This document shows, in pieces, positions 1-64,000 of a DNA stretch of 64,000 nt; within the stretch, counting starts at the first letter, position 1; each line of letters begins with the position of its first letter. This DNA is from Dolomedes plantarius (lineage: Eukaryota; Arthropoda; Arachnida; Araneae; Dolomedidae), in NCBI GenBank assembly GCA_907164885.2, contig OU015496.1, positions 138,557,034-138,621,033 on the forward strand, read 5' to 3'. The translations under genes were made by a program, and so were the position numbers. The notes under the pieces were generated by a model. It ran no database searches. It was not told where the DNA came from and worked only from the letters and a program-made list of their open reading frames with translations.

Positions 1-210
1 CCATATCTCTGAATTCAGTGTTATGGTAAGAAACGAAAATAAATTCGAAAAGCTCATTAATGCAGATTAAAATAAAACATTGTTGTCAGTACCTGTAATA
101 ATGATATTTATCAAACTGTCATGATTTTCTAATAATCCTAAATTTTTAATACCCTATATATATGATCCCTACAAGAAAACAAAAAGAAGTCATTTACCAG
201 TGCTCTAAGA

Positions 211-396
211 CAGTGATTCTCGACCTTTTCATACCTAAGGACAATTAGATGTCTTAGGAAATCAATGGAGGACCACATATACTAAAATAAATGCAAACCT
301 GTAGAAGCCTAGGCCGAAAGACCAATATTCCGCGGACCACATGAAAACGTCCTACGGACCACAAGTGGTCCGCCGACCACAGGTTGAGAATCGCTT
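211..396. mobile_element. hAT-type MITE with 8-bp target-site duplication
   Basis: The element starts with 'cagtgattctcgacc' and ends with 'ggttgagaatcgctt', an imperfect terminal inverted repeat of the kind known for non-autonomous hAT elements. It is flanked by a perfect 8-bp duplication, 'ctctaaga' at 203-210 and 397-404, which is the hAT target-site length. It has no coding capacity. It sits inside the first unit of the surrounding tandem repeat, so it is younger than that array. Confidence 0.82.
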
Positions 397-1523
397 CTCT
401 AAGAAAAGAAGAGATTTGTTTCAAAATAATATTGCAGTCGCTTACGTACAGAAATACTTTAAATACAACATATTACATAATAATAATTAACCAAACAAAT
501 TCATAGGCTGAATATTGGTAATGATAATAGACAAAGGGTAATAATAACAGACATCATTTAAAATTTCATAATTAGAAGTTATTTCCCAATTTTTTCAACA
601 AATTTTGAGATTATTTTTTTATCATAAAATCAGTGCATTAAAATTTCCACAGTCCTTAGAACTACCTTAATGATACCAGGTAACAAAGCCAGTTAGATTT
701 GAGAATGTGTATCAAGGTTCTATTTCTCATACTTCTGAATTCAATATAATGATAAGAAATGGAATTAAGTAAGGAAGTTCATTAATGCAAAATTTTAAAA
801 AATGCTGTCAATATCTGTAATAATGATATTTATTAGGATGATATGATTTTTCAATAATACCAAACGTTGTCTCTCAAAAACCTGTATTGTAACTCCTTTT
901 CTTCAGCAAACTTTTAAAGTATTACTAAAATCATTAGTTTTGAGTTAGGAATTCACTTTCCGAGCAAATCTGAATAATAATATACATCATTTAATATTTA
1001 ATGATTGGAGTTATTTCCCACTTGTTTAAAAAATTGAATTACGTAGTTTGATCATAAAATTTTCACAAGGCATTCAATTGCTCGAATGATACCAGGTAAC
1101 AGAGTACCGTTATGATATCAGTAAGCATATATATATATCACGGTTACAGTTTTTCAAACACGCATATCTCTGAATTCAGTGTTATGCTAAAAATGAAAAT
1201 AAATTAATGTAGATTACAAAAAAAGGTTGCCATTATAAGTAATTATGATATTTATCACACGTACATGATTTCTAGTAACCCTAAACGTTATTTTTACAGC
1301 ATATAAATGCCTCATATATATGTTCACTCACTATCATCACTCTTTAGAGAAAGCAAAAAGCACTTCATTTACCTGTGTTCTAAGAAACGAAAAGCTTTGT
1401 TTCAGAATAATATTGAAATCTCTTCGGTGCAGAAATGCTTTAAATAAATATGCATAATAAGAATTTAACAAATAAAATAGTCTGATTATTGGTAATAATC
1501 ATATACATCACTTAGAACTTCAT

Positions 1524-1751
1524 TCTATTAAACGGAGGCACTTGTCGCCAAACATTCGCCTATACAACGCCGCAGTTTACTGTCCATTTTATTATAGGGG
1601 CACCATATAGGCGGACAGCATTACCCCCTATGTAGGGACGACACAAACGAAGGCATTTTTCGCGGCGCGGAGCCGGGATTCGATCCGAGCACCCTCAGCA
1701 CCGAAAACCAGCGCGCTGTGCCACAGGGCTGCCACAGGGCTGCCACAAGCC
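1524..1751 (-). mobile_element. tRNA-derived SINE, family A
   Basis: On the minus strand the head reads 'ggcttgtggcagccctgtgg', then 'cagcgcgctggttttcgg', and then a B-box-like 'ggatcgaatccc'. This is the order of a tRNA-derived pol III promoter. It is flanked by an imperfect 15-bp target-site duplication at 1509-1523 and 1752-1766 (one mismatch, centre 'cttagaa'). An 11-bp piece of the head is duplicated. A related head fragment lies at 39430-39500. Confidence 0.78.
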
Positions 1752-2270
1752 CACTTAGAAGTTCATGATTAGAGTTCTTTCCCACTTGTTTCAACAAATT
1801 TTGTTAATTAGTTTGATCATAAAATTTTCACAAGGCAGGGAACTACCTGAATGATACCAGGTAACAGAGTTCGGTTATGATATTAGTAAGCCTGTATCAT
1901 GGTTACAGTTTTTAAAATGTGCACATCTCTGAATTCAGTGTTATGCTAAGAAATGAAAATAAATTCGAAAAGCTCATTAATGTAGATTTCAAAAAACGTT
2001 GTCGATATCTTAAATAATTATATTTATCAAGCTTATATGATTTCTAATAACCCTAAACGTTATTTTTACAGTGTTTTAATACCCTGTATATAAAAGTTCC
2101 CTATCGTCCTTCCTACGAGAAATACAAAAACACGTCATTTACCAGCGCTCCAAGAAAAGAAGAGCTTTGTCTCAGAATAATATTACAGTCGCTTAGGTAC
2201 AGAAATACTTTAAATACAACATACATAATAAGAATTTAACAAACAAATGCATAGTCTGAATAATTGGATC

Positions 2271-2790
2271 GCAGTGCTTTTCGGACACAAGTTAAGCTTT
2301 GGATCTTCTCTTTCAGACACATTCGAAAAGGATTCTAATCTATTTTTCTCAGCGCTAGAGGGAATTAATGAAGTATATGCAAATAAAGCCTTTACTGGTG
2401 AAACTAACATCTGTTTCAAAAGATGTGTACTTAAACTGGATTTCCGTAGCGCGGGCTTATTTCTGCTTAAAACCTTTAAAACTTTTAAGCTTCCCCCCAA
2501 TACAAGAAATTTACGCACGCTGAACATGCGAATTTTTAGATGATAGTCATACGGAAATACGTTAATTAAATTCTTTGAAAAAATTTAACGTAAAACAAAT
2601 ATGGGAGTGAATGTTGCATCGTTTAAATTTCCTGCAAAATATAACGTATGTGTATACACAAAGCATATATTGTGCAATTTTAAAAGAGCTCACGCATTTA
2701 AAAAAAAGGCCAGAATCAATTTAAAAATTTAAATTATAGAGACTATAGCCATCCTTTCTAAATGCTCCTACCTTTCCTTACTTTGGTGAT
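2271..2790. other. AT-rich intergenic stretch, no feature recognised
   Basis: Both strands carry ~100-codon open frames here (2210-2527 minus, 2247-2543 plus). They overlap each other fully, have no recognisable domain, and are probably chance. No repeat or RNA gene was seen. Confidence 0.5.
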
Positions 2791-2791
2791 T

Positions 2792-2950
2792 CGGTTTTTT
2801 ATTGTAGACAGGTCAAAAACCGTATATAAAGCAAATTGTAAATCGGTTTTTGATTTTCCCAAGGCCAAAAACCGCTAAAAAAGCGAACTGTAATTCGGTT
2901 TTTAATTTTCCTAAGGCCAAAAACCGTAGAAAAAGCAAATTGTAAATCGG
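2792..2950. repeat. 52-bp tandem repeat, three units plus a partial, each with a small hairpin
   Basis: 'cggttttt' starts units at 2792, 2844, 2896 and 2948, an exact 52-bp period. Within each unit 'cggttttt' is followed about 15 bases later by its reverse complement 'aaaaaccg', so each unit can form an 8-bp stem. The spacer between units is 'aaagcaaattgtaaat' or close. The last unit is cut off after 'cggtt'. Confidence 0.85.
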
Positions 2951-3385
2951 TTCAAGCGATGAGAAAAACTGCAATTAACAAAGGGCACAAAGCAGAGCCG
3001 GGAAAGTTGTGTTATTGTACCAACCCTCTTCTCCCCCGCGCATCCGAATTTGACTGATAACTCAGCGCCCACCTTTTAGCGTGCAGAAATGCTCTTCTTG
3101 GGTAGTACTTGTGGTATGTGGTAGTATGTGGTAGTACTTGGTGAATACTACCACATACAAGTGTTGTGGTGAAGAGGCTGTATCCACATTTAAGTGGTAC
3201 GCGCACCTCTTAGGGGCACAAAAACTCATTAAAAAATTAATTTCAAAAAAAGTAATTGAGCCCCATATTTCGTTTTTGCTGCGTTACCTTTCTCGGGTCC
3301 TAAGCATTGACTGGGCCGAATTTGGTCCCGGTAGGTGAAACTGTCTAAGATTCTATAGCGGACAAACCAACAAACAGACGAGCTC

Positions 3386-3389
3386 TTTC

Positions 3390-3445
<56 letters not shown>

Positions 3446-3470
3446 GTGTGTGTATATACGTATAGGTATA
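3386..3470. repeat. (TA)n-(TG)n microsatellite
   Basis: About ten TA units run directly into a (TG)n tract with a few interruptions. Open frames made of alternating Cys-Val codons in this stretch are artefacts of the repeat. Confidence 0.95.
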
Positions 3471-5970
3471 TGTGTACACACATACGCGCATGCCTATAAA
3501 CATATAAACATCTATATAAACAAGATGTATGTTACATATACATTACACATGTATTTGCAATGTAAGAAAAATTATCGTTTTTGTTTTTCAGTTATAGTCT
3601 TGTTGCGAAAGGGGAAATCTTCCGTAGTGGCTTAATCGCGAAAGCCACGAAAAACGTCGACCACGCATCCTTTCAAAACTGCTTGCTTTCAGTCACAATT
3701 TTGTTTATAAATTAAGATTCAGTTTTTTTATTTTACATACTCATCAAAACGTGCACAGTAAAAGTGATGTGTTTAGTTACGGTTTTCCTTAATGTTGGGT
3801 CCTGGTAATGGCTGGAGCGCTGGACATCGGAACCTCAGCTAAGAATCAACTCAAAGTTGTAGGTTACGATCTGTTTAGCACCGTTTTAAAAGATATCTAT
3901 AGAGCTCCAAGCTATTCAACAGAATAACCATTAACGTTGGTAACATTATATTTGTGGGTAGAAGACAGACATATAGCGGAGATACCTTGCGACTTTATTT
4001 TATTTATTTTGGAGATCAAATATGGTAACAAAAAAAAAATTCAGGTAGTCTCTTCCAACGAAACTACCGCAGATTATTAACGTAGGATTATTTATCGTTG
4101 CTTACCCCTTTTTTATCCGCATTTTGATACTTTTCTGTTTAACTGTTTTACTGCTACTGGGTTTGGCGAGCTACCAAAATTATAATTCGCGACAACGCTG
4201 AAATTTTGCTTTCCGCGGGACCGTTATTGAGGAACGTAATCCTACTTTAAAAATAAGATTACCTAGTATCTTCTGGACCATTCTGTAAACAATACGTTAT
4301 AGACAAATGAAGAGAAGTGTGTTGGGACATTATCCAAATTAAAGTTCTTCTACACACAGACACCGACGCATGAGGCATTTTGTCGCCAAGTGAGGTCGCC
4401 ATTTTGATTTGATGGTTATGAAAGTGTTCCTATCCCATTTAAAGATTATTCGAGGGGGTAGATTAAATTTTTATGCCAGAATCTTCATAATCTTGATTAG
4501 AATGTCAAATAAAATACCTTCAAAGCTTTGATAAATGTTTGAAAAATTCTCTTTAAAGATGTTTTTTCTTCGTGTACATTCGTATGTGTACATAGAGAGT
4601 ACATGAGTGTACATTCGTGTGCACAAGAGTTCGTGTACACGCAAGAGTGTGCATACGTGTGTACAAGAGTGTACATTCGTATCTATACATACAACTTAAC
4701 TCGTGAGTCCGGCTTAAAAGTGCCGATTTCACGATGTCTTCTGTAAACATTAAAAGCAACAAACATATAAAAAGGGTCTGAAAAAAATAGTAATAATTAC
4801 AAGATAAAAAGAACTTTTTGTATACCATGTTTTTAAATTTTCTGTTGAATCATATAAACTTGACAATTCTATGTATTAATAAATGCTTTTTTAAAATTTT
4901 TTTGATGAATTATCTCATCAACTTGAAAGAAAATGAAGTTATTTGGAAGTTAACTTGCGTTTAACTCTTCGTTCTCGTCCCGGCCGATAGATGGCTGCAC
5001 CAGTCTACAAAACAAAATTAACTGGAAAAGAATTCAATGCTACTTAAAGATGGCTAAAAGTATTAAAATAATGCATTGTCATCGTGTTCTGAGCTATTCT
5101 AAAAGTTTCAAATGTCTAGCTAGTCGGAAAGTTAGTTAAAAATCGATTGCAAGATTTGTACTGGACAAACACACACACAAACAAGAAAGCGAGTTAATAA
5201 AAAAAATGGTTAAAATAGCCTTAGAGTCACTGAGACCAGTCGATAAATTATTAAAACTGTTCTTTCCGGTACAGAAAAGCAGAGTCTCCCGGTCTTTACA
5301 GCAATACTGGACAAATATCAGTAGATGGCAAGGATGAAGAGGTGAAAGTAAGATTCCCTGACAACATGGCCAATTTTGGCTTTAGCAGCGAAAGTGCAAT
5401 CCGCCTGGCAACCCTTTCAAAGTACAAAAGGATATTAGGTTTTTTTTTCAGGAAATTAAGAAGATGCCTCTGACCACCAGTGTTCCTCCATGTATCGCAC
5501 CAGTTGGCTTTAGTCTCCCTTTACGTACCCCTTCGCATCTATATATATACAGTTTAATTATTTGAAGATAAAGATGGTAGAATTCGTAAAGTAGCCTGTA
5601 ACAGAAATTAAATCGATGTTTTCATAAACTGGCGATAAATCTTGAACAAAAGTATTACGTGATGGTATTCTAGCGTGAGTGGGAAACAAGATGTGTCAGC
5701 CTGGATCTTTTTGGGAGCTCCAAATCTGGAAAATGAAGCAGCATTGCTGAGTTTAGACTTGATGCAATCCTTGGTTACGCTTCCCAAGATATGTTTTGAG
5801 ATATTTTCTTTGCGGTGAGGGGTATGAAGGAGGTCTGTAGCAAGAAACTGAGTGTAATATTTCCTGTTCCAGAAACTTCTTCAGCCCCCTTCGCAACATA
5901 ATTGTACTTCTTTAGTTATATTCATATTTTTCTTTGATGCGTTTAGTGTGTGGGTTACATATATACGTTT
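3471..5970. other. Intergenic, no gene recognised
   Basis: Mixed AT-rich sequence. A tRNA-like stretch at about 3806-3880 ('ggtaatggctggagcgctgg', then 'ggttacgatct' ~50 bases later) could be an old SINE head, but is weak. At 4570-4690 is a degenerate array of 'gtgtacattcgt'-type units. 5280-5560 has a somewhat higher GC content and splice-like 'gtgaaagtaag', but no open frame of useful length. Confidence 0.4.
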
Positions 5971-5979
5971 TTTATAAAA

Positions 5980-6449
5980 CAGTGGTGCACAAAATGTGGG
6001 TCACAACCCACAAGGGGGGTCGCTAAAAAATGGTAGGGTTCGAGGATAGTAAATTTATATCATACTGAATTATGTAATTAAAATTATACTTTAAATTTTG
6101 TATAACCCATACTTTTAATATTTTTAATTATATATTTTTATATTTTAAAAATATGTGTTATGATATTGTTAAATAAGGAATAAGGTGTCAAACAGTCTTA
6201 CGAAAAAAACTTCTTCAGCAAATGACTATACTTACATTACTTCTATTTGCTTCGACATATCTGTGTGAGACTAAGTTTTCAAAACTGGATTTTAAAAATA
6301 GTTTGTCGAAATTTGCAAACATTTTTTATAACATTTTCCTAATTTTTTTTTAATTTTGCTACTAACAAAAAGATTTCGTTGGGGGTCGCGTGAATTATTT
6401 TTTATTTCCAGAAAGTGGGTTGCGATCGAAAAAAGTTTGTACACCACTG
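5980..6449 (+). mobile_element. hAT element remnant with transposase C-terminal fragment
   Basis: The ends are 'cagtggtgcacaaa' at 5980 and 'tttgtacaccactg' at 6449, an inverted repeat with hAT-like CAGTGG termini. Subterminal 'gggttgcgatc'/'gggtcacaaccc' blocks also pair loosely. Around 6236-6320 a short frame reads LLFASTYLCETKFSKL and then LDFKNSLSKFAN, matching the style of the C-terminal dimerisation region of hAT/ZBED-type transposases. The rest of the transposase is missing. Flanking 8-mers ('ttataaaa'/'gtaaaagt') are only loosely alike. Confidence 0.72.
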
Positions 6450-6576
6450 GTAAAAGTACCAATTATTAATTCTCAAGATTTTCTCAGATCTTATTAATAA
6501 GTATTAGTTTATAGAAATTCAGTTCAAATAAATACCGTAAGAAGGGGTTAGAGAAAAAGACAAAAAGGCTGTTACT

Positions 6577-7712
6577 TGTAGTGTCGGGAATGGTCGCCTA
6601 TTCTTCCCCTCTCCTAGCCTTCCCCATTGACTACCCGACCGGAACTGCCTGCTTGGCGGTCAAGGGGAGAAGGGGGTGAACCCGCTCGACGGGAAGGGGG
6701 GAAAGTGAAAAGGCTAGTTCGAGTAGAGACATGCTTTCGCCGGCTTTCAAGGTGAAAGAACGTGTGTAATAGAGCTCACCACGTGGAAAGTGGCTTGCAC
6801 GTGATTTTTTATCGATCTGTGTGAATTTGTATTACATAAGCAGTGTTTAGTAATGTGAGATGTGTCCCAGTAGAAATATAGTCCGACCACGGAAGCAAGG
6901 TCCCTGGAAGCTGTTGCGCATGCGCGAGAAAAGCTAGTCTACTTAGAAAATAGGGGAAAACGTCATATTTTCGGATGTGTTTGTTCATGAAATACGGAAT
7001 GTATTTCAGACTGCTTTTTGTCCGCAATTTTAAAGTTATTTTTTAAAACTTTATTTTTGATCGAATATGTGAATAATAATTTCAAAATAATAAAAAGAAA
7101 GAAGCAAATCTATTTAAAAAATAGGAGTTTTATAAGAGTGGATATTTTCGGATTACATCACAATCCAAATCATCTAAAGCTACATTTTCGGTGGTTCTTT
7201 TTTTCTGACGTTTCCTCGGAGATTAAAATTTTGGAGTTTCTTCACCCTTTGCTTCTCTACGTATTCTTTTTTACACTGGACATTGATATCCCGGTTATTT
7301 TACTAGCTCTCTTTGGGGATTGCGAAACTGGAACAATAACATTTCCTTCTAGTGCTTCTTTATCACACAATTTAATTACATTGTGAATTATACTTTTACA
7401 ATCACTACGGAACGGCTTATTCCGAGCAGTCGTATTGGGTAAAGGATGCATTAACTTTAATATAATAATCAAAATAACAGACGAGGAAAAAGCAAGCAAG
7501 CGCAGTTAGTAACTGATTCTAAAGAATGTCGAGAGAATACAAGACTTTTCCCCCTCCTTCCTAAGCAGCCTTACCTAAAGCGTGAATAGAATCGTCTTGG
7601 CACTATGCCAACCGTGGTTCTTCGTACTGTGGTCGGACTGTATATGTATAATAAATAATTTTGGGACTATAAACTGACTCTTGATTCGTCAACCGTGTAA
7701 TCCATTCCTACA
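6577..7712 (+). mobile_element. Possible solo LTR (about 1.1 kb)
   Basis: The stretch begins 'tgtagtgtcgggaatgg' and ends 'taatccattcctaca', so it could be a TG...CA-bounded LTR. 'aataaataattttggg' about 60 bases before the end could be the polyadenylation signal of R/U5. The GC content is higher than the neighbourhood, and 'gtccgaccacg' (6880s) recurs inverted near 7630. No convincing target-site duplication and no second copy in the window, so this is tentative. ORFs inside (7018-7386 plus) have no recognisable domain. Confidence 0.3.
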
Positions 7713-7906
7713 ACTGACAAAAGCCTAGTCAATGGAAGGGTTCTCCTTCAACAATTATCTTCGTTAATTTCCTCTAAAAATAAGAGATGACTAAAATATC
7801 ATTTGAATTCAAAGTTGACGAAAAGTATGACAATCAAATTACGAAGGATGCGTGTTTTCTGTGTATGTTATATTATTTTTTTGTTGCATCTGGTTATCTC
7901 TTTTAA

Positions 7907-8624
7907 GGGGATGGTGGACCTTTCAAAACGATTTTTGAAATTTTTACCACAGAGATATGAAATTTTGTATATATATTCATTAAAGTATAACAATATTAAA
8001 CACCTTATAAAATTTTATAAATATATAAAAAAAATATTTTATAAATAAAAAATTTAAATTAAATTACCCTTGTTTAAAATGCTCCTTGCGACTCAATTTT
8101 AAACTTTTCCCCTTAATTTTGCATTTATATTGCTTATAAATACTTTCTGAACAAAGTTATGTATTTTTTTGTACTTTCGTTGAATAGTTAATTTTTAGAA
8201 AATATTTTTATGCTTGTACTCTGAATTTTCGTGAAATTTTTGTACTTTTCTACACTAAAGTTAAACTTTTATAACCTAAATGACCTCGAATCCTAAAATG
8301 GATACATAACTTTATTTTTATGTATTACAGGAATCATTATTATAAATTTCATAAAATTTCGTCAAAAATTATGACGCGAGGAGCATTTTAAAGACTTGCA
8401 AATCTGGAAATTTCTTATTTTGAGAAAAAGTCATTTAAAAGATAATTTTTTATCTACCTTTAATACTTACTATTCTAAAGGCACGAATTTTTCAATTTTC
8501 TTTTCACTACACATTTTAAATGCATTTCATTCCAATATTTACATGTTTTTAAAATATTAATACACCCCCAAAAAAAATTCCAATTTTTGCTCGATTTTTG
8601 GTAATTTGAAAGTCCACCATCCCC
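7907..8624. mobile_element. TIR element with TTAA flanks, non-autonomous, piggyBac-like
   Basis: Inverted ends: 'ggggatggtggacctttcaa' at 7907 and its near reverse complement ending 'agtccaccatcccc' at 8624. TTAA lies immediately outside both ends (7903-7906, 8625-8628). TTAA duplication is the hallmark of piggyBac-type insertion, although those elements more often start with CCC. The interior is ~70-75% AT with no transposase frame. Confidence 0.68.
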
Positions 8625-8628
8625 TTAA

Positions 8629-9151
8629 TAAGCTATTTAAAATACAGTGAAAGTCATTTTTCTCTGAAAGTTGCAAAAGACAAGGGGATGCTTTAGCGAT
8701 AATATAATAAATATTTCAGAATTGTGCCTAGAATGTAATAGGAACAGTTCCTAGTATAGAAATCCTTGTGCGCATACTTAATTAAATATTAATTACCTTA
8801 ATAACTGATGAAATATAAACTTATAAACAAACAATAGATGCTTTCGAATATAACAGATGTTGTATACATTTTAAATTAATAATTGTCAGGTTTCAGGGAG
8901 AAGGCATGTCTAGAATTTAAAAACAGAATACTGCATCACATCTACTGAAGAGAGAGGAATTTGAATCGCATATTTAACATTGTTGGTGACAAGATGATCA
9001 AGAGGAATTATCTTGTGTTAAAAATTTAAATGCATTAAAATAATTCCTTATGAAATTCTGCCCTCCCAGTCATCTTATTGTTCCTGTATATTACCTGCTT
9101 CTCAGGAAATCATTAATACATTTTATTCTCCTAGAAATAGTATATCTGATA

Positions 9152-9152
<1 letters not shown>
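8629..9152. other. AT-rich intergenic, nothing recognised
   Basis: No ORF, repeat or RNA signal that can be supported. Confidence 0.5.

Positions 9153-9228
<76 letters not shown>
9153..9228. repeat. (TA)n-(TG)n microsatellite
   Basis: A pure TA run changes to a TG run of about ten units at 9208. Confidence 0.95.
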
Positions 9229-10090
9229 ATAATAATCACATTTGGAAAATTAAGCACAAGGGGATTGACGCGTAGAACTTATGGGAGATGCAGTCGGTAC
9301 GAGGAGTGATGCAGTCGGGCGGAGTGTTCATCCAGAAAAACACTGATGATATCTAGGAGATTAACACACGCGGAGCCATAGAAGAGGAACACAGGTTTCA
9401 GACGATATCCAGGAAATCACCTTTATTCAATTACTGGCATTACGAAGGTATTAGCTGCCACATGACTTGTCCGGCGTCCATGCCAGGACGGGACGTAAAA
9501 ACAGCAGTGCTTACATTGGAGAGTTAAGAGAAGAGCATTGTCACCACCGGACTGTGGACAAGAGGTCCGACAGCAACGAGAGTTAGAAACGAAGAGAGAA
9601 AAGTCCTCTGTTCATGAAATATTAAATGGGTGTTTTGCGATATTGACGCCAGAGGGCCTAAACTACTTAATATTTTAATTGGGAGTATTTAGGTTCGTGG
9701 AGTTCACGTGTCCACTTCGATTATCCCGGGGACTGATAGATCCCGCTCTTATTAGATCTGCGACCTATTGACCTGGGAGCAGGATAAGTGGCCATAAAGT
9801 TCTTGTAAAGTGTGGTTTTGACGTTACAGCAGGCATAAATCCAGAGTGGTTCGAGGGCTCTTCAAGAATTTTGACATTAAACTGACATTCGGAATCTCAT
9901 AAACTTCTAACACTCATATCTGAGGATGTTATTGAGTTCAGATAGTTCACATGCCTGCTTAATGATCTGCAGGGCTAATATAAATTATCTTATTTTACTT
10001 TTAGGTTGCAATTTTGGAAAAGGGGGTCGTGCTTTATTAACAAGAGAGTATGCTTTAAAGTAAAGTAATTTAGGAAGACGCGTTTTCTTG
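9229..10090. other. Higher-GC intergenic block, unclassified
   Basis: About 700 bases (9240-9950) are clearly less AT-rich than the neighbours and look complex ('gatgcagtcggtacgagg', 'gtccggcgtccatgcc'). No long ORF and no terminal repeats were found. It could be a decayed LTR or the untranslated part of an element; neither can be shown. Confidence 0.35.
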
Positions 10091-10091
10091 T

Positions 10092-10093
<2 letters not shown>

Positions 10094-10154
<61 letters not shown>
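10094..10154. repeat. (TA)n microsatellite
   Basis: About 30 uninterrupted TA units, directly abutting the Tc1-type element to its right. Ile-Tyr open frames here are artefacts. Confidence 0.95.
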
Positions 10155-10156
<2 letters not shown>

Positions 10157-11311
10157 GTGGTTATCAAAATAATGGAAACACCTATCAATATTAGTGGTAT
10201 TTATAAATGTGCTTCGTATTCCTTAAAAGATAAGTCCGGCCACCGGTATTTTTTATATAGTATAGTGTATGTATTATTCTACTGTCAGGTAGGAATAATG
10301 AAGCTTACGGCATCGTACTTTTGGGGGAAACAGCGTAAAATGTCAAAACTTGCAGACCTTGCGAAAAGGTCATGTTGTTTGTGTGCGTTTAAATTGGAGT
10401 ATCTGTTACTGCAACCCCCAGGCTAATGTGTGTTTTTCGAGCTATGGTATCGAAAGACATGATAGCATACAGAGTGCACGGAAAACCATCCTTTACCAAG
10501 CAGAATAGTGGACGAAAGAGACAGCTAAGTGAAAGAGAAAGACGAGGTATTGAAGCGGATTGTGACATGAAGAAAGAAAACAACTGCAACCAAAATAACC
10601 GAAGAGCTCAATCTGCATCCGCATGTTCCGGTATCAACCATTAGAGGTAGAATAATATGTTGAAACACCGCATTTGGTCCGACGAATCATCGTTCACGTT
10701 GTTCCTCCCAACAGGATGTGCGTATGACTGGAGAACACCTACACAAGCGTAAAATTCTGGCTGTCTCATCTCAACAGTCAATCATGGAGGTAGATCTATC
10801 AGGGTTTGGGAGGGCATGTGATTGTTTTCTTCAGGCCCTATTGTAACCCTAAAATGGGAGATTGAATGAGAAGGACTATGTCGAAATTTTAGCTCACTAG
10901 TCCATCCTATGGTGTAAACATTGTTTCTTGCAGGAGATGGCGTTCTCCAGGATGATAATCCCCCTATAAGTACAGCTAAATCTATCAAGTATTGGTTTGA
11001 ACAGCATGAAAATGAAGTCAAATATCTTATCTTGCCCTGTACAATACCCCCGACTGTATATCATCCAACCACTGGGATCTGTATAAGCGGACAGAGCTAG
11101 GTATCGATATCCACCACAGCATCTCTACATGAACTTCCATGATTTTTCTCTGAAGAATAGTATAATATATTCTTAACCATTATTCATGACTTGCATAATC
11201 CAATTCCAAGGTGAATCAGGTGATATTACATGACAAAGGTAATCCTGCGCCGTATTAATGAAAGTTTTCATGATGTTTCTTAGTGTTTCCATTATTTTGA
11301 TAACCACCTGT
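10155..11311 (+). mobile_element. Decayed Tc1-like element
   Basis: The left end 'caggtggttatcaaaataat' and the right end, its reverse complement finishing '...gataaccacctg' at ~11311, form terminal inverted repeats, extended by 'ggaaacac'. Both ends abut TA-rich sequence, fitting TA target duplication. Inside, a broken plus-strand transposase can be followed in pieces: 'WSDESSFTL' near 10677-10703, then a fragment like 'QDDNPPISTAKS' near 10945-10985. Several frameshifts and stops separate them. Confidence 0.75.
10320..11085 (+). pseudogene. Tc1-like transposase, heavily decayed
   Basis: Recognisable only by islands in different frames. The N-terminal helix-turn-helix part is around 10330-10620 (basic text with GRKRQLSERERRG). 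The first catalytic Asp is in SDES at ~10680. The second lies in the DDN motif at ~10950. A coherent third acidic block is hard to place. Not functional. The enclosing inverted repeats give the assignment its weight. Confidence 0.6.
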
Positions 11312-11339
11312 CTATATATATATACATATATATACATAC

Positions 11340-11575
11340 ATGCATGCATGGGTTGTCCATAATAATGGAAACACTGAGCTAAGAAAAGTGTATTTTGCAC
11401 CTACAGATTAAAGACCTAATTGCTCAGTCACCACTTTTTTTTTTGTTTTGCCTATGTTCTCAAAGCTATTTTTTTTTTGCATTTAGGTTACGTATAAGTT
11501 ACTCTGTTTAGATGTATGTTTACAGAAATACACTTATACGATATATTAAAACCTAAACTCATTAATTCTGACGAT
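11340..11575. mobile_element. Fragment of another Tc1-type terminus
   Basis: 'gggttgtccataataatgg' followed by 'aaacactgag' at ~11349-11378 resembles the terminus of the previous element family. No matching right end was found. The remaining ~200 bases are AT-rich with no other signal. Confidence 0.4.
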
Positions 11576-12343
11576 ACACACTGAGTGGCAAATTTATAAT
11601 CGCCACCTGTCAATTTTATGCAAATCAGCTATAACGTTACGCTGTTGCTGTTACAGGGGGAGATTGATGTTAAAATGAATTATTGGGCAATTGTAAAGAC
11701 AGTTTAAGTATATTGTTTGTGAAGGAATGCGTAAAAAACGCTCTTTAACGAACATCAAATGTGTTTTGCTTGGGAAGTGATCGAGACCAGCTGTTGCTTA
11801 TGTTCACAAAGAGTGGGCTACCAAACAAAAAACCGGGTCTCGACGTGAGGCGTGTCATTGTCACCAGCTACTGGAAGCTCGAGCTGAAAGGAGAGTTTCC
11901 TGACATGTTCAGTCTAACTGAAGGGAATAGCACATCAAATTACAGCTAATTTTAATTAGAGACCAATGTACTGCTCGCCGGATATTACACCGTATCGAGT
12001 GTCGAATGCCCGGTCAAAACCATTGCTGTCTGCAGTTAACAAGATCAAACGTCTCCAGTTTCCCCAGGAACACAAAGATTGGACAGTAAATGAATCGCAT
12101 ACAGACAGCTAGTAGCGAGTATGGAGATATGGAGAAAACAGCATGACAGATCCTAGAGACGTTCCTACAACACTTCAAGCTGGTAGAGGCAATTTTATGT
12201 TTTGGGCGATGATTTCTGGGCATTGTTTGGTTCCTTTATTTATCCCATTATAGGCCATTGTTTGGGCCCTAATATTGGTCAGGAAGAATGACTGAAGGCC
12301 AAAAGGTATTAAAATATTGCTTCTGACCAAATGCATCCAATTA

Positions 12344-13756
12344 CACTCATGGACAAAAAAATTAGCGCACCAAGAACGAGTCGTCAAAATGAAACGAAAT
12401 TTTACATACGTAATGACTACTTTGATATAAGTAAATGATAAGAAAATCAAAGAAAAAGGATAATTTATTTCAGAGAAAAAGGCAAAAGAACGAAGGAGTT
12501 AATACTCCGTTGGACCCCCTCTAGCGCGAATGCACGATGCGATACGATCGGGCATTGAGTCATACAAGTTCTGTATGATGTCTTGACACATTTCGTTCCA
12601 TATTTGCTGTAACCTTGCCTCTAGTTCGTTCAAACTCCTGGGATGCCCAACTCGTCGTCCCAAATGATCCCAGATATGCTCGATTGGAGACAAATCTGGG
12701 GATCGGGCAGGCCAAGGAAGGGTAGTAACAGTGCTGAGACAGTCTTGTGACACCCTTGCCGTATGAGGCCGAGCATTGTCTTGTTGAAAAATGGCTCCTG
12801 GGAGCCGTTGCATGAGTGGCAACACATGTGGTTGCAGGATTTCATGAACATACCGCTGGGCTGTCATGGTGCCACGGAACAATACTAGGGGTGACCGTGT
12901 ATCGTAGGCAATGGCACCCCATACCATCACACCAGCTGTGGGAGCGATGTGTCGCTGTACAGCAAAGGCAGGATTGAAGCGTTCACCACGGGCTCTCCAC
13001 ACACGAACACGATTGTCATCACTGCCAAGATTGAATCTGGATTCGTCGCTAAAGACGATCTGGTTCCATTCCGCTGGAGTCCAGTTTCCTCGTGCGCGGC
13101 AAAACTCCAAACGGAGGCGTCGATGGGTGGGCGTCAAGGGCAGCACACGTAATGGGCGCCGCGATACCAACTGTCCTTCAGCCAGGCGCCTTCGTATGGT
13201 TCGAGAAGACACAGAGGCCCCTAGTGAAGGTGCTACCTGTGCCTGGATGGCGGGCGATGAAGCAGTTGGCTGTACGCGTGCATTTCTTACGATGTGGCGG
13301 TCTTCTCGACGACTGGTCTGTCGAGGGCGTCCTGAGCCTGGTCTTCGTGTACATGGCATCTCTCGGGTCCACTGGTCCCAACGCCTCCTCACAACACAAT
13401 CAGAGCGGCCTAATTGACGAGCTACTCGCCTAGCTGACCACCCAGCTTCCATCATTCCGACGATTCTCCCCCTCTCAAACTGCGACAACTGCTTATATTG
13501 TCTTCGAACACGGTGTAATGGCATGTCTATCTCAGATCTTCCTTTGTAAATGATTCAGCACACTCAAACAATCTTTGGTTACCTGTTTTATACTCCACAG
13601 AGTACGATGTTCAACGCCCTCTACCGGCTATACGTAATGCGCAATCAAGCTGCATTTCTAATCATTTGCATATCTCCCCGACATGTACCTTCATTGCAAG
13701 TTTCGTTATGATCCCGCAATTATTTCTTGGTGCGCTAATTTTTTGGTCCATGAGTG
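12344..13756 (-). mobile_element. Intact Tc1/mariner element, copy 1
   Basis: A 1413-bp element bounded by 33-bp terminal inverted repeats with one mismatch; both begin 'cactcatggac' and end 'ttagcgcaccaagaa'. TA lies outside each end (12342-12343, 13757-13758). It encodes one uninterrupted transposase on the minus strand. It is inserted inside an older Tc1 element. Near-perfect ends and an open frame indicate recent movement. A second copy is at 19544-20996. Confidence 0.95.
12499..13524 (-). CDS. Tc1-type transposase, apparently intact (341 aa)
   Basis: Cut-and-paste transposase of the Tc1/mariner (IS630) superfamily that would act in the nucleus on the element's own inverted repeats. Residues ~10-120 form paired-type helix-turn-helix DNA-binding domains, with a GRPR minor-groove motif near 66-68. 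The catalytic domain follows, with D160 in VFSDESRF, D249 in QQDNARPHTA and E282 in SPIEHIWD. D249 and E282 are separated by 32 residues as read, not the 34 usual for Tc1. The protein ends with the family's usual RARGG tail. The Met start at 13524 gives the normal length of ~340 aa. Upstream sequence to the right terminus is ~230 bases; no intron is needed. No stop or frameshift, so it may be active. Confidence 0.93.
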   Translation of the reverse strand: MPLHRVRRQYKQLSQFERGRIVGMMEAGWSARRVARQLGRSDCVVRRRWDQWTREMPCTRRPGSGRPRQTSRREDRHIVRNARVQPTASSPAIQAQVAPSLGASVSSRTIRRRLAEGQLVSRRPLRVLPLTPTHRRLRLEFCRARGNWTPAEWNQIVFSDESRFNLGSDDNRVRVWRARGERFNPAFAVQRHIAPTAGVMVWGAIAYDTRSPLVLFRGTMTAQRYVHEILQPHVLPLMQRLPGAIFQQDNARPHTARVSQDCLSTVTTLPWPARSPDLSPIEHIWDHLGRRVGHPRSLNELEARLQQIWNEMCQDIIQNLYDSMPDRIASCIRARGGPTEY

Positions 13757-14142
13757 TATGTTGATGGTTTACCCCGCTTGAGATGGATACTTCCAGTAGG
13801 ACAATGCTCCCTTCTAAAAACCTCATAATGTTTGTTCACAGATGGTTTGAAGAGCATGATGGATACTTCACCTTGCTTTTAGGCCTCCACAATCCATTTG
13901 TCTCAATCCGATTGAGCATTTGTCGGATGAAGTCAAAAAGAGCATTAGGCAGCTGGATCCAGAACCATACATTCTTAGAGAACTGGAAAGGGCAGTGCAT
14001 TGAATGTGAGCTCAGATTCCTCAAGCCACCTATCAACATCTCATTATATCCATTTCAAAGAGATTGGCAGCTGTATTGCGAGTAAAAGTCGACCCAACGA
14101 TGCCTTTTGTAGGTGGTCATAATAAATTCCCCACTCAGTGTA

Positions 14143-15840
14143 CGCCATATCTTTAGCGATACTTCACTTGTATATCAGGTTTGTAGGTTCCTAGTATAAA
14201 AGAATAAAAATTTTCCATCCAATAGTCACAACAGAAGGGTTTTGGCATTGTTAAATTCATTGAGTATTGATCGACTAAGGAATGAGTTTGCCCATATCCG
14301 CATTACCTATCTCCTTTTCATCGATTATCTCGGCTATTAATTCTATGACAAAGACTGGATCATTTTTTATATGTGTATGTGCTCCAAATTTACATGACAG
14401 AAATAATTTTTACATCCTGTTATTAAACTTTATTAAAGCGTTGTTTGTTTTTATGCAAATGTTCATCGTATGTGCATATATGGAGGGTTCAGAGTTAAGA
14501 TGAACCAAGACCATGAAAGTCAGTTCTGAGAAAACTGATCTCAAAGTTGATCGATTATAATTAATTAACCATTGACTTTCGTTTATCTTTCTGCCTTGGT
14601 AACGCAGTCCCAGATTTTATTTAAACTATTTTATTGCTATTGTCATACAAAATGCAGCTATTATTAAGCCGCTACACAGATTTTGAGAGCAAGCTGGACT
14701 TGATTCATTTTCCCTCTGAAACTTTATGATTTGGGACATTGTTATCATTAAAAACACTCATGTAAGCAGATAGCTCCAGTAAGGCAAGGGCCATTTTTAT
14801 CTTTCAATTTTGCCCAGTGCACGAGGCCTAACCTAAAAGTAGGAGTTTGAAATTCTAGCATTTTCTCTTAAAAGCTCGCAAACGCAAGAATAAAGATCCT
14901 CAAAACCCTTGCTTTCCTCAATGTCGTTTCAAATATACATCTGGCCAGTGGGATCATTGAAGCAGTAGACCAAAATTGCATATAAACATATTTCTTTTGT
15001 TGCATGCAGTAGACTTTGAAAGTTTTGGAAAGGGCAAATGTCTTTTGGAGATCAAATGTTCAAACATAAATCTCATTTGAAGCTGAGTTACTGTCATCTT
15101 TCCGGACTTGCTATGCTCTCTCAGCACGAACTCAATATAGTCCCTTTTCCACTTCAAATGATTTATTTTTCAAGGTCCTGTTTACTTTTAATTTTATTCA
15201 TAAAGCTTATCATACAACCTGCAAGTGTCTTTGGAAGGAACCTTAAATTGAATTGTGTTAAACTGTATTGAATATGTAAATTGAATTGTTTCGAAAACAC
15301 TTATAATAGTACTTTTCTTTGAATGGCTTCGCAGCATAGATATCATACACTCTTTTTATTGTTAAGGTTAGAATGTAGATACTTTTTGTTGACTTAGCCG
15401 CTAAATGAGTAGAGACTCTTGTAGTAAGGGAGAGATTAGGTATGGGCAACGACATCAGAATCATCAATTTTGTTTGAATTTGCCTTACCCCTGCTGTCAA
15501 TCACTTCAAAAATCTCATTTTTATCGAGGCGTTTATACAGCCTCCCCTAACTTATTCTCGATATTCTAAGAAATATTTCCTGCAAACTCTTATAGTCTCA
15601 TCTTTAAACAATAGAGAAATATTTTGTTTTTAACTCAACCATTGCCATCATTTAGGCATGATCTCGTAGTCCTTGAGCTCTGTACTAACCCCCGTAAGAA
15701 AACGTTCTGTTTAGAAAAGTCTGACAACTTCCTAAATGATATAAAAGGTTTCTTCAGAAATGACTTTGAGGTAAATTCAGAGCAATGAAGCAAGTTATAG
15801 AGAAAATAGCTCACTTCTACCCAGACTTGGGTGTATATAA
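14143..15840. other. Intergenic, nothing recognised
   Basis: Short open frames occur on both strands (e.g. 14282-14503 plus, 15038-15271 plus, 15635-15853 minus) without domains. The sequence is AT-rich and unique within the window. The last ~50 bases (15795-15848) match sequence next to the LTR at 63591. Confidence 0.45.
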
Positions 15841-15848
15841 TTTGAAGT

Positions 15849-16300
15849 GGCACTCTATTTGAATTTTATAAAAACACAGTTTATACATGAAACAATGTTT
15901 ATTGAATTCGTTGCACATATATAATTGGCTTTTACAGCAATAAGCATACGTACTACTTGTACGGAATATATATATTTTCATTCAATAGAAATACACATTT
16001 CAGTACTCACAAACCAGCAGAGAGTCAAACCAGCAGTACTGCCACGTAAACTTTGGGGCCCCTAAGCACTAGCGCAGGATAACACCTGGAGCTACTTACC
16101 CCGTAGCTCCCTCTCGCTTATCTATCATCCTTAAAAACAACCTTCCTTCAACCTCAACCCTAACAAACTTTTTTATTAATGACGCTGCATGGTATTTATA
16201 CTAAGCGCGTATGTCGAAATTAGCATATCTCAAGCAGCTTCTTTAATTCATTCACTCAAAAGTTCGATTCTTGTGAATCGAATCTTGTGTATACCTTACA
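15849..16300 (-). mobile_element. Solo LTR, same family as 56291 and 63144
   Basis: The minus strand starts 'tgtaaggtatacacaag' and ends '...agagtgcc', closely matching the two LTRs of the 56-63 kb locus. Shared marks include 'gattcgattcacaagaatcg', a TATA-like 'agtataaatacc', and 'caataaacattgtttcat' as poly(A) signal. 4-bp 'aagt' flanks both ends (15845-15848, 16301-16304), consistent with target duplication. No internal region, so this is a recombination product. Confidence 0.85.
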
Positions 16301-16304
16301 AAGT

Positions 16305-16980
16305 TAAATCCTAGAATTCACCTACTAAAGCATGTGCTTGTTCACAGCTCACAAAATAGACTTGATCTATTATAACTCTGAAAGAGAATCAGTTATTATT
16401 CAATGATACATAAAACTGTTGTTATCGTATGTATTATGGTTTTTGTGAAGCCCTGATTGTATAGCCGTAGTCACAGTAGCTAATTTTTGGTGTGAGGCCA
16501 ATTGTGATAGACTTTTCAAAGCGCTACCTGTTTGATTGACCAATAAATATCGTCTCTTGCGTTGTGTTACAAATACGATATGAGCCTTCTGGTTGAAAGT
16601 AATAGATAGATTTATTGGAACAAAACACATATATAGTTCATAACAGTAACTCATCACATTTACTATATTCAATAGCCTTTCTTGTTCATTACACTTTAAA
16701 ATATACATTCAATTTCATTCCCCTCAATCAGATATTGCTTACGTTTTAATCATTAATTATTTACTCATGAAGTATTATACTTAATAAACGCTTCTGTGAT
16801 TCAACTTAGCAATTGTCATTAACTGCGTCACTTAATTAAATATGAATGAGAGGCAGCGAGGCAGACACTACTTAGTGATCAATAACTAACGTCCGCTGTC
16901 CAGTGCTGGTATCAATCGGTCCCTTGGGACGGAGTAATTCACTCTCAGTAGACCTCCTCTTTCTGCATCCATAGCTGGTT
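16305..16980. other. AT-rich intergenic, nothing recognised
   Basis: A minus-strand 102-codon frame (16400-16708) has no recognisable domain and is probably chance. Confidence 0.4.
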
Positions 16981-16999
16981 CTTTGGATGTCGACGATGT

Positions 17000-19250
17000 G
17001 TCCTTGATGCGGGTAGCTCATTTCAGGCTGTCATCATGTCTAGTGCGGTTTTCTTCCCCTTTTTATCGACTTGCCTCCGTGCTATCATCTCTGCTCTCCC
17101 GGAGGTTAATTGCTCGGCCTTCTCATTCTTTATCCGCTGCACGACACCGCCCCGATTCTTTTCTCAAATCAATTCGTCTCTCTTATTCGGCTTCGCTGGA
17201 AACGGTGAACATCTCAATTCTACGACTGGTTTTCTGCTCGGGCCGTTGTTTTTTCTATTGTCGCTGCAAGCCGTGTGTCGTAGGGTTTCTTTGGGTGGGT
17301 CGTGATTGGTTATAGTGGTAGGCAATGATACCATTACTCTGATTTTAAACAATACATTAATTTATTCACACAATGCAAATATTAGTATACATTCAATTAT
17401 ATTCTTATTAATTTGAACTTACAGACATTCTCATTATATCAATGTATTATTTGCCTATATTATTTCATCTATTTAAATTAATATCATTTCGGTACGCAAT
17501 ATATCATCTTATTCCTTAATTTCCGCCTATCATATAAGACTCGGGTAACTCGTGAAATTTGGCAATAGTTAATAAAAGGTTACCTCCATTTTTGCAGACT
17601 GCAGAAGTGGACTTTGGCTGGCATATTCAGGTGACTGTTGGGGTCTCTATTCGGACTCGCTCAATAACGTAGGAAGAGGCAGACTTTAACGGCCGGATCA
17701 GTTCTCCATTCGTTGCTGGTGGGGATTAGGCACTCCGTCGTGGTTCCGAGTTTCACCTCTTATCATCTCATAGGTAGCTTGCAGGGGTTCAGGCAATCAA
17801 TCTGGGCTCCGCGGATTCTCTATGCTAGCTTGCGGGGTTCATGCAATCTATGTCGGCTCTGCTGCTCATTGAGGCTCCTTTCATCGTTGAGTTGCCGGCT
17901 TACAGCGATGCGCTATGTCGGGGTGCAATCTCCCTTATATATTCGTTTGCCTTCTCGCTTACGAGGCTACCACTCTCTATTTTGGGTGCCAACTCTCAGA
18001 GTCACAATCAATCTGATATTCCTCTCTTTTTTTTCACTCTCTCTATTTTTTATTATGTTCTCAACGCCCCGTCTTTTACTTTTTTTATTTTCTCTCATGT
18101 TCAACCTTTTTCTTTATACTTCCACTTTTGATTCGTTAACATGTTCCTCCCCTAATCATTCCTTCCACCATTTAGAGTGAGGGGCGTTTTAAACTCGAAC
18201 AATCCCGTCCTTGACTCATTCCTATTTTTCTAGGAAATGTGTTTTCCCAGAACATCTCCTATGTGTGGGGTCCTCTTCTCTTTGTCAACAATTCCCTTTT
18301 CATCACAACGTCTTCCTTCGCTGTTTCGACTCTTAATTGTTTCCTTTCAATCTCTTCTCTTCATCCGGCTCTTTTGTCTGATCAATTGCCATTCCAATTT
18401 TCTCATAGCACCGCCGAATGTTCGATTTAATTGGGTTGTCTGCCCTTTTTGAACTCCTAACATATTGTATCCCCACAACATTCTTCTCGTATCGTCTGGC
18501 GTCATTTTACTATTCCATTTTCGTTCCGTTTGTTAATTGGTTTTTCTGCACCTTTTCTATTTTCTTTTCTTTTTATATATATGTCGTACCCCCACGACAC
18601 CGTGCTCCGTTTATCTCGCTCAAATCAAGTCTACTCTTTTTGTATGGGGCGGTCATCTCAGTTCTACGTCTCATCAAACAAATCTGCCTGTTCAATGTTT
18701 TCTTGCTTCTCTAATATCTTTCATCCTTCCTCATTGACTGCTCCTTCTTTCTCATTCTCATTGTCCATATACTTTTCTGTCTTAATTTATTGGTTCTCCT
18801 TCCTCCTTCTCGATTCTTCCATCACCGTCTTCGCTGAAGGCGTGTCGCTTTTCCTCATTATCACTTCTCTTCTCACGGTTTCCTCCGATTTCTTAGATCT
18901 GCATCTGTTTCTTGTGTCTGTTCCGGTGGCTAACTCATTCCTCCATTCATCGTTCCATCTCTTTTATTCATCCCGTGCTTAATCACCATTTCTTCACATC
19001 TGAATCCCCTTTTCTTTCGCCGTGCAGTTTACTTAACAGTTGCTTCTAGCTAACTAAGTCCTTTCAATTCGGCTACTTCTCCGTTTGCCACTTCCTTTTC
19101 TCATCAATTCCTCCCCTTTTTGCGTTCTCCCGTCTTATTCTCCTTTATCTTTCTTTGATCTTCCATGCCATCTTTACAATCTTTCTTCATTATTCTGGTC
19201 CTTTTATTTCATTCCTTAACTTTATTTAATATCTCCACCATACACCCCGC
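17000..19250. repeat. Pyrimidine-rich tract, possibly a decayed element on the minus strand
   Basis: For over 2 kb the plus strand is strongly C+T rich ('ctctctcccttt'-like text throughout), quite unlike its neighbours. Open frames on the plus strand (16983-17315, 17713-18180, 18530-18982 and others) are Ser/Leu/Phe-rich and overlap in several frames, as expected from pyrimidine bias rather than coding. Two segments match over ~100 bases (17140-17230 and 18590-18690, both with 'cacgacaccg', 'ctcaaatcaa', 'atctcaattctacg'-like blocks). This suggests internal repetition or two copies of one element. No reverse transcriptase motif was found on the minus strand. Confidence 0.45.
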
Positions 19251-19520
19251 GACAGTATGGTTAAAATTTATAGTTCGAACTTGATTCTTTATTGCATTGA
19301 AAAATATAATGTTTTAACTGTACGAAATGACCAAAAGTGGAAGTTGGTCCACTTTAAATCTGAGCCCTTCATATATCAATAAATACGTGTCCTGTTAATA
19401 CCCACATTCAATAATTTCAAAGGTGTATAGTACTACAAAATCTGCATGAATATTAACGTATTTTTATAGCAATAAGTGAAACATGCAAAATCCTCAACAC
19501 ACAAATACATGCATATGCAT

Positions 19521-19543
19521 ATATATATATATATATATATATA
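19521..19543. repeat. (TA)n run at a Tc1 insertion site
   Basis: About eleven TA units end exactly at the left terminus of the second Tc1 copy. Confidence 0.9.
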
Positions 19544-20989
19544 CACTCATGGACAAAAAAATTAGCGCACCAAGAAATAATTGCGGGATCGTAACGAAAC
19601 TTGCAATGAAGGTACATGTCGGGGAGATATGCAAATGATTAGAAATGCAGCGTGATTGCGCTTTACGTATAGCCGGTAGAGGGCATTGAACATCGTACTC
19701 TGTGGAGTATAAAACAGGTAACCAAAGCTTGTTTGAGTGTGCTGAATCATTTACAAAGGAAGAGCTGAGATAGACATGCTATTACGCCGTGTTCGAAGAC
19801 AATATAAGAAATTGTCGCAGTTTGAGAGGGGAGAATCGTCGGGATGATGGAAGCTGGGTGGTCAGCTAGGCGAGTAGCTCGTCAATTAGGCCGCTCTGAT
19901 TGTGTTGTGAGGAGGCGTTGGGACCAGTGGACCCGAGAGATGCCATGTACACGAAGACCAGGCTCAGGACGCCCTCGACAGACCAGTCGTCGAGAAGACC
20001 AGGCTCAGGACGCCCTCGACAGACCAGTCGTCGAGAAGACCGCCATATCGTAAGAAATGCATGCGTACAGCCAACTGCTTCATCGGCCGCCATCCAGGCA
20101 CAGGTAGCACCTTCACTAGGGGCCTTTGTGTCTTCTCGAACCATACGAAGGCGCCTGACTGAAGGACAGTTGGTATCGCGGCGCCCATTACGTGTTCTGC
20201 CCTTGACGCCTACCCATCGACGCCTCCGTTTGGAGTTTTGCCGCGCACGAGGAAACTGGACTGCAGCGGAATGGAACCTGGTCGTCTTTAGCGACGAATC
20301 CAGATTCAATCTCGGCAGTGATGACAATCGTTTTCGTGTGTGGAGAGCCCGTGGTGAACGCTTCAATCCTGCCTTTGCTGTACAGCGACACATCGCTCCC
20401 ACAGCTGGTGTGATGGTATGGGGTGCCATTGCCTACAATACACGGTCACCCCTAGTATTGTTCCGTGGCACCATGACAGCCCAGCGGTATGTTCATGAAA
20501 TCCTGCAACCACATGTGTTACCACTCATGCAACGGCTCCCAGGAGTCATTTTTCAACAAGACAATGCTCGGCCTTATACGGCAAGTGTGTCAAAAGACTG
20601 TCTCCGCATTGTTACTACCCTTCCTTGGCCTGCCCGATCCCCAGATTTGTCTCCAATCGAGCATATCTGGGATCATTTGGGACGACGAGTTGGGCATCCC
20701 AGGAGTTTGAACGAACTAGAGGCAAGGTTACAGCAAATATGGAACGAAATGTCTCTAGACATCATACAGAACTTGTATGACTCAATGTCCGATCGTATCG
20801 CATCGTGCATTCGCGCTACAGGGGGTCCAACGGAGTATTAACTCCTCCGTTCTTTTGTCTTTTTCTCTGAAATAAATTATCCTTTTTCTTTGATTTTCTT
20901 ATCATTTACTTATATCAAAGTAGTCATTACGTATGTAAAATTTCGTTTCATTTTGACGACTCCTTCTGGGTGCGCTAATATTTTTGTCC

Positions 20990-20996
<7 letters not shown>
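19544..20996 (+). mobile_element. Tc1/mariner element, copy 2 (disrupted)
   Basis: Same family as 12344-13756, in the opposite orientation. The left end 'cactcatggac' matches perfectly; the right end is worn ('tgtccatgtgtg'). TA flanks lie at 19542-19543 and 20997-20998. It is 1453 bp, 40 bp longer than copy 1. This is fully explained by a 41-bp tandem duplication (19956-19996 repeated at 19997-20037) and one base missing in a G-run near 19830. Confidence 0.95.
19776..20841 (+). pseudogene. Tc1-type transposase, copy 2, broken by frameshifts
   Basis: The coding sequence starts at an ATG near 19776 (MLLRRVRRQYKKLSQFERG). It loses frame at a G-run where one base is missing compared with copy 1, giving a stop soon after. 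A second frame carries the helix-turn-helix part from 19844. The 41-bp duplication shifts frame again, after which the sequence is open to 20841 and keeps all three catalytic positions (SDES, QQDN, PIEH). Protein identity to copy 1 is high across the catalytic domain. An internal ATG at 19900 opens a 313-codon frame, but its first ~35 residues are out of the true frame. Confidence 0.9.

Positions 20997-21037
<41 letters not shown>
20997..21037. repeat. (TA)n microsatellite
   Basis: About 20 TA units directly right of the Tc1 copy 2 terminus. The same repeat lies on its left side. Confidence 0.93.
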
Positions 21038-21039
<2 letters not shown>

Positions 21040-23580
21040 CGTACGTATGTGAATGTATATTTAAGTTGACCCTGAAAACTATAACGGAGGAGAACCAAAT
21101 TAGTATCACTCTTGAAACAGAACTAAGTTTAATGATGGCATCTTTTATCAATAGTTTTAACATTTTCACTCTTTCATTTGATAAATATTGGCGCAAACTG
21201 CTCTCAAGAAGCAAAAATAAATGTTAATATGGCACTAGCAAACGTTATAATTGCATCCGAACAAAATAATGGAGCGAGGGACGCATGTTCTCACACAGAT
21301 CGTAAGTCTTATCGGTGAAGATCTGAAATGACCAATACGTATAATGGTCTCTAGATTTTTAAGGTGAGTGGGAGGTCCAGATTTCAATAGAGTATCAATA
21401 GCATAAGAAATCAGTATCAGAGATTTAATATTGTAACATATATACTCACAACAGGTAAATGACTGTTTAGAACAGGAAATTTTACCTTATCATGATCAAG
21501 GCCCACATGGATAAATTCGTATGTTAGCTCGGACCACACGTCAGTTAAATGAACTGCCGAAAGTATGGTCAGTTTCGACATACTTTTTATTTAATGAAAC
21601 AGAAGAAAAATTATATAAAGTAAAAAACTGTATTCATCTTTTAACAAAAATACGTATCTCCAGCATACAGGATGCTTAATTTTGTTTTGAGCTCCACCTC
21701 TTTGATACAATTTATGTGTACACGTTATGCGTTTTGCATTCAACTTTCTTGTGATTAGAATTTATTGTCCATAAGGTAGCCCCAGCTCCTTTAAGTAGTC
21801 TTAAATGAAAAGAGAGCATTTTAGTCTTTTATAGAAAACTTGACATTATTTTAACATAAGCTACTTAAACGGTCTAACCACAATTTAAAATGTGTACTTC
21901 AGATATTTTTCTGTCAGAAACCTGTTTTGGTTTATGATTTTATATTCTTAGTTAAAACACTATGATTTAGCACCAAATTTAGTTTGGATTTTTTAAAATT
22001 CATTCTTATTCCCTTACATAAGAACTAACACCTGCATTAATATGTTGGGTGGATTAAACAGCATAATTTGTCCCCTACCTAATTATCTGAAATAAAAAAC
22101 CTTTCACAAGAAAGTAGACTTGATGAGGCTAACTAAAATGCCTTTATTTTTCTTATTTTACATAAAAACATAGTAAAAAAGGGGGATCGATTTGATCCAA
22201 TAGCTTGGAAGAAAAATATTTACAAAATTTAATCATTAAAAAAAGAATACAGATAAGCGTGTCATGAACGGGCGAAAATTAACCTACTTTAATTTTGAAA
22301 AAACCTACTTAAACTGAATGGTAAAGGTTGGGATGGGTACAGGAAGAAAGAAGGGATACGAGTTTAATGGCTCGACAATACGTCGCAAACACATCTAAAT
22401 ATAAATCTTGCTGCGAAAACAGCTACTAACACAATGGCTGAAAGCCCCAACTCACTCGCAGAATAGTTACTGCTTAAAAAACCCACTCGCTGAAAAAATA
22501 CGTACATCTTAAATACTTGTTGTATTTACTTGTACAAACACCATTGGCTGTGACGCGAGAGCTTCGGAATTCCAGTCCTGCCTTCAAAGTTGAAAAATCT
22601 GCATATTTATTTTAAACCATCCGTTCATGACACGTTTTTAAATATCGCGTTTTCCGACGAAGAGACAACAAATACTACATAATAGTTTGTAGACACGTTG
22701 CCCTTAATCCTGTAGTAAAATAGAGTTTTAAAATCTTGGAGTTAATCACTGTGAGTTTTTCACTCATAAGAGTTACGTCAGCAGAATTAGCACATCTTAG
22801 AGTTTTTAAAATTTTACCTTCCCTTTTAACTTAAAATGGCATGAACTGATTGAACATGAACATAAACTCATTAAACGTAGTCAGCGGGTCACTAATGGCT
22901 TGCGAAACATTAACTGGTGATCCCCCCTCGTCCTGTTTAGATAATGAATGTCTTTAATACTGTAACCTTTTGTACTCCAGTTTATCTACCTAATAATTTT
23001 TGATACTATACTTCCTCTTCTCAATTCACACGAATTGTTAAAGTTATAATCTCAATTTTTTTTTAATGTATCAATATAAAAAGTATTCTATTTACAACAT
23101 CTTAATTACAATACTTTAAACTAACTAAGTATGTTCTTTGATTGCCTCTATTGGCCCACTAAATTATCATTAAAGATTGATGCACTTATCAAAATGATTT
23201 CCCTTAATTGCAAAGCGTCTAGCATGCTGTTCAGTCTTTACTATTCTCCTGTGGATCATTCACTATAAGTTATATTTACTGCAGTGTTGAGTCAGTTACA
23301 TTAGGAATTGCAAGACAGTTCCCGTATTTCGTCTTCGTGGAGCTAGAAGAGAAACGATTGGAAGGAATTATGCTAAGTATATAATGTATGAGTGTCTATA
23401 GCTCACAAATTATGAATTTAATGTTACAAAAACAGTGTTTATCGCTTCAAACTAATACTGAAATGGAAGTCACTGTCTTGAGTCAGAAGTATTCAAGATG
23501 CATTAACTTTTCAATCAAAGGAATGTAGTATAAGGGTGAGGAGGTCCATGCTAGCTTACTAATTTATCGATGTGGTTCTT
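21040..23580. other. AT-rich intergenic, nothing recognised except one diverged repeat
   Basis: No ORF above noise. The segment 23161-23330 is a diverged direct match to 26997-27160 and is listed separately. Confidence 0.45.
23161..23330. repeat. Diverged repeat, partner of 26997-27160
   Basis: Shared order of blocks: 'gattgatgc.cttat.aaaa', 'cagtctttactattctcc.gtgg' against 'cagcctttactagtctccggtgg', then 'cataagttatattt.ctgc'. No ends or coding capacity are visible. Probably two copies of an uncharacterised interspersed repeat. Confidence 0.6.
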
Positions 23581-23591
23581 GGTCCCTATAA

Positions 23592-23852
23592 GTTTTTTTT
23601 TGTTTTTGTTTTTTAATGTGGTAGGCACTTGTCTCTGACGGCAGGTACTTCTCTGACCTTGGCCCTTGAAGATCCACGAAGTTTTGCTGGCTACTTTACT
23701 ATGGGAGTACCATTTAGGTGAGCCAGCATTGCTCCCTAGGAGGGGGACGACACGTAAACGACCAAGCTTTATTGGGAATTTGAACTCAAGCCCACTGCTT
23801 GGCATCTCAGAACGCTAACCAATACATGCGCTAACCACGCCATGTGGGCGGC
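23592..23852 (-). mobile_element. tRNA-derived SINE, A-rich tail
   Basis: The minus strand begins 'catggcgtggttagcgcatg', then 'gggcttgagttcaaattccc', a box A/box B arrangement. It ends in an A-rich tail (complement of 23592-23618). The target-site duplication 'ggtccytataa' is at 23581-23591 and 23853-23863 with one mismatch. The 84-codon minus frame at 23551-23805 simply crosses the SINE and is not a gene. Confidence 0.83.
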
Positions 23853-24283
23853 GGTCCTTATAAATTGAAACTCTCTATTCTTAACTGCCATTTACTTTTT
23901 GTTGTTGTGACCTATGTTCCCCTCCCTCCCCCCTGGCCGGTACATGACAGACCAGGTCTCGATTGTGGGTAGTAGAATATGACTTCTGTTTACAATGGCA
24001 CCAGAAGGGTCGGAGTCCGACTTATTGACGTGTTGTGAATACATTTGGTGGAATATTAAAACTTTGAAACGATTTCTACTTATGTAATTGCTACTACGTT
24101 GAAGTCTGGATCTCCTACTTTCTGTATAAATCCATACACCAGTATACCTATTAAGTCATTTCAAGTAGGACACATAAATATTGCAACGGAACTGCTGTAT
24201 TCAAAGTGTTTACAGGCAAGTTACGTTGTATGAACCTTTTTATCTTTACCATCGATTAGTAACATACAAAACATAAGTGAAGT

Positions 24284-24633
24284 AAGGGTGCGGTGGCCCA
24301 GTTGGCAAGAGCGGTGGGCCAGTTATCTGAACATCTGTGGTTCGATGCTCGTCGCTACAAATACACCACCGTGTACAATAACGTCGACTGGTGCAAGTAA
24401 AATCTGTCGTGGTATATGTCCTCCAAGTTCTCAAATTACCTCTGGAGTTGCTGGGTCACGTGCATCGGTCTCGTCACTTTCCTCGGTTCTAAATTAAGGA
24501 CCGGCCCTTTAGCAAAGTCGGACTCCGACCCTCGCGGTGCTATTTAAAAGCAGGTGCCGTACCACTCTGCCCAATAGCCTTAACTGGACTTGAACTGATA
24601 GATACTATTGGTCAAGGGGCATCAGAATCAACA
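24284..24633 (+). mobile_element. tRNA-derived SINE with 18-bp target-site duplication
   Basis: The head reads 'gcggtggcccagttggcaag', then 'gtggttcgatgctc' (B box). The body contains 'gtcggactccgaccctcgcgg'-type sequence also found inverted near 23985-24010 and 50880. A perfect 18-bp duplication, 'acaaaacataagtgaagt', occurs at 24266-24283 and 24634-24651, proving a retrotransposed insertion. Open frames inside are not genes. Confidence 0.9.
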
Positions 24634-24659
24634 ACAAAACATAAGTGAAGTTAATAAGA

Positions 24660-27650
24660 TGCATATTTCATCCTATATAGTATTTTTTCAACTCGGAAGT
24701 GACCGTCAGAAAATCAATTTCGTAAGCCTGTACAGTTTACCTCAAGTAAGGCAGATGGACGCAGATCAACTCGTACAAAAATGAAGGGAAAAACGTTTGT
24801 TGTTAAATACGTAGACTATTAACATTTATGGGAAAATACATACAGCAATCTGAGCTGGTATGTTTAGCAAATAAAGAAAGAATTCGCAGGTACCCCTTTG
24901 TTCCTGGTTCCATCAATAAGCAGTAAAATTTCCAACTGCAAAAGCTTCATAAAAGCCCTAGGCCACCTTTTTGCGTGATATTTGATACAGTGTTGGGGGA
25001 ATCAAGTCACTTTTAGGGTTCCGATAAATACAATGTAGACTAACACTGCTAAAATATTAACCATACTCTTAAAAATTATTAGATTAAATATGTCAAGGGA
25101 CTTTTGAATACGGTGTTTTAGCGAATGAAATCGTTTCGTTTGTTTATTTTATTAATGGAATGTTTTATTTTAACAACGTGACCATTTAAACCTTCTATTC
25201 TGAGAACTCTTCGAATATTTTCTTCAGAAACAGGTCGTCTTCTCGTCGTTGAAGGGAGAGCAGAATTTGAGGAACTCGCCTAAGGGTTTTCTATTACGTG
25301 TGAAACGATACTTTTCGTGACTTTTAATCTAAGTCTCTTTTTAGTACTTCTACAAATTTATTGGCAATGAGTTTGCATCTTTTTTTTACTCATGGATGGT
25401 ATTTTGAACCCGTTCATGGCTTCATTAAATTGTCTTAGTGATTTCAGGTAGAAATTTGCCTGGAATACTTATCTGCTGAATTTAAACACTAGTTTCCTCA
25501 TTTGAGATAATTTTGGTACTAAACATTTTTTTACACTTGATAGTCACAGATTATCACGAGGAAACAAATTTGTTTATTTAAGTCAATAATGGTAGTAATC
25601 TAAATACTGTAGCTATTGAAGTTTATCATCAAGTGTATGCACAATTTTTAGTTCACGAAAAAGATTCTTAATTTCAGTATTACTGGAAATGATAGAATTT
25701 TTGCTTTCCGTAATATATTTCCTACTGTATATTAAATTGTTCATATGAAAGCTCTTTCTTATGATGATACACTTATTTTTTATCATTTCATAAGAAATAA
25801 GAATGGTGTATAGATAATTTTTAGTTCCTCGGAAAGAAAAACTATTCTTTACAGTAAATAGCTTCGTTGAAAGCAAATTGTACCATACGAAGAAAATTTC
25901 AAGTATTTATCTTTTATTATACTATCAGGTACAGTGAAACCCAGAAGACAACAGAAATATTTTTTTATTTACTCAGATTAAAGTAGAATTTCTTCAACCA
26001 ATACTTAATTCTCGTTCTGAAATCAAAATAAAGTTTGTTTTGAGTTACATCTTGGTAAAAGTAACTCTGAAATCTAAAGTTAATAAACATCATATCGTTC
26101 GCCAAAATAACAAACCACGTAACTCAAAAAAAATACGATTTGGGGATTTTCATGCTGTTACATTGATTTATGGTCCCTGTACGACTCTGTCAAACCTCAT
26201 AAATTCAAAAAATTTAATTCGTCCAAAACAGTGAAAAGCAACACATCTACGTAACTCCTTAACTTAACTGTTACTAACCGTGTAAGTCCACTTCAACTAT
26301 GAAGATGTTTAATTACATAACAATGTGGACTATATATATCTCAGAACACATTAACATATATTTTTAAGAATAAATGACAATAATTTACTTTTTCCCTTCC
26401 TAATAAATCAATTTTTTGTTCATCCTGTAAAAAGTGATAAATGTGAGTTACATGATTTGTTAATTAGGTCAACGGTATTTAAAATTAATAAAACATATTA
26501 TTCAAGGTTTAATCCTAAAATGAATAATTTAATTAAAGGGGTCATCTTGTAAATTAATAACTGAAATATGACTAAAGTAAACACGAAACTTCTTCGACAG
26601 TCTTCCCCTAAAACTATATTAATCAAACAAAACACATATTTAATTCTTTATCCGGAACTTAAAACACATTTCCAGACAATTAAATCCATTGGACACTACA
26701 CATAAGTATTTATCTACCAGCGCAACTGTTTCCAAGCAAGAAAACAGCGAAAATTTAGTGAACTAAAGCCAGAAGTTTTAATAAATAAAATTTATAACTT
26801 TATTGCAACATCTTATCAGACAAAGTCTCTTCCTCCCAAAACTAATACGAATCATAAAAGGTATTCGTTATCTCTTTAGTATCCAAGTTGCAGAAAATTT
26901 CATGGCTCTCCAGGGTCAAATCGCATCAAATAAAATCCCATAAAACTGCAAAATGTGTTGCGTGATAAGAGATAGCATCTATCCGAAACAAAGTACTATT
27001 GATGATTGATGCGCTTATTAAAACAGACTCTTTTAATGAAAAGGGTGTTACATACCTCAGCCTTTACTAGTCTCCGGTGGCTCGTTTACCATAAGTTATA
27101 TTTGCTGCGGCGTTAAGCCCGGGACATTAGGCGGAGTTGTGTCTGGACTCCGCTGTCTCTTACGGTTGCTAAGGAAGGGATGCCTTTTAGAACAACTGGC
27201 ATACGCGTTAAGGCCGTGAATGGGCCAAAAAGATTTCTGTCACTAAGAAATATCCTTGATCACGGAACAGAGTCAAGGTGTATCGTTATAGTCCCGACTG
27301 AACGACTAAGTATTTTTGAATATATGTAGTTCATATGAAATGGATAATAGCTTTTAACTATTACACATTCAAGAAATATTCAGTTCTAGAACAGTAGCTA
27401 AGATTGCATGGCTAATTGTGCTCTGCAAATTATTCAAATGGACAAACAGACCAAACTAATGGCATTATTTCCTCGTCAATAAGAAAACGACGATTGGGAT
27501 ATCTAAATCCCCATTTTGCTGCCTTTGGAACTCGAAAATTGCCTTTCTAATTAATCACAAAGCTCTAGGGAGCCTTATTAGCAGGCTACATAGATAGATT
27601 TGAATGTAAGCACTATTCGCCACAATTTCACCAAGTTTAACGATTCATAT
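24660..27650. other. AT-rich intergenic, nothing recognised
   Basis: Roughly 3 kb of AT-rich sequence. Short frames such as 25613-25876 minus lack any domain or homologue within the window. The diverged repeat at 26997-27160 is listed separately. Confidence 0.45.
26997..27160. repeat. Diverged repeat, partner of 23161-23330
   Basis: Same block order as the partner ('gattgatgcgcttatt', 'cctttactagtctccggtgg', 'cataagttatatttgctgcg'), with slightly higher GC here. Confidence 0.6.
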
Positions 27651-27652
27651 AA

Positions 27653-27959
<307 letters not shown>

Positions 27960-30900
27960 TAAATAGATAGATATAATTTTTTTAAATAGAAATGATTTTT
28001 GTTGTTCTTGAAGAATTTTTATTAAACAATAAAAGAAATAGAAACTGACTGGGGGTTTTGACTTCTGATAACAGCTGACAAAATATTTTTATAAATTTAT
28101 TTGTCAGCAAATATTCTTGTTTACCTTCTGTACTAATATAAACCGTCTTCCTTTTTAAAAAAACATTTAATGGCTAAATTATAAAAAGTTGTTCAATGAT
28201 AATTTCGAGTGCGTTACCTTTTCGATAGAAAACTGAAACCATTCAAGCTATCTTGACCTTGTATTCACTTGCACTGATTGCAGTTCCGCTTTTAAAGCAG
28301 AGAGGAAATGCTCTGCAGGGCTTGTAGAAATGGGGAACTGTTAATAAAAATTCAGTAAGTCTTTCCCAAGAACAGGTATAGTCATTATTTTTCAAAAAGC
28401 TTAAAAATCGTCATGTCATCAAATTGAAGGTCTCTCATAAATTTGATTTATTTCACTTTTAAGCATAATGTAATCGAGTGTAGATCCATGACTATATTTT
28501 AGGCCATTTAGAGGTTCATCTGGAGACAATTATATGTCGTTTTTTCATTTAACCATGTGCTAGCTGGTGGAAAGAATACCGGTTTTGGAAATGAACTGGA
28601 CTTAGGGTTGATCTCCCAAAAGAAACCTTAACTTGGTAGCAAAAAAGGGGTAATTACAATAACAATTTAACCAACCTTCCATCTACCCAGATATGAAAAT
28701 CCCTCTTTCAAATATAAACTCTCTCTAAAATGTACACAACACATTAATCAATTAAACATAACACCTGACGTTTCATCTAGAATAATAGGTACAAAAGTAT
28801 ATGCATTAATATAATTTTTCTCTAATATAAACTTACTTAGGGCAAGTATGATATCATGAGATACTGCGAGATAGGTCCTAAGAAAAACAGACGAAGTTTT
28901 TTAATGCTTGCCTAAAAAAGAGTCATAAGCTTAGGGCTTCCAAAAATTTCAAGTAATTCCCTTAATGAGTTGATTCTTCTGATATTCTCAGAAAAAGTTC
29001 TTGCTTGAATAAAAAGCAAATTCCATCGATCAGACTTTAAAGATTTCTATTATTTTTTTCATCGTTTCCTTGTGCATATGATTTTGACATACGTTGAGAG
29101 TCAATTCCAGCATCTATATTTGCTCCCCAAAATAATTTGCAAAATATCATACATATGAATGAGATCTTTCGTAGTTGTAATTTAGAGAAACATGGGGCCA
29201 TGATAAAAAAATTCCAGTTTTCTTCTCATCTTCATTATCTCTGAAATAAAAAAAATAAGGCAGGCAGATCAATAAATTTTATTTTTCAAATTTTGTAATA
29301 AAAAAGAAATGAGGCATATTAAAAAACAGGAAAATAACAAGTGTTCTGGATTATAAGGATGTTTGTCATATTGGGTAATTTGGGGCAAATTTATTCATTT
29401 ATAACAATTTCTAATTCTTATATAAAACATTTTGATCTTATATAAAATATTTTGAAGTTGGTTTGATATCATTAATATAACAATGGCATCACCCCAAAAC
29501 AATTTTTTACCCTAATTTTGCAGCAGTTTGCGTTTTCGTGTAAAACGTAGATCTTTGATCAAAAGTCATGTAGTTTTTTTCATTCCTGTTTTTTTATACA
29601 GAAGCATCCATTTTCGCTTACAAGGGATTGTTTTGCCTATTGTTTCGTAAAAACATGTAAAAACATTCTATAATGAGCGTAAGTAATCCTTCTTAGTGAT
29701 ATATTGTAGCTTTGGTGCTGAGTGCCAGCGTCCTAGCCATTCGGCCATTGTCCAGCCTACGCAGTTTAAACCTTCTTCAATTCTGTCTTTATAATCCTTT
29801 ACATTATATAGTTTATCTATCGCTTAACTTTTAGACATCAGTAGTGAATATGAAATTCAAATAAAAGTTGATTTGGATATTGAGCAACTATATATAAAGA
29901 TTTAAAATTTAGTGTATACGCTTTCAATATTTCAATAACTGATTATTAATTAGACAATTGGAATAAGGCTTCTGATTTTTAAAAATTAAAATTAATTTAT
30001 GAATTTTTAAAACTTATATGCATCATAATTTTCAAAAGTTTTTAAACTATCTTTAATATACAGTTATATTATTCTATGGTATGTTGCCATACTTCGCACT
30101 TTCGACAGTTTTGAAAAAAAAAACTGAACTCAAAATCAAATTTAAAGCACTTTCACTCGAAGCAATCTAGAATGGTAAATACGTTTAGAAATTTTACAGC
30201 AACTTCACACGAGAAAATTCAATAAATACACTTTCAATGTATAAGATCCAGGTTCAATCCTTTATTCCCGGTTTATTCCATTTCACGCAAAACTGCCGAG
30301 TACTTCAAAATTCATTCCGGGATTTACTTTTTAAATTCCATTCCGGACTTCCAATCTCTGTACTTTTTCAGAACTGTGGTGAACCGTTCTTTTCGAAAGT
30401 TAAGAGAAGAACATTTATTTTTGTCCATCATCCCCCCCCCCCATAAGAACGAACATCATGAGACACACCAGCTGCCTCCATTTTCGAAATGAAGACTGGG
30501 GGGGGAAATAGGAGTGAAAAGTGTATATATATCCATCTCTCACAATTCACGGTTTTCCGTCAGCTGTTTTGTCTCCATTTCTAATGGTACATCGAGCTCT
30601 CTCTCCCGCACACGCTCGTAAAGCGCAGAGCATTATGCAGAATATCAGGAATAAGTCAGAATCTATTTGGTTCCTTCCCCGGCTATCACCCTGCATCCTT
30701 GGCGAGTAATCTAAAACAAATATAGATACCGGGTGTTTAGAAAAATAAAATAAAGACGGGAAAAGACGTTACGCACTCCTGAGGGAGTATATCGGGTAAG
30801 TGCGTTTTCATGTTAATAAACAATGCCGCGGAATGGAATCACAGGACGCGAGATTGGGAGGCGAAAAGTCTCAACATTTTTTTTTATTTCGGGATATAAA

Positions 30901-31790
30901 TCAAGATGTGACTAAAATCAAATTAACTTTAGAGAATTTTGGAGATTAAGTGAATGGGAAAAACCTTTACTATAAAGCTTTTGCGTTGTTAGCCGTAATT
31001 TGATGTGATATAAATACGGTCAGAAAAACTTTCCGAAGTGATTTATCTTGGTTTTATTTAATATACGGTGTCTTAAGTCACTGATTAAATTAATATTTTG
31101 ACACTAAATATATTACTAATACGAATGATGGAGACCGAAAACAGAAGTTCGGCGCCAAGATTTTAATAGAGCCTAATTATGAACATGAAAAAGATATTTC
31201 TAAGGAAATCTTGAAAACAAGCACGAGCTTTTTATCTAAAATAATCTTTTCCTTATTCATTATCCACAAAACACTGTCGTTCCGTAAACTGTTGTCCTTA
31301 GCCAAAAACGTTCGTGTCTATATTTTTAAAAGTATTATTAAAGTTCTCGCAATGATAAATGAGTCATTCACAAGTCAAATCGGTTAACTCCACCTTTTGA
31401 ATTTTTTTCAAATTTTGGTGTCAAAGCCCTTGATTAACTCCTAGTTTATATATAATAAATTTCCTTAATAATGAGGATTAACACCCCTGAATGACAAAAT
31501 TTTTTTGGCCATCGAATAATAAGTAATTTATTTCAGAGGCCAATCCAATTAACTCCATACCATAAATTGTTGCAATAATGCAAGTCAAACGCAGATGCAA
31601 GTACTTGATAATAAAGGTAATATATTTGGTGCTGTTTCATCACAAAAAAAAAGTAAAATAATTAATCCGATGAGAGAAAAAAAATTAAAATTATAATGGT
31701 CAAAACCCCACGTCATACATTTCAAATATGACTTTACCGAAGATTCAGAATTTTATGCCATTAATATAAGAAAATATATAGAAGGTAGAC
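27960..31790. other. AT-rich intergenic with weak repeat traces
   Basis: No gene was recognised. Weak tRNA-like stretches lie at 28556-28650 (plus, 'gggttgatctccc') and 29705-29765 (minus, 'ggccgaatggctaggacgc'), possibly old SINE heads. 30230-30720 is less AT-rich and includes a C-run (30431-30441) and a G-run (30497-30505). Its open frames (30237-30446, 30521-30709) have no domain. Confidence 0.4.
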
Positions 31791-31834
31791 CACTAGGTCT
31801 GAAAAATGTGGACCAAACTTTGCTATTAATACCA

Positions 31835-31970
31835 AGTTAATACCAAGAAAATTGCATTCTACTATATCTCGATGAAATCTATCTTTCAACACTATGATGC
31901 TGAAACAATAACAAGGGTCTTAACATTTGTACTTATGCATTATACAATGCAATATAACAAGAAATACAAG
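31835..31970. repeat. Repeat, partner of 32745-32850
   Basis: Blocks 'taccaagaaaattgcattct' and 'aagggtcttaacatttgta' followed by 'tatgcattata.a.tgcaat' recur in order at 32745-32850 with changes. Function unknown. Confidence 0.6.
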
Positions 31971-32744
31971 TATGAAATTAGTCTGCATCAATGCAAATTT
32001 TGTCAATCATAAATAATACATAGTTTCAAAATGCCGTATTATACTACTGTTTTAATCTACAGTTAGAACTGGGACAAGAGAAAAGAGAAAAGATGTAAGA
32101 TATGATGGACATGTTGAAGTTCGTTCCTCCTATTAAACAGGATTATTATAAAAACTTAAGAACAAATAGACATGACGGAACTTCAAGTACAGCTGACGAA
32201 GACGACAACATTTATGTTGCTGATGCATCAATTTAAACAAACTAATAATTATAATTGTAACAGTAACAGAACAGTTATTGAAACTATTGGTCTTTAATAA
32301 AAAATGTATGATGGTGAAGTTTTCTGTAATGAAAAAATAATTTATAGACTGGATTTGATATTATTTCTTTTCAGTCTCCAAATCGATCAACTCCCTCAGT
32401 CCCAAAAAAATTGTAACAATAATAACGATTACGCCAAAGATATTCATTATTGTTATACATTTTATACATTTTATATATCGTTATATATCATTCTTATACA
32501 TTTTATATATCGTTAGATAAAAGCTACATCAGCAATAATACATTCTACAATATTTATTTGAATTTATACTTTAAAAGGAATTTTAAAAAGCAATGTATAT
32601 TATTTTATCACCTTTTCTCCACGTTTTGTTTCATGAAGTTGATCAATTTGAAAAATGAGGGGCTCAAATTATTATAATATAAATATCTAGGCAACGAATG
32701 TGAAAAAGAAATGCAATAAACTTAAGAAAGAGATTTGGCATTTA

Positions 32745-32850
32745 ATTACCAAGAAAATTACATTCTAATACATTTTTCTGTATCTCTTAACACAATGATT
32801 CTGAGCAATAGTAAGGGTCTTAACATTTGTACGTATGCATTATATATGCA
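32745..32850. repeat. Repeat, partner of 31835-31970
   Basis: Same block order as the partner, followed closely by the 0.31-kb tandem array. The pair may mark the edge of a larger element. Confidence 0.6.
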
Positions 32851-32890
32851 ATCTATATATATAAAGGAAGAAGTCCTGACTTACTCACGT

Positions 32891-33770
32891 ATCAACGCCC
32901 AGCAAAAACTATTGGAGATACAGATATCAAATTTTAGGAGCTTATTACTTTCGTGCTGAAAGCGTCATTTAAGAAGTGATTTTTCAAAATTCGCCCCTCA
33001 AGGGGGGGAGGGGGGCAAAACGTGTTTTTTACATATTCCTTCATATCTCAAAGAAGAAAGTTGATATCCATAAGATTCTTGCTTTAAAATGTACGAAACA
33101 CGAATACCTAAAAACAAATTTCAGGATTTTTCAAAATTTGGCCCCCAAGGGGGGGAGGGGGGCTAAACGTGTTTTTACGTACTTTATCTATACATATAAA
33201 GGAATCAACACCCAGCAAAAACTATTGGAGATACAGCTATCAAAGTTTAGGAGCTTATTACTTTTGTGCTGAAGGCGTCATTTAAGAAGCGATTTTTCAA
33301 AATTCGCCGCCCAAGGAGGGGGGAGGGGGGCAAAACGTGTTTTTTACATATTCCTTCATATCTCAAAGAAGAAAATTGATATCCATAAGATTCTTGCTTT
33401 AAAATGTAAGAAACATGAATACCTAAAAACCAAATTCAGGATTTTTTAAAATTCAGCCCCCAATTGGGGGAGGGGGGGGCTAAACGCGTTTTATCTATAC
33501 ATATAAAGGAATCAACGCCCAGCAAAAACTATTGGAGATACAGATATAAAATTTTAGGAGCTTATTACTTTTGTGATAAAGGCGTCATTTAAGAAGCGAT
33601 TTTTCAAAATTCGCCTCCCAAGGGGGGCAGGGGGGCAAAACGGACCCCAAGGAGGTTAGGGGGGGGGCTAAACGTGTTTTTACGTGTTTTTTACATATTC
33701 CGTCATATCTCAAAGAAGGAAACAGATATCCATAAGATTCTTGATTTAAAATGTAAGAAACACGATTTTA
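32891..33770. repeat. 0.31-kb tandem repeat, three units with G-runs
   Basis: Units start with 'atcaacrcccagcaaaaact' at 32891, 33204 and 33511, so units one and two are 313 and 307 bp and the third is shortened. Each contains 'tttcaaaattcgc' followed by a palindromic 'cccaagggggg' block and a run of G. This is repeated in the second half as 'ccccaagggggggaggggggc', followed by 'taaacgtgttttt'. It is preceded by 'tataaaggaagaagtcctg'. Helitron-type elements can carry such arrays, but no helicase or ends could be shown. Plus-strand frames here are not genes. Confidence 0.75.
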
Positions 33771-33774
33771 ATAT

Positions 33775-34240
33775 TCCATGCATATAACTTTCTAAATGGA
33801 CATTTAATCAAACTCCCAGTTTAGCTTCGCTGCTCATAATAAAAAGAAAAATCGGCTGTGATTTGAATTTTTTTAATTTAATATGGCTTCAATACAATAC
33901 GGGTGATATACCGAACTTCCCAAAATGTAGTCCCATCTATTTGAAAGGTAGATTTCTAATGCCCAGCACCCCTTTTCCCTTGGCATTATAACCTTTTTCA
34001 TTGATTTAACGGTTCCCGCCAACCCGCATCACGTTGTTCCTTACATAAACATACTACCTTTTTAAAGGTTTTCTCTCTACACACAAATTAAAGCTGAGGC
34101 AGTCAGGCCAGAGAGCAAAGTTAAATAAAAGAGTAAAAATACAAATTTGCGAATGTATAAAATCCTGAAAATTTGAAATATGCTCTATATTTCCATTTAG
34201 AATCAAGGATGCCTAAGCTTGTATCTTCTAAATATAATTA
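33775..34240. other. Intergenic, nothing recognised
   Basis: AT-rich, no ORF beyond one running into the microsatellite. Confidence 0.45.
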
Positions 34241-34242
34241 CG

Positions 34243-35405
<1,163 letters not shown>

Positions 35406-35415
35406 TTGTATCCTG

Positions 35416-35737
35416 GGGTAGCCTAGTGGTAGCGCGTTAGACTAGGGATGCTCGGTTCGAATCCTGACGAACGCCATTCAATACCTTCGTGTCTAGCCCG
35501 GATATGGACATGTTAAATCTGTAGACCGGAGTGTCCTTCTATGATGTCAGAGAGGGTTGAAGAAGGTATGATAACCCCCCCCCCCCAGATGTTGTTCTTC
35601 GGAGTGCTCGGTGAAAATTGGAACGGCACCAGGAGGAGGTGTTGGTTCAACTATGCGGTGACCCCATTGAAAGCAACCAACGATTCTTGCAGATCATGTG
35701 TGGAAGTCCTCATGATTGTATTGGCAAACAGTAGTAC
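35416..35737 (+). mobile_element. tRNA-derived SINE, family B
   Basis: The head reads 'ggtagcctagtggtagcgcg' then 'ggttcgaatcctg' (B box). The body has 'gttaaatctgtagaccgg', 'gtcagagagggttgaag' and 'ccattgaaagcaaccaacg', shared with copies at 48488, 54069 and 50770-51670. Likely 9-bp duplication 'tgtatcctg'/'tgtgtcctg' at 35407-35415 and 35738-35746. Frame 35541-35747 is within the SINE body and is not a gene. Confidence 0.83.
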
Positions 35738-36049
35738 TGTGTCCTGAACTCCAAAGTCGAAGATCAACTTGAAACACATCTGTAAAATGCAGTCCATAAA
35801 ATTATGCATTGGTTTCTAATGCTTTTCATACTATTGTGTGCATTGCATAAAAATATACATCTGACTCTGAAATAGTCAGATATATCTCGGGTGCGCAATC
35901 AACACAAGCGCCGGTTCTACCAAATATTAGTTAATATTCATTTTATGGCAAAATGATCAAAATAGAAATGGCAGAATATTTATTACCCTTTTTTATCTCT
36001 AAATAACATAAGGATTTAGAAATGCTATGCAGTCTCACAAGTGGATATA

Positions 36050-37260
36050 AAGAGTGAAAATGGAAATCGAGAAAAATGACATATGCCACGAAAGCCATCC
36101 CTGGATTTTCAACACTCAAATCTACATAGCTCACAGATTCTTTTGCGTAAGAAAACAAATAAAAACGTACAATATATTTACTCACGTAAAAAATAAGAAA
36201 CGCTCATAAATGAGATTCTGATATGTAAAGACTCATTTTTTAATACTTTATTCTTACTTAAAATGATGATTTGAAACTAATTCCAAACTGTTTAGTCACA
36301 TAAGAAATGTAAAAAATAAAATATTACCCCTAAACACCTTTAATTCTTGCAATTAATCCTTAAACCTGAGTACAAATACTAATTACGTGAATATATACAT
36401 GTAATATATAATTTGTTTAATTAGAGTGCTCTAATTTTATTTTTTAAAACAGGTTTTAATTGTGTTCTGGTTAGATTTTGAGAATTTTATCATTGTTTTT
36501 TAAAGGAATTTGCTTAAAATTATACCGCCCTTTTTCAAATAGTTTGAGAGATATCAAGATAAAATATTTCATATATTAAATGCACACTTGGGTTATTTAA
36601 ATGAAAGCAATCATTTACAATTTTTTATGCAGAAAAATAAGAAAAGCAAGAAATGCGAAAACGTTTATAGCATTATTTAATGATTTGGAAAAAAAAATAA
36701 CTCTCAGTTTTAGAAATTTTTCAAATTTAAATTAAATCTCAAAATTCCCCGCACAAATCCAAAAGTTAAGAACATTCTTTTAATTCTATCTAATTAAAGC
36801 TAAAAGTTGTTCCATGGGCTTTGATTCTTTATAGTACGTTGACTCTATAAAAATAGATAATGATTTCAGGGAATGTAACGAATCAAATGTTTACACAACC
36901 GCTCAGTACTAATAAGAGTTCATTAAATGAGGTTCATGAATCACGAATTTTAGAAATCTCAACAAATCGTTATCAGTGTAATTGGTTCTTAGAAAATCTA
37001 TAGCTTTTTCTCTTTTTCCTCTAACGTCAACGATTTTGCCTGCAATCTGGGTGGCTAAACAAAGGTACTGATTTAAAAATTCGTTTAAGTTTTGCGCACA
37101 TTGTTTGGTAGAATGCGCAGATACATAATAGCCTCATCTACTTCACCAAAGATATCAGAACCTTGTGTGACAAAAATATTTGTTAAAGCGTTTAGACGAA
37201 CATACAGGAAATATGCCCCGAAACCAGTTAATATATAATTAAATTTCATCATTTAGAATA
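36050..37260. repeat. Segmental tandem duplication, copy 1
   Basis: Three blocks (36062-36330, 36400-36900, 36909-37252) recur in the same order and orientation at 37265-37535, 38596-39100 and 39101-39429. Identity is clearly visible but worn by many substitutions and small indels. Copy 2 is split by ~1 kb of inserted sequence. Confidence 0.8.
36909..37252 (-). pseudogene. Decayed gene fragment of unknown family, copy 1
   Basis: From ATG at 37252 the minus strand reads MMKFNYILTGFGAYFLYVRL and continues to a GSDIFGEVDE motif. A one-step frame change near 37135 then restores a long open frame (YYVSAHSTKQCAQNLNEFLN, then CLATQIAGKIVDVRGKREKA, ending in FVIHEPHLMNSY, stop at 36909). The same protein text can be followed in copy 2 at 39101-39429, with different damage. 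Two copies preserving the same reading suggest a real former coding exon. I do not recognise the family; the N-terminus is hydrophobic and could be a signal or membrane segment. Confidence 0.5.
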
Positions 37261-37561
37261 TTAAAATCGAGAAAAATGACATATACTACAAAAGTCATCC
37301 CCAAATTTTCATCACTCAAATCGACATAGCTGAAAAATTCTTTTGAGTAAGAAAACAAACAAAAAACATATAATATTTTTGTCCATGGAAAAAACAGAAA
37401 TGCTCATAAATAAGATTTTAATACATTAAGACTCATTTAAATATTTCATTCCTATTTCCAAAGCTCCTTTAAAATAGTCTAAACTGTTTAGTCATATAAT
37501 GTAAAAAATAAAATATTAAACTAAAACACTGGGCATCTTAATCCTGAATGCAAAGTACGTA

Positions 37562-37611
<50 letters not shown>
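37562..37611. repeat. (TA)n microsatellite
   Basis: TA run with a few early interruptions, directly before the pogo/Tigger remnant. Confidence 0.9.
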
Positions 37612-37616
<5 letters not shown>

Positions 37617-38025
37617 GATTTATTGAGTACTACATACCTTTTAAAAAAAATAATCCAGACAGTGGTTACAATGATCACAGTTACATTCTTTAAAAAAAAA
37701 CTACGAATATATTGCTGAACAGCCAGTTTTGCGGAAAGTTCATCAAAGAAATGTTCGCATTTATTCAGTCCATTAAAAACTTCATCAGGGACATTTTCCG
37801 CGAATTGAAGTCCACGACGTATTGTTTCAAACTCCAAAAATTGGGAGATTTTATTCTAAAGTAGAATAAAATCTCCCAATATGTCTTGAAAAAAAATTTC
37901 AATATATAGAGATTTTTTCGATATTTAGAAACAGTTTTTCTATGTAATGAACATGGAGATTTGTTAAGAGTTCGATATATAGAAAATTTCGATATGGGGA
38001 AGTTCGATATATGGAGGTTCTACTG
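37612..38025 (-). mobile_element. pogo/Tigger-type element remnant
   Basis: The minus-strand end at 38025 reads 'cagtagaacctccatatatc', then 'gaacttcccc', a pogo-like terminus; TA follows outside. Downstream on the minus strand (37690-37837) an open frame ends in a protein tail with NVPDEVFNGLNKCEHFFDE and QQYIRSFF. This resembles the C-terminus of Tigger-type transposases, which typically finish with an xxITDFF-like motif. The central transposase is missing and no clear opposite terminus was found. A perfect 19-bp hairpin lies at 37840-37880. Confidence 0.55.
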
Positions 38026-38026
38026 T

Positions 38027-38031
38027 ATATA

Positions 38032-38088
<57 letters not shown>
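38027..38088. repeat. (TA)n microsatellite
   Basis: TA run adjoining the pogo-type terminus. Confidence 0.9.
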
Positions 38089-38090
<2 letters not shown>

Positions 38091-39100
38091 CATGGTGCTT
38101 TCACCGCATAACTCTCTATCTAAATAATTACTCTAACTAGCAGTCATCAATGTAAGCCTGTGGCAAGGAACTAATACTTATATAACAATTAAGGACTTTT
38201 TTTCTCAATATTACTTAAAAACCTAACCAATCCAACAAATTCGCCATTTTCCTCATTCTCATCCCCGCGACATGCGATTTGCATCTTCGAATATAATCCC
38301 TAATCAAACTTTTTTTTCTTTTCGCGCACTGCAATTACGCGAGCGAAGCATTTTGTGACATGCGTGAGTCAGACTCAAGTGATTTCGAACATTCGATGTT
38401 GACGAAATCGCTGGTCGATCCAAGGACTCATTATGGGGAAAGGTAGACAGCGTTTCGCCATTTGTTAGGATTTTCGTTAATAACTAGTGAATTTCGAATA
38501 GTAAATTGCCGTTTAACGCTAATTTGCCTAATTTTAACCCTAATTAATGTAGTTAAATATAGTTTACGCTCCTAGATATATTATATATATATATATACAA
38601 TTTGTTTTAATTACAATGCTCTAATTTTACTTTTTACCGCATGTTTTAATTGGATTCTGTTTAGTTTTTCAGAATTCTCCTACCGTGTTTGATAGATTTT
38701 GCTTCAAATTGAGCTTTGATATTTTTAAATAGTTTGAGTGACTTATCGAGATAAAATACTTCCCATTTTAAATGCCCACAGCGGTTATTTACAGCAAAGC
38801 AATAATTTGCAATCTATTATACAGAAAAATAAGAAAATTAACAATTTGAAAACGTCTCTTAACATTATTCATTGGTTTGAGAAAAAAAATAATCTTAGTT
38901 TTGGAAATTTTTCAACTTTAAATTAAATTGCAAATTTTCATGCACAAATCCAAAAGTTAAAAAACATCCTTTTAACTCTAGCTAATTAATGCTAAAAGTT
39001 AATACATGGGCTCTGAATATTTAAAGAACGTTGACTCTGTAAAAATAGATAATGATTTCAGTGAATGTAACGAATCAAATGTTTGCACAACCACTCTCTT

Positions 39101-39429
39101 TTAATAGGAGTTCATTAAATGTGGTTCCCAAATCACGAATTTCAGAAATCTCCACAAATCATTATCAGTGTAAATGGTTCTGAGGAAAATCTATAACTTT
39201 TTCTCGTTTTCAATTGATGTCATTGATCTTGTTTGCAATCTGGGTGGCTAAAAAAATTTACAGGTTTAAGTGTTTATTCAAATTTTGCTTGCAGTCTTTG
39301 ATAGAAATATACTCACTCATTGCACCTATGATATCAGAAACTTGCATGACAGAAATATTTCTTAAAACTTTTAGATGAACATACATGAGATATGCTCATA
39401 AATCAACTAATATATAATTAAATTTCATC
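39101..39429 (-). pseudogene. Decayed gene fragment of unknown family, copy 2
   Basis: The minus strand from 39429 reads MKFNYIL, then a TGA stop, then AYLMYVHLKVLRNISVMQVS and, after further stops, IFLATQIANKIND and FVIWEPHLMNS. It parallels copy 1 at 36909-37252 but has more stops, including one after KHLNL. It is a pseudogene in the second half of the tandem duplication. A SINE family A head fragment begins at its very edge (39430). Confidence 0.5.
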
Positions 39430-39500
39430 GTACGCTTGTGGCGGCCCTATGGTAAAGCGCGCTGGTTTTCGGTGCTGAAGGTGCTCGGGTCGAAGGGGAT
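39430..39500 (+). mobile_element. SINE family A head fragment
   Basis: 'gcttgtggcggccctatgg' followed by 'aaagcgcgctggttttcggt' matches the head of the SINE at 1524-1751. It breaks off after 'gtgctcgggtcga'. Confidence 0.7.
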
Positions 39501-39559
39501 CTTTAAATACAAGGATTCCCGGGTAAGATGAAACCCGTTAAGTATACCAAATTTTTACT

Positions 39560-39618
39560 TGCATAAATATATATACATATATATACAATATATATATAAT
39601 ATATATATCTATATATAT

Positions 39619-39650
<32 letters not shown>
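39560..39650. repeat. (TA)n-rich array at LTR element insertion site
   Basis: Interrupted TA array ending exactly at the LTR boundary. 'atat' occurs here and at 45200-45203, so it may be the 4-bp target duplication, although the repeat makes this uninformative. Confidence 0.8.
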
Positions 39651-39653
<3 letters not shown>

Positions 39654-40443
39654 AACGCGTTGATCGAGGTAGCAATCGACTCAACAAAAAATCACAGCCA
39701 AATAAATTAAAATCGACGAATTTATTTCAATTCGGAGGAGAAAATTTGGAGATTGATGATCCGTTACACAGTTAATGAAAGTCCTCTAAAATGACGACTC
39801 AGTTCTTTAGGAGGAGTTACCACCTGGAGTTTCGCTAATTCAATATCATCGAATAGTTCGTTGAAATTAGAGCAAGTCCCTCGATTTTCACTCCCTGCAG
39901 GGCGGATGACTGCGAGGCACTTTATAGGATCAGGATGATCCGGCCTTGATGATCCGGTCGAACTGTACCCAAGCTTCCTAGCCGAAGCTAAAAGTTCTCT
40001 TCGTGAGAAATAAGCCGCCGACTACGCAAGTCCGCGTATAGCCTTTTTCTTTCGACCTTAGAGGATCGGAGGAGTCTACCACAGCTTAGCAGGTCGCTAA
40101 CTGACTTTTTCTCGCCCCGTCTAATTTTGGACTCTCTCGCTCCGTCCAGAGAACTAGTCTCCTATTGGATCTGCTAATCGTGATGTCATTTTAGACTTTT
40201 CGATTTGCTGGCAGGCAAGGCTGAAATTTTCGTGATTTCCCGGTGGTCCTGCGTCATTAATCTGGAGCACCGTGGCAAATTTCTGTTCCGCCAAGATGTC
40301 ACGTTTTTCCAACCGCTTTGTGTTCCTTTCGTTCCAGTTCGCTGTCACCTGCTATACGTTAAAGGGGGGCGTGTCGGTCAGCTGCGACAATTCCATGTGT
40401 GCAGCGTATGTTTTAATTGTGCGAATTATTTTAATTCATAACA
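39651..40443 (-). repeat. 3' LTR of the gag-protease element
   Basis: 793 bp, bounded by TG and CA (plus strand 'tgtaacgcgttgatcg' to 'aattcataaca'). Highly similar to the LTR at 44407-45199. Frames 40154-40544 lie in the LTR and its edge and are not separate genes. Confidence 0.9.
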
Positions 40444-41087
40444 ATACCTCCCCCGTTGGGGAGATTTTCTCTTGCAGGCAAAATCTGCAAACAAGGGTTA
40501 ACATGGCTCACCTGACAACATCATTAGAGGCAATCATAATTTAATATTTAAAATTACAAAATTAAGTACTTAAAAATTTTCAAACAAAAATTATTTGCAA
40601 CACTATTATACAATTACACACTACTAAATTAGTCAATTAATTACAAATTCTTAAATTATTCAATTGATTACACATTATTAAATTACTCTTTTATTCTGAC
40701 AGCATCCTGCTCAAACAGTCTGCGTTCAATTTCCTTTTCAGAGAATTATAGCAAAATACACATCCTTTTAACTAATTTCCGTTGAAGAAATCTATCACTA
40801 ACCAAAATTCTTGTATGTTTCTTTTCTAGTAAAACATACTATATACAAGTCATTTAAACTAAATTCCCTTCGGAAAGCCTAGCGGCGTTCACAAAAACCA
40901 TCTCATTATTTTTAACAAAAACAGAACAGTTATACAATTGGACACATTATTAAGTAACTTCCCTACATAGAAATAAGCAATTTAAAATTCAATTAACAAC
41001 ACAAAAAAAATCAACACAGTAATACGATTAAATTCCTAGGTTTCCTATTCACACGGATTACCTAGATCATTATAACTACATTTGACC
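40444..41087. other. 3' untranslated part of the LTR element
   Basis: AT-rich, no ORF, with the polypurine tract at its left edge. Confidence 0.55.
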
Positions 41088-41570
41088 CTAAGAATTTCGT
41101 TTGAAAGGTTCGAATTTCTCGAATCTACACCATTTAAATTTGGATGTAACTTTCTGACTCACATCCCACTTGTTCTGAAGTGCCCAAGAAAACTTTTCAC
41201 TGGGTCTCGGTAAGTCAACCGTTCCCTTTATCTTAGAAAATTTCCTCAACTTTCTCTTCTGCTTAAGTCCTAGACAAATTTGCACCTTCTTGGTTAATTT
41301 ACCTTCATTTCCAAATTTTGAGCTCTCATAAGCCCAGAACAACTTTTCCACACGCCTCCCGAGTCGCCCTCGAGTTCCTAATAATAGCTTACTGAGTTCC
41401 TCTTTCGATTTTTCATTTACCCCTTGGGACTTGACATTTTTGGCTGTCTCAGTTTTACGCAACTTCCCTTTCGGAGAGTCACTATTGAAACATCTGGTCA
41501 TTCCATTCTCCTGGGGGGATATACCACGCTCGACCCTATTGTTTGCGTTTTTCTTCAACTCCGTCGAAAC
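41088..41570 (-). CDS. Unknown lysine-rich ORF of the LTR element (ORF3)
   Basis: An open frame of ~156 codons in the place where polymerase would normally lie. It is rich in Lys, Arg, Glu and Ser, with KLRKTETAKNVKSQG and KQKRKLRKFSKIKG text. No retroviral enzyme motif, membrane segment or zinc ligand pattern is visible. No ATG is convincing at its upstream edge; it may continue from the preceding frame through a frameshift. It could be a decayed linker of a polyprotein or an accessory protein; function unknown. Confidence 0.4.
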   Translation of the reverse strand, partial: VSTELKKNANNRVERGISPQENGMTRCFNSDSPKGKLRKTETAKNVKSQGVNEKSKEELSKLLLGTRGRLGRRVEKLFWAYESSKFGNEGKLTKKVQICLGLKQKRKLRKFSKIKGTVDLPRPSEKFSWALQNKWDVSQKVTSKFKWCRFEKFEPFKRNS

Positions 41571-42133
41571 CTGACAATCCAGGTTGGGCGGGTTCGCGCC
41601 CCTCCTCTGGCTTGAGGTTCAACAATGACTTTTCCTAAACCTCCCACTTGGAAAGAAATGCCCACAAAAGACTCTGAACTTGCCTTCGTCAAAAGTGAGT
41701 GCGGTTTCACGAAACCAGTTTCCCTCTGGTCAGAATTAGATCCCTGAAGAACGGTTGCAGGGGAACTTCCCTCAATACCTGTTTCAATCCTGTGACAAAA
41801 CGCAAGTTCCGGCCTGTCGCCTGACCGAAATTCCTCTCTATTCTTACAGAGTAATTTATTTGGTTCCCTCACAGTTTCAGCTCCTACGAATTCCCTAAGG
41901 ATACCCTCGCTAAATTTTGACTCAGTCTCTTGACTCGTTTCCTTTTTGCGTCGACTTTCTCGCGTCACTACCGCATAAATTTTCTGAGAATTATTTTCAC
42001 GGGAGTCAATTAATTTTTGGGTGGAATTCCCCAATAAATAATGGTCTCTACGGATTTCCCTACGGTAGCTGCTTTCGTCAAAATGGTTCCAAATTCGGGA
42101 CTCTCTAATTTTATCCGAGCTAGCGGTAAGCAC
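41555..42133 (-). CDS. Continuation of the gag-protease polyprotein in a shifted frame (ORF2)
   Basis: About 190 codons overlapping the end of gag by 124 bases in another phase. The start is not a true initiation site. The first part (HYLLGNSTQKLIDS, then IYAVVTRESRRKKE) reads like the region following the protease in Ty3/gypsy-type polyproteins. A frameshift near 42030, natural or a mutation, therefore probably separates it from gag. The rest is Glu/Ser/Arg-rich with no recognisable enzyme. Confidence 0.5.
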   Translation of the reverse strand: MLTASSDKIRESRIWNHFDESSYRREIRRDHYLLGNSTQKLIDSRENNSQKIYAVVTRESRRKKETSQETESKFSEGILREFVGAETVREPNKLLCKNREEFRSGDRPELAFCHRIETGIEGSSPATVLQGSNSDQRETGFVKPHSLLTKASSESFVGISFQVGGLGKVIVEPQARGGARTRPTWIVRFRRS

Positions 42134-43404
42134 CTCAATTCATTTTCTAGGGGCTGCCTTACCCATATTTTTTCCCCTGTAAAATCCTCGGGTTTAGTCA
42201 CGAGTAATGGAGCTAAATCAAGACTACTACCTGTATCTCGTAAAATAGTCATTTCCCTAGAATTTACCTTGGCCTGGCTTAAATAGGGTTTAAAAGAGAG
42301 ATCAAAATTTTTCGTCACGGCCAGATAATTTATAATTCCCACCTCATTCCTGGGTTCGGGGCAATTCGGCTTAATGTGCCCTGGCTGATTACAATTATAG
42401 CATACGATTTCCTTCTTACGTTCAAACTCCCTCGTTCGAAATTCAGGATCTATATTCCTAGCACTATATCCATTGTTTTGCCCGCTCTCGCTAGTTTCAA
42501 CTCTTTTCTCAACCTGGGGTTTTTTAGTTTTCGGGCGGTCTACGACTCTCTTTTCCGTAGATTTAAAACTTTGGGGTTTCTTTAAGAAGCGTCTAGATGC
42601 TTCAAAATGGTCTAGTTTCTTTGCTAGATCATCCGGATCATTTAAGTTTCCCCAGTCATCTATGAAATGTTCCTTCATTTCATTAGGGGCGCGTTTTTTC
42701 AACTGATCTACTATCATCAGGTCTTTCAAAGTCTCATAATCTATGACCTCGATTCCCTCTAACCAACCTTCTAGGTAGCTACGCAACTCAAAGATGAGAT
42801 CTTGCCATAGCATCCCCTCTTGTTTCCTGTGTGTCTGAAATTTCGTTCTAAATGCCTCTGATCTAACCTTAAATCTTTCTAACAACACGGATTTAACATG
42901 GTCATAATCATCCCATTTATCGTCCGGTATTTTAACAATTAACTGCGCAATCTCTAGGGGTAGCAACTCAATTAATTCAGTTACCCAATCAGCCTGATCA
43001 ATATCTATTTTCCGAGCTTGGCGCTCAAATAATGTAAGAAATAAAGCCATATCGGACTTTTCTGGGTCGTATTTTTGCATTCTAAGGGTTTTGCGGGGTC
43101 TCGCGCTCTCATTGCTCGTAGAAGCTACGCTAGCGGTTTCGGCGCTCTGCGTTAACCGTAACTTTTGAAGTTCGAAATCTCGTTCCTCCCTTAATTTTCG
43201 AGATTCAAATTCTCTAGCCTCAACTTTTAGTCTATCCTCAATTATGGTTTCCAGCATTAATTTGGCACTTTCTTCGTCATAATCTTCGCTCCCTACGATT
43301 TTCTTAGAGAGGTCTATTATCGTCTCTTCATCCCCCACCTCCAATCGAAATTCCCTAGCGAGGTTTTGAAGATCGGCTTTTCTATGCCGTTTTAAGAAAG
43401 CCAT
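42010..43404 (-). CDS. gag: Gag-protease polyprotein of an LTR retroelement (464 aa)
   Basis: Structural protein of a Ty3/gypsy-type element that would assemble cytoplasmic particles around element RNA. The Met at 43404 (MAFLKRHRKADLQ) is preferred; an in-frame upstream Met at 43434 adds ten residues. Numbering from 43434: a small N-terminal helical region with charged coiled-coil text (10-100); a capsid-like, SCAN-related segment with FxKFQTHRK and LRSYLEGWL patterns (120-285); a CX2CX4HX4C zinc knuckle (C345, C348, H353, C358); then a pepsin-type protease start with DTGS at 400-403. The frame ends at 42010, likely by frameshift relative to the following ORF. No nonsense codon within gag itself. 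Confidence 0.88.
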   Translation of the reverse strand: MAFLKRHRKADLQNLAREFRLEVGDEETIIDLSKKIVGSEDYDEESAKLMLETIIEDRLKVEAREFESRKLREERDFELQKLRLTQSAETASVASTSNESARPRKTLRMQKYDPEKSDMALFLTLFERQARKIDIDQADWVTELIELLPLEIAQLIVKIPDDKWDDYDHVKSVLLERFKVRSEAFRTKFQTHRKQEGMLWQDLIFELRSYLEGWLEGIEVIDYETLKDLMIVDQLKKRAPNEMKEHFIDDWGNLNDPDDLAKKLDHFEASRRFLKKPQSFKSTEKRVVDRPKTKKPQVEKRVETSESGQNNGYSARNIDPEFRTREFERKKEIVCYNCNQPGHIKPNCPEPRNEVGIINYLAVTKNFDLSFKPYLSQAKVNSREMTILRDTGSSLDLAPLLVTKPEDFTGEKIWVRQPLENELRCLPLARIKLESPEFGTILTKAATVGKSVETIIYWGIPPKN

Positions 43405-43434
43405 ATTAATATCTTGCAATTTTACTGGACACAA

Positions 43435-44406
43435 GTTTACTAGACAATTTTACACTCCTAGCTTCCCTTTCCAAAATTTCACAAAATACAATACACTCAG
43501 AAATACAATAATACACAATTCTCTTATCGACTTAGCAGAAGAAAAGGAACTGTTCTTCCATTCAATCGCAACTGCTTTTGAGTAGGGTAGAAAAGCTTAA
43601 CCTCTACAATCGTTGCTTGCTTTCAAATTACAACATACCATAAAGAATCAATAATTCGATTACTAGCAATAATAATATCATTTCAACATCAATATAACAC
43701 TTAGTTGCAATAAACACTTTTCATATACGACACTAAACTCAATTCTTTCACTGGCTAATTTAATTCGTAATATACACAATTCAAAAATACACAGAACTTT
43801 TGCAATTAAGACCACCTTAAAATTTTACTCAATCAATTTTATAATTCAGACTTGCATACTGTTTGAACAGTTACTGATGCTTCCGCGTAACTCTTGCTCT
43901 ACACATAAAAAACACAATTCTATTAAATTTTCACTTGTAATATTTTTCACATATTTTAATTCGAACACAATTACTTTTCGACTAGAATCAAGTTCATTTA
44001 CTAATTTATCTTACAGCACCGTTCAACAATTATACATGCAAAACTAAGAATAGTCTTCAATTTAAAATTAGCATATATTACTTTTACTACACAATTTCTT
44101 TGCCTCTAAGAATGAGTCAGGCTTACCTTCTCTGACGACCCTCGTTCTGCAATCGATGTCGGTCAGCTCAATGTTGTGGCTCCTTTGCGGAATTTTGTCG
44201 GCACGGCAACGGGTATTAGTACACGGCGGTTTCCATCGGCTGAGGCTCCCGGTACTTCTACTTTCCAGGACGGGGTGTCCTAACAGGGGTACTTCCTGGA
44301 CAGGGTGTCCTACATCTATCTTCGTCGATAATGTGCACAATGTCGTGGGCCGTCGCTGTTGATTAAACGACGATTCTTGATCCCACCGCTGCCACCAATA
44401 TAAGGC
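43435..44406. other. 5' leader of the LTR element
   Basis: AT-rich leader of ~970 bases between the gag start and the primer-binding site, including higher-GC text at 44130-44390. The minus-strand frame at 44068-44340 has no domain and may be a leader ORF or chance. Confidence 0.55.
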
Positions 44407-45199
44407 TTTAACACGTTAATCCAGGTAGCAATCGACTCAACAAAACATCACAGCCAAATAAATTAAAATCGACGAATTTATTTCAATTCGGAGGAGAAAA
44501 TTTGGAGATTGATGATCCGTTACACAGTTAATGAAAGTCCTCTAAAATGACGACTGAGTCCTTTAGGAGGAGTTACCACCTGGAGTTTCGCTAATTCAAT
44601 ATCATCGAATAATTCGTTGAAATTGGAGCAAGTCCCTCGATTTTCACTCCCTGCAGGGCGGATGACTGCGAGGCACTTTATAGGATCAGGATGATCCGGC
44701 CTTGATGATCTCGTCGAACTGTACCCAAGCTTCCTAGCCGAAGCTAAAAGTTCTCTTCGTGAGAAATAAGCCGCGGACTACGCAAGTCCGCGTATAGCCT
44801 TTTCCTTTCGACCCTGGATGGTCGAAGGAGTCTACCACAGCTTAGCAGGTCGCTAACTGACTTTTTCTCGCCCCGTCTAATTTTGGACTCTCTCGCTCCG
44901 TCCAGAGAACTCGTCTCCTATTGGATCTGCTAATCGTGATGTCATTTTAGACTTTTCGATTTGCTGGCAGGCAAGGCTGAAATTTTCGTGATTTCCCGGT
45001 GGTCCTGCGTCATTAATCTGGAGCACCGTGGCGAATTTCTGTTCCGCCAAGATGTCATGTTTTTCCAACCGCTTTGTGTTCCTTTCGTTCCAGCTCGCTG
45101 TCACCTGCTATACGTTAAAGGGGGGCGTGTCGGTCAGCCGCGACAATTCCATGTGTGCAGCGTATGTTTTAATTGTGCGAATTATTTTAATTCGTCACA
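44407..45199 (-). repeat. 5' LTR of the gag-protease element
   Basis: 793 bp, colinear with 39651-40443. The edge next to the primer-binding site has mutated ('ttaaa' instead of 'ttaca' on the minus strand). Outer boundary '...attcgtcaca'. Frames within 44877-45410 are LTR sequence. Confidence 0.9.
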
Positions 45200-45204
45200 A
45201 TATA

Positions 45205-46125
45205 CAGGGGGATTTTTTTTAACTGACACTACTCAGAGCCATCTGTATCGCGATCCATCAGTCGGAATTCCACCAAAATTGATAGAGGGACTAAGGACGA
45301 CATGGGAAAGAGGTTCCGTGGAAAAAAAATTGTTCCAAACGTCCCCAATAGGGGAAGATATGGTGTTGTTGTTGTCGGCGCACCCGAGAATTTGCATAAA
45401 AGGCAAGTAAAACATCAAAATACAAATTCACGACTATGTAGTCGACAGCACCGCCAGTATTTTGGGGTACGAAGATAAGGGATGAATACCGAAAAAGTTG
45501 TAAGCAGACAAAGGAATAACAAAGAAATTTCACTACAACACCACTTTATGAAGCAAATTCACTTGTCCCTCCATCAATGTGACCACAGTCCTGGTGGACG
45601 ACACATTGCATCCTGAACACTGTTCTCAACGGCCAAGTGTAACATGTCACCAGGAATGTTCATAAAAGTCAAGGAAATGGTGTCCTTTAGGACCGCTAAG
45701 TTCGTAACTCCACCAAGATACACCTTAGACTTTAAATAACCCCACAGAAAAAATGTCACATGGGTTAGGTCCGGAGAGTGAGGGGGCCATGCAAGTGGAA
45801 AATAACGACTGATGACCCTTTCTTCTGTAAAGCGAAGGCGCAACAGATTCCGAACTTCATAGCCCAAAATACTGGCGCTGATGTCGACTACGTAGTCATG
45901 AATTTGCATTTTGAAGTTTTACTTACCTTTTATGCAAATTCTCGGATGCCCCGACAACAACAGCGCCATATCTTCCCCTATCGGCCACTTTTGGAACTAT
46001 TTTATTTTTCACGGAAACTCTTTCCCATGTCGTCCTTAGTCTCTCTGTGAATTTTGGTGGCATTCCAGCTGATACATCGCGCTACAGATGACTCTGAGTA
46101 GTGTCAGTTTAAAAAAAAAATCACC

Positions 46126-46128
<3 letters not shown>
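45205..46128 (-). mobile_element. Foldback DNA transposon with ~260-bp inverted arms
   Basis: The ends are 'cagggggatttttttt' and the reverse complement finishing 'aaaatcaccctg', TA flanks outside. Inverted similarity continues inwards for roughly 260 bases ('ctgacactactcagag', 'aatttgcataaaagg', 'ccaaaatactggcg' on opposite strands). The centre (about 45574-45909 minus) holds a transposase remnant. The LTR element is inserted four bases to the left. Confidence 0.82.
45574..45860 (-). pseudogene. Tc1/mariner-superfamily transposase fragment in the foldback element
   Basis: The minus strand reads FPLAWPPHSPDLTHVTFFLW followed by GYLKSKVYLGG and a helical tail to NSVQDAMCR. This is the region around the last catalytic acidic residue in IS630/mariner-type transposases (PPxSPDLxPxxFFLW). 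Only this C-terminal part remains. The Met at 45909 lies in the inverted arm and is not a real start. Confidence 0.68.

Positions 46129-46129
<1 letters not shown>

Positions 46130-46160
<31 letters not shown>
46130..46160. repeat. (TA)n microsatellite between two elements
   Basis: TA run separating the foldback element from the MITE. Confidence 0.9.
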
Positions 46161-46163
<3 letters not shown>

Positions 46164-46335
46164 TGGAATCTCGATCGATGGTTTCCCGAATCATCGTTTT
46201 CCCGTATGTGTTCTCTTTTTTTCACCCAGTCCCGACGATCAGATTGCTTTGTTACGTTCCCGCATCTATCGTTTTCCCGTATTTATCGTTCAGTTCAGTC
46301 GGTCCCTTCAAAAACGATAGATCGAGATTCCACTG
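46161..46335. mobile_element. pogo-type MITE
   Basis: 175 bp with inverted ends 'cagtggaatctcgatc' and 'gatcgagattccactg', a perfect 16-bp match. TA outside both ends. The terminus resembles that of the pogo/Tigger remnant at 38025. No coding capacity; 'cgttttcccgtat' repeats internally. Confidence 0.85.
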
Positions 46336-46341
46336 TATATA

Positions 46342-47205
46342 CACTGAAGTGCCACTGAATTAGGGATACCTACCTAGTAACGAGTTGGGACTCCTCTGGC
46401 CTTGATAACGGCTGCCACACGACAAGGCATAGATTCAACAAGTTTCTGGAAACGTTCCACGGGAATGGCTTGTCAAATATTGGCTAAAGCTGTCCATAAT
46501 TCAGTAAGGTTCTTTGGTGGTGTGTGATGGCCTTTCACGCCTTGTTCCAAAACATCCCAAAGATGCTCAATAGGATTTAATTCTGGGCTTCTAGGTGGCC
46601 AATTCATGACAGAGAAGTCAGAGGAATGCTCATCCAACCAGCCAGTAGCCAACCGGGACTTGTGAGAGGTACAGTTGTCTTGCTGGAAAACTCCATTACC
46701 GTGCGGATAACAGAACAGCATAAACGGATGGAGGTGATCACCCAGCAACTCTACGTACCGAATTGCATTGAGGGAGGTTGGTACACGCACCAAAGATCCC
46801 AAAGTGTGCCACGAAAAAACACCCCAGACCATGATTGAGCCACCATGCCCTTGTACAGTTCCAGCCAGGCATGCAGGATCCATGGCTTCATGAGCCTGAC
46901 GCCATATTCTCAGCCTCCCGTCGGCGTTAAGTAGTCGGAATCGAGACTCATCACTCCATGCTACTCGTTTCCAGTCCTCTACACTCCAGTCTCTGTGCTC
47001 TCTTGCCCAGGCAAGACGTGCAGAACGATAGCGAGTGTAGAGCAATGGTACTCTCGTAGGTCGACGGCTCCCGAAACCCATACGGTGAAGCGAGCGTTGC
47101 ACAGTCCGTTTACTGACTGTACGACTGGCACCGTCATTAAACTGGATGGTAATTTGAGCTAATGTTTGGCTTCGCTGGCTACGTACAATACGTAGAAATT
47201 TTTAA
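46342..47205 (-). pseudogene. Tc1-type transposase pseudogene, 5'-truncated (DD36E-like)
   Basis: The element's right terminus 'cactgaagtgccactgaatt' begins at 46342 next to a TA; the other end is missing. Coding can be followed on the minus strand from ~47204 (LRIVRSQRSQTLAQI, helix-turn-helix part) to 46372. Catalytic positions are WSDESRF, VFQQDNCTSH and NPIEHLWD. The last two acidic residues are 36 residues apart as read. A TGA replaces a Trp-like codon at 46473-46475, after which the usual tail (QAIPVERFQKLVESMP, KARGVPTRY) continues in frame. Truncated and interrupted by a stop, so inactive. The Met at 47102 is internal. Confidence 0.85.
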
Positions 47206-47209
47206 GCAG

Positions 47210-48470
47210 AACAACGCTTTTTTGTACTTAAAACGTCAGGAAGCGGAAGAAATACAGGAATTTTCAGAATTTCAACAAAAAAATTGGTAACTCTTTTTTT
47301 TTTTGCTCCCAGTTATTAAACATTGTTTAAATTCGCGATTGTTTTGAAACAATGAAGCCAATTTTTTTTTATCCCTCCTGACCTCGCGGACTACTTCTTG
47401 CGTTCTCTCTGACCACCGGTTAGGAACCACTGTCCTAACTGAACATTTACTTCAAGTTCTGTCATGATTGCAGAACACGAGCCCATACGTTTTATTTTCT
47501 ATGCTAAAACTGGGAAAGAATCGATTTGTCGGCACCCGATATTGAATGTCGGGGAAATTTCTGAACCTCCCCCCTTTTAGATACATAATCCCTTCAATCT
47601 CCCAGTAAAGAATGCAAAGCAGATACTGATGATGCTCCCAATGACGTCAAGCAGGATCGTCAACAGATGGGAGTCGCATCAAAACGTGCGTAAAAGACGT
47701 GATAATCGCCTCGATGCGTAAATTGAAAATAACATCCCCTCTTCCATCACTTTTAGCCTTCGGAATGCGGGATAAGCTAACTCGAGGCTACCTTTCGACG
47801 CATCCGACGTAGAAATGAACAATTTAAAATAATTTTACGGAAAGTCAGTGCTTACTTTAGTAGATGATGAAGGGTATCTTTAGTTCAGGTTGCATATTAA
47901 AATTTATTTCGGTTCCATAAAGCTTTTATTGCGAGTTTTAAATACATTTTCAGAATTCTTTAGGCGCTTGATTTCTCGCTAATTTTATCAGAACCATCAT
48001 GAAATTATATCAATTGCACATTTGCAGGATGAATTAAGAATTTCATAAATAATTTTTAATTGCTCTTATAAAAGCCGTAAACACAGAAAAAAGGCAAAAT
48101 TTTGTCTTTAATTTTAAAGAGACAAAGTTAAGCCCCTCTATGAGACTCTTTAATTTTTTTTATTTCTTTTGTGAGACTGAAACTCCCACGGTGCAATACC
48201 TTCCATTCATTTATCATTGTAATCTGTTGACTTAAAGTGTCTTGATTTAAACTACCAACGTGTTCGCATTCAGCATAAACTTGTTGAGTATTCTGTTATT
48301 ATTTTACATGAAACTGGAGCATGGATTCTAAAGTTTTATGATCAGAACTGGACATTAGCTATTCATAAACCACTGACAATGTTTGAAAACTATCCCTTCA
48401 AGTCAGGTATATCCAGTTAGAGAAATTGGAAAAGAAGTAAAACTCTGTGAATCGCTAATTTTTTGTTATG
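47210..48470. other. Intergenic, one hAT terminus trace
   Basis: 'ggttaggaaccactg' near 47422 looks like the end of a hAT MITE. The rest is AT-rich with no gene recognised. Confidence 0.4.
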
Positions 48471-48487
48471 GTAAGAAAACTGATTGG

Positions 48488-48827
48488 GGGCCCGTGGTAG
48501 CCTAGTGGTAGCATGTTGGGTTTCAAATTCGGGGCGCAGGGTTCGAATCCCGACTTATGCCGTTAAATACCTACGTGTCTATGCCGGATTGAGCACGTTA
48601 AATCCGTAGACCGGAAAGTCCTTTTATGCTGTCAGAGAGGGTGAGAGAAGGTATGATACCCCCCAGATGTCGCCCCTGGGGGTGCTCGGTCCCAATTGAG
48701 GAGGCCATATGGGTTGGTTGTTGGTTCACCTATACGGTGCCCCCGTTGAAAGCGACCAACGTTTCTCGCCCATTATGTGCGAATGTCTACATTTACAAGT
48801 TCCCCCTCATTGGCAAACAGTAACAAC
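48488..48827 (+). mobile_element. tRNA-derived SINE, family B
   Basis: The head 'cgtggtagcctagtggtagc' with B box 'gggttcgaatcccg', and the body 'gttaaatccgtagaccgg' and 'cgttgaaagcgaccaacg'. 14-bp duplication 'agaaaaytgattgg' at 48474-48487 and 48828-48841 with one mismatch. The 65-codon frame inside is not a gene. Confidence 0.9.
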
Positions 48828-48844
48828 AGAAAATTGATTGGATT

Positions 48845-49500
48845 TTTTTAAAAAGCATTCCAAGTCTAATCATTTTGACCTAATGGACACCAACTACTTC
48901 AATATTCGTGCGATTCATCTTTGAAGATCTGTTTTCTTCGATTGCATGGCTTGGGCTTTGGTCACATGCTCAGGTCTCCGGTCCTTATTCTATTATCGCA
49001 GGTTTCTCATAGAAAAATTAAATACTTCATTTCTGTACTTCATATTTCAAAACCATAGACTTACGGGAATCTACTCTTACTTATCTTAATCACATTAACA
49101 AAATACATACAGGGACATAAATCATTCGAATTGCAACCTGCGATTCAAAATATACTCCTCAGTACTATACAGTAGCAAGCTAACAGCTTCAACGAAACAT
49201 CAACAATCCCATTAACCTCTTTACTACAACAGATTGAATATTGACGACTTTGTCTGAAAATTGTGTAAACTTTGAACAAACTTTTCTTTTGCTGGGTAAT
49301 TTGTACTTTTTATGACCATTAATAACATATTTAAATAAAATTAAAATGTTTATTTTGTAGGTGAAATAGTTTTACCTGTTACAAAAAAATAATATCCTGT
49401 TTGTGTCACCTCTATGGTAGACCGCTTAAGTCCAGTACCTGTATTAAGGCGGACATGATAAGCTAAAAAGTTGGGAACCACTAATATTAAACACAATCTC
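48845..49500. other. AT-rich intergenic
   Basis: No gene. 'aaaaagttgggaaccacta' at 49463-49482 resembles a hAT terminus without a partner. Confidence 0.4.
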
Positions 49501-49503
49501 TTC

Positions 49504-50250
49504 CAGGGGTGGACATCTCAAAACAATCCGGGGGCCACTTTAGATAAATATAAATGACTGATAAATGGCGGGCCAACTATAACATCGGAGCAAATTTCAT
49601 GTCAGTTGTGCGAAATCCAAATTCTCATAATCAAATTTCAGATTTCCATACTGCACGAAATATTTTAACTTGAAAATACTTTTAAATATTAAAATTTAAA
49701 TCATGTGAAATACATATAATACAGAGCCCTCATAAAATGCCACATTCTAATACAAGAGCAATTGTATTATTGATTTTTCAAAAAATTTGCAATCTTGATA
49801 AAAAAAATTTGCTTAGTGAAAAATTAATTTTGGCGATATTAAAATACATACATGTTTTGCAAAAAAAAAAATGCGAAATAACAAAACGCAACTTTAAAGT
49901 TGTAAAATCAAATATTTTTAAAATTAATAAAATAACAATTCTAAAGCACTTTAAAAAAAAAAGACACAAAACGTTAAATTGGTTTTATTAATAATAAAAA
50001 AGTAGAAAAAATGCAATGTTGGATGCCTGTGGATGAACACATTATGCAGTAAGGGCAGCTAAATCAACGTCGATTTCCTTGCACTGAATGTGTTTCATTT
50101 TTGAAAAGATGCTTTCGTTCAAATAAGTGCTGCCGAGCATGGTACAAGTTAATTAAGTATTTCGTTTTATAACACTATATTCTTTTTCAACTGCTTTAAT
50201 TCAGTGGACCGGTTAAAAAGTCCTTCCGGGCCTCCAGTTGGCCATCCCTG
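49504..50250. mobile_element. Probable non-autonomous hAT-like element
   Basis: Starts 'caggggtggacatctc' and ends 'cagttggccatccctg', with subterminal 'ccgggggcc'/'ccgggcctcc' that also pair in inverted orientation. The flanking 8-mers do not match, so the insertion is old or the ends are imprecise. The AT-rich interior has lysine-rich frames from A-runs only. Confidence 0.55.
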
Positions 50251-50259
50251 AGATAGACA

Positions 50260-50760
50260 GATTCGTTTTGGGTTTATTTTATTCAGTGTCAGTAAGTAAG
50301 GCATGATTTTAGATTCTCAAATACTGTTGGGTTATACAGATGTAAATCATAACCTAAGAAATAATAATGTGTTTGTATTGGCATTTTGGATAATTTATGA
50401 CGATTAGTTATAAATAAACAAAAGAAGCATGAATTCGACATAAGATAAATAGCTTGGAAACCAGACAGATTTTCTTGGTGTTTTGTCGTTGAAATGAATG
50501 TAAAGTAAACTAAAAATTTAAATATAAAAATAATTTCATACGTTTGATATAGTTTTTAAGCCCCTACCCAATCAACTAAGAAACAGCATACGTAGCACCC
50601 ATATCTGTAATTTTCTGATTAATATCTGATAAGTTAAACTATAGAGTTTTAAACCGAATTAAAATGCAGGGAACATTATTCAGATTGTTATGCATTTTGT
50701 AAAAATGGAAAAATTGTGTTGAATTTTCTGCTATGAGAGAATCGTTAAGGATAATCAGGG
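50260..50760. other. AT-rich intergenic, nothing recognised
   Basis: No ORF above noise or repeat seen. Confidence 0.4.
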
Positions 50761-50764
50761 CATG

Positions 50765-51670
50765 TGTTGTTGTTGTTGTTTCTAAAGCCCCCGGGCATGA
50801 CGTATTCCAGACCAGGTCCAAATAGGCTAGCGGGCTGAAGGGTTCGGCTCCGGTTTATAATGGCATTTGCCATTATAAACTGGAGTCCGATTTAGCCACC
50901 TCAATTTTGACCGAGCACCTCCATGGGTGCCATCTGGGGAGATCGTACTGTTACGAATTACCAGTTCGTGTTCGGTGGACTTTGAATAAGACAGAATAAA
51001 AGTAAATATTTATTTACAGGAAGTCAAAATACTACAGCTTACAGATCGCCAGAAACTTACTACAGTGCTTCTAGCATAAACTGTAGATCACAGAAGTACG
51101 GGAAAACTTAACACAAAAGACGTGGCACGAAGTCGCACTTATCGCAGCATAAATTTCAGCAATTCTCCGAAGAAAATCTCACAGCAAACAACGCCGCTTT
51201 TAACAAGCTCGAAGCACAACTCAAAAATGAAATCTGAACTCTGAACTGAACCCCGAATCGAAGCCGTATTTATAGCTGCACGACAGTCTCGGGATTTCAA
51301 CAATGTTCCAGAAAATACTAGGCTTGGAATAGTCGCCAAACTTGGCGCTAAAAACATAAGTCTCCAAAAAGTCACCAACAAGCCACTATCTGGCCAATTT
51401 GGCGAGATACCATAGAAACCCTATATTAAATGCATAGTAGTGCAGAAATTTTCCTAATACGACTATTTACATGGAACAAACGATAATAATGCATTATTTT
51501 ACAAGCAGACTAACAATGTTAATGGTAATTTAAGCTACAGACATGCATTAGTTTACAAAATTCGTAACAGTACCCTCTCCCCCCTTTCCGAACTCATAGA
51601 TGGACTTTCCGGTCTACGATTTAACGTACCCATATCCGGCCTATACACGGAGATATTTATTGGGGACTTC
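50765..51670 (-). mobile_element. SINE family B, minus strand, split by a solo LTR
   Basis: The tail side has (GTT)n at 50765-50782. The body includes 'gggtgccatctggggagatc' to 50948. It continues after the inserted LTR at 51574 with 'cctttccgaactcatagatg' and 'ccggtctacgatttaac', matching the other family B copies. The tRNA head is missing beyond ~51670. Near 50855-50885, 'tttataatggcatttgccat' and onward is a strong inverted repeat. Confidence 0.8.
50949..51569 (-). mobile_element. Solo LTR with GTAC target-site duplication
   Basis: 621 bp, bounded by 'tgttacgaatt' on each strand (ends 'aattcgtaaca'). A perfect 4-bp duplication 'gtac' lies at 50945-50948 and 51570-51573. On the minus strand 'agctataaatacgg' provides a TATA box. 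No internal genes. The minus-strand frame at 51139-51381 is LTR sequence. Confidence 0.92.
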
Positions 51671-51679
51671 ACTGCAGGG

Positions 51680-52860
51680 ACTTCATTTCCATTAAAGTGG
51701 AAGTAAACAAGAGAATGTCAGTGGCATGTCGTTGTTAGCATATAGTGTTTCTCCCGAGTTGAAAATTATTGCCTTTGTGAAAATTAGCAAACAAGTCACC
51801 AATGCTAGTTTACTTGTTACCAGTTTCCCTTTTATAAATGGGTAGTTATTTTCATTACTTTGGTAAACTGCTCTTTGTAAAATACTAAGTTTCTCTGAAT
51901 ATTTCTTAATACTGCCACAAATATCAGTTATTGCTTCTAAGACAAAAATAAATATTTAAGTCTAAAAATATTGAAAACATATGTGAAGATGTTTAGCTCT
52001 TTTATGTAGAACCCATATCAGTTATTGCTTCTAATACAAAATAAATATCCAAGGCTAAAAATATTGAAAAAATTTCTCAAGTTGTTTAGCTCTTTTATGT
52101 ATGCCCCATATCAGTTATTGCTTCTAATACAAAAATAAATATCCAAGGCTAAAAATATTTTTTTTAATATCTGAAGTTGTTTAGCTTTTTTATGTATGCC
52201 CCATACAAAATTTTAAATTTTTTAATAAATTTTCTGAATTAGAAAGTGATTCACTGAAAAACTTCCTAATTCATAATGTTACTGTGATCTATTTTTTAAA
52301 CTTATAAACAAATTATTGGAAAAATAACCGCAAAAATAAATCGGTTTTAGGTAATTGACTTGCAGAGGATTTACAGTAAATTTTGTGTTCCTTGCTCAAA
52401 TGCTTTTTACAATTCTTATTAACGATCGAGCGCCACAGAAAATACAGCCTCCAAGAATCTCGATTTGAACTGGAATTTTAATATTTGAAAATTAATTAAT
52501 CAATTGCTTGTAATTTTTTTCTACATGTGCATGTCATCAAAAATAATTATCATGCTTCCAAACGCTAACCTCCAATTATTAAATAATAAAATTTCCTATA
52601 TCTTTCCCCCAAATTTTAATTCTTGCTCCAGAATAAAATATTGCGTTTAAAACGGGATATCAGCGCCGGTCGTTCTCATATTGATTCTTGGCTATAACTG
52701 ATTCGAATCGAAAATAGGGCCATTAGTTTTCTCTCCGTATATAACACGTTCTTCAAAAATAAAACAGGCCATGTCCAGTCGGGTGGCAAATTTAGACGTC
52801 AAGAGAGTTATTTTCGTAGGATCTTAACGACCTGTCGACCTGTTATCAGCCAAAGCACGG
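51680..52860. other. AT-rich intergenic with a short internal repeat
   Basis: At 51905-52210 the phrase 'atatcagttattgcttctaa' followed by 'gctaaaaatattg' and 'gtttagctcttttatgta' occurs three times at ~115-120-bp spacing, a small degenerate tandem repeat. No gene. Confidence 0.55.
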
Positions 52861-52874
52861 AGAGATAATTCAAA

Positions 52875-52941
52875 ATGTGGTTAAGCCCCATATTGCGTGT
52901 TTATCCCTTCTTTATCATTTTGACACTTGCGAACAACGGAG
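52875..52941 (+). CDS. Possible first coding exon with signal peptide
   Basis: An ATG in a fair context ('ttcaaaatgtgg') begins MWLSPILRVYPFFIILTLAN followed by NGG. This is a typical signal peptide with a hydrophobic core (residues 5-18). 'ggag/gtaacg' at the end of this run is a plausible splice donor, so the exon would end near 52941. Without it the frame continues to 53111 with no recognised domain. No further exons of a secreted protein were identified downstream, so the call is weak. Confidence 0.3.
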
Positions 52942-53114
52942 GTAACGAAAATTTTTATTCCTACCTCTCCCTTTCCCAGGAACCAATTTTTGATATATAT
53001 GGAAATATTTCCCCCAAACAAAACTCGGAACAATTTCTTGGAAGTTTTATTAATCGTGTAACGAAGTTATTGATTCCTGCCCGAAAAATTCGACCAGAAT
53101 TTCAATTTTGAGGG

Positions 53115-54050
53115 GGGGGGGCATTTTTCCATATTACTTCTATGTTTCCTTTAATGAGCTCTCTACTATACAGCTTATCTTTGTTTACAAAATTCAAAAC
53201 TTCATCTGAAATATTGAATATTTATGCATAATGATCTAGTCACCTTGACCACGCTTTGTATTGGCCCGTAGGGACAATTTTGAGATGCTTCAGATCCACT
53301 TCATTTGCATTTTTATGTAATTTAATTTTACTTTTTCTCCCTAAGTATGCTTATTTATTACTTCAGTAAACTCCTTTCTAACATAATCAAGCTATTTGAA
53401 TTTTTTTATTTTTTTTTTTTACAAACAAGGCGCGGGAAATGTATTATAAAAGTTCATTAAATTCATTTTTAGAATTCATGATTTTTAAAGTTATTTTCAA
53501 AAATTGCCACAGTTACTGAAGTACCTCTGAAACTCATTATATCGGACATTATTCTGAATTTCCTTATTAGGGGAAATTAACTTCTGTAGGGAATATATTT
53601 TTAGAAAATAACATTTGGGGCCGCGTAGTTCTGTTAAGTAACTATTTCGAGAGAATACAAACCTGTGTTTTAAGAAATTTAAATTTAGATGAAAAATAAA
53701 CGTAAACCGTAACTTTGAGCTGGTATTTTACATTTTTTTTAAATTAAAGTGATTTATTTACACAGTTCTGTCAAATTCTTTTGCATTAGTGTTAATAGGA
53801 AACAAACAAAAATTTGTTTTCTGTCCTCGGAAGTACAGAATTTATGCATAGTAATGTTGACGCACAATAATGTCTCTTCAGAAATTCTGTAGCCTTAAAA
53901 ATTTTTCTTCTGCCAACTACACCGGATATCCTTTATATTGTCTGCTTGTTTGAATAGAAATAAATGTAAAGTGAACAAGTTGCGCAAGATGAACTAGGGG
54001 ACCAGGTTACATATTATAACTATGAGCATTTCTAAAAGAAGTTTTTAATG
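53115..54050. other. AT-rich intergenic, nothing recognised
   Basis: G-runs at 53112-53120 and 54050-54059 are the only notable marks. Confidence 0.45.
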
Positions 54051-54068
54051 GGGGGGGGGTGTAAGAAT

Positions 54069-54398
54069 GTTTGTTTGCAAATGCGGGCACTCATCACAGA
54101 AAACATCGCACATATTCTGCGAGAATCATTAGTTGCTTTCAATGGGGGCACTGTACAGGTGAACCAACACCACCCCCTGGTGCCACCTAAATTTTGTGTG
54201 CACCCCCAGAGTCGACATCTGGGGAGTTCGTAACTTCTCCCACCCTCTCTGACCTCATAGAAAGACTTTCCGGTTTACGTATTTAACGTGCCCATATCTG
54301 GCCTAGAGACGAAGGTATTTAATGGCGTCGACGGGATTCGAACTGAGTACTCCCAGTCCCAAGCCAACGTTCTACTGCTAGGCTACCTTGGGCCCAAT
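54069..54398 (-). mobile_element. tRNA-derived SINE, family B
   Basis: On the minus strand the head is 'aaggtagcctagcagtagaa' with B box 'agttcgaatcccg', and the body includes 'cgtaaaccggaaagtc' and 'cccattgaaagcaac'. A perfect 10-bp duplication 'gtgtaagaat' is at 54059-54068 and 54399-54408. The plus frame at 54048-54233 is not a gene. Confidence 0.92.
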
Positions 54399-54409
54399 GT
54401 GTAAGAATA

Positions 54410-55030
54410 TACGATAGTTACGTCCCTAAAATGTAGAGAAGTCGTTTCCCAAGGTTATTTTGCAGTAGAACCCTTGTACTGTTTTCCCAAAAATCCGGAA
54501 TTTTTACCTATATTTTGGGGACAGATCTGCTAATATTTACCTCTATATTGTATGAAAAAGTAACCCGGGTGTTTATAACATAAAGGATTTTACTTTTAAA
54601 GCTCCACTTTTCAGATTAAAAGCGTAAAAATAAAATCAGCTTACCTTTGTTACACAAAATAAAATAGCTGAACATATATATCTCACTGACATAATTTTCA
54701 CCTTCTCAAAGATGGGATAAATGTCCCACTGAGTAATCTAATAATCCGGCGCATTGTCAATTAATCAAGGACAATATCAATTTGTATTTTAAGGTACAGC
54801 TATTTAGAATGTGAAATACACCTCCAGGTATACTAATGTGGCTATTCACAAAGGTAATTAAATAGATAATTTAAAACTTGTATATTAATTTATTAGTAAA
54901 TATAAAAATTAAATAACATTACAAACAAATGCCATTACACTACAAAAACGAAATTCGACTTCAGGTTAAATAAGTAATATATAAAAAAAAATTTTAAAGT
55001 CAATTCCTACTTAGGTCAACAAAGAAAAAT
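54410..55030. other. AT-rich intergenic, nothing recognised
   Basis: No signal. Confidence 0.45.
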
Positions 55031-55032
55031 TT

Positions 55033-55969
55033 GAGTGTGAACTAATAGTAGGAATTGAAAAAAAGGATTGCCTGCCAGAACCTTGCCTACTGTGCGAGAT
55101 TAGGAGGAGGGGGGGGGGGGGAAGAGAGAGAAAAAGTTCGTCAGGTTGGGGATTCGATCTCGCAACCTACAGGACGGGAGAAGCCCGCGATACCGCAGTG
55201 CTACTGTTTACACAGTAACAAGAGGGAAATTACTATTCAAGAGCAAGAGACGCTCTAGGTCTAAAACTAAAATTGATTAATTAAATTTAATTAATGAATT
55301 AATATTTGAAAAAACTGTATTAACATCAAGTGTCATCCACTACAAGTTTAAAAAAATGTATTTGAACTTGAGTGGATGAATAAAAAGTACTTTTATTAAC
55401 GACTGAAAATTTGAACAAGATATATATGGTCTAAAACTAAAATTGATTAATTAAATTTAATTAATGAATTAATATTTGACAAAACTGTATTAACATCAAG
55501 TGTCATCCACTACAAGTTTAAAAAAATGTATTTGAACTTGAGTGGATGAATAAAAAGTACTTTTATTAACGATTGAAAATTTGAACAAGATATATATGGT
55601 CTAAAACTAAAATTAATTAATTAAATTTAATTAATGAATTAATATTTGAAAAAACTGTATTAACATCAAGTGTCATCCACTACAAGTTTAAAAAAATGTA
55701 TTTGAACTTGAGTGGATGAATAAAAGTACTTTTATTAACGATTGAAAATTTGAACAAGATATATATGGTCTAAAAAAAATTGACTAATTAAATTTAATTA
55801 ATGAATTAATATTTGAAAAAACTGTATTAACATCAAGTGTCATCCACTACAAGTTTAAAACAATGTATTTGAACTTGAGTGGATGAATAAAAAGTACTTT
55901 TATTAACGACTGAAAATTTGAACAAGATATATATAGAGAGAGTGTGAACTAATAGTAGGAATTGAAAAA
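55033..55969. mobile_element. Composite insertion flanked by 30-bp direct repeats
   Basis: 'gagtgtgaactaatagtagg' plus ten more identical bases occurs at 55033-55062 and 55940-55969. Between them are a stretch with tRNA-like minus-strand text ('gcgagatcgaatcccc' near 55152-55168), a G-run, and the 170-bp tandem array. The 30-bp flanks may be an unusually long target duplication or the edge of a larger array. Confidence 0.6.
55258..55934. repeat. 170-bp tandem repeat, four units
   Basis: Units begin 'ggtctaaaa' at 55258, 55428, 55598 and 55767 with lengths 170, 170, 169 and 168. They are nearly identical. Each holds an inverted pair, 'catccactacaagttt' and 'gaacttgagtggatg', separated by ~12 bases, plus an internal palindromic 'aattaaatttaatt'. 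No hammerhead-ribozyme core (CUGANGA...GAAA) was found on either strand. Confidence 0.93.
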
Positions 55970-56290
55970 GCCGCCTGATTCAGGGTTTAATTTTCCTGAT
56001 TAGCAGTTTTACCTGTTTTGGGTATCACACTTTAGTATCTTAAACATATTTTCTTATCCTTCTAGTTATATTTCCATTTTTGTAACATGTCCAAAACAGC
56101 CTTTCATTTTTCCAGTGTACACTATTATACACTCATCGATGTGATTATTCCTATAAAGTCTTAATTTCTAATATTGTCGTTTCTCTGTCCGGTTAGATCA
56201 ATATGTTTGCTCGGAATATATATATTCATCTAAATAAAATAAAAAGTAAAGTAAAAGTCGCGTAAAACGCAGACGTAGCTGTAAACGCTT

Positions 56291-56737
56291 TGCAAGGTAT
56301 ACACAAGATTCGATTCGCAAGAATCGAACTTTTGAGTGAATGAATTAAAGAAGCTGCTTGAGATATGCTAATTTCGGCATACGCGCTTAGTATAAATACC
56401 ATGCTGCGTCATTAATGAAAAAGGTTGTTAGGGTTAAAAGAAGGTTGTTATGGTTGATAGATAAGCGAGAGGGAGCTACGAGGGTATGCAGCTCCAGTAC
56501 TATCCGGTGCTAGTGCTTAGGGGCCCAAATTTTACGTGGCAGAATTGCTGGTTGACTCTCTGCTGGTTTGTGAGTATTGAAATGTGTATTTCTATTGAAT
56601 GTTAATATATATATTCCGTACAAGTAGTAAGTATGCTTAATGCTGTAAAAGCAAATTCTATATGTGCAACGAATTCAATAAACATTGTTTCATGTATAAA
56701 CTGTGTTTGTATCAAATTCAAATAGAGTGCCCCTTAG
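56291..56737 (+). repeat. 5' LTR of the 56-63 kb locus
   Basis: Starts 'tgcaaggtatacacaag' and matches the LTR at 63144 almost base for base until '...agagtgcc', after which they differ. TATA-like 'agtataaatacc' and 'caataaacattg' as poly(A) signal. A primer-binding-site-like 'tggcgcccgaaag' starts at 56750. The precise 3' edge is uncertain by about 15 bases. Confidence 0.85.
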
Positions 56738-56749
56738 TATACTCTATAG

Positions 56750-56762
56750 TGGCGCCCGAAAG
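56750..56762 (+). promoter_or_regulatory. Primer-binding site
   Basis: 'tggcgcccgaaag' directly after the left LTR resembles tRNA-primed binding sites of LTR elements (TGGCGCCCGAA core). Confidence 0.7.
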
Positions 56763-56881
56763 TTTATATATACCCTGGTTGTTATCGTTACATTTATAAC
56801 GAACAACATAATTGAAGTTAAACTGTGTACTGTGTACTTATATTGATAAAATTGTTGCAAGTACTTATATACTATTTGAAA

Positions 56882-57667
56882 ATGAGTGTTGTAGAACAAA
56901 ACCCTGCTGGAAATTTTCCTCGGGTAATTATGGTTCAGCAAATTGCGCCATTCGAAGCCACCTTCAATGGCGGCCCCTCAAGCCAATTCCTAAAGAAAAT
57001 TGAGCATTACTTTCAGCAACATTGCACACCAGAGGGGGAGAAACTTAAAATTGCTCTAGCCGCTTTAAGAGGTAGTGCATATCAGTGGTACACGTGTATG
57101 CAAAGCAGTAATCTGATTTTTGACTATTCGTCATTCAAGCAACAGTTTCTTAGCGTTTTTCCAAAGACCTTTAATCAAAGTCAAATTGAAGCGGAAATTT
57201 ATTCACTAAGGCAACGTGAAGGTCAGTCTGCGTTAGATTTTGCTATGGAAAAGATTTCCAAGTGTGAGGAATATCTAGAAGGGGTGACGGAAGCGGTAAT
57301 CTTAAAAATAGTTATCCAACGTTTGAAGCCAAGTGTTCAAGATTTTTTAGATAATCAAAATGTTACAAGCAAGGTTACCCTCCTTCAAACTTTAGCTAAA
57401 CATGACAATAGGCATTTCTTCGCTACCCCGTACCCTCACCCAGGTACGAGAAGTTTTATACACCCCCGCCAAAATTTTTCATGAGTTTCAAACCAGCAGC
57501 AAAACCAGTATCGCAGGCGAAATAATAGAGGCGCATGGCGTTACAATGAAATTAGTGCACTTAAAGTAAATAATCTGCAAGCACCTCACGTGCACTGGCA
57601 AGTTGATTCACATGATATGGTTCAACCTGTTGAAACTGTGTGGTCAAATGTATTAACTTTGTTATGA
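56882..57667 (+). CDS. gag: Gag of an LTR retroelement, with one in-frame TGA
   Basis: Capsid-type structural protein. The Met at 56882 (MSVVEQNPAGNFPRV) is preferred over an upstream in-frame ATG at 56825. The frame runs 200 codons to TGA at 57482-57484, then remains open in the same phase for 60 further codons to TGA at 57665-57667. Retrotrans_gag-like core: FNGGPSSQFLKKIEHYFQQH (~25-45), LRGSAYQWY (~68-77), FKQQFLSVFP (~93-102) and SLRQREGQSALDFAMEK (~115-130). After the stop, QQQNQYRRRNNRGAWRY is a basic stretch fit for RNA binding. No CCHC knuckle. The TGA may be a recent nonsense mutation or a read-through site. Confidence 0.82.
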
Positions 57668-57693
57668 GGGGTACCAGAGATACCCCTTTGCGT

Positions 57694-58065
57694 TGTGTAA
57701 ATATAGGGAGGTGAACTCCAAAGGGAACTATGCGTTTATAAATAAAAATAACAACATTTATTATACAATATTTTACAAGAAAAGGTCGGGTTTACATATT
57801 ATATTTAAGATCTTGGCTATACATATTTTTAACCGAATTAGGGCATACTTCATCCGCTTCCTGCGGCATAACCATTACGGGTCGAGTGAAATAAAAGTCT
57901 CGTAATCTCTCAAAAGGCATGAGCACTATTTAAAGGGGGAATTTATGACCAACCTGGGGAGTTTTGATGAAACAGCAAAGCATGGCATCGTTGAGGCACT
58001 TCTACAGGAGGAGGCTTTAGGGATCGGGCTGAAATTCAAGTGGCTCTTCACTGGCGGAGGCAACA
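57694..58065 (-). repeat. Probable LTR on the minus strand
   Basis: Read on the minus strand it begins 'tgttgcctccgccagtg' and ends 'ctatatttacaca', with a TATA-like 'ctttaaatagtgc' near base 125 and 'ataataaatgttg' near base 290. That order (promoter, then poly(A) signal, TG...CA ends) suits an LTR. No target duplication, because its right edge abuts the inverted repeat arm at 58061-58297. It may be the 3' LTR of the element that supplied the integrase piece. The frames at 57926-58244 on both strands are not supported as genes. Confidence 0.42.
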
Positions 58066-58297
58066 GGATTCGGCGCTGGCGGTTGAAGACGGACATCTCG
58101 CCATTTTTACGGGGGCGTCTTTTCTTCCCAGGCTCTCTTCGCAGCTCGCTACCTCCAATCGCTCCCTCGCTCTCTCTCCGAACGTCGTTTTTGTCCCACA
58201 CTCGGGGCTCCTACATTCTTCATTATAACCCCTCCCCAGGTTAGTTATTCACGTAAATTTATTGCCTCTTTGAGTTTTTTATTCGAGGGCAGGATGC
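58061..58297 (-). repeat. Inverted repeat arm, partner of 61034-61270
   Basis: 237 bp, the reverse complement of 61034-61270 with few differences. On the minus strand it runs from 'gcatcctgccctcgaat' to 'cgccgaatcctgttg'. The last five bases 'tgttg' are shared with the adjoining LTR start, suggesting a microhomology junction. Confidence 0.88.
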
Positions 58298-58464
58298 TCT
58301 GACATTCCCATGGTTGACCCACGTGGTACGTTTATTTCCAAGAAAATTGGAAGTCCGTTGAATTTCCTGGAATTTCTTTCCCCCGTCTTGAGGAATTCAG
58401 GGGGTGCGATGTTTCTTGGAAAATTGGTGCAGTTCCAATATGGCCGATTTATGCCCCGTAATCG
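58298..58464. other. Unique spacer before duplicated exon piece
   Basis: Less AT-rich, non-repetitive. Could be the original upstream region of the duplicated exon. Confidence 0.35.
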
Positions 58465-58674
58465 TGTTGGAAGAACAAAATGGCTATAACGTTGGAAGGA
58501 GTTCAAAATGTCCAAATTGTGGATCCTTCACTACAATCATTCCCCCCCTTTTCTAGGCGTGCTGGCACGCCACAGTCTGTAGGGGTTGAAGAACGGATTG
58601 GCTCCATTCGCTTCAGCAAAATAGACTCCAACTGCACAAAAGTCACAATGGCAGTAAAAAAAAATCATGAATGA
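58465..58674 (+). pseudogene. Truncated duplicate of the start of the unknown ORF at 61281
   Basis: 58465-58537 matches 61266-61338 with one mismatch, including the ATG and MAITLEGVQNVQIVDPS. After that the two diverge. Here the frame reads on for another ~45 codons without similarity to the longer copy, to a stop at 58674. It may be the original first exon followed by its intron, or a fragment left by duplication. Confidence 0.55.
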
Positions 58675-58679
58675 CATCA

Positions 58680-59156
58680 GTTGTAAAAGTTCAGGAGGTC
58701 AAAATCTCCCCTTATAGTGCTGCAAGTTTTACTGATTTAAAAAAAAAATTCAAAATTTATAAAGTTTTCTTTAAGCTTACATTAACTCTGACCAACATTA
58801 ACTAACATCATAGAAAATGGTATGCATACCCTGTAAAACAAATAATAACAAAATAGTGGCTCGATCAACACATGTGATCAGAGATTAAAATGTAAAGAAA
58901 AGGTTATCTTACAGAAATAGAAATCTCTCCGCTAAAATCGTACAGCGAAGATGAAATTTTCAAAAACGTTGGCAAATGTGCATAATCGCCATTATGTGTT
59001 TAACTCGCGGAAAGAGTAAAAATGTTCTCTTTTCCTTGCGCTGCCATTTGTGTGAAACATATAATGTGCTATCCATGCATTCAATAATAATAGTACTAAT
59101 AATGATAATAATAATAATAAAACACAATAATAAAACACAATACACGCTAATCTTTT

Positions 59157-59226
<70 letters not shown>

Positions 59227-59715
59227 TTTTCCTTTTTTTTTTGTTTATTTATTCATTCCCCAACGAAATTGACCAAATTTTGCTCTATCATCAGATTTGT
59301 ACACTGAAACATCGTCAAATTGAATTTAAACTATGCGCACAAATGAACCCACGACGAAAATTCTAAAGTCTGCTAAGTTTCCTAAAAAAAAATTATATAG
59401 ATATCTCATAGCAATATAACAGAAGACGAAGAGTTAAGAGAGAGAGAAAAAAAAAACTTATTTTTGCCAAAATAAAACTTAACCGAAAGGAGAGAAAAAA
59501 AAAATATATTTACTTGTTACAACTCGGTTTTCAGAAGCCCATCGTTAATACCATATAGTTGATCAGATTATATGTGAAAAACGAATGAGTTCGTCAAACT
59601 GAGCCTACCCATGTACGCAGCCACTGGTGAGACAATTTTTTGAGAATGGCCAGTTCCCAAAACGGTCTTTCCGTGACTCTAACCCGCGAGGCGGGAGAAA
59701 AAAAAATTTTGTAGT
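58680..59715. other. AT-rich spacer with (TA)n array
   Basis: Contains (ATA)n near 59105-59120, a TA microsatellite at 59158-59222, and purine-rich runs near 59435-59510. No ORF of interest. It lies downstream of the ABCA-integrase frame on the minus strand, so it may be its 3' untranslated region. Confidence 0.5.
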
Positions 59716-61032
59716 TTAGGTTTTTGGGGTTCGCTGTCGAAGAAAATATCTAGTTTGAATAAAAGGCGTTTTTGACTGATGGGTTGCCCCCCGAAGATTT
59801 GATGGCTGTGAGACCGTCTGCTCATTGTCCTGATTCTCTTTTGGCGGAACATTAGCGACCTGTTCCTGTGTCAACTGCGCTCCCCGCGACTGTTGGCAAG
59901 GTTCGAAATCTTCGTCATAGGGGAAAAAATTCTCTTCCTCATTTTGGGGGGTCATTTCCGAGAACGGGGAAAATGTATCCTGCGGGTCCTCGCGAATGTT
60001 ACCGGTTATCGTGTCCTTTGGACGCAAGTGCTCTCGTCGCTCAGGCAATTCGTATATTCGATTGATATTACAATTTATTTCCGTAGCGTATGGGTCCGCG
60101 ATTAGCCGTAATTTGTAAGTGTGGGGCGTAAGGCGATTCGTAATTCTATAAGGTCCCCTGAAGGTTTTCTTACCGATAGCCGATTGATGGTTACGCACAA
60201 AGACTTTTTGCCCGATAATTAGGGTTCGGGGTTTCGCTTTGAGCAATTGTCTTTCTTCTTGCTTTTCCTGTGCGGTTGTCATATTTCTCAGCGCGTTTTC
60301 ATATGCCTTTGTCACAGCTCTAATTTTTTCTGCTGCGTAATCACCGAATAAAGGCAGTGGATCGATATTTAAATTGTCCGTGTCTAGAAATAAAGGAAGA
60401 TCTCTTCCAAAAAAGAGAAAATTTGGCGTCTCCTTTGTTGCGGAATGCTGAGTGGCATTATAAATACATTTGTGCATGATCATCGCCTCTTTAACAATAT
60501 CAATAATACAATTCCATAAAAATCTCCTAGCTTTAGGATCCATTCCTGTTGTTGGTTCATCCAAAAATACAACTGATGGATTTCCAATAAGTGCAATTGC
60601 AGTAGACAATTTCCATTTATTACCGCCAGAATAAGTTCCAGCACATCTATGGCCATGAGCTAACAGACCCAGTTTTCGAATACCCCATACTGCAACCTTG
60701 CGCACATGCTTTTCAGGGATTCCTCTTAGACGAGCATAAAATTCTAAATGCTCATAACCAGTTAAATGAGAATCTAAGGCATCAAACTGTGGACAATATC
60801 CAATACTTTGACGAGCAGCATCAATATCTGTTTTGATGCTATGACCAGCAATGAAAGCATTTCCAGATGTAATAGGAGTGTTCCCAGTCAACATTTTAAA
60901 GGTTGTTGTTTTACCAGCTCCATTCATTCCAAGTAAGCCAAAACACTCCCCAGGTTGGACAGCAATACAAAGCTGATTGACTGCAGGGTACTGTCCTGGT
61001 TTATATACCTTTGTTAGACTCTCCATTCTCAA
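59716..61032 (-). CDS. Chimeric ORF: ABCA-type ATPase domain fused to Ty3/gypsy integrase C-terminus (438 codons)
   Basis: Residues 1-182 are a nucleotide-binding domain of an ABCA-subfamily lipid transporter. Walker A is at 35-43 (GMNGAGKTT), the Q-loop at 79-84 (YCPQFD), the ABC signature at 134-138 (YSGGN), Walker B at 156-160 (FLDEP) and the D-loop TTGMDP at 161-166. The domain is cut after IIDIVKE, just before the switch histidine, so it lacks the H-loop. From ~183 the protein is integrase: [11 protein letters not shown] (191-201), GRD (209-211), then a GPY motif (293-295) in [10 protein letters not shown] and a charged tail. No stop interrupts the junction. The first codon of the open frame is TTG; the first ATG (residue 3) is at 61026. 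A splice-acceptor-like 'cgagggcag' precedes the ABCA part, so this may be a genomic ABCA exon rather than a full gene start. Not expected to transport or integrate by itself. Confidence 0.82.
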
Positions 61033-61033
61033 T

Positions 61034-61270
61034 GCATCCTGCCCTCGAATAAAAAACTCGAAGAGGCAATAAATTTACGTGAATAACTAACCTGGGGAGG
61101 GGTTATAATGAAGAATGTAGGAGCCCCGAGTGTGGGACAAAAACGACGTTCGGAGAGAGAGCGAGGGAGCGATTGGAGGTAGCGAGCTGCGAAGAGAGCC
61201 TGGGAAGAAAAGACGCCCCCGTAAAAATGGCGAGATGTCCGTCTTCAACCGCCAGCGCCGAATCCTGTTG
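61034..61270 (+). repeat. Inverted repeat arm, partner of 58061-58297
   Basis: 237 bp directly upstream of the ATG of the unknown ORF; higher GC, with 'ggagagagagcgagggagcg' and 'aaatggcgagatg'. Its position suggests a promoter/5' untranslated region, possibly bidirectional, that was duplicated in inverted orientation. It abuts the start of the ABCA exon on its left. Confidence 0.88.
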
Positions 61271-61280
61271 GAAGAACAAA

Positions 61281-62612
61281 ATGGCTATAACGTTGGAAGG
61301 AGTTCAAAATGTCCAAATTGTGGATCCTTCACAACAAACTTGTCCGAGCAGTAATCATTATTTTGAGAATAGTGAAAGTCGGGGTATTTTTGTGACTTAT
61401 AATGAAAGTGAGTCTAGCTGGAATAATGTGGTAATTCCAGTACAAATTTCTGAAAATAGTGCCGATACTAATGCTAGTGGTTTAGAAAATAAATCATCTG
61501 ATACTTCTACTAATGATATACCTGATATTTTAGATGATATTCACACATCTGTTAATGAAGGAAACTTAGTAGATGACGAAGTATGTGTTACGGAATTTAG
61601 TGAATACATATTAGTTGACGACAATAAAAATTCTTTAAACGATATTAGGAACTCGCTAGGTAATGATGATATTATTTCAAGTTCCCAACCGAATGGGGAT
61701 TGTGTAGGCCAGGTTGATAATATGGTTTTAAATAAAGTACATGAAAACCAGACTGAGAATCAGGATGAAAAGTTGACACAGAGTTATACTGTAAGTAGTT
61801 TAGCTGATGCTTCGGAAGTTATAGACGTAGTTTGCATTAAAACTCACCAGTACGAAAAGCTTAATCTTCCTAAAACTGAAGCAGTGTTAAAGAATTTAAA
61901 TGATAGCGATTCTGAAGAAGGACGTTTTAAAGAGACTTTTTCGTCAAAAGAGGATAAAACTAAAGTTAAGGGGAATAAAAAACGTGTAAAAGCGCCTTCA
62001 GGTTCCAGCATTAAAACTGCTAATACTGAAGTAATTAAGGCGGTAAACAAGAAGTCGTATAAGCACATATACGAAAAACAGAGTCAGGTTGTTGAAAAAT
62101 ATGAAACAAGCGGTGAACTAAATTGTAAACGCATCATAAATGGCGAGATAAAGCCAGTAACTGAACACATAGGTGCGGCGTATAAGTTTGAAAAAATAGA
62201 ATCTGCATTAAAATCTAATACCGATACAAGCAAAAGTACGAAGAAAAGTAAAGTGTGTACTGCAAAACCTCCATCAAAGGATGAACGTGGCACACATAAG
62301 GTACACAAGGTTATCAAAAGGAGGAATTGCAGTTTTAAAGCTCCTTTGCATAAGTACAGGAAACGCAAGATATCAGCCGCCCAGCAAGGTTGGCCTCCTC
62401 CCAAGAGACCTCCTGTCCATCATCAAGACGGACCAGCGCCTCAGGACCAACGACCTGCTGCACGAAGGAGGCCCACATGGTCAACGAATCCCTTTACTAG
62501 GACTGCGACCATCAAGAGAGGTTCCACGGAATGGACAGACTGGTGCAGGGAAGTTGCCGCTTTCATGAACAAGTCTTGTATCAATTCTCTTTTTCTAACT
62601 CCCACCCTTTAA
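61281..62612 (+). CDS. Unknown protein, acidic then lysine-rich (443 aa), intronless
   Basis: The ATG at 61281 (MAITLEGVQNVQIVDPSQQ) is chosen because the same start is duplicated at 58481 and the sequence before it looks untranslated; an in-frame ATG at 61173 adds 36 residues. Residues ~20-200 are rich in Asp, Glu, Asn and Ser with no hydrophobic segments. 200-390 are Lys/Ser-rich with clusters such as KVKGNKKRVKAPSG and YRKRKI, suggestive of a nuclear protein. The C-terminus becomes Pro/Arg-rich and may be out of the original frame: another phase over 62359-62568 reads RDLLSIIKTDQRLRTNDLLH. The stop at 62610-62612 overlaps a poly(A) signal ('taataaaac'). I do not recognise the family. It could be a captured host gene or an accessory gene of the LTR element. 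Confidence 0.6.
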   Translation: MAITLEGVQNVQIVDPSQQTCPSSNHYFENSESRGIFVTYNESESSWNNVVIPVQISENSADTNASGLENKSSDTSTNDIPDILDDIHTSVNEGNLVDDEVCVTEFSEYILVDDNKNSLNDIRNSLGNDDIISSSQPNGDCVGQVDNMVLNKVHENQTENQDEKLTQSYTVSSLADASEVIDVVCIKTHQYEKLNLPKTEAVLKNLNDSDSEEGRFKETFSSKEDKTKVKGNKKRVKAPSGSSIKTANTEVIKAVNKKSYKHIYEKQSQVVEKYETSGELNCKRIINGEIKPVTEHIGAAYKFEKIESALKSNTDTSKSTKKSKVCTAKPPSKDERGTHKVHKVIKRRNCSFKAPLHKYRKRKISAAQQGWPPPKRPPVHHQDGPAPQDQRPAARRRPTWSTNPFTRTATIKRGSTEWTDWCREVAAFMNKSCINSLFLTPTL

Positions 62613-63129
62613 TAAAACTGAACCAAATTGGTTTGAAGTTCCCCATTGTATATACTGTGTAAACATTTTGAGGGGAAGGGGTGAGGCACTGAAAAAAAAC
62701 GGCATACTGTTTTTTTATAAATTTTTGAAGGGGACATGTAGTGAAAAAAAATACATACTAACTACAGATAACAACTAACTAACATACTAACTTCACAAAA
62801 CATAACACATGTGCATTATGAATTGGGGAAGAGCAGCTACAAACAGTCAAGAAATGTCATGCTGTGCAATTGTGTTGACACTTTTAATTAAAATAGATCT
62901 TCTAGAGTGCAGTTGGCAAGGCCAGTATCCGCAACTCTGCAAATCCACTGTTTGATGGTGTCACCTGGACCCTTCGGGGTTAGTTTTGTAAAATGGTAGT
63001 GGCGTTTTCCCCCACACAACGTGTGGAAGGTTTTTTGGCTTTGCCACCCATTATGTAAAAAGTCAGACCAGCACGCGTTTTCAATTAGTTAACTGAAGCC
63101 GTTCAGACCTCAGTTACCTAATTTTTTTT
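62613..63129 (+). other. 3' region of the composite locus
   Basis: Starts with 'aataaaactgaacc' (poly(A) signal). AT-rich text to 62880 is followed by less AT-rich sequence to 63110 with no ORF, ending at a T-run and the polypurine tract. Confidence 0.5.
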
Positions 63130-63130
63130 T

Positions 63131-63143
63131 CAAGGGAGGCCAG
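63131..63143 (+). promoter_or_regulatory. Polypurine tract before the right LTR
   Basis: 'caagggaggccag' lies immediately before the LTR start 'tgtaagg', where plus-strand priming is expected. Confidence 0.62.
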
Positions 63144-63590
63144 TGTAAGGTATACACAAGATTCGATTCGCAAGAATCGAACTTTTGAGTGAATGAATTA
63201 AAGAAGCTGCTTGAGACATGCTAATTTCGGCATACGCGCTTAGTATAAATACCATGCTGCGTCATTAATGAAAAAGGTTGTTAGGGTTAAAAGAAGGTTG
63301 TTAAGGTTGATAGATAAGCGAGAGGGAGCTACGAGGGTATGCAGCTCCAGTACTATCCGGTGCTAGTGCTTAGGGGCCCAAATTTTACGTGGCAGAATTG
63401 CTGGTTGACTCTCTGCTGTTTTGTGAGTATTGAAATGTGTATTTCTATTGAATGTTAATATATATATTCCGTACAAGTAGTAAGTATGCTTAATGCTGTA
63501 AAAGCAAATTCTATATGTGCAACGAATTCAATAAACATTGTTTCATGTATAAATTGTGTTTGTATCAAATTCATTTAGAGTGCCACTTCA
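63144..63590 (+). repeat. 3' LTR of the 56-63 kb locus
   Basis: Starts 'tgtaaggtatacacaag'. Nearly identical to 56291-56737 and to the inverted solo LTR at 15849-16300. Followed by 'aattatatacacctaaatct', which matches the flank of that solo LTR for about 50 bases. Confidence 0.9.
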
Positions 63591-64000
63591 AATTATATAC
63601 ACCTAAATCTGGGTAAAGTGAGCTATTTTCTATAGCTTTAAGAACACAAACATCACTGGAAATTATATATCTCCACTCATTCTCAACATCAGCAACAGAA
63701 TTATTACTTTCTTGCAATTTTGAAGCACTTCGCACTCAATTTTCGACATGTTTATCATCTGGTCAGAGCTCTCCTCCATGCAGAGGTCATCACTTTTTTT
63801 CGAAATAATCAAAATAATTATCATCACTCTAAACTGTGGATCGAACTCTTCCTTAAAACAGGTTCAAAGCGTCATCTTTATTTACTGGTCTATTGCTTCC
63901 TGCTGAAAAATTATGGTCTAGATTACAGTATAAATTAAATGAAAAATACAGTTTTTTAATCCATTTGTTCAAATAACTCACTGCTAAGAATATATGTTTA
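63591..64000. other. Right edge, nothing recognised beyond the shared LTR flank
   Basis: The first ~50 bases match the sequence next to the LTR at 15849. The 72-codon plus frame at 63720-63938 has no domain. Confidence 0.45.

Follow-up and report, generated by a model that had tools for sequence, protein, structure and literature searches.

Results

Architecture of the locus and its chimeric reading frame. The window, by which we mean the whole 64,000-nucleotide stretch analyzed here (C6:138557034-138621033 of the 2.78-Gb Dolomedes plantarius assembly), carries on its minus strand, from 61074 to 59716, a stop-free frame of 452 codons that joins an ABCA nucleotide-binding domain to an integrase tail. 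The Pfam model ABC_tran matches residues 33 to 176 of this frame (E = 8.5e-25), the second nucleotide-binding domain of ABCA1 is the best relative of solved structure, aligning with query residues 12 to 198, and the closest protein, from the pseudoscorpion Cordylochernes scorpioides, is 76% identical to the ABCA half among the best 120 of 7,548 protein matches. Since no protein in that best 120 covers more than 46% of the query, none of them shares the fusion. The frame has an in-frame ATG at residue 17 and retains 50 of 51 near-invariant ABCA columns, but its ABCA text stops at V-K-E, whereas the parent gene (see below) continues G-R-S-V-I-L-T-S-H, the codon after the S being CAC; the frame thus leaves ABCA before the switch histidine. 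The nucleotide-binding domain is accordingly incomplete, membrane domains are absent, and the remainder of the frame is pol. For the integrase half alone, Pfam ranked two integrase C-terminal models highest (E = 0.0074 and 0.016), each below its cut-off; no protein homologue was found at E ≤ 1e-3 among 568 length-restricted candidates, and the sequences of solved structures gave a best E of 0.17 with no integrase among the matches. The preliminary description of this DNA had reported one uninterrupted minus-strand frame, ending its ABCA part just short of the switch histidine and passing into integrase text, and in these respects it holds: the histidine is missing by comparison with both the translation and the bases of the parent exon, and the integrase assignment, weakly supported in its own right beforehand, is secured by the genome search, which places this half at the end of the pol frame of a Ty3/gypsy family, here called family B. 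The edge it gave, 61032, is one position away from where the ABCA sequence begins, 61033, and the junction between the two halves falls at 60486-60491.

The frame belongs to a larger chimeric copy of family B (57660-61336, minus strand), which matches full copies of the family, has TG...CA LTR ends with the edges TGTTATGAGG and CTTCACAACA, and is flanked on the left (57655-57659) and on the right (61337-61341) by the 5-bp target-site duplication AACTT. In order along the plus strand, it comprises a complete 3' LTR (57660-58535, minus strand), a 3' noncoding region (58536-59715, minus strand) that is contiguous with pol in copies of the family, the end of pol (59716-60491, minus strand), which holds the C-terminal part of integrase up to the native stop, the ABCA fragment (60486-61033, minus strand), an inverted fragment of the B LTR (61034-61270, plus strand) and the outer 71 bases, or U3 start, of the 5' LTR (61266-61336, minus strand). 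The 5' LTR of this copy consists of the last two pieces only, and no intact LTR is directed into the chimeric frame. The captured piece therefore lies within LTR-element sequence that has LTR termini and the same duplication on both sides.

The ABCA half derives from a spliced message. A protein search of the assembly with the ABCA half returned 21 matches (52 candidates, all scored), among which the window copy alone is unbroken over 188 residues and is thus the sole processed copy; four exon-sized matches (89 to 98% identical) follow one another in order within C6:190148545-190155133, and the 16 remaining ones are 37 to 65% identical. The parent, a lipid-transporter gene at C6:190148545-190159038 on the same contig and 51 Mb from the window, aligns with the fragment in five blocks, of which the most 5' lies at C6:190159038. 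Read from 61033 to 60486, these blocks measure 25, 170, 142, 135 and 76 bases and are separated in the parent by four introns with GT-AG boundaries, all missing from the captured copy, where the five exon blocks are joined directly. The fragment takes in three entire exons and portions of two others, and both of its ends fall mid-exon: beyond the captured piece, the translation of the parent is D-D-D-V-A-M-E-R-S-K-V-L-G-G on the upstream side and G-R-S-V-I-L-T-S on the downstream side. Because the four introns are precisely absent and 544 of 548 bases agree with the spliced parent, the ABCA half is, judged by its sequence, a cDNA of a spliced message that was cut mid-exon at each end. The four differences are at 60535, 60613, 60615 and 61006. 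Two of them fall in one codon, changing the arginine after SGGNK to tryptophan, and the other two are silent; this arginine is invariant in all 113 aligned homologues (7 of 120 are omitted from the count, their alignment being short or missing).

These results bear on the origin proposed in the preliminary description, namely, that a single host ABCA exon had been joined to a retroelement either by capture or by insertion into the transporter gene. In place of a single exon there are five, three of them complete, and insertion into the gene is contradicted by the position of the matching exons elsewhere on the contig; recent capture of host ABCA sequence by a Ty3/gypsy element, on the other hand, agrees with the genome search of both halves.

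Family B, the donor element. The integrase half had at least 148 scored matches in the assembly, including that of the window itself, a lower bound given 2,642 candidates; many are 98 to 99% identical, and many form the terminal part of a pol frame that can reach about 1,344 codons. In two full copies, L031 and L032, the LTRs (876 and 873 bp) are 100% identical within each copy. L032 has frames of 1,259 and 358 codons; its pol, scanned as three pieces, matched Pfam models for protease, reverse transcriptase, RNase H and integrase core, all above cut-offs and in the Ty3/gypsy order, and its gag gave a Ty3-type capsid match below cut-off. Family B is a young, high-copy Ty3/gypsy family; some of its genomic copies combine LTRs that match each other exactly with extended gag and pol frames and may be competent source elements. 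The region 57660-60491 of the window matches it as a single stretch in L032 (from 57656 in L031). The pol part of the chimera begins at L032 position 3696, and the catalytic core (rve, about 3780-4070) lies upstream of that start, so the core is missing from the chimera. The 3' LTR of the chimera (57660-58535) is only about 94 to 95% identical over its length to the full LTRs of the four loci compared (L031 to L034), and for this reason the immediate B parent was not found among them.

Nineteen other B loci, drawn from the 147 other scored matches, were covered for about 1.5 kb on each side of the match rather than as whole elements. Stretches of at least 60 bases absent from L032 occur in three of them: at one end of L022; at one end of L026, where the sequence is rich in tandem repeats and the next 3.9 kb fetched held no B sequence; and in L023, as an 856-base block that by eye resembles the LTR of another element. 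No host coding piece was recognized by eye in the extra stretches of L023 or L026. Separately, L017, L024 and L027 show internal jumps (in L032 coordinates, 4848 to 6671, 4232 to 4363, and an LTR joined to pol at 4644, respectively); since jumps of this kind affect 3 of the 19 loci within the sequence covered, aberrant B copies are not rare.

Junctions. The ABCA and pol pieces overlap in the six-base string AAGAGG (60486-60491, minus strand), which is common to both parents and lies in the same codon phase in each. A junction marker string was found in 20 of the 21 B loci examined and is absent from L016; these 20 loci represent 18 copies (L013 and L031 are one copy, as are L025 and L032), 17 of which have AAGAGG and one, L013/L031, AAGGGG, and AAGAGG is also the reading of the ABCA parent and of the window. 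The inverted LTR fragment, in turn, is joined to the outer 71 bases at a shared TGTTG. Microhomology thus accompanies two of the three junctions, with none clear where the inverted LTR meets ABCA (61033/61034). The composition also changes near the ABCA/pol junction: the ABCA piece has 5 CpG against 19.9 expected (observed/expected, 0.25) and the pol piece has 48 against 37.8 (1.27; Fisher p = 8.7e-6), with the last pol CpG at 60484 and the next at 60624. Such a break fits a CpG-depleted host gene meeting an undepleted element.

The outer element and other repeats of the window. The chimeric copy is nested in a second LTR element, element A (56291-63634, plus strand), delimited by a direct repeat (5' LTR, 56291-56748; 3' LTR, 63144-63634) and flanked by the 4-bp duplication GCTT (56287-56290 and 63635-63638). 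A gag-like frame of element A (56822-57481, plus strand) matches Retrotrans_gag above cut-off (E = 3.3e-6) and Ty3_capsid below it (E = 1.1e-4). When 57660-61336 and one AACTT are removed in silico, a second frame reads through the empty site, 57485-57659 joining 61342-62612 (plus strand) to give 481 codons; this continuation past the B insertion explains most of the plus-strand frame 61083-62612. Between the two LTRs of element A there are 8 differences in about 450 aligned bases, together with an indel close to the end. The LTR pieces of the B copy differ from its own 3' LTR at 1 of 237 bases (inverted fragment) and at 1 of 71 (outer end, a count that leaves out five bases preceding the TGTTG switch point). 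Element A is older than the B copy because the latter is nested in it, and the divergences agree without proving the order (8/~450 versus 2/303; Fisher p = 0.33). The four ABCA changes modestly exceed the 1.8 that the divergence of the B LTR pieces would predict (P = 0.11), and the ages of the LTR pieces and of the ABCA fragment appear mutually compatible.

Positions 62371-63143 of element A resemble the ABCA piece in their low CpG content (observed/expected, 0.55 and 0.40), a hint that more host sequence may have been captured; two frames scanned there gave no Pfam match. A solo LTR of the element A family lies at 15796-16300 (minus strand; 4-bp duplication ACTT; about 90 to 93% identical to the LTRs of A), and a four-copy tandem array of a 170-bp unit (55258-55934) precedes element A by a few hundred bases. 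Elsewhere in the window, a further LTR pair (39653-45202; 794 bp, 97%) encloses a minus-strand, zinc-knuckle gag-like frame (42013-43449), where a scan of three frames revealed no pol domain, and two Tc1-like transposon copies, so named from the reading of their frames (12342-13759 and 19541-20998), are 94% identical and in opposite orientation.

Discussion

We consider it very probable (about 0.94) that the chimera arose by an accident of reverse transcription in family B, in which the enzyme switched templates between B RNA and ABCA mRNA and the product was then inserted by integrase. Both templates, a transcript of B and an mRNA of the ABCA gene, probably shared one particle. Reverse transcriptase would have begun on B RNA with the 3' LTR, the noncoding region next to it and the last part of pol, before moving at the six shared bases AAGAGG onto the spliced ABCA mRNA, of which it would have copied 548 bases toward the 5' end. 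It would next have entered an inverted stretch of LTR, which requires one more change of strand, and would have finished in the outermost part of U3, reached through TGTTG. The pieces and their boundaries are observed, and their order fits minus-strand synthesis leaving B RNA within pol for ABCA mRNA and ending in the LTR. The resulting short cDNA, which kept two LTR termini, was then inserted into element A, probably by integrase, leaving the 5-bp duplication that is observed. The ABCA-integrase frame would be a by-product, in-phase shared bases having let ABCA read into the native pol end and its stop.

A different reading is that selection maintains the long frame as a new gene whose product would be a free-standing ABCA ATPase domain ending in an integrase tail. 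Its 452 open codons, the 50 of 51 near-invariant columns kept, the in-frame ATG at residue 17 and the silence of the change in two of the three altered codons would all be in keeping with such a gene. However, with just 4 of 548 bases changed, the ABCA part would be open regardless, and two of the four changes turn the invariant arginine of SGGNKR into tryptophan. Moreover, of the 5' LTR that would drive the frame, only an inverted piece and the outermost 71 bases survive, and only one of the 21 genomic matches is a processed copy. Selection is also unnecessary for the in-frame join, because the codon phase of the six shared bases is identical in the two parents, a one-in-three chance. We regard a selected gene as highly improbable; of the earlier argument that an open junction is unlikely unless recent or selected, recency stands, whereas the in-phase shared bases and the 4/548 differences speak against the appeal to selection.

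It is extremely unlikely that the assembly joined unrelated repeats here, even though the high copy number of family B could mislead an assembler. Perfect target-site duplications occur at both nested levels; the inverted LTR piece agrees at 236 of 237 bases with the 3' LTR of its own copy but only at about 92 to 94% with the full-copy LTRs compared; and the ABCA piece has private changes relative to its parent. The erroneous junction or collapsed misassembly that the preliminary description had named as grounds for refutation is countered by the same duplications on both elements and by those private ABCA differences. That a B element in an ABCA intron gave a spliced chimeric transcript that was retroposed later has a next to negligible probability, given that the ABCA and pol texts do share one orientation but both ABCA breakpoints lie mid-exon, away from splice sites, and the join falls within a six-base string common to both parents.

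As to function, the chimera, lacking the switch histidine, transmembrane parts, an integrase core and an intact 5' LTR, is probably inactive, and its anatomy makes it most likely that it is neither transcribed from a promoter of its own nor active. The ABCA piece lies antisense relative to element A, an LTR of which would transcribe it in antisense; over 548 bases, the complementarity of such a transcript to the ABCA message would be 99.3%, and small RNAs fed by it could lower expression of the transporter. In a moth, PxyMasc retrocopies are reported to lower gene expression through small RNAs (PMC9674220); for the present locus we hold such an effect to be very unlikely.

The locus provides an unusually clean view of the uptake of a host message by an LTR retrotransposon, legible from one assembly: the gene of origin, the family that took up its message, the points of template switching, the target-site duplications and the relative ages. 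The locus is no new gene but a clear case, of recent date, of a known copying accident, and it advises caution, in that a long open frame fusing two protein families may be just such a recent accident. A literature search returned no publication on an ABCA-retrotransposon-integrase fusion and, among the matches listed, no title describing such a case in arachnids. The process itself has precedents. LTR-mediated retrocopies in animals, which join host mRNA to an LTR element through template switching between copackaged RNAs (Tan and coworkers, as summarized in a review, PMC5408686), are described there as arising by switching at microsimilarities, as integrating with LTRs and as often containing partial mRNA; the present copy compares with them, with microhomology at two of its three junctions. 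In contrast to that account, the present copy has a 5' LTR that is mostly lost and partly inverted, and it is nested in another LTR element. Bs1 of maize (PMC5408686) is likewise an LTR element with pieces of cellular genes, but it is tied to retrocopies of three genes, whereas here there is one gene piece and one copy was found. Template switching between copackaged RNAs has also been described for chimeric plant elements (PMC1950507; PMC13317346), including complex insertions of cereal LTR elements; those cereal insertions, as reported (PMC1950507), fuse two retrotransposon sequences, whereas in the spider one partner was a host mRNA.
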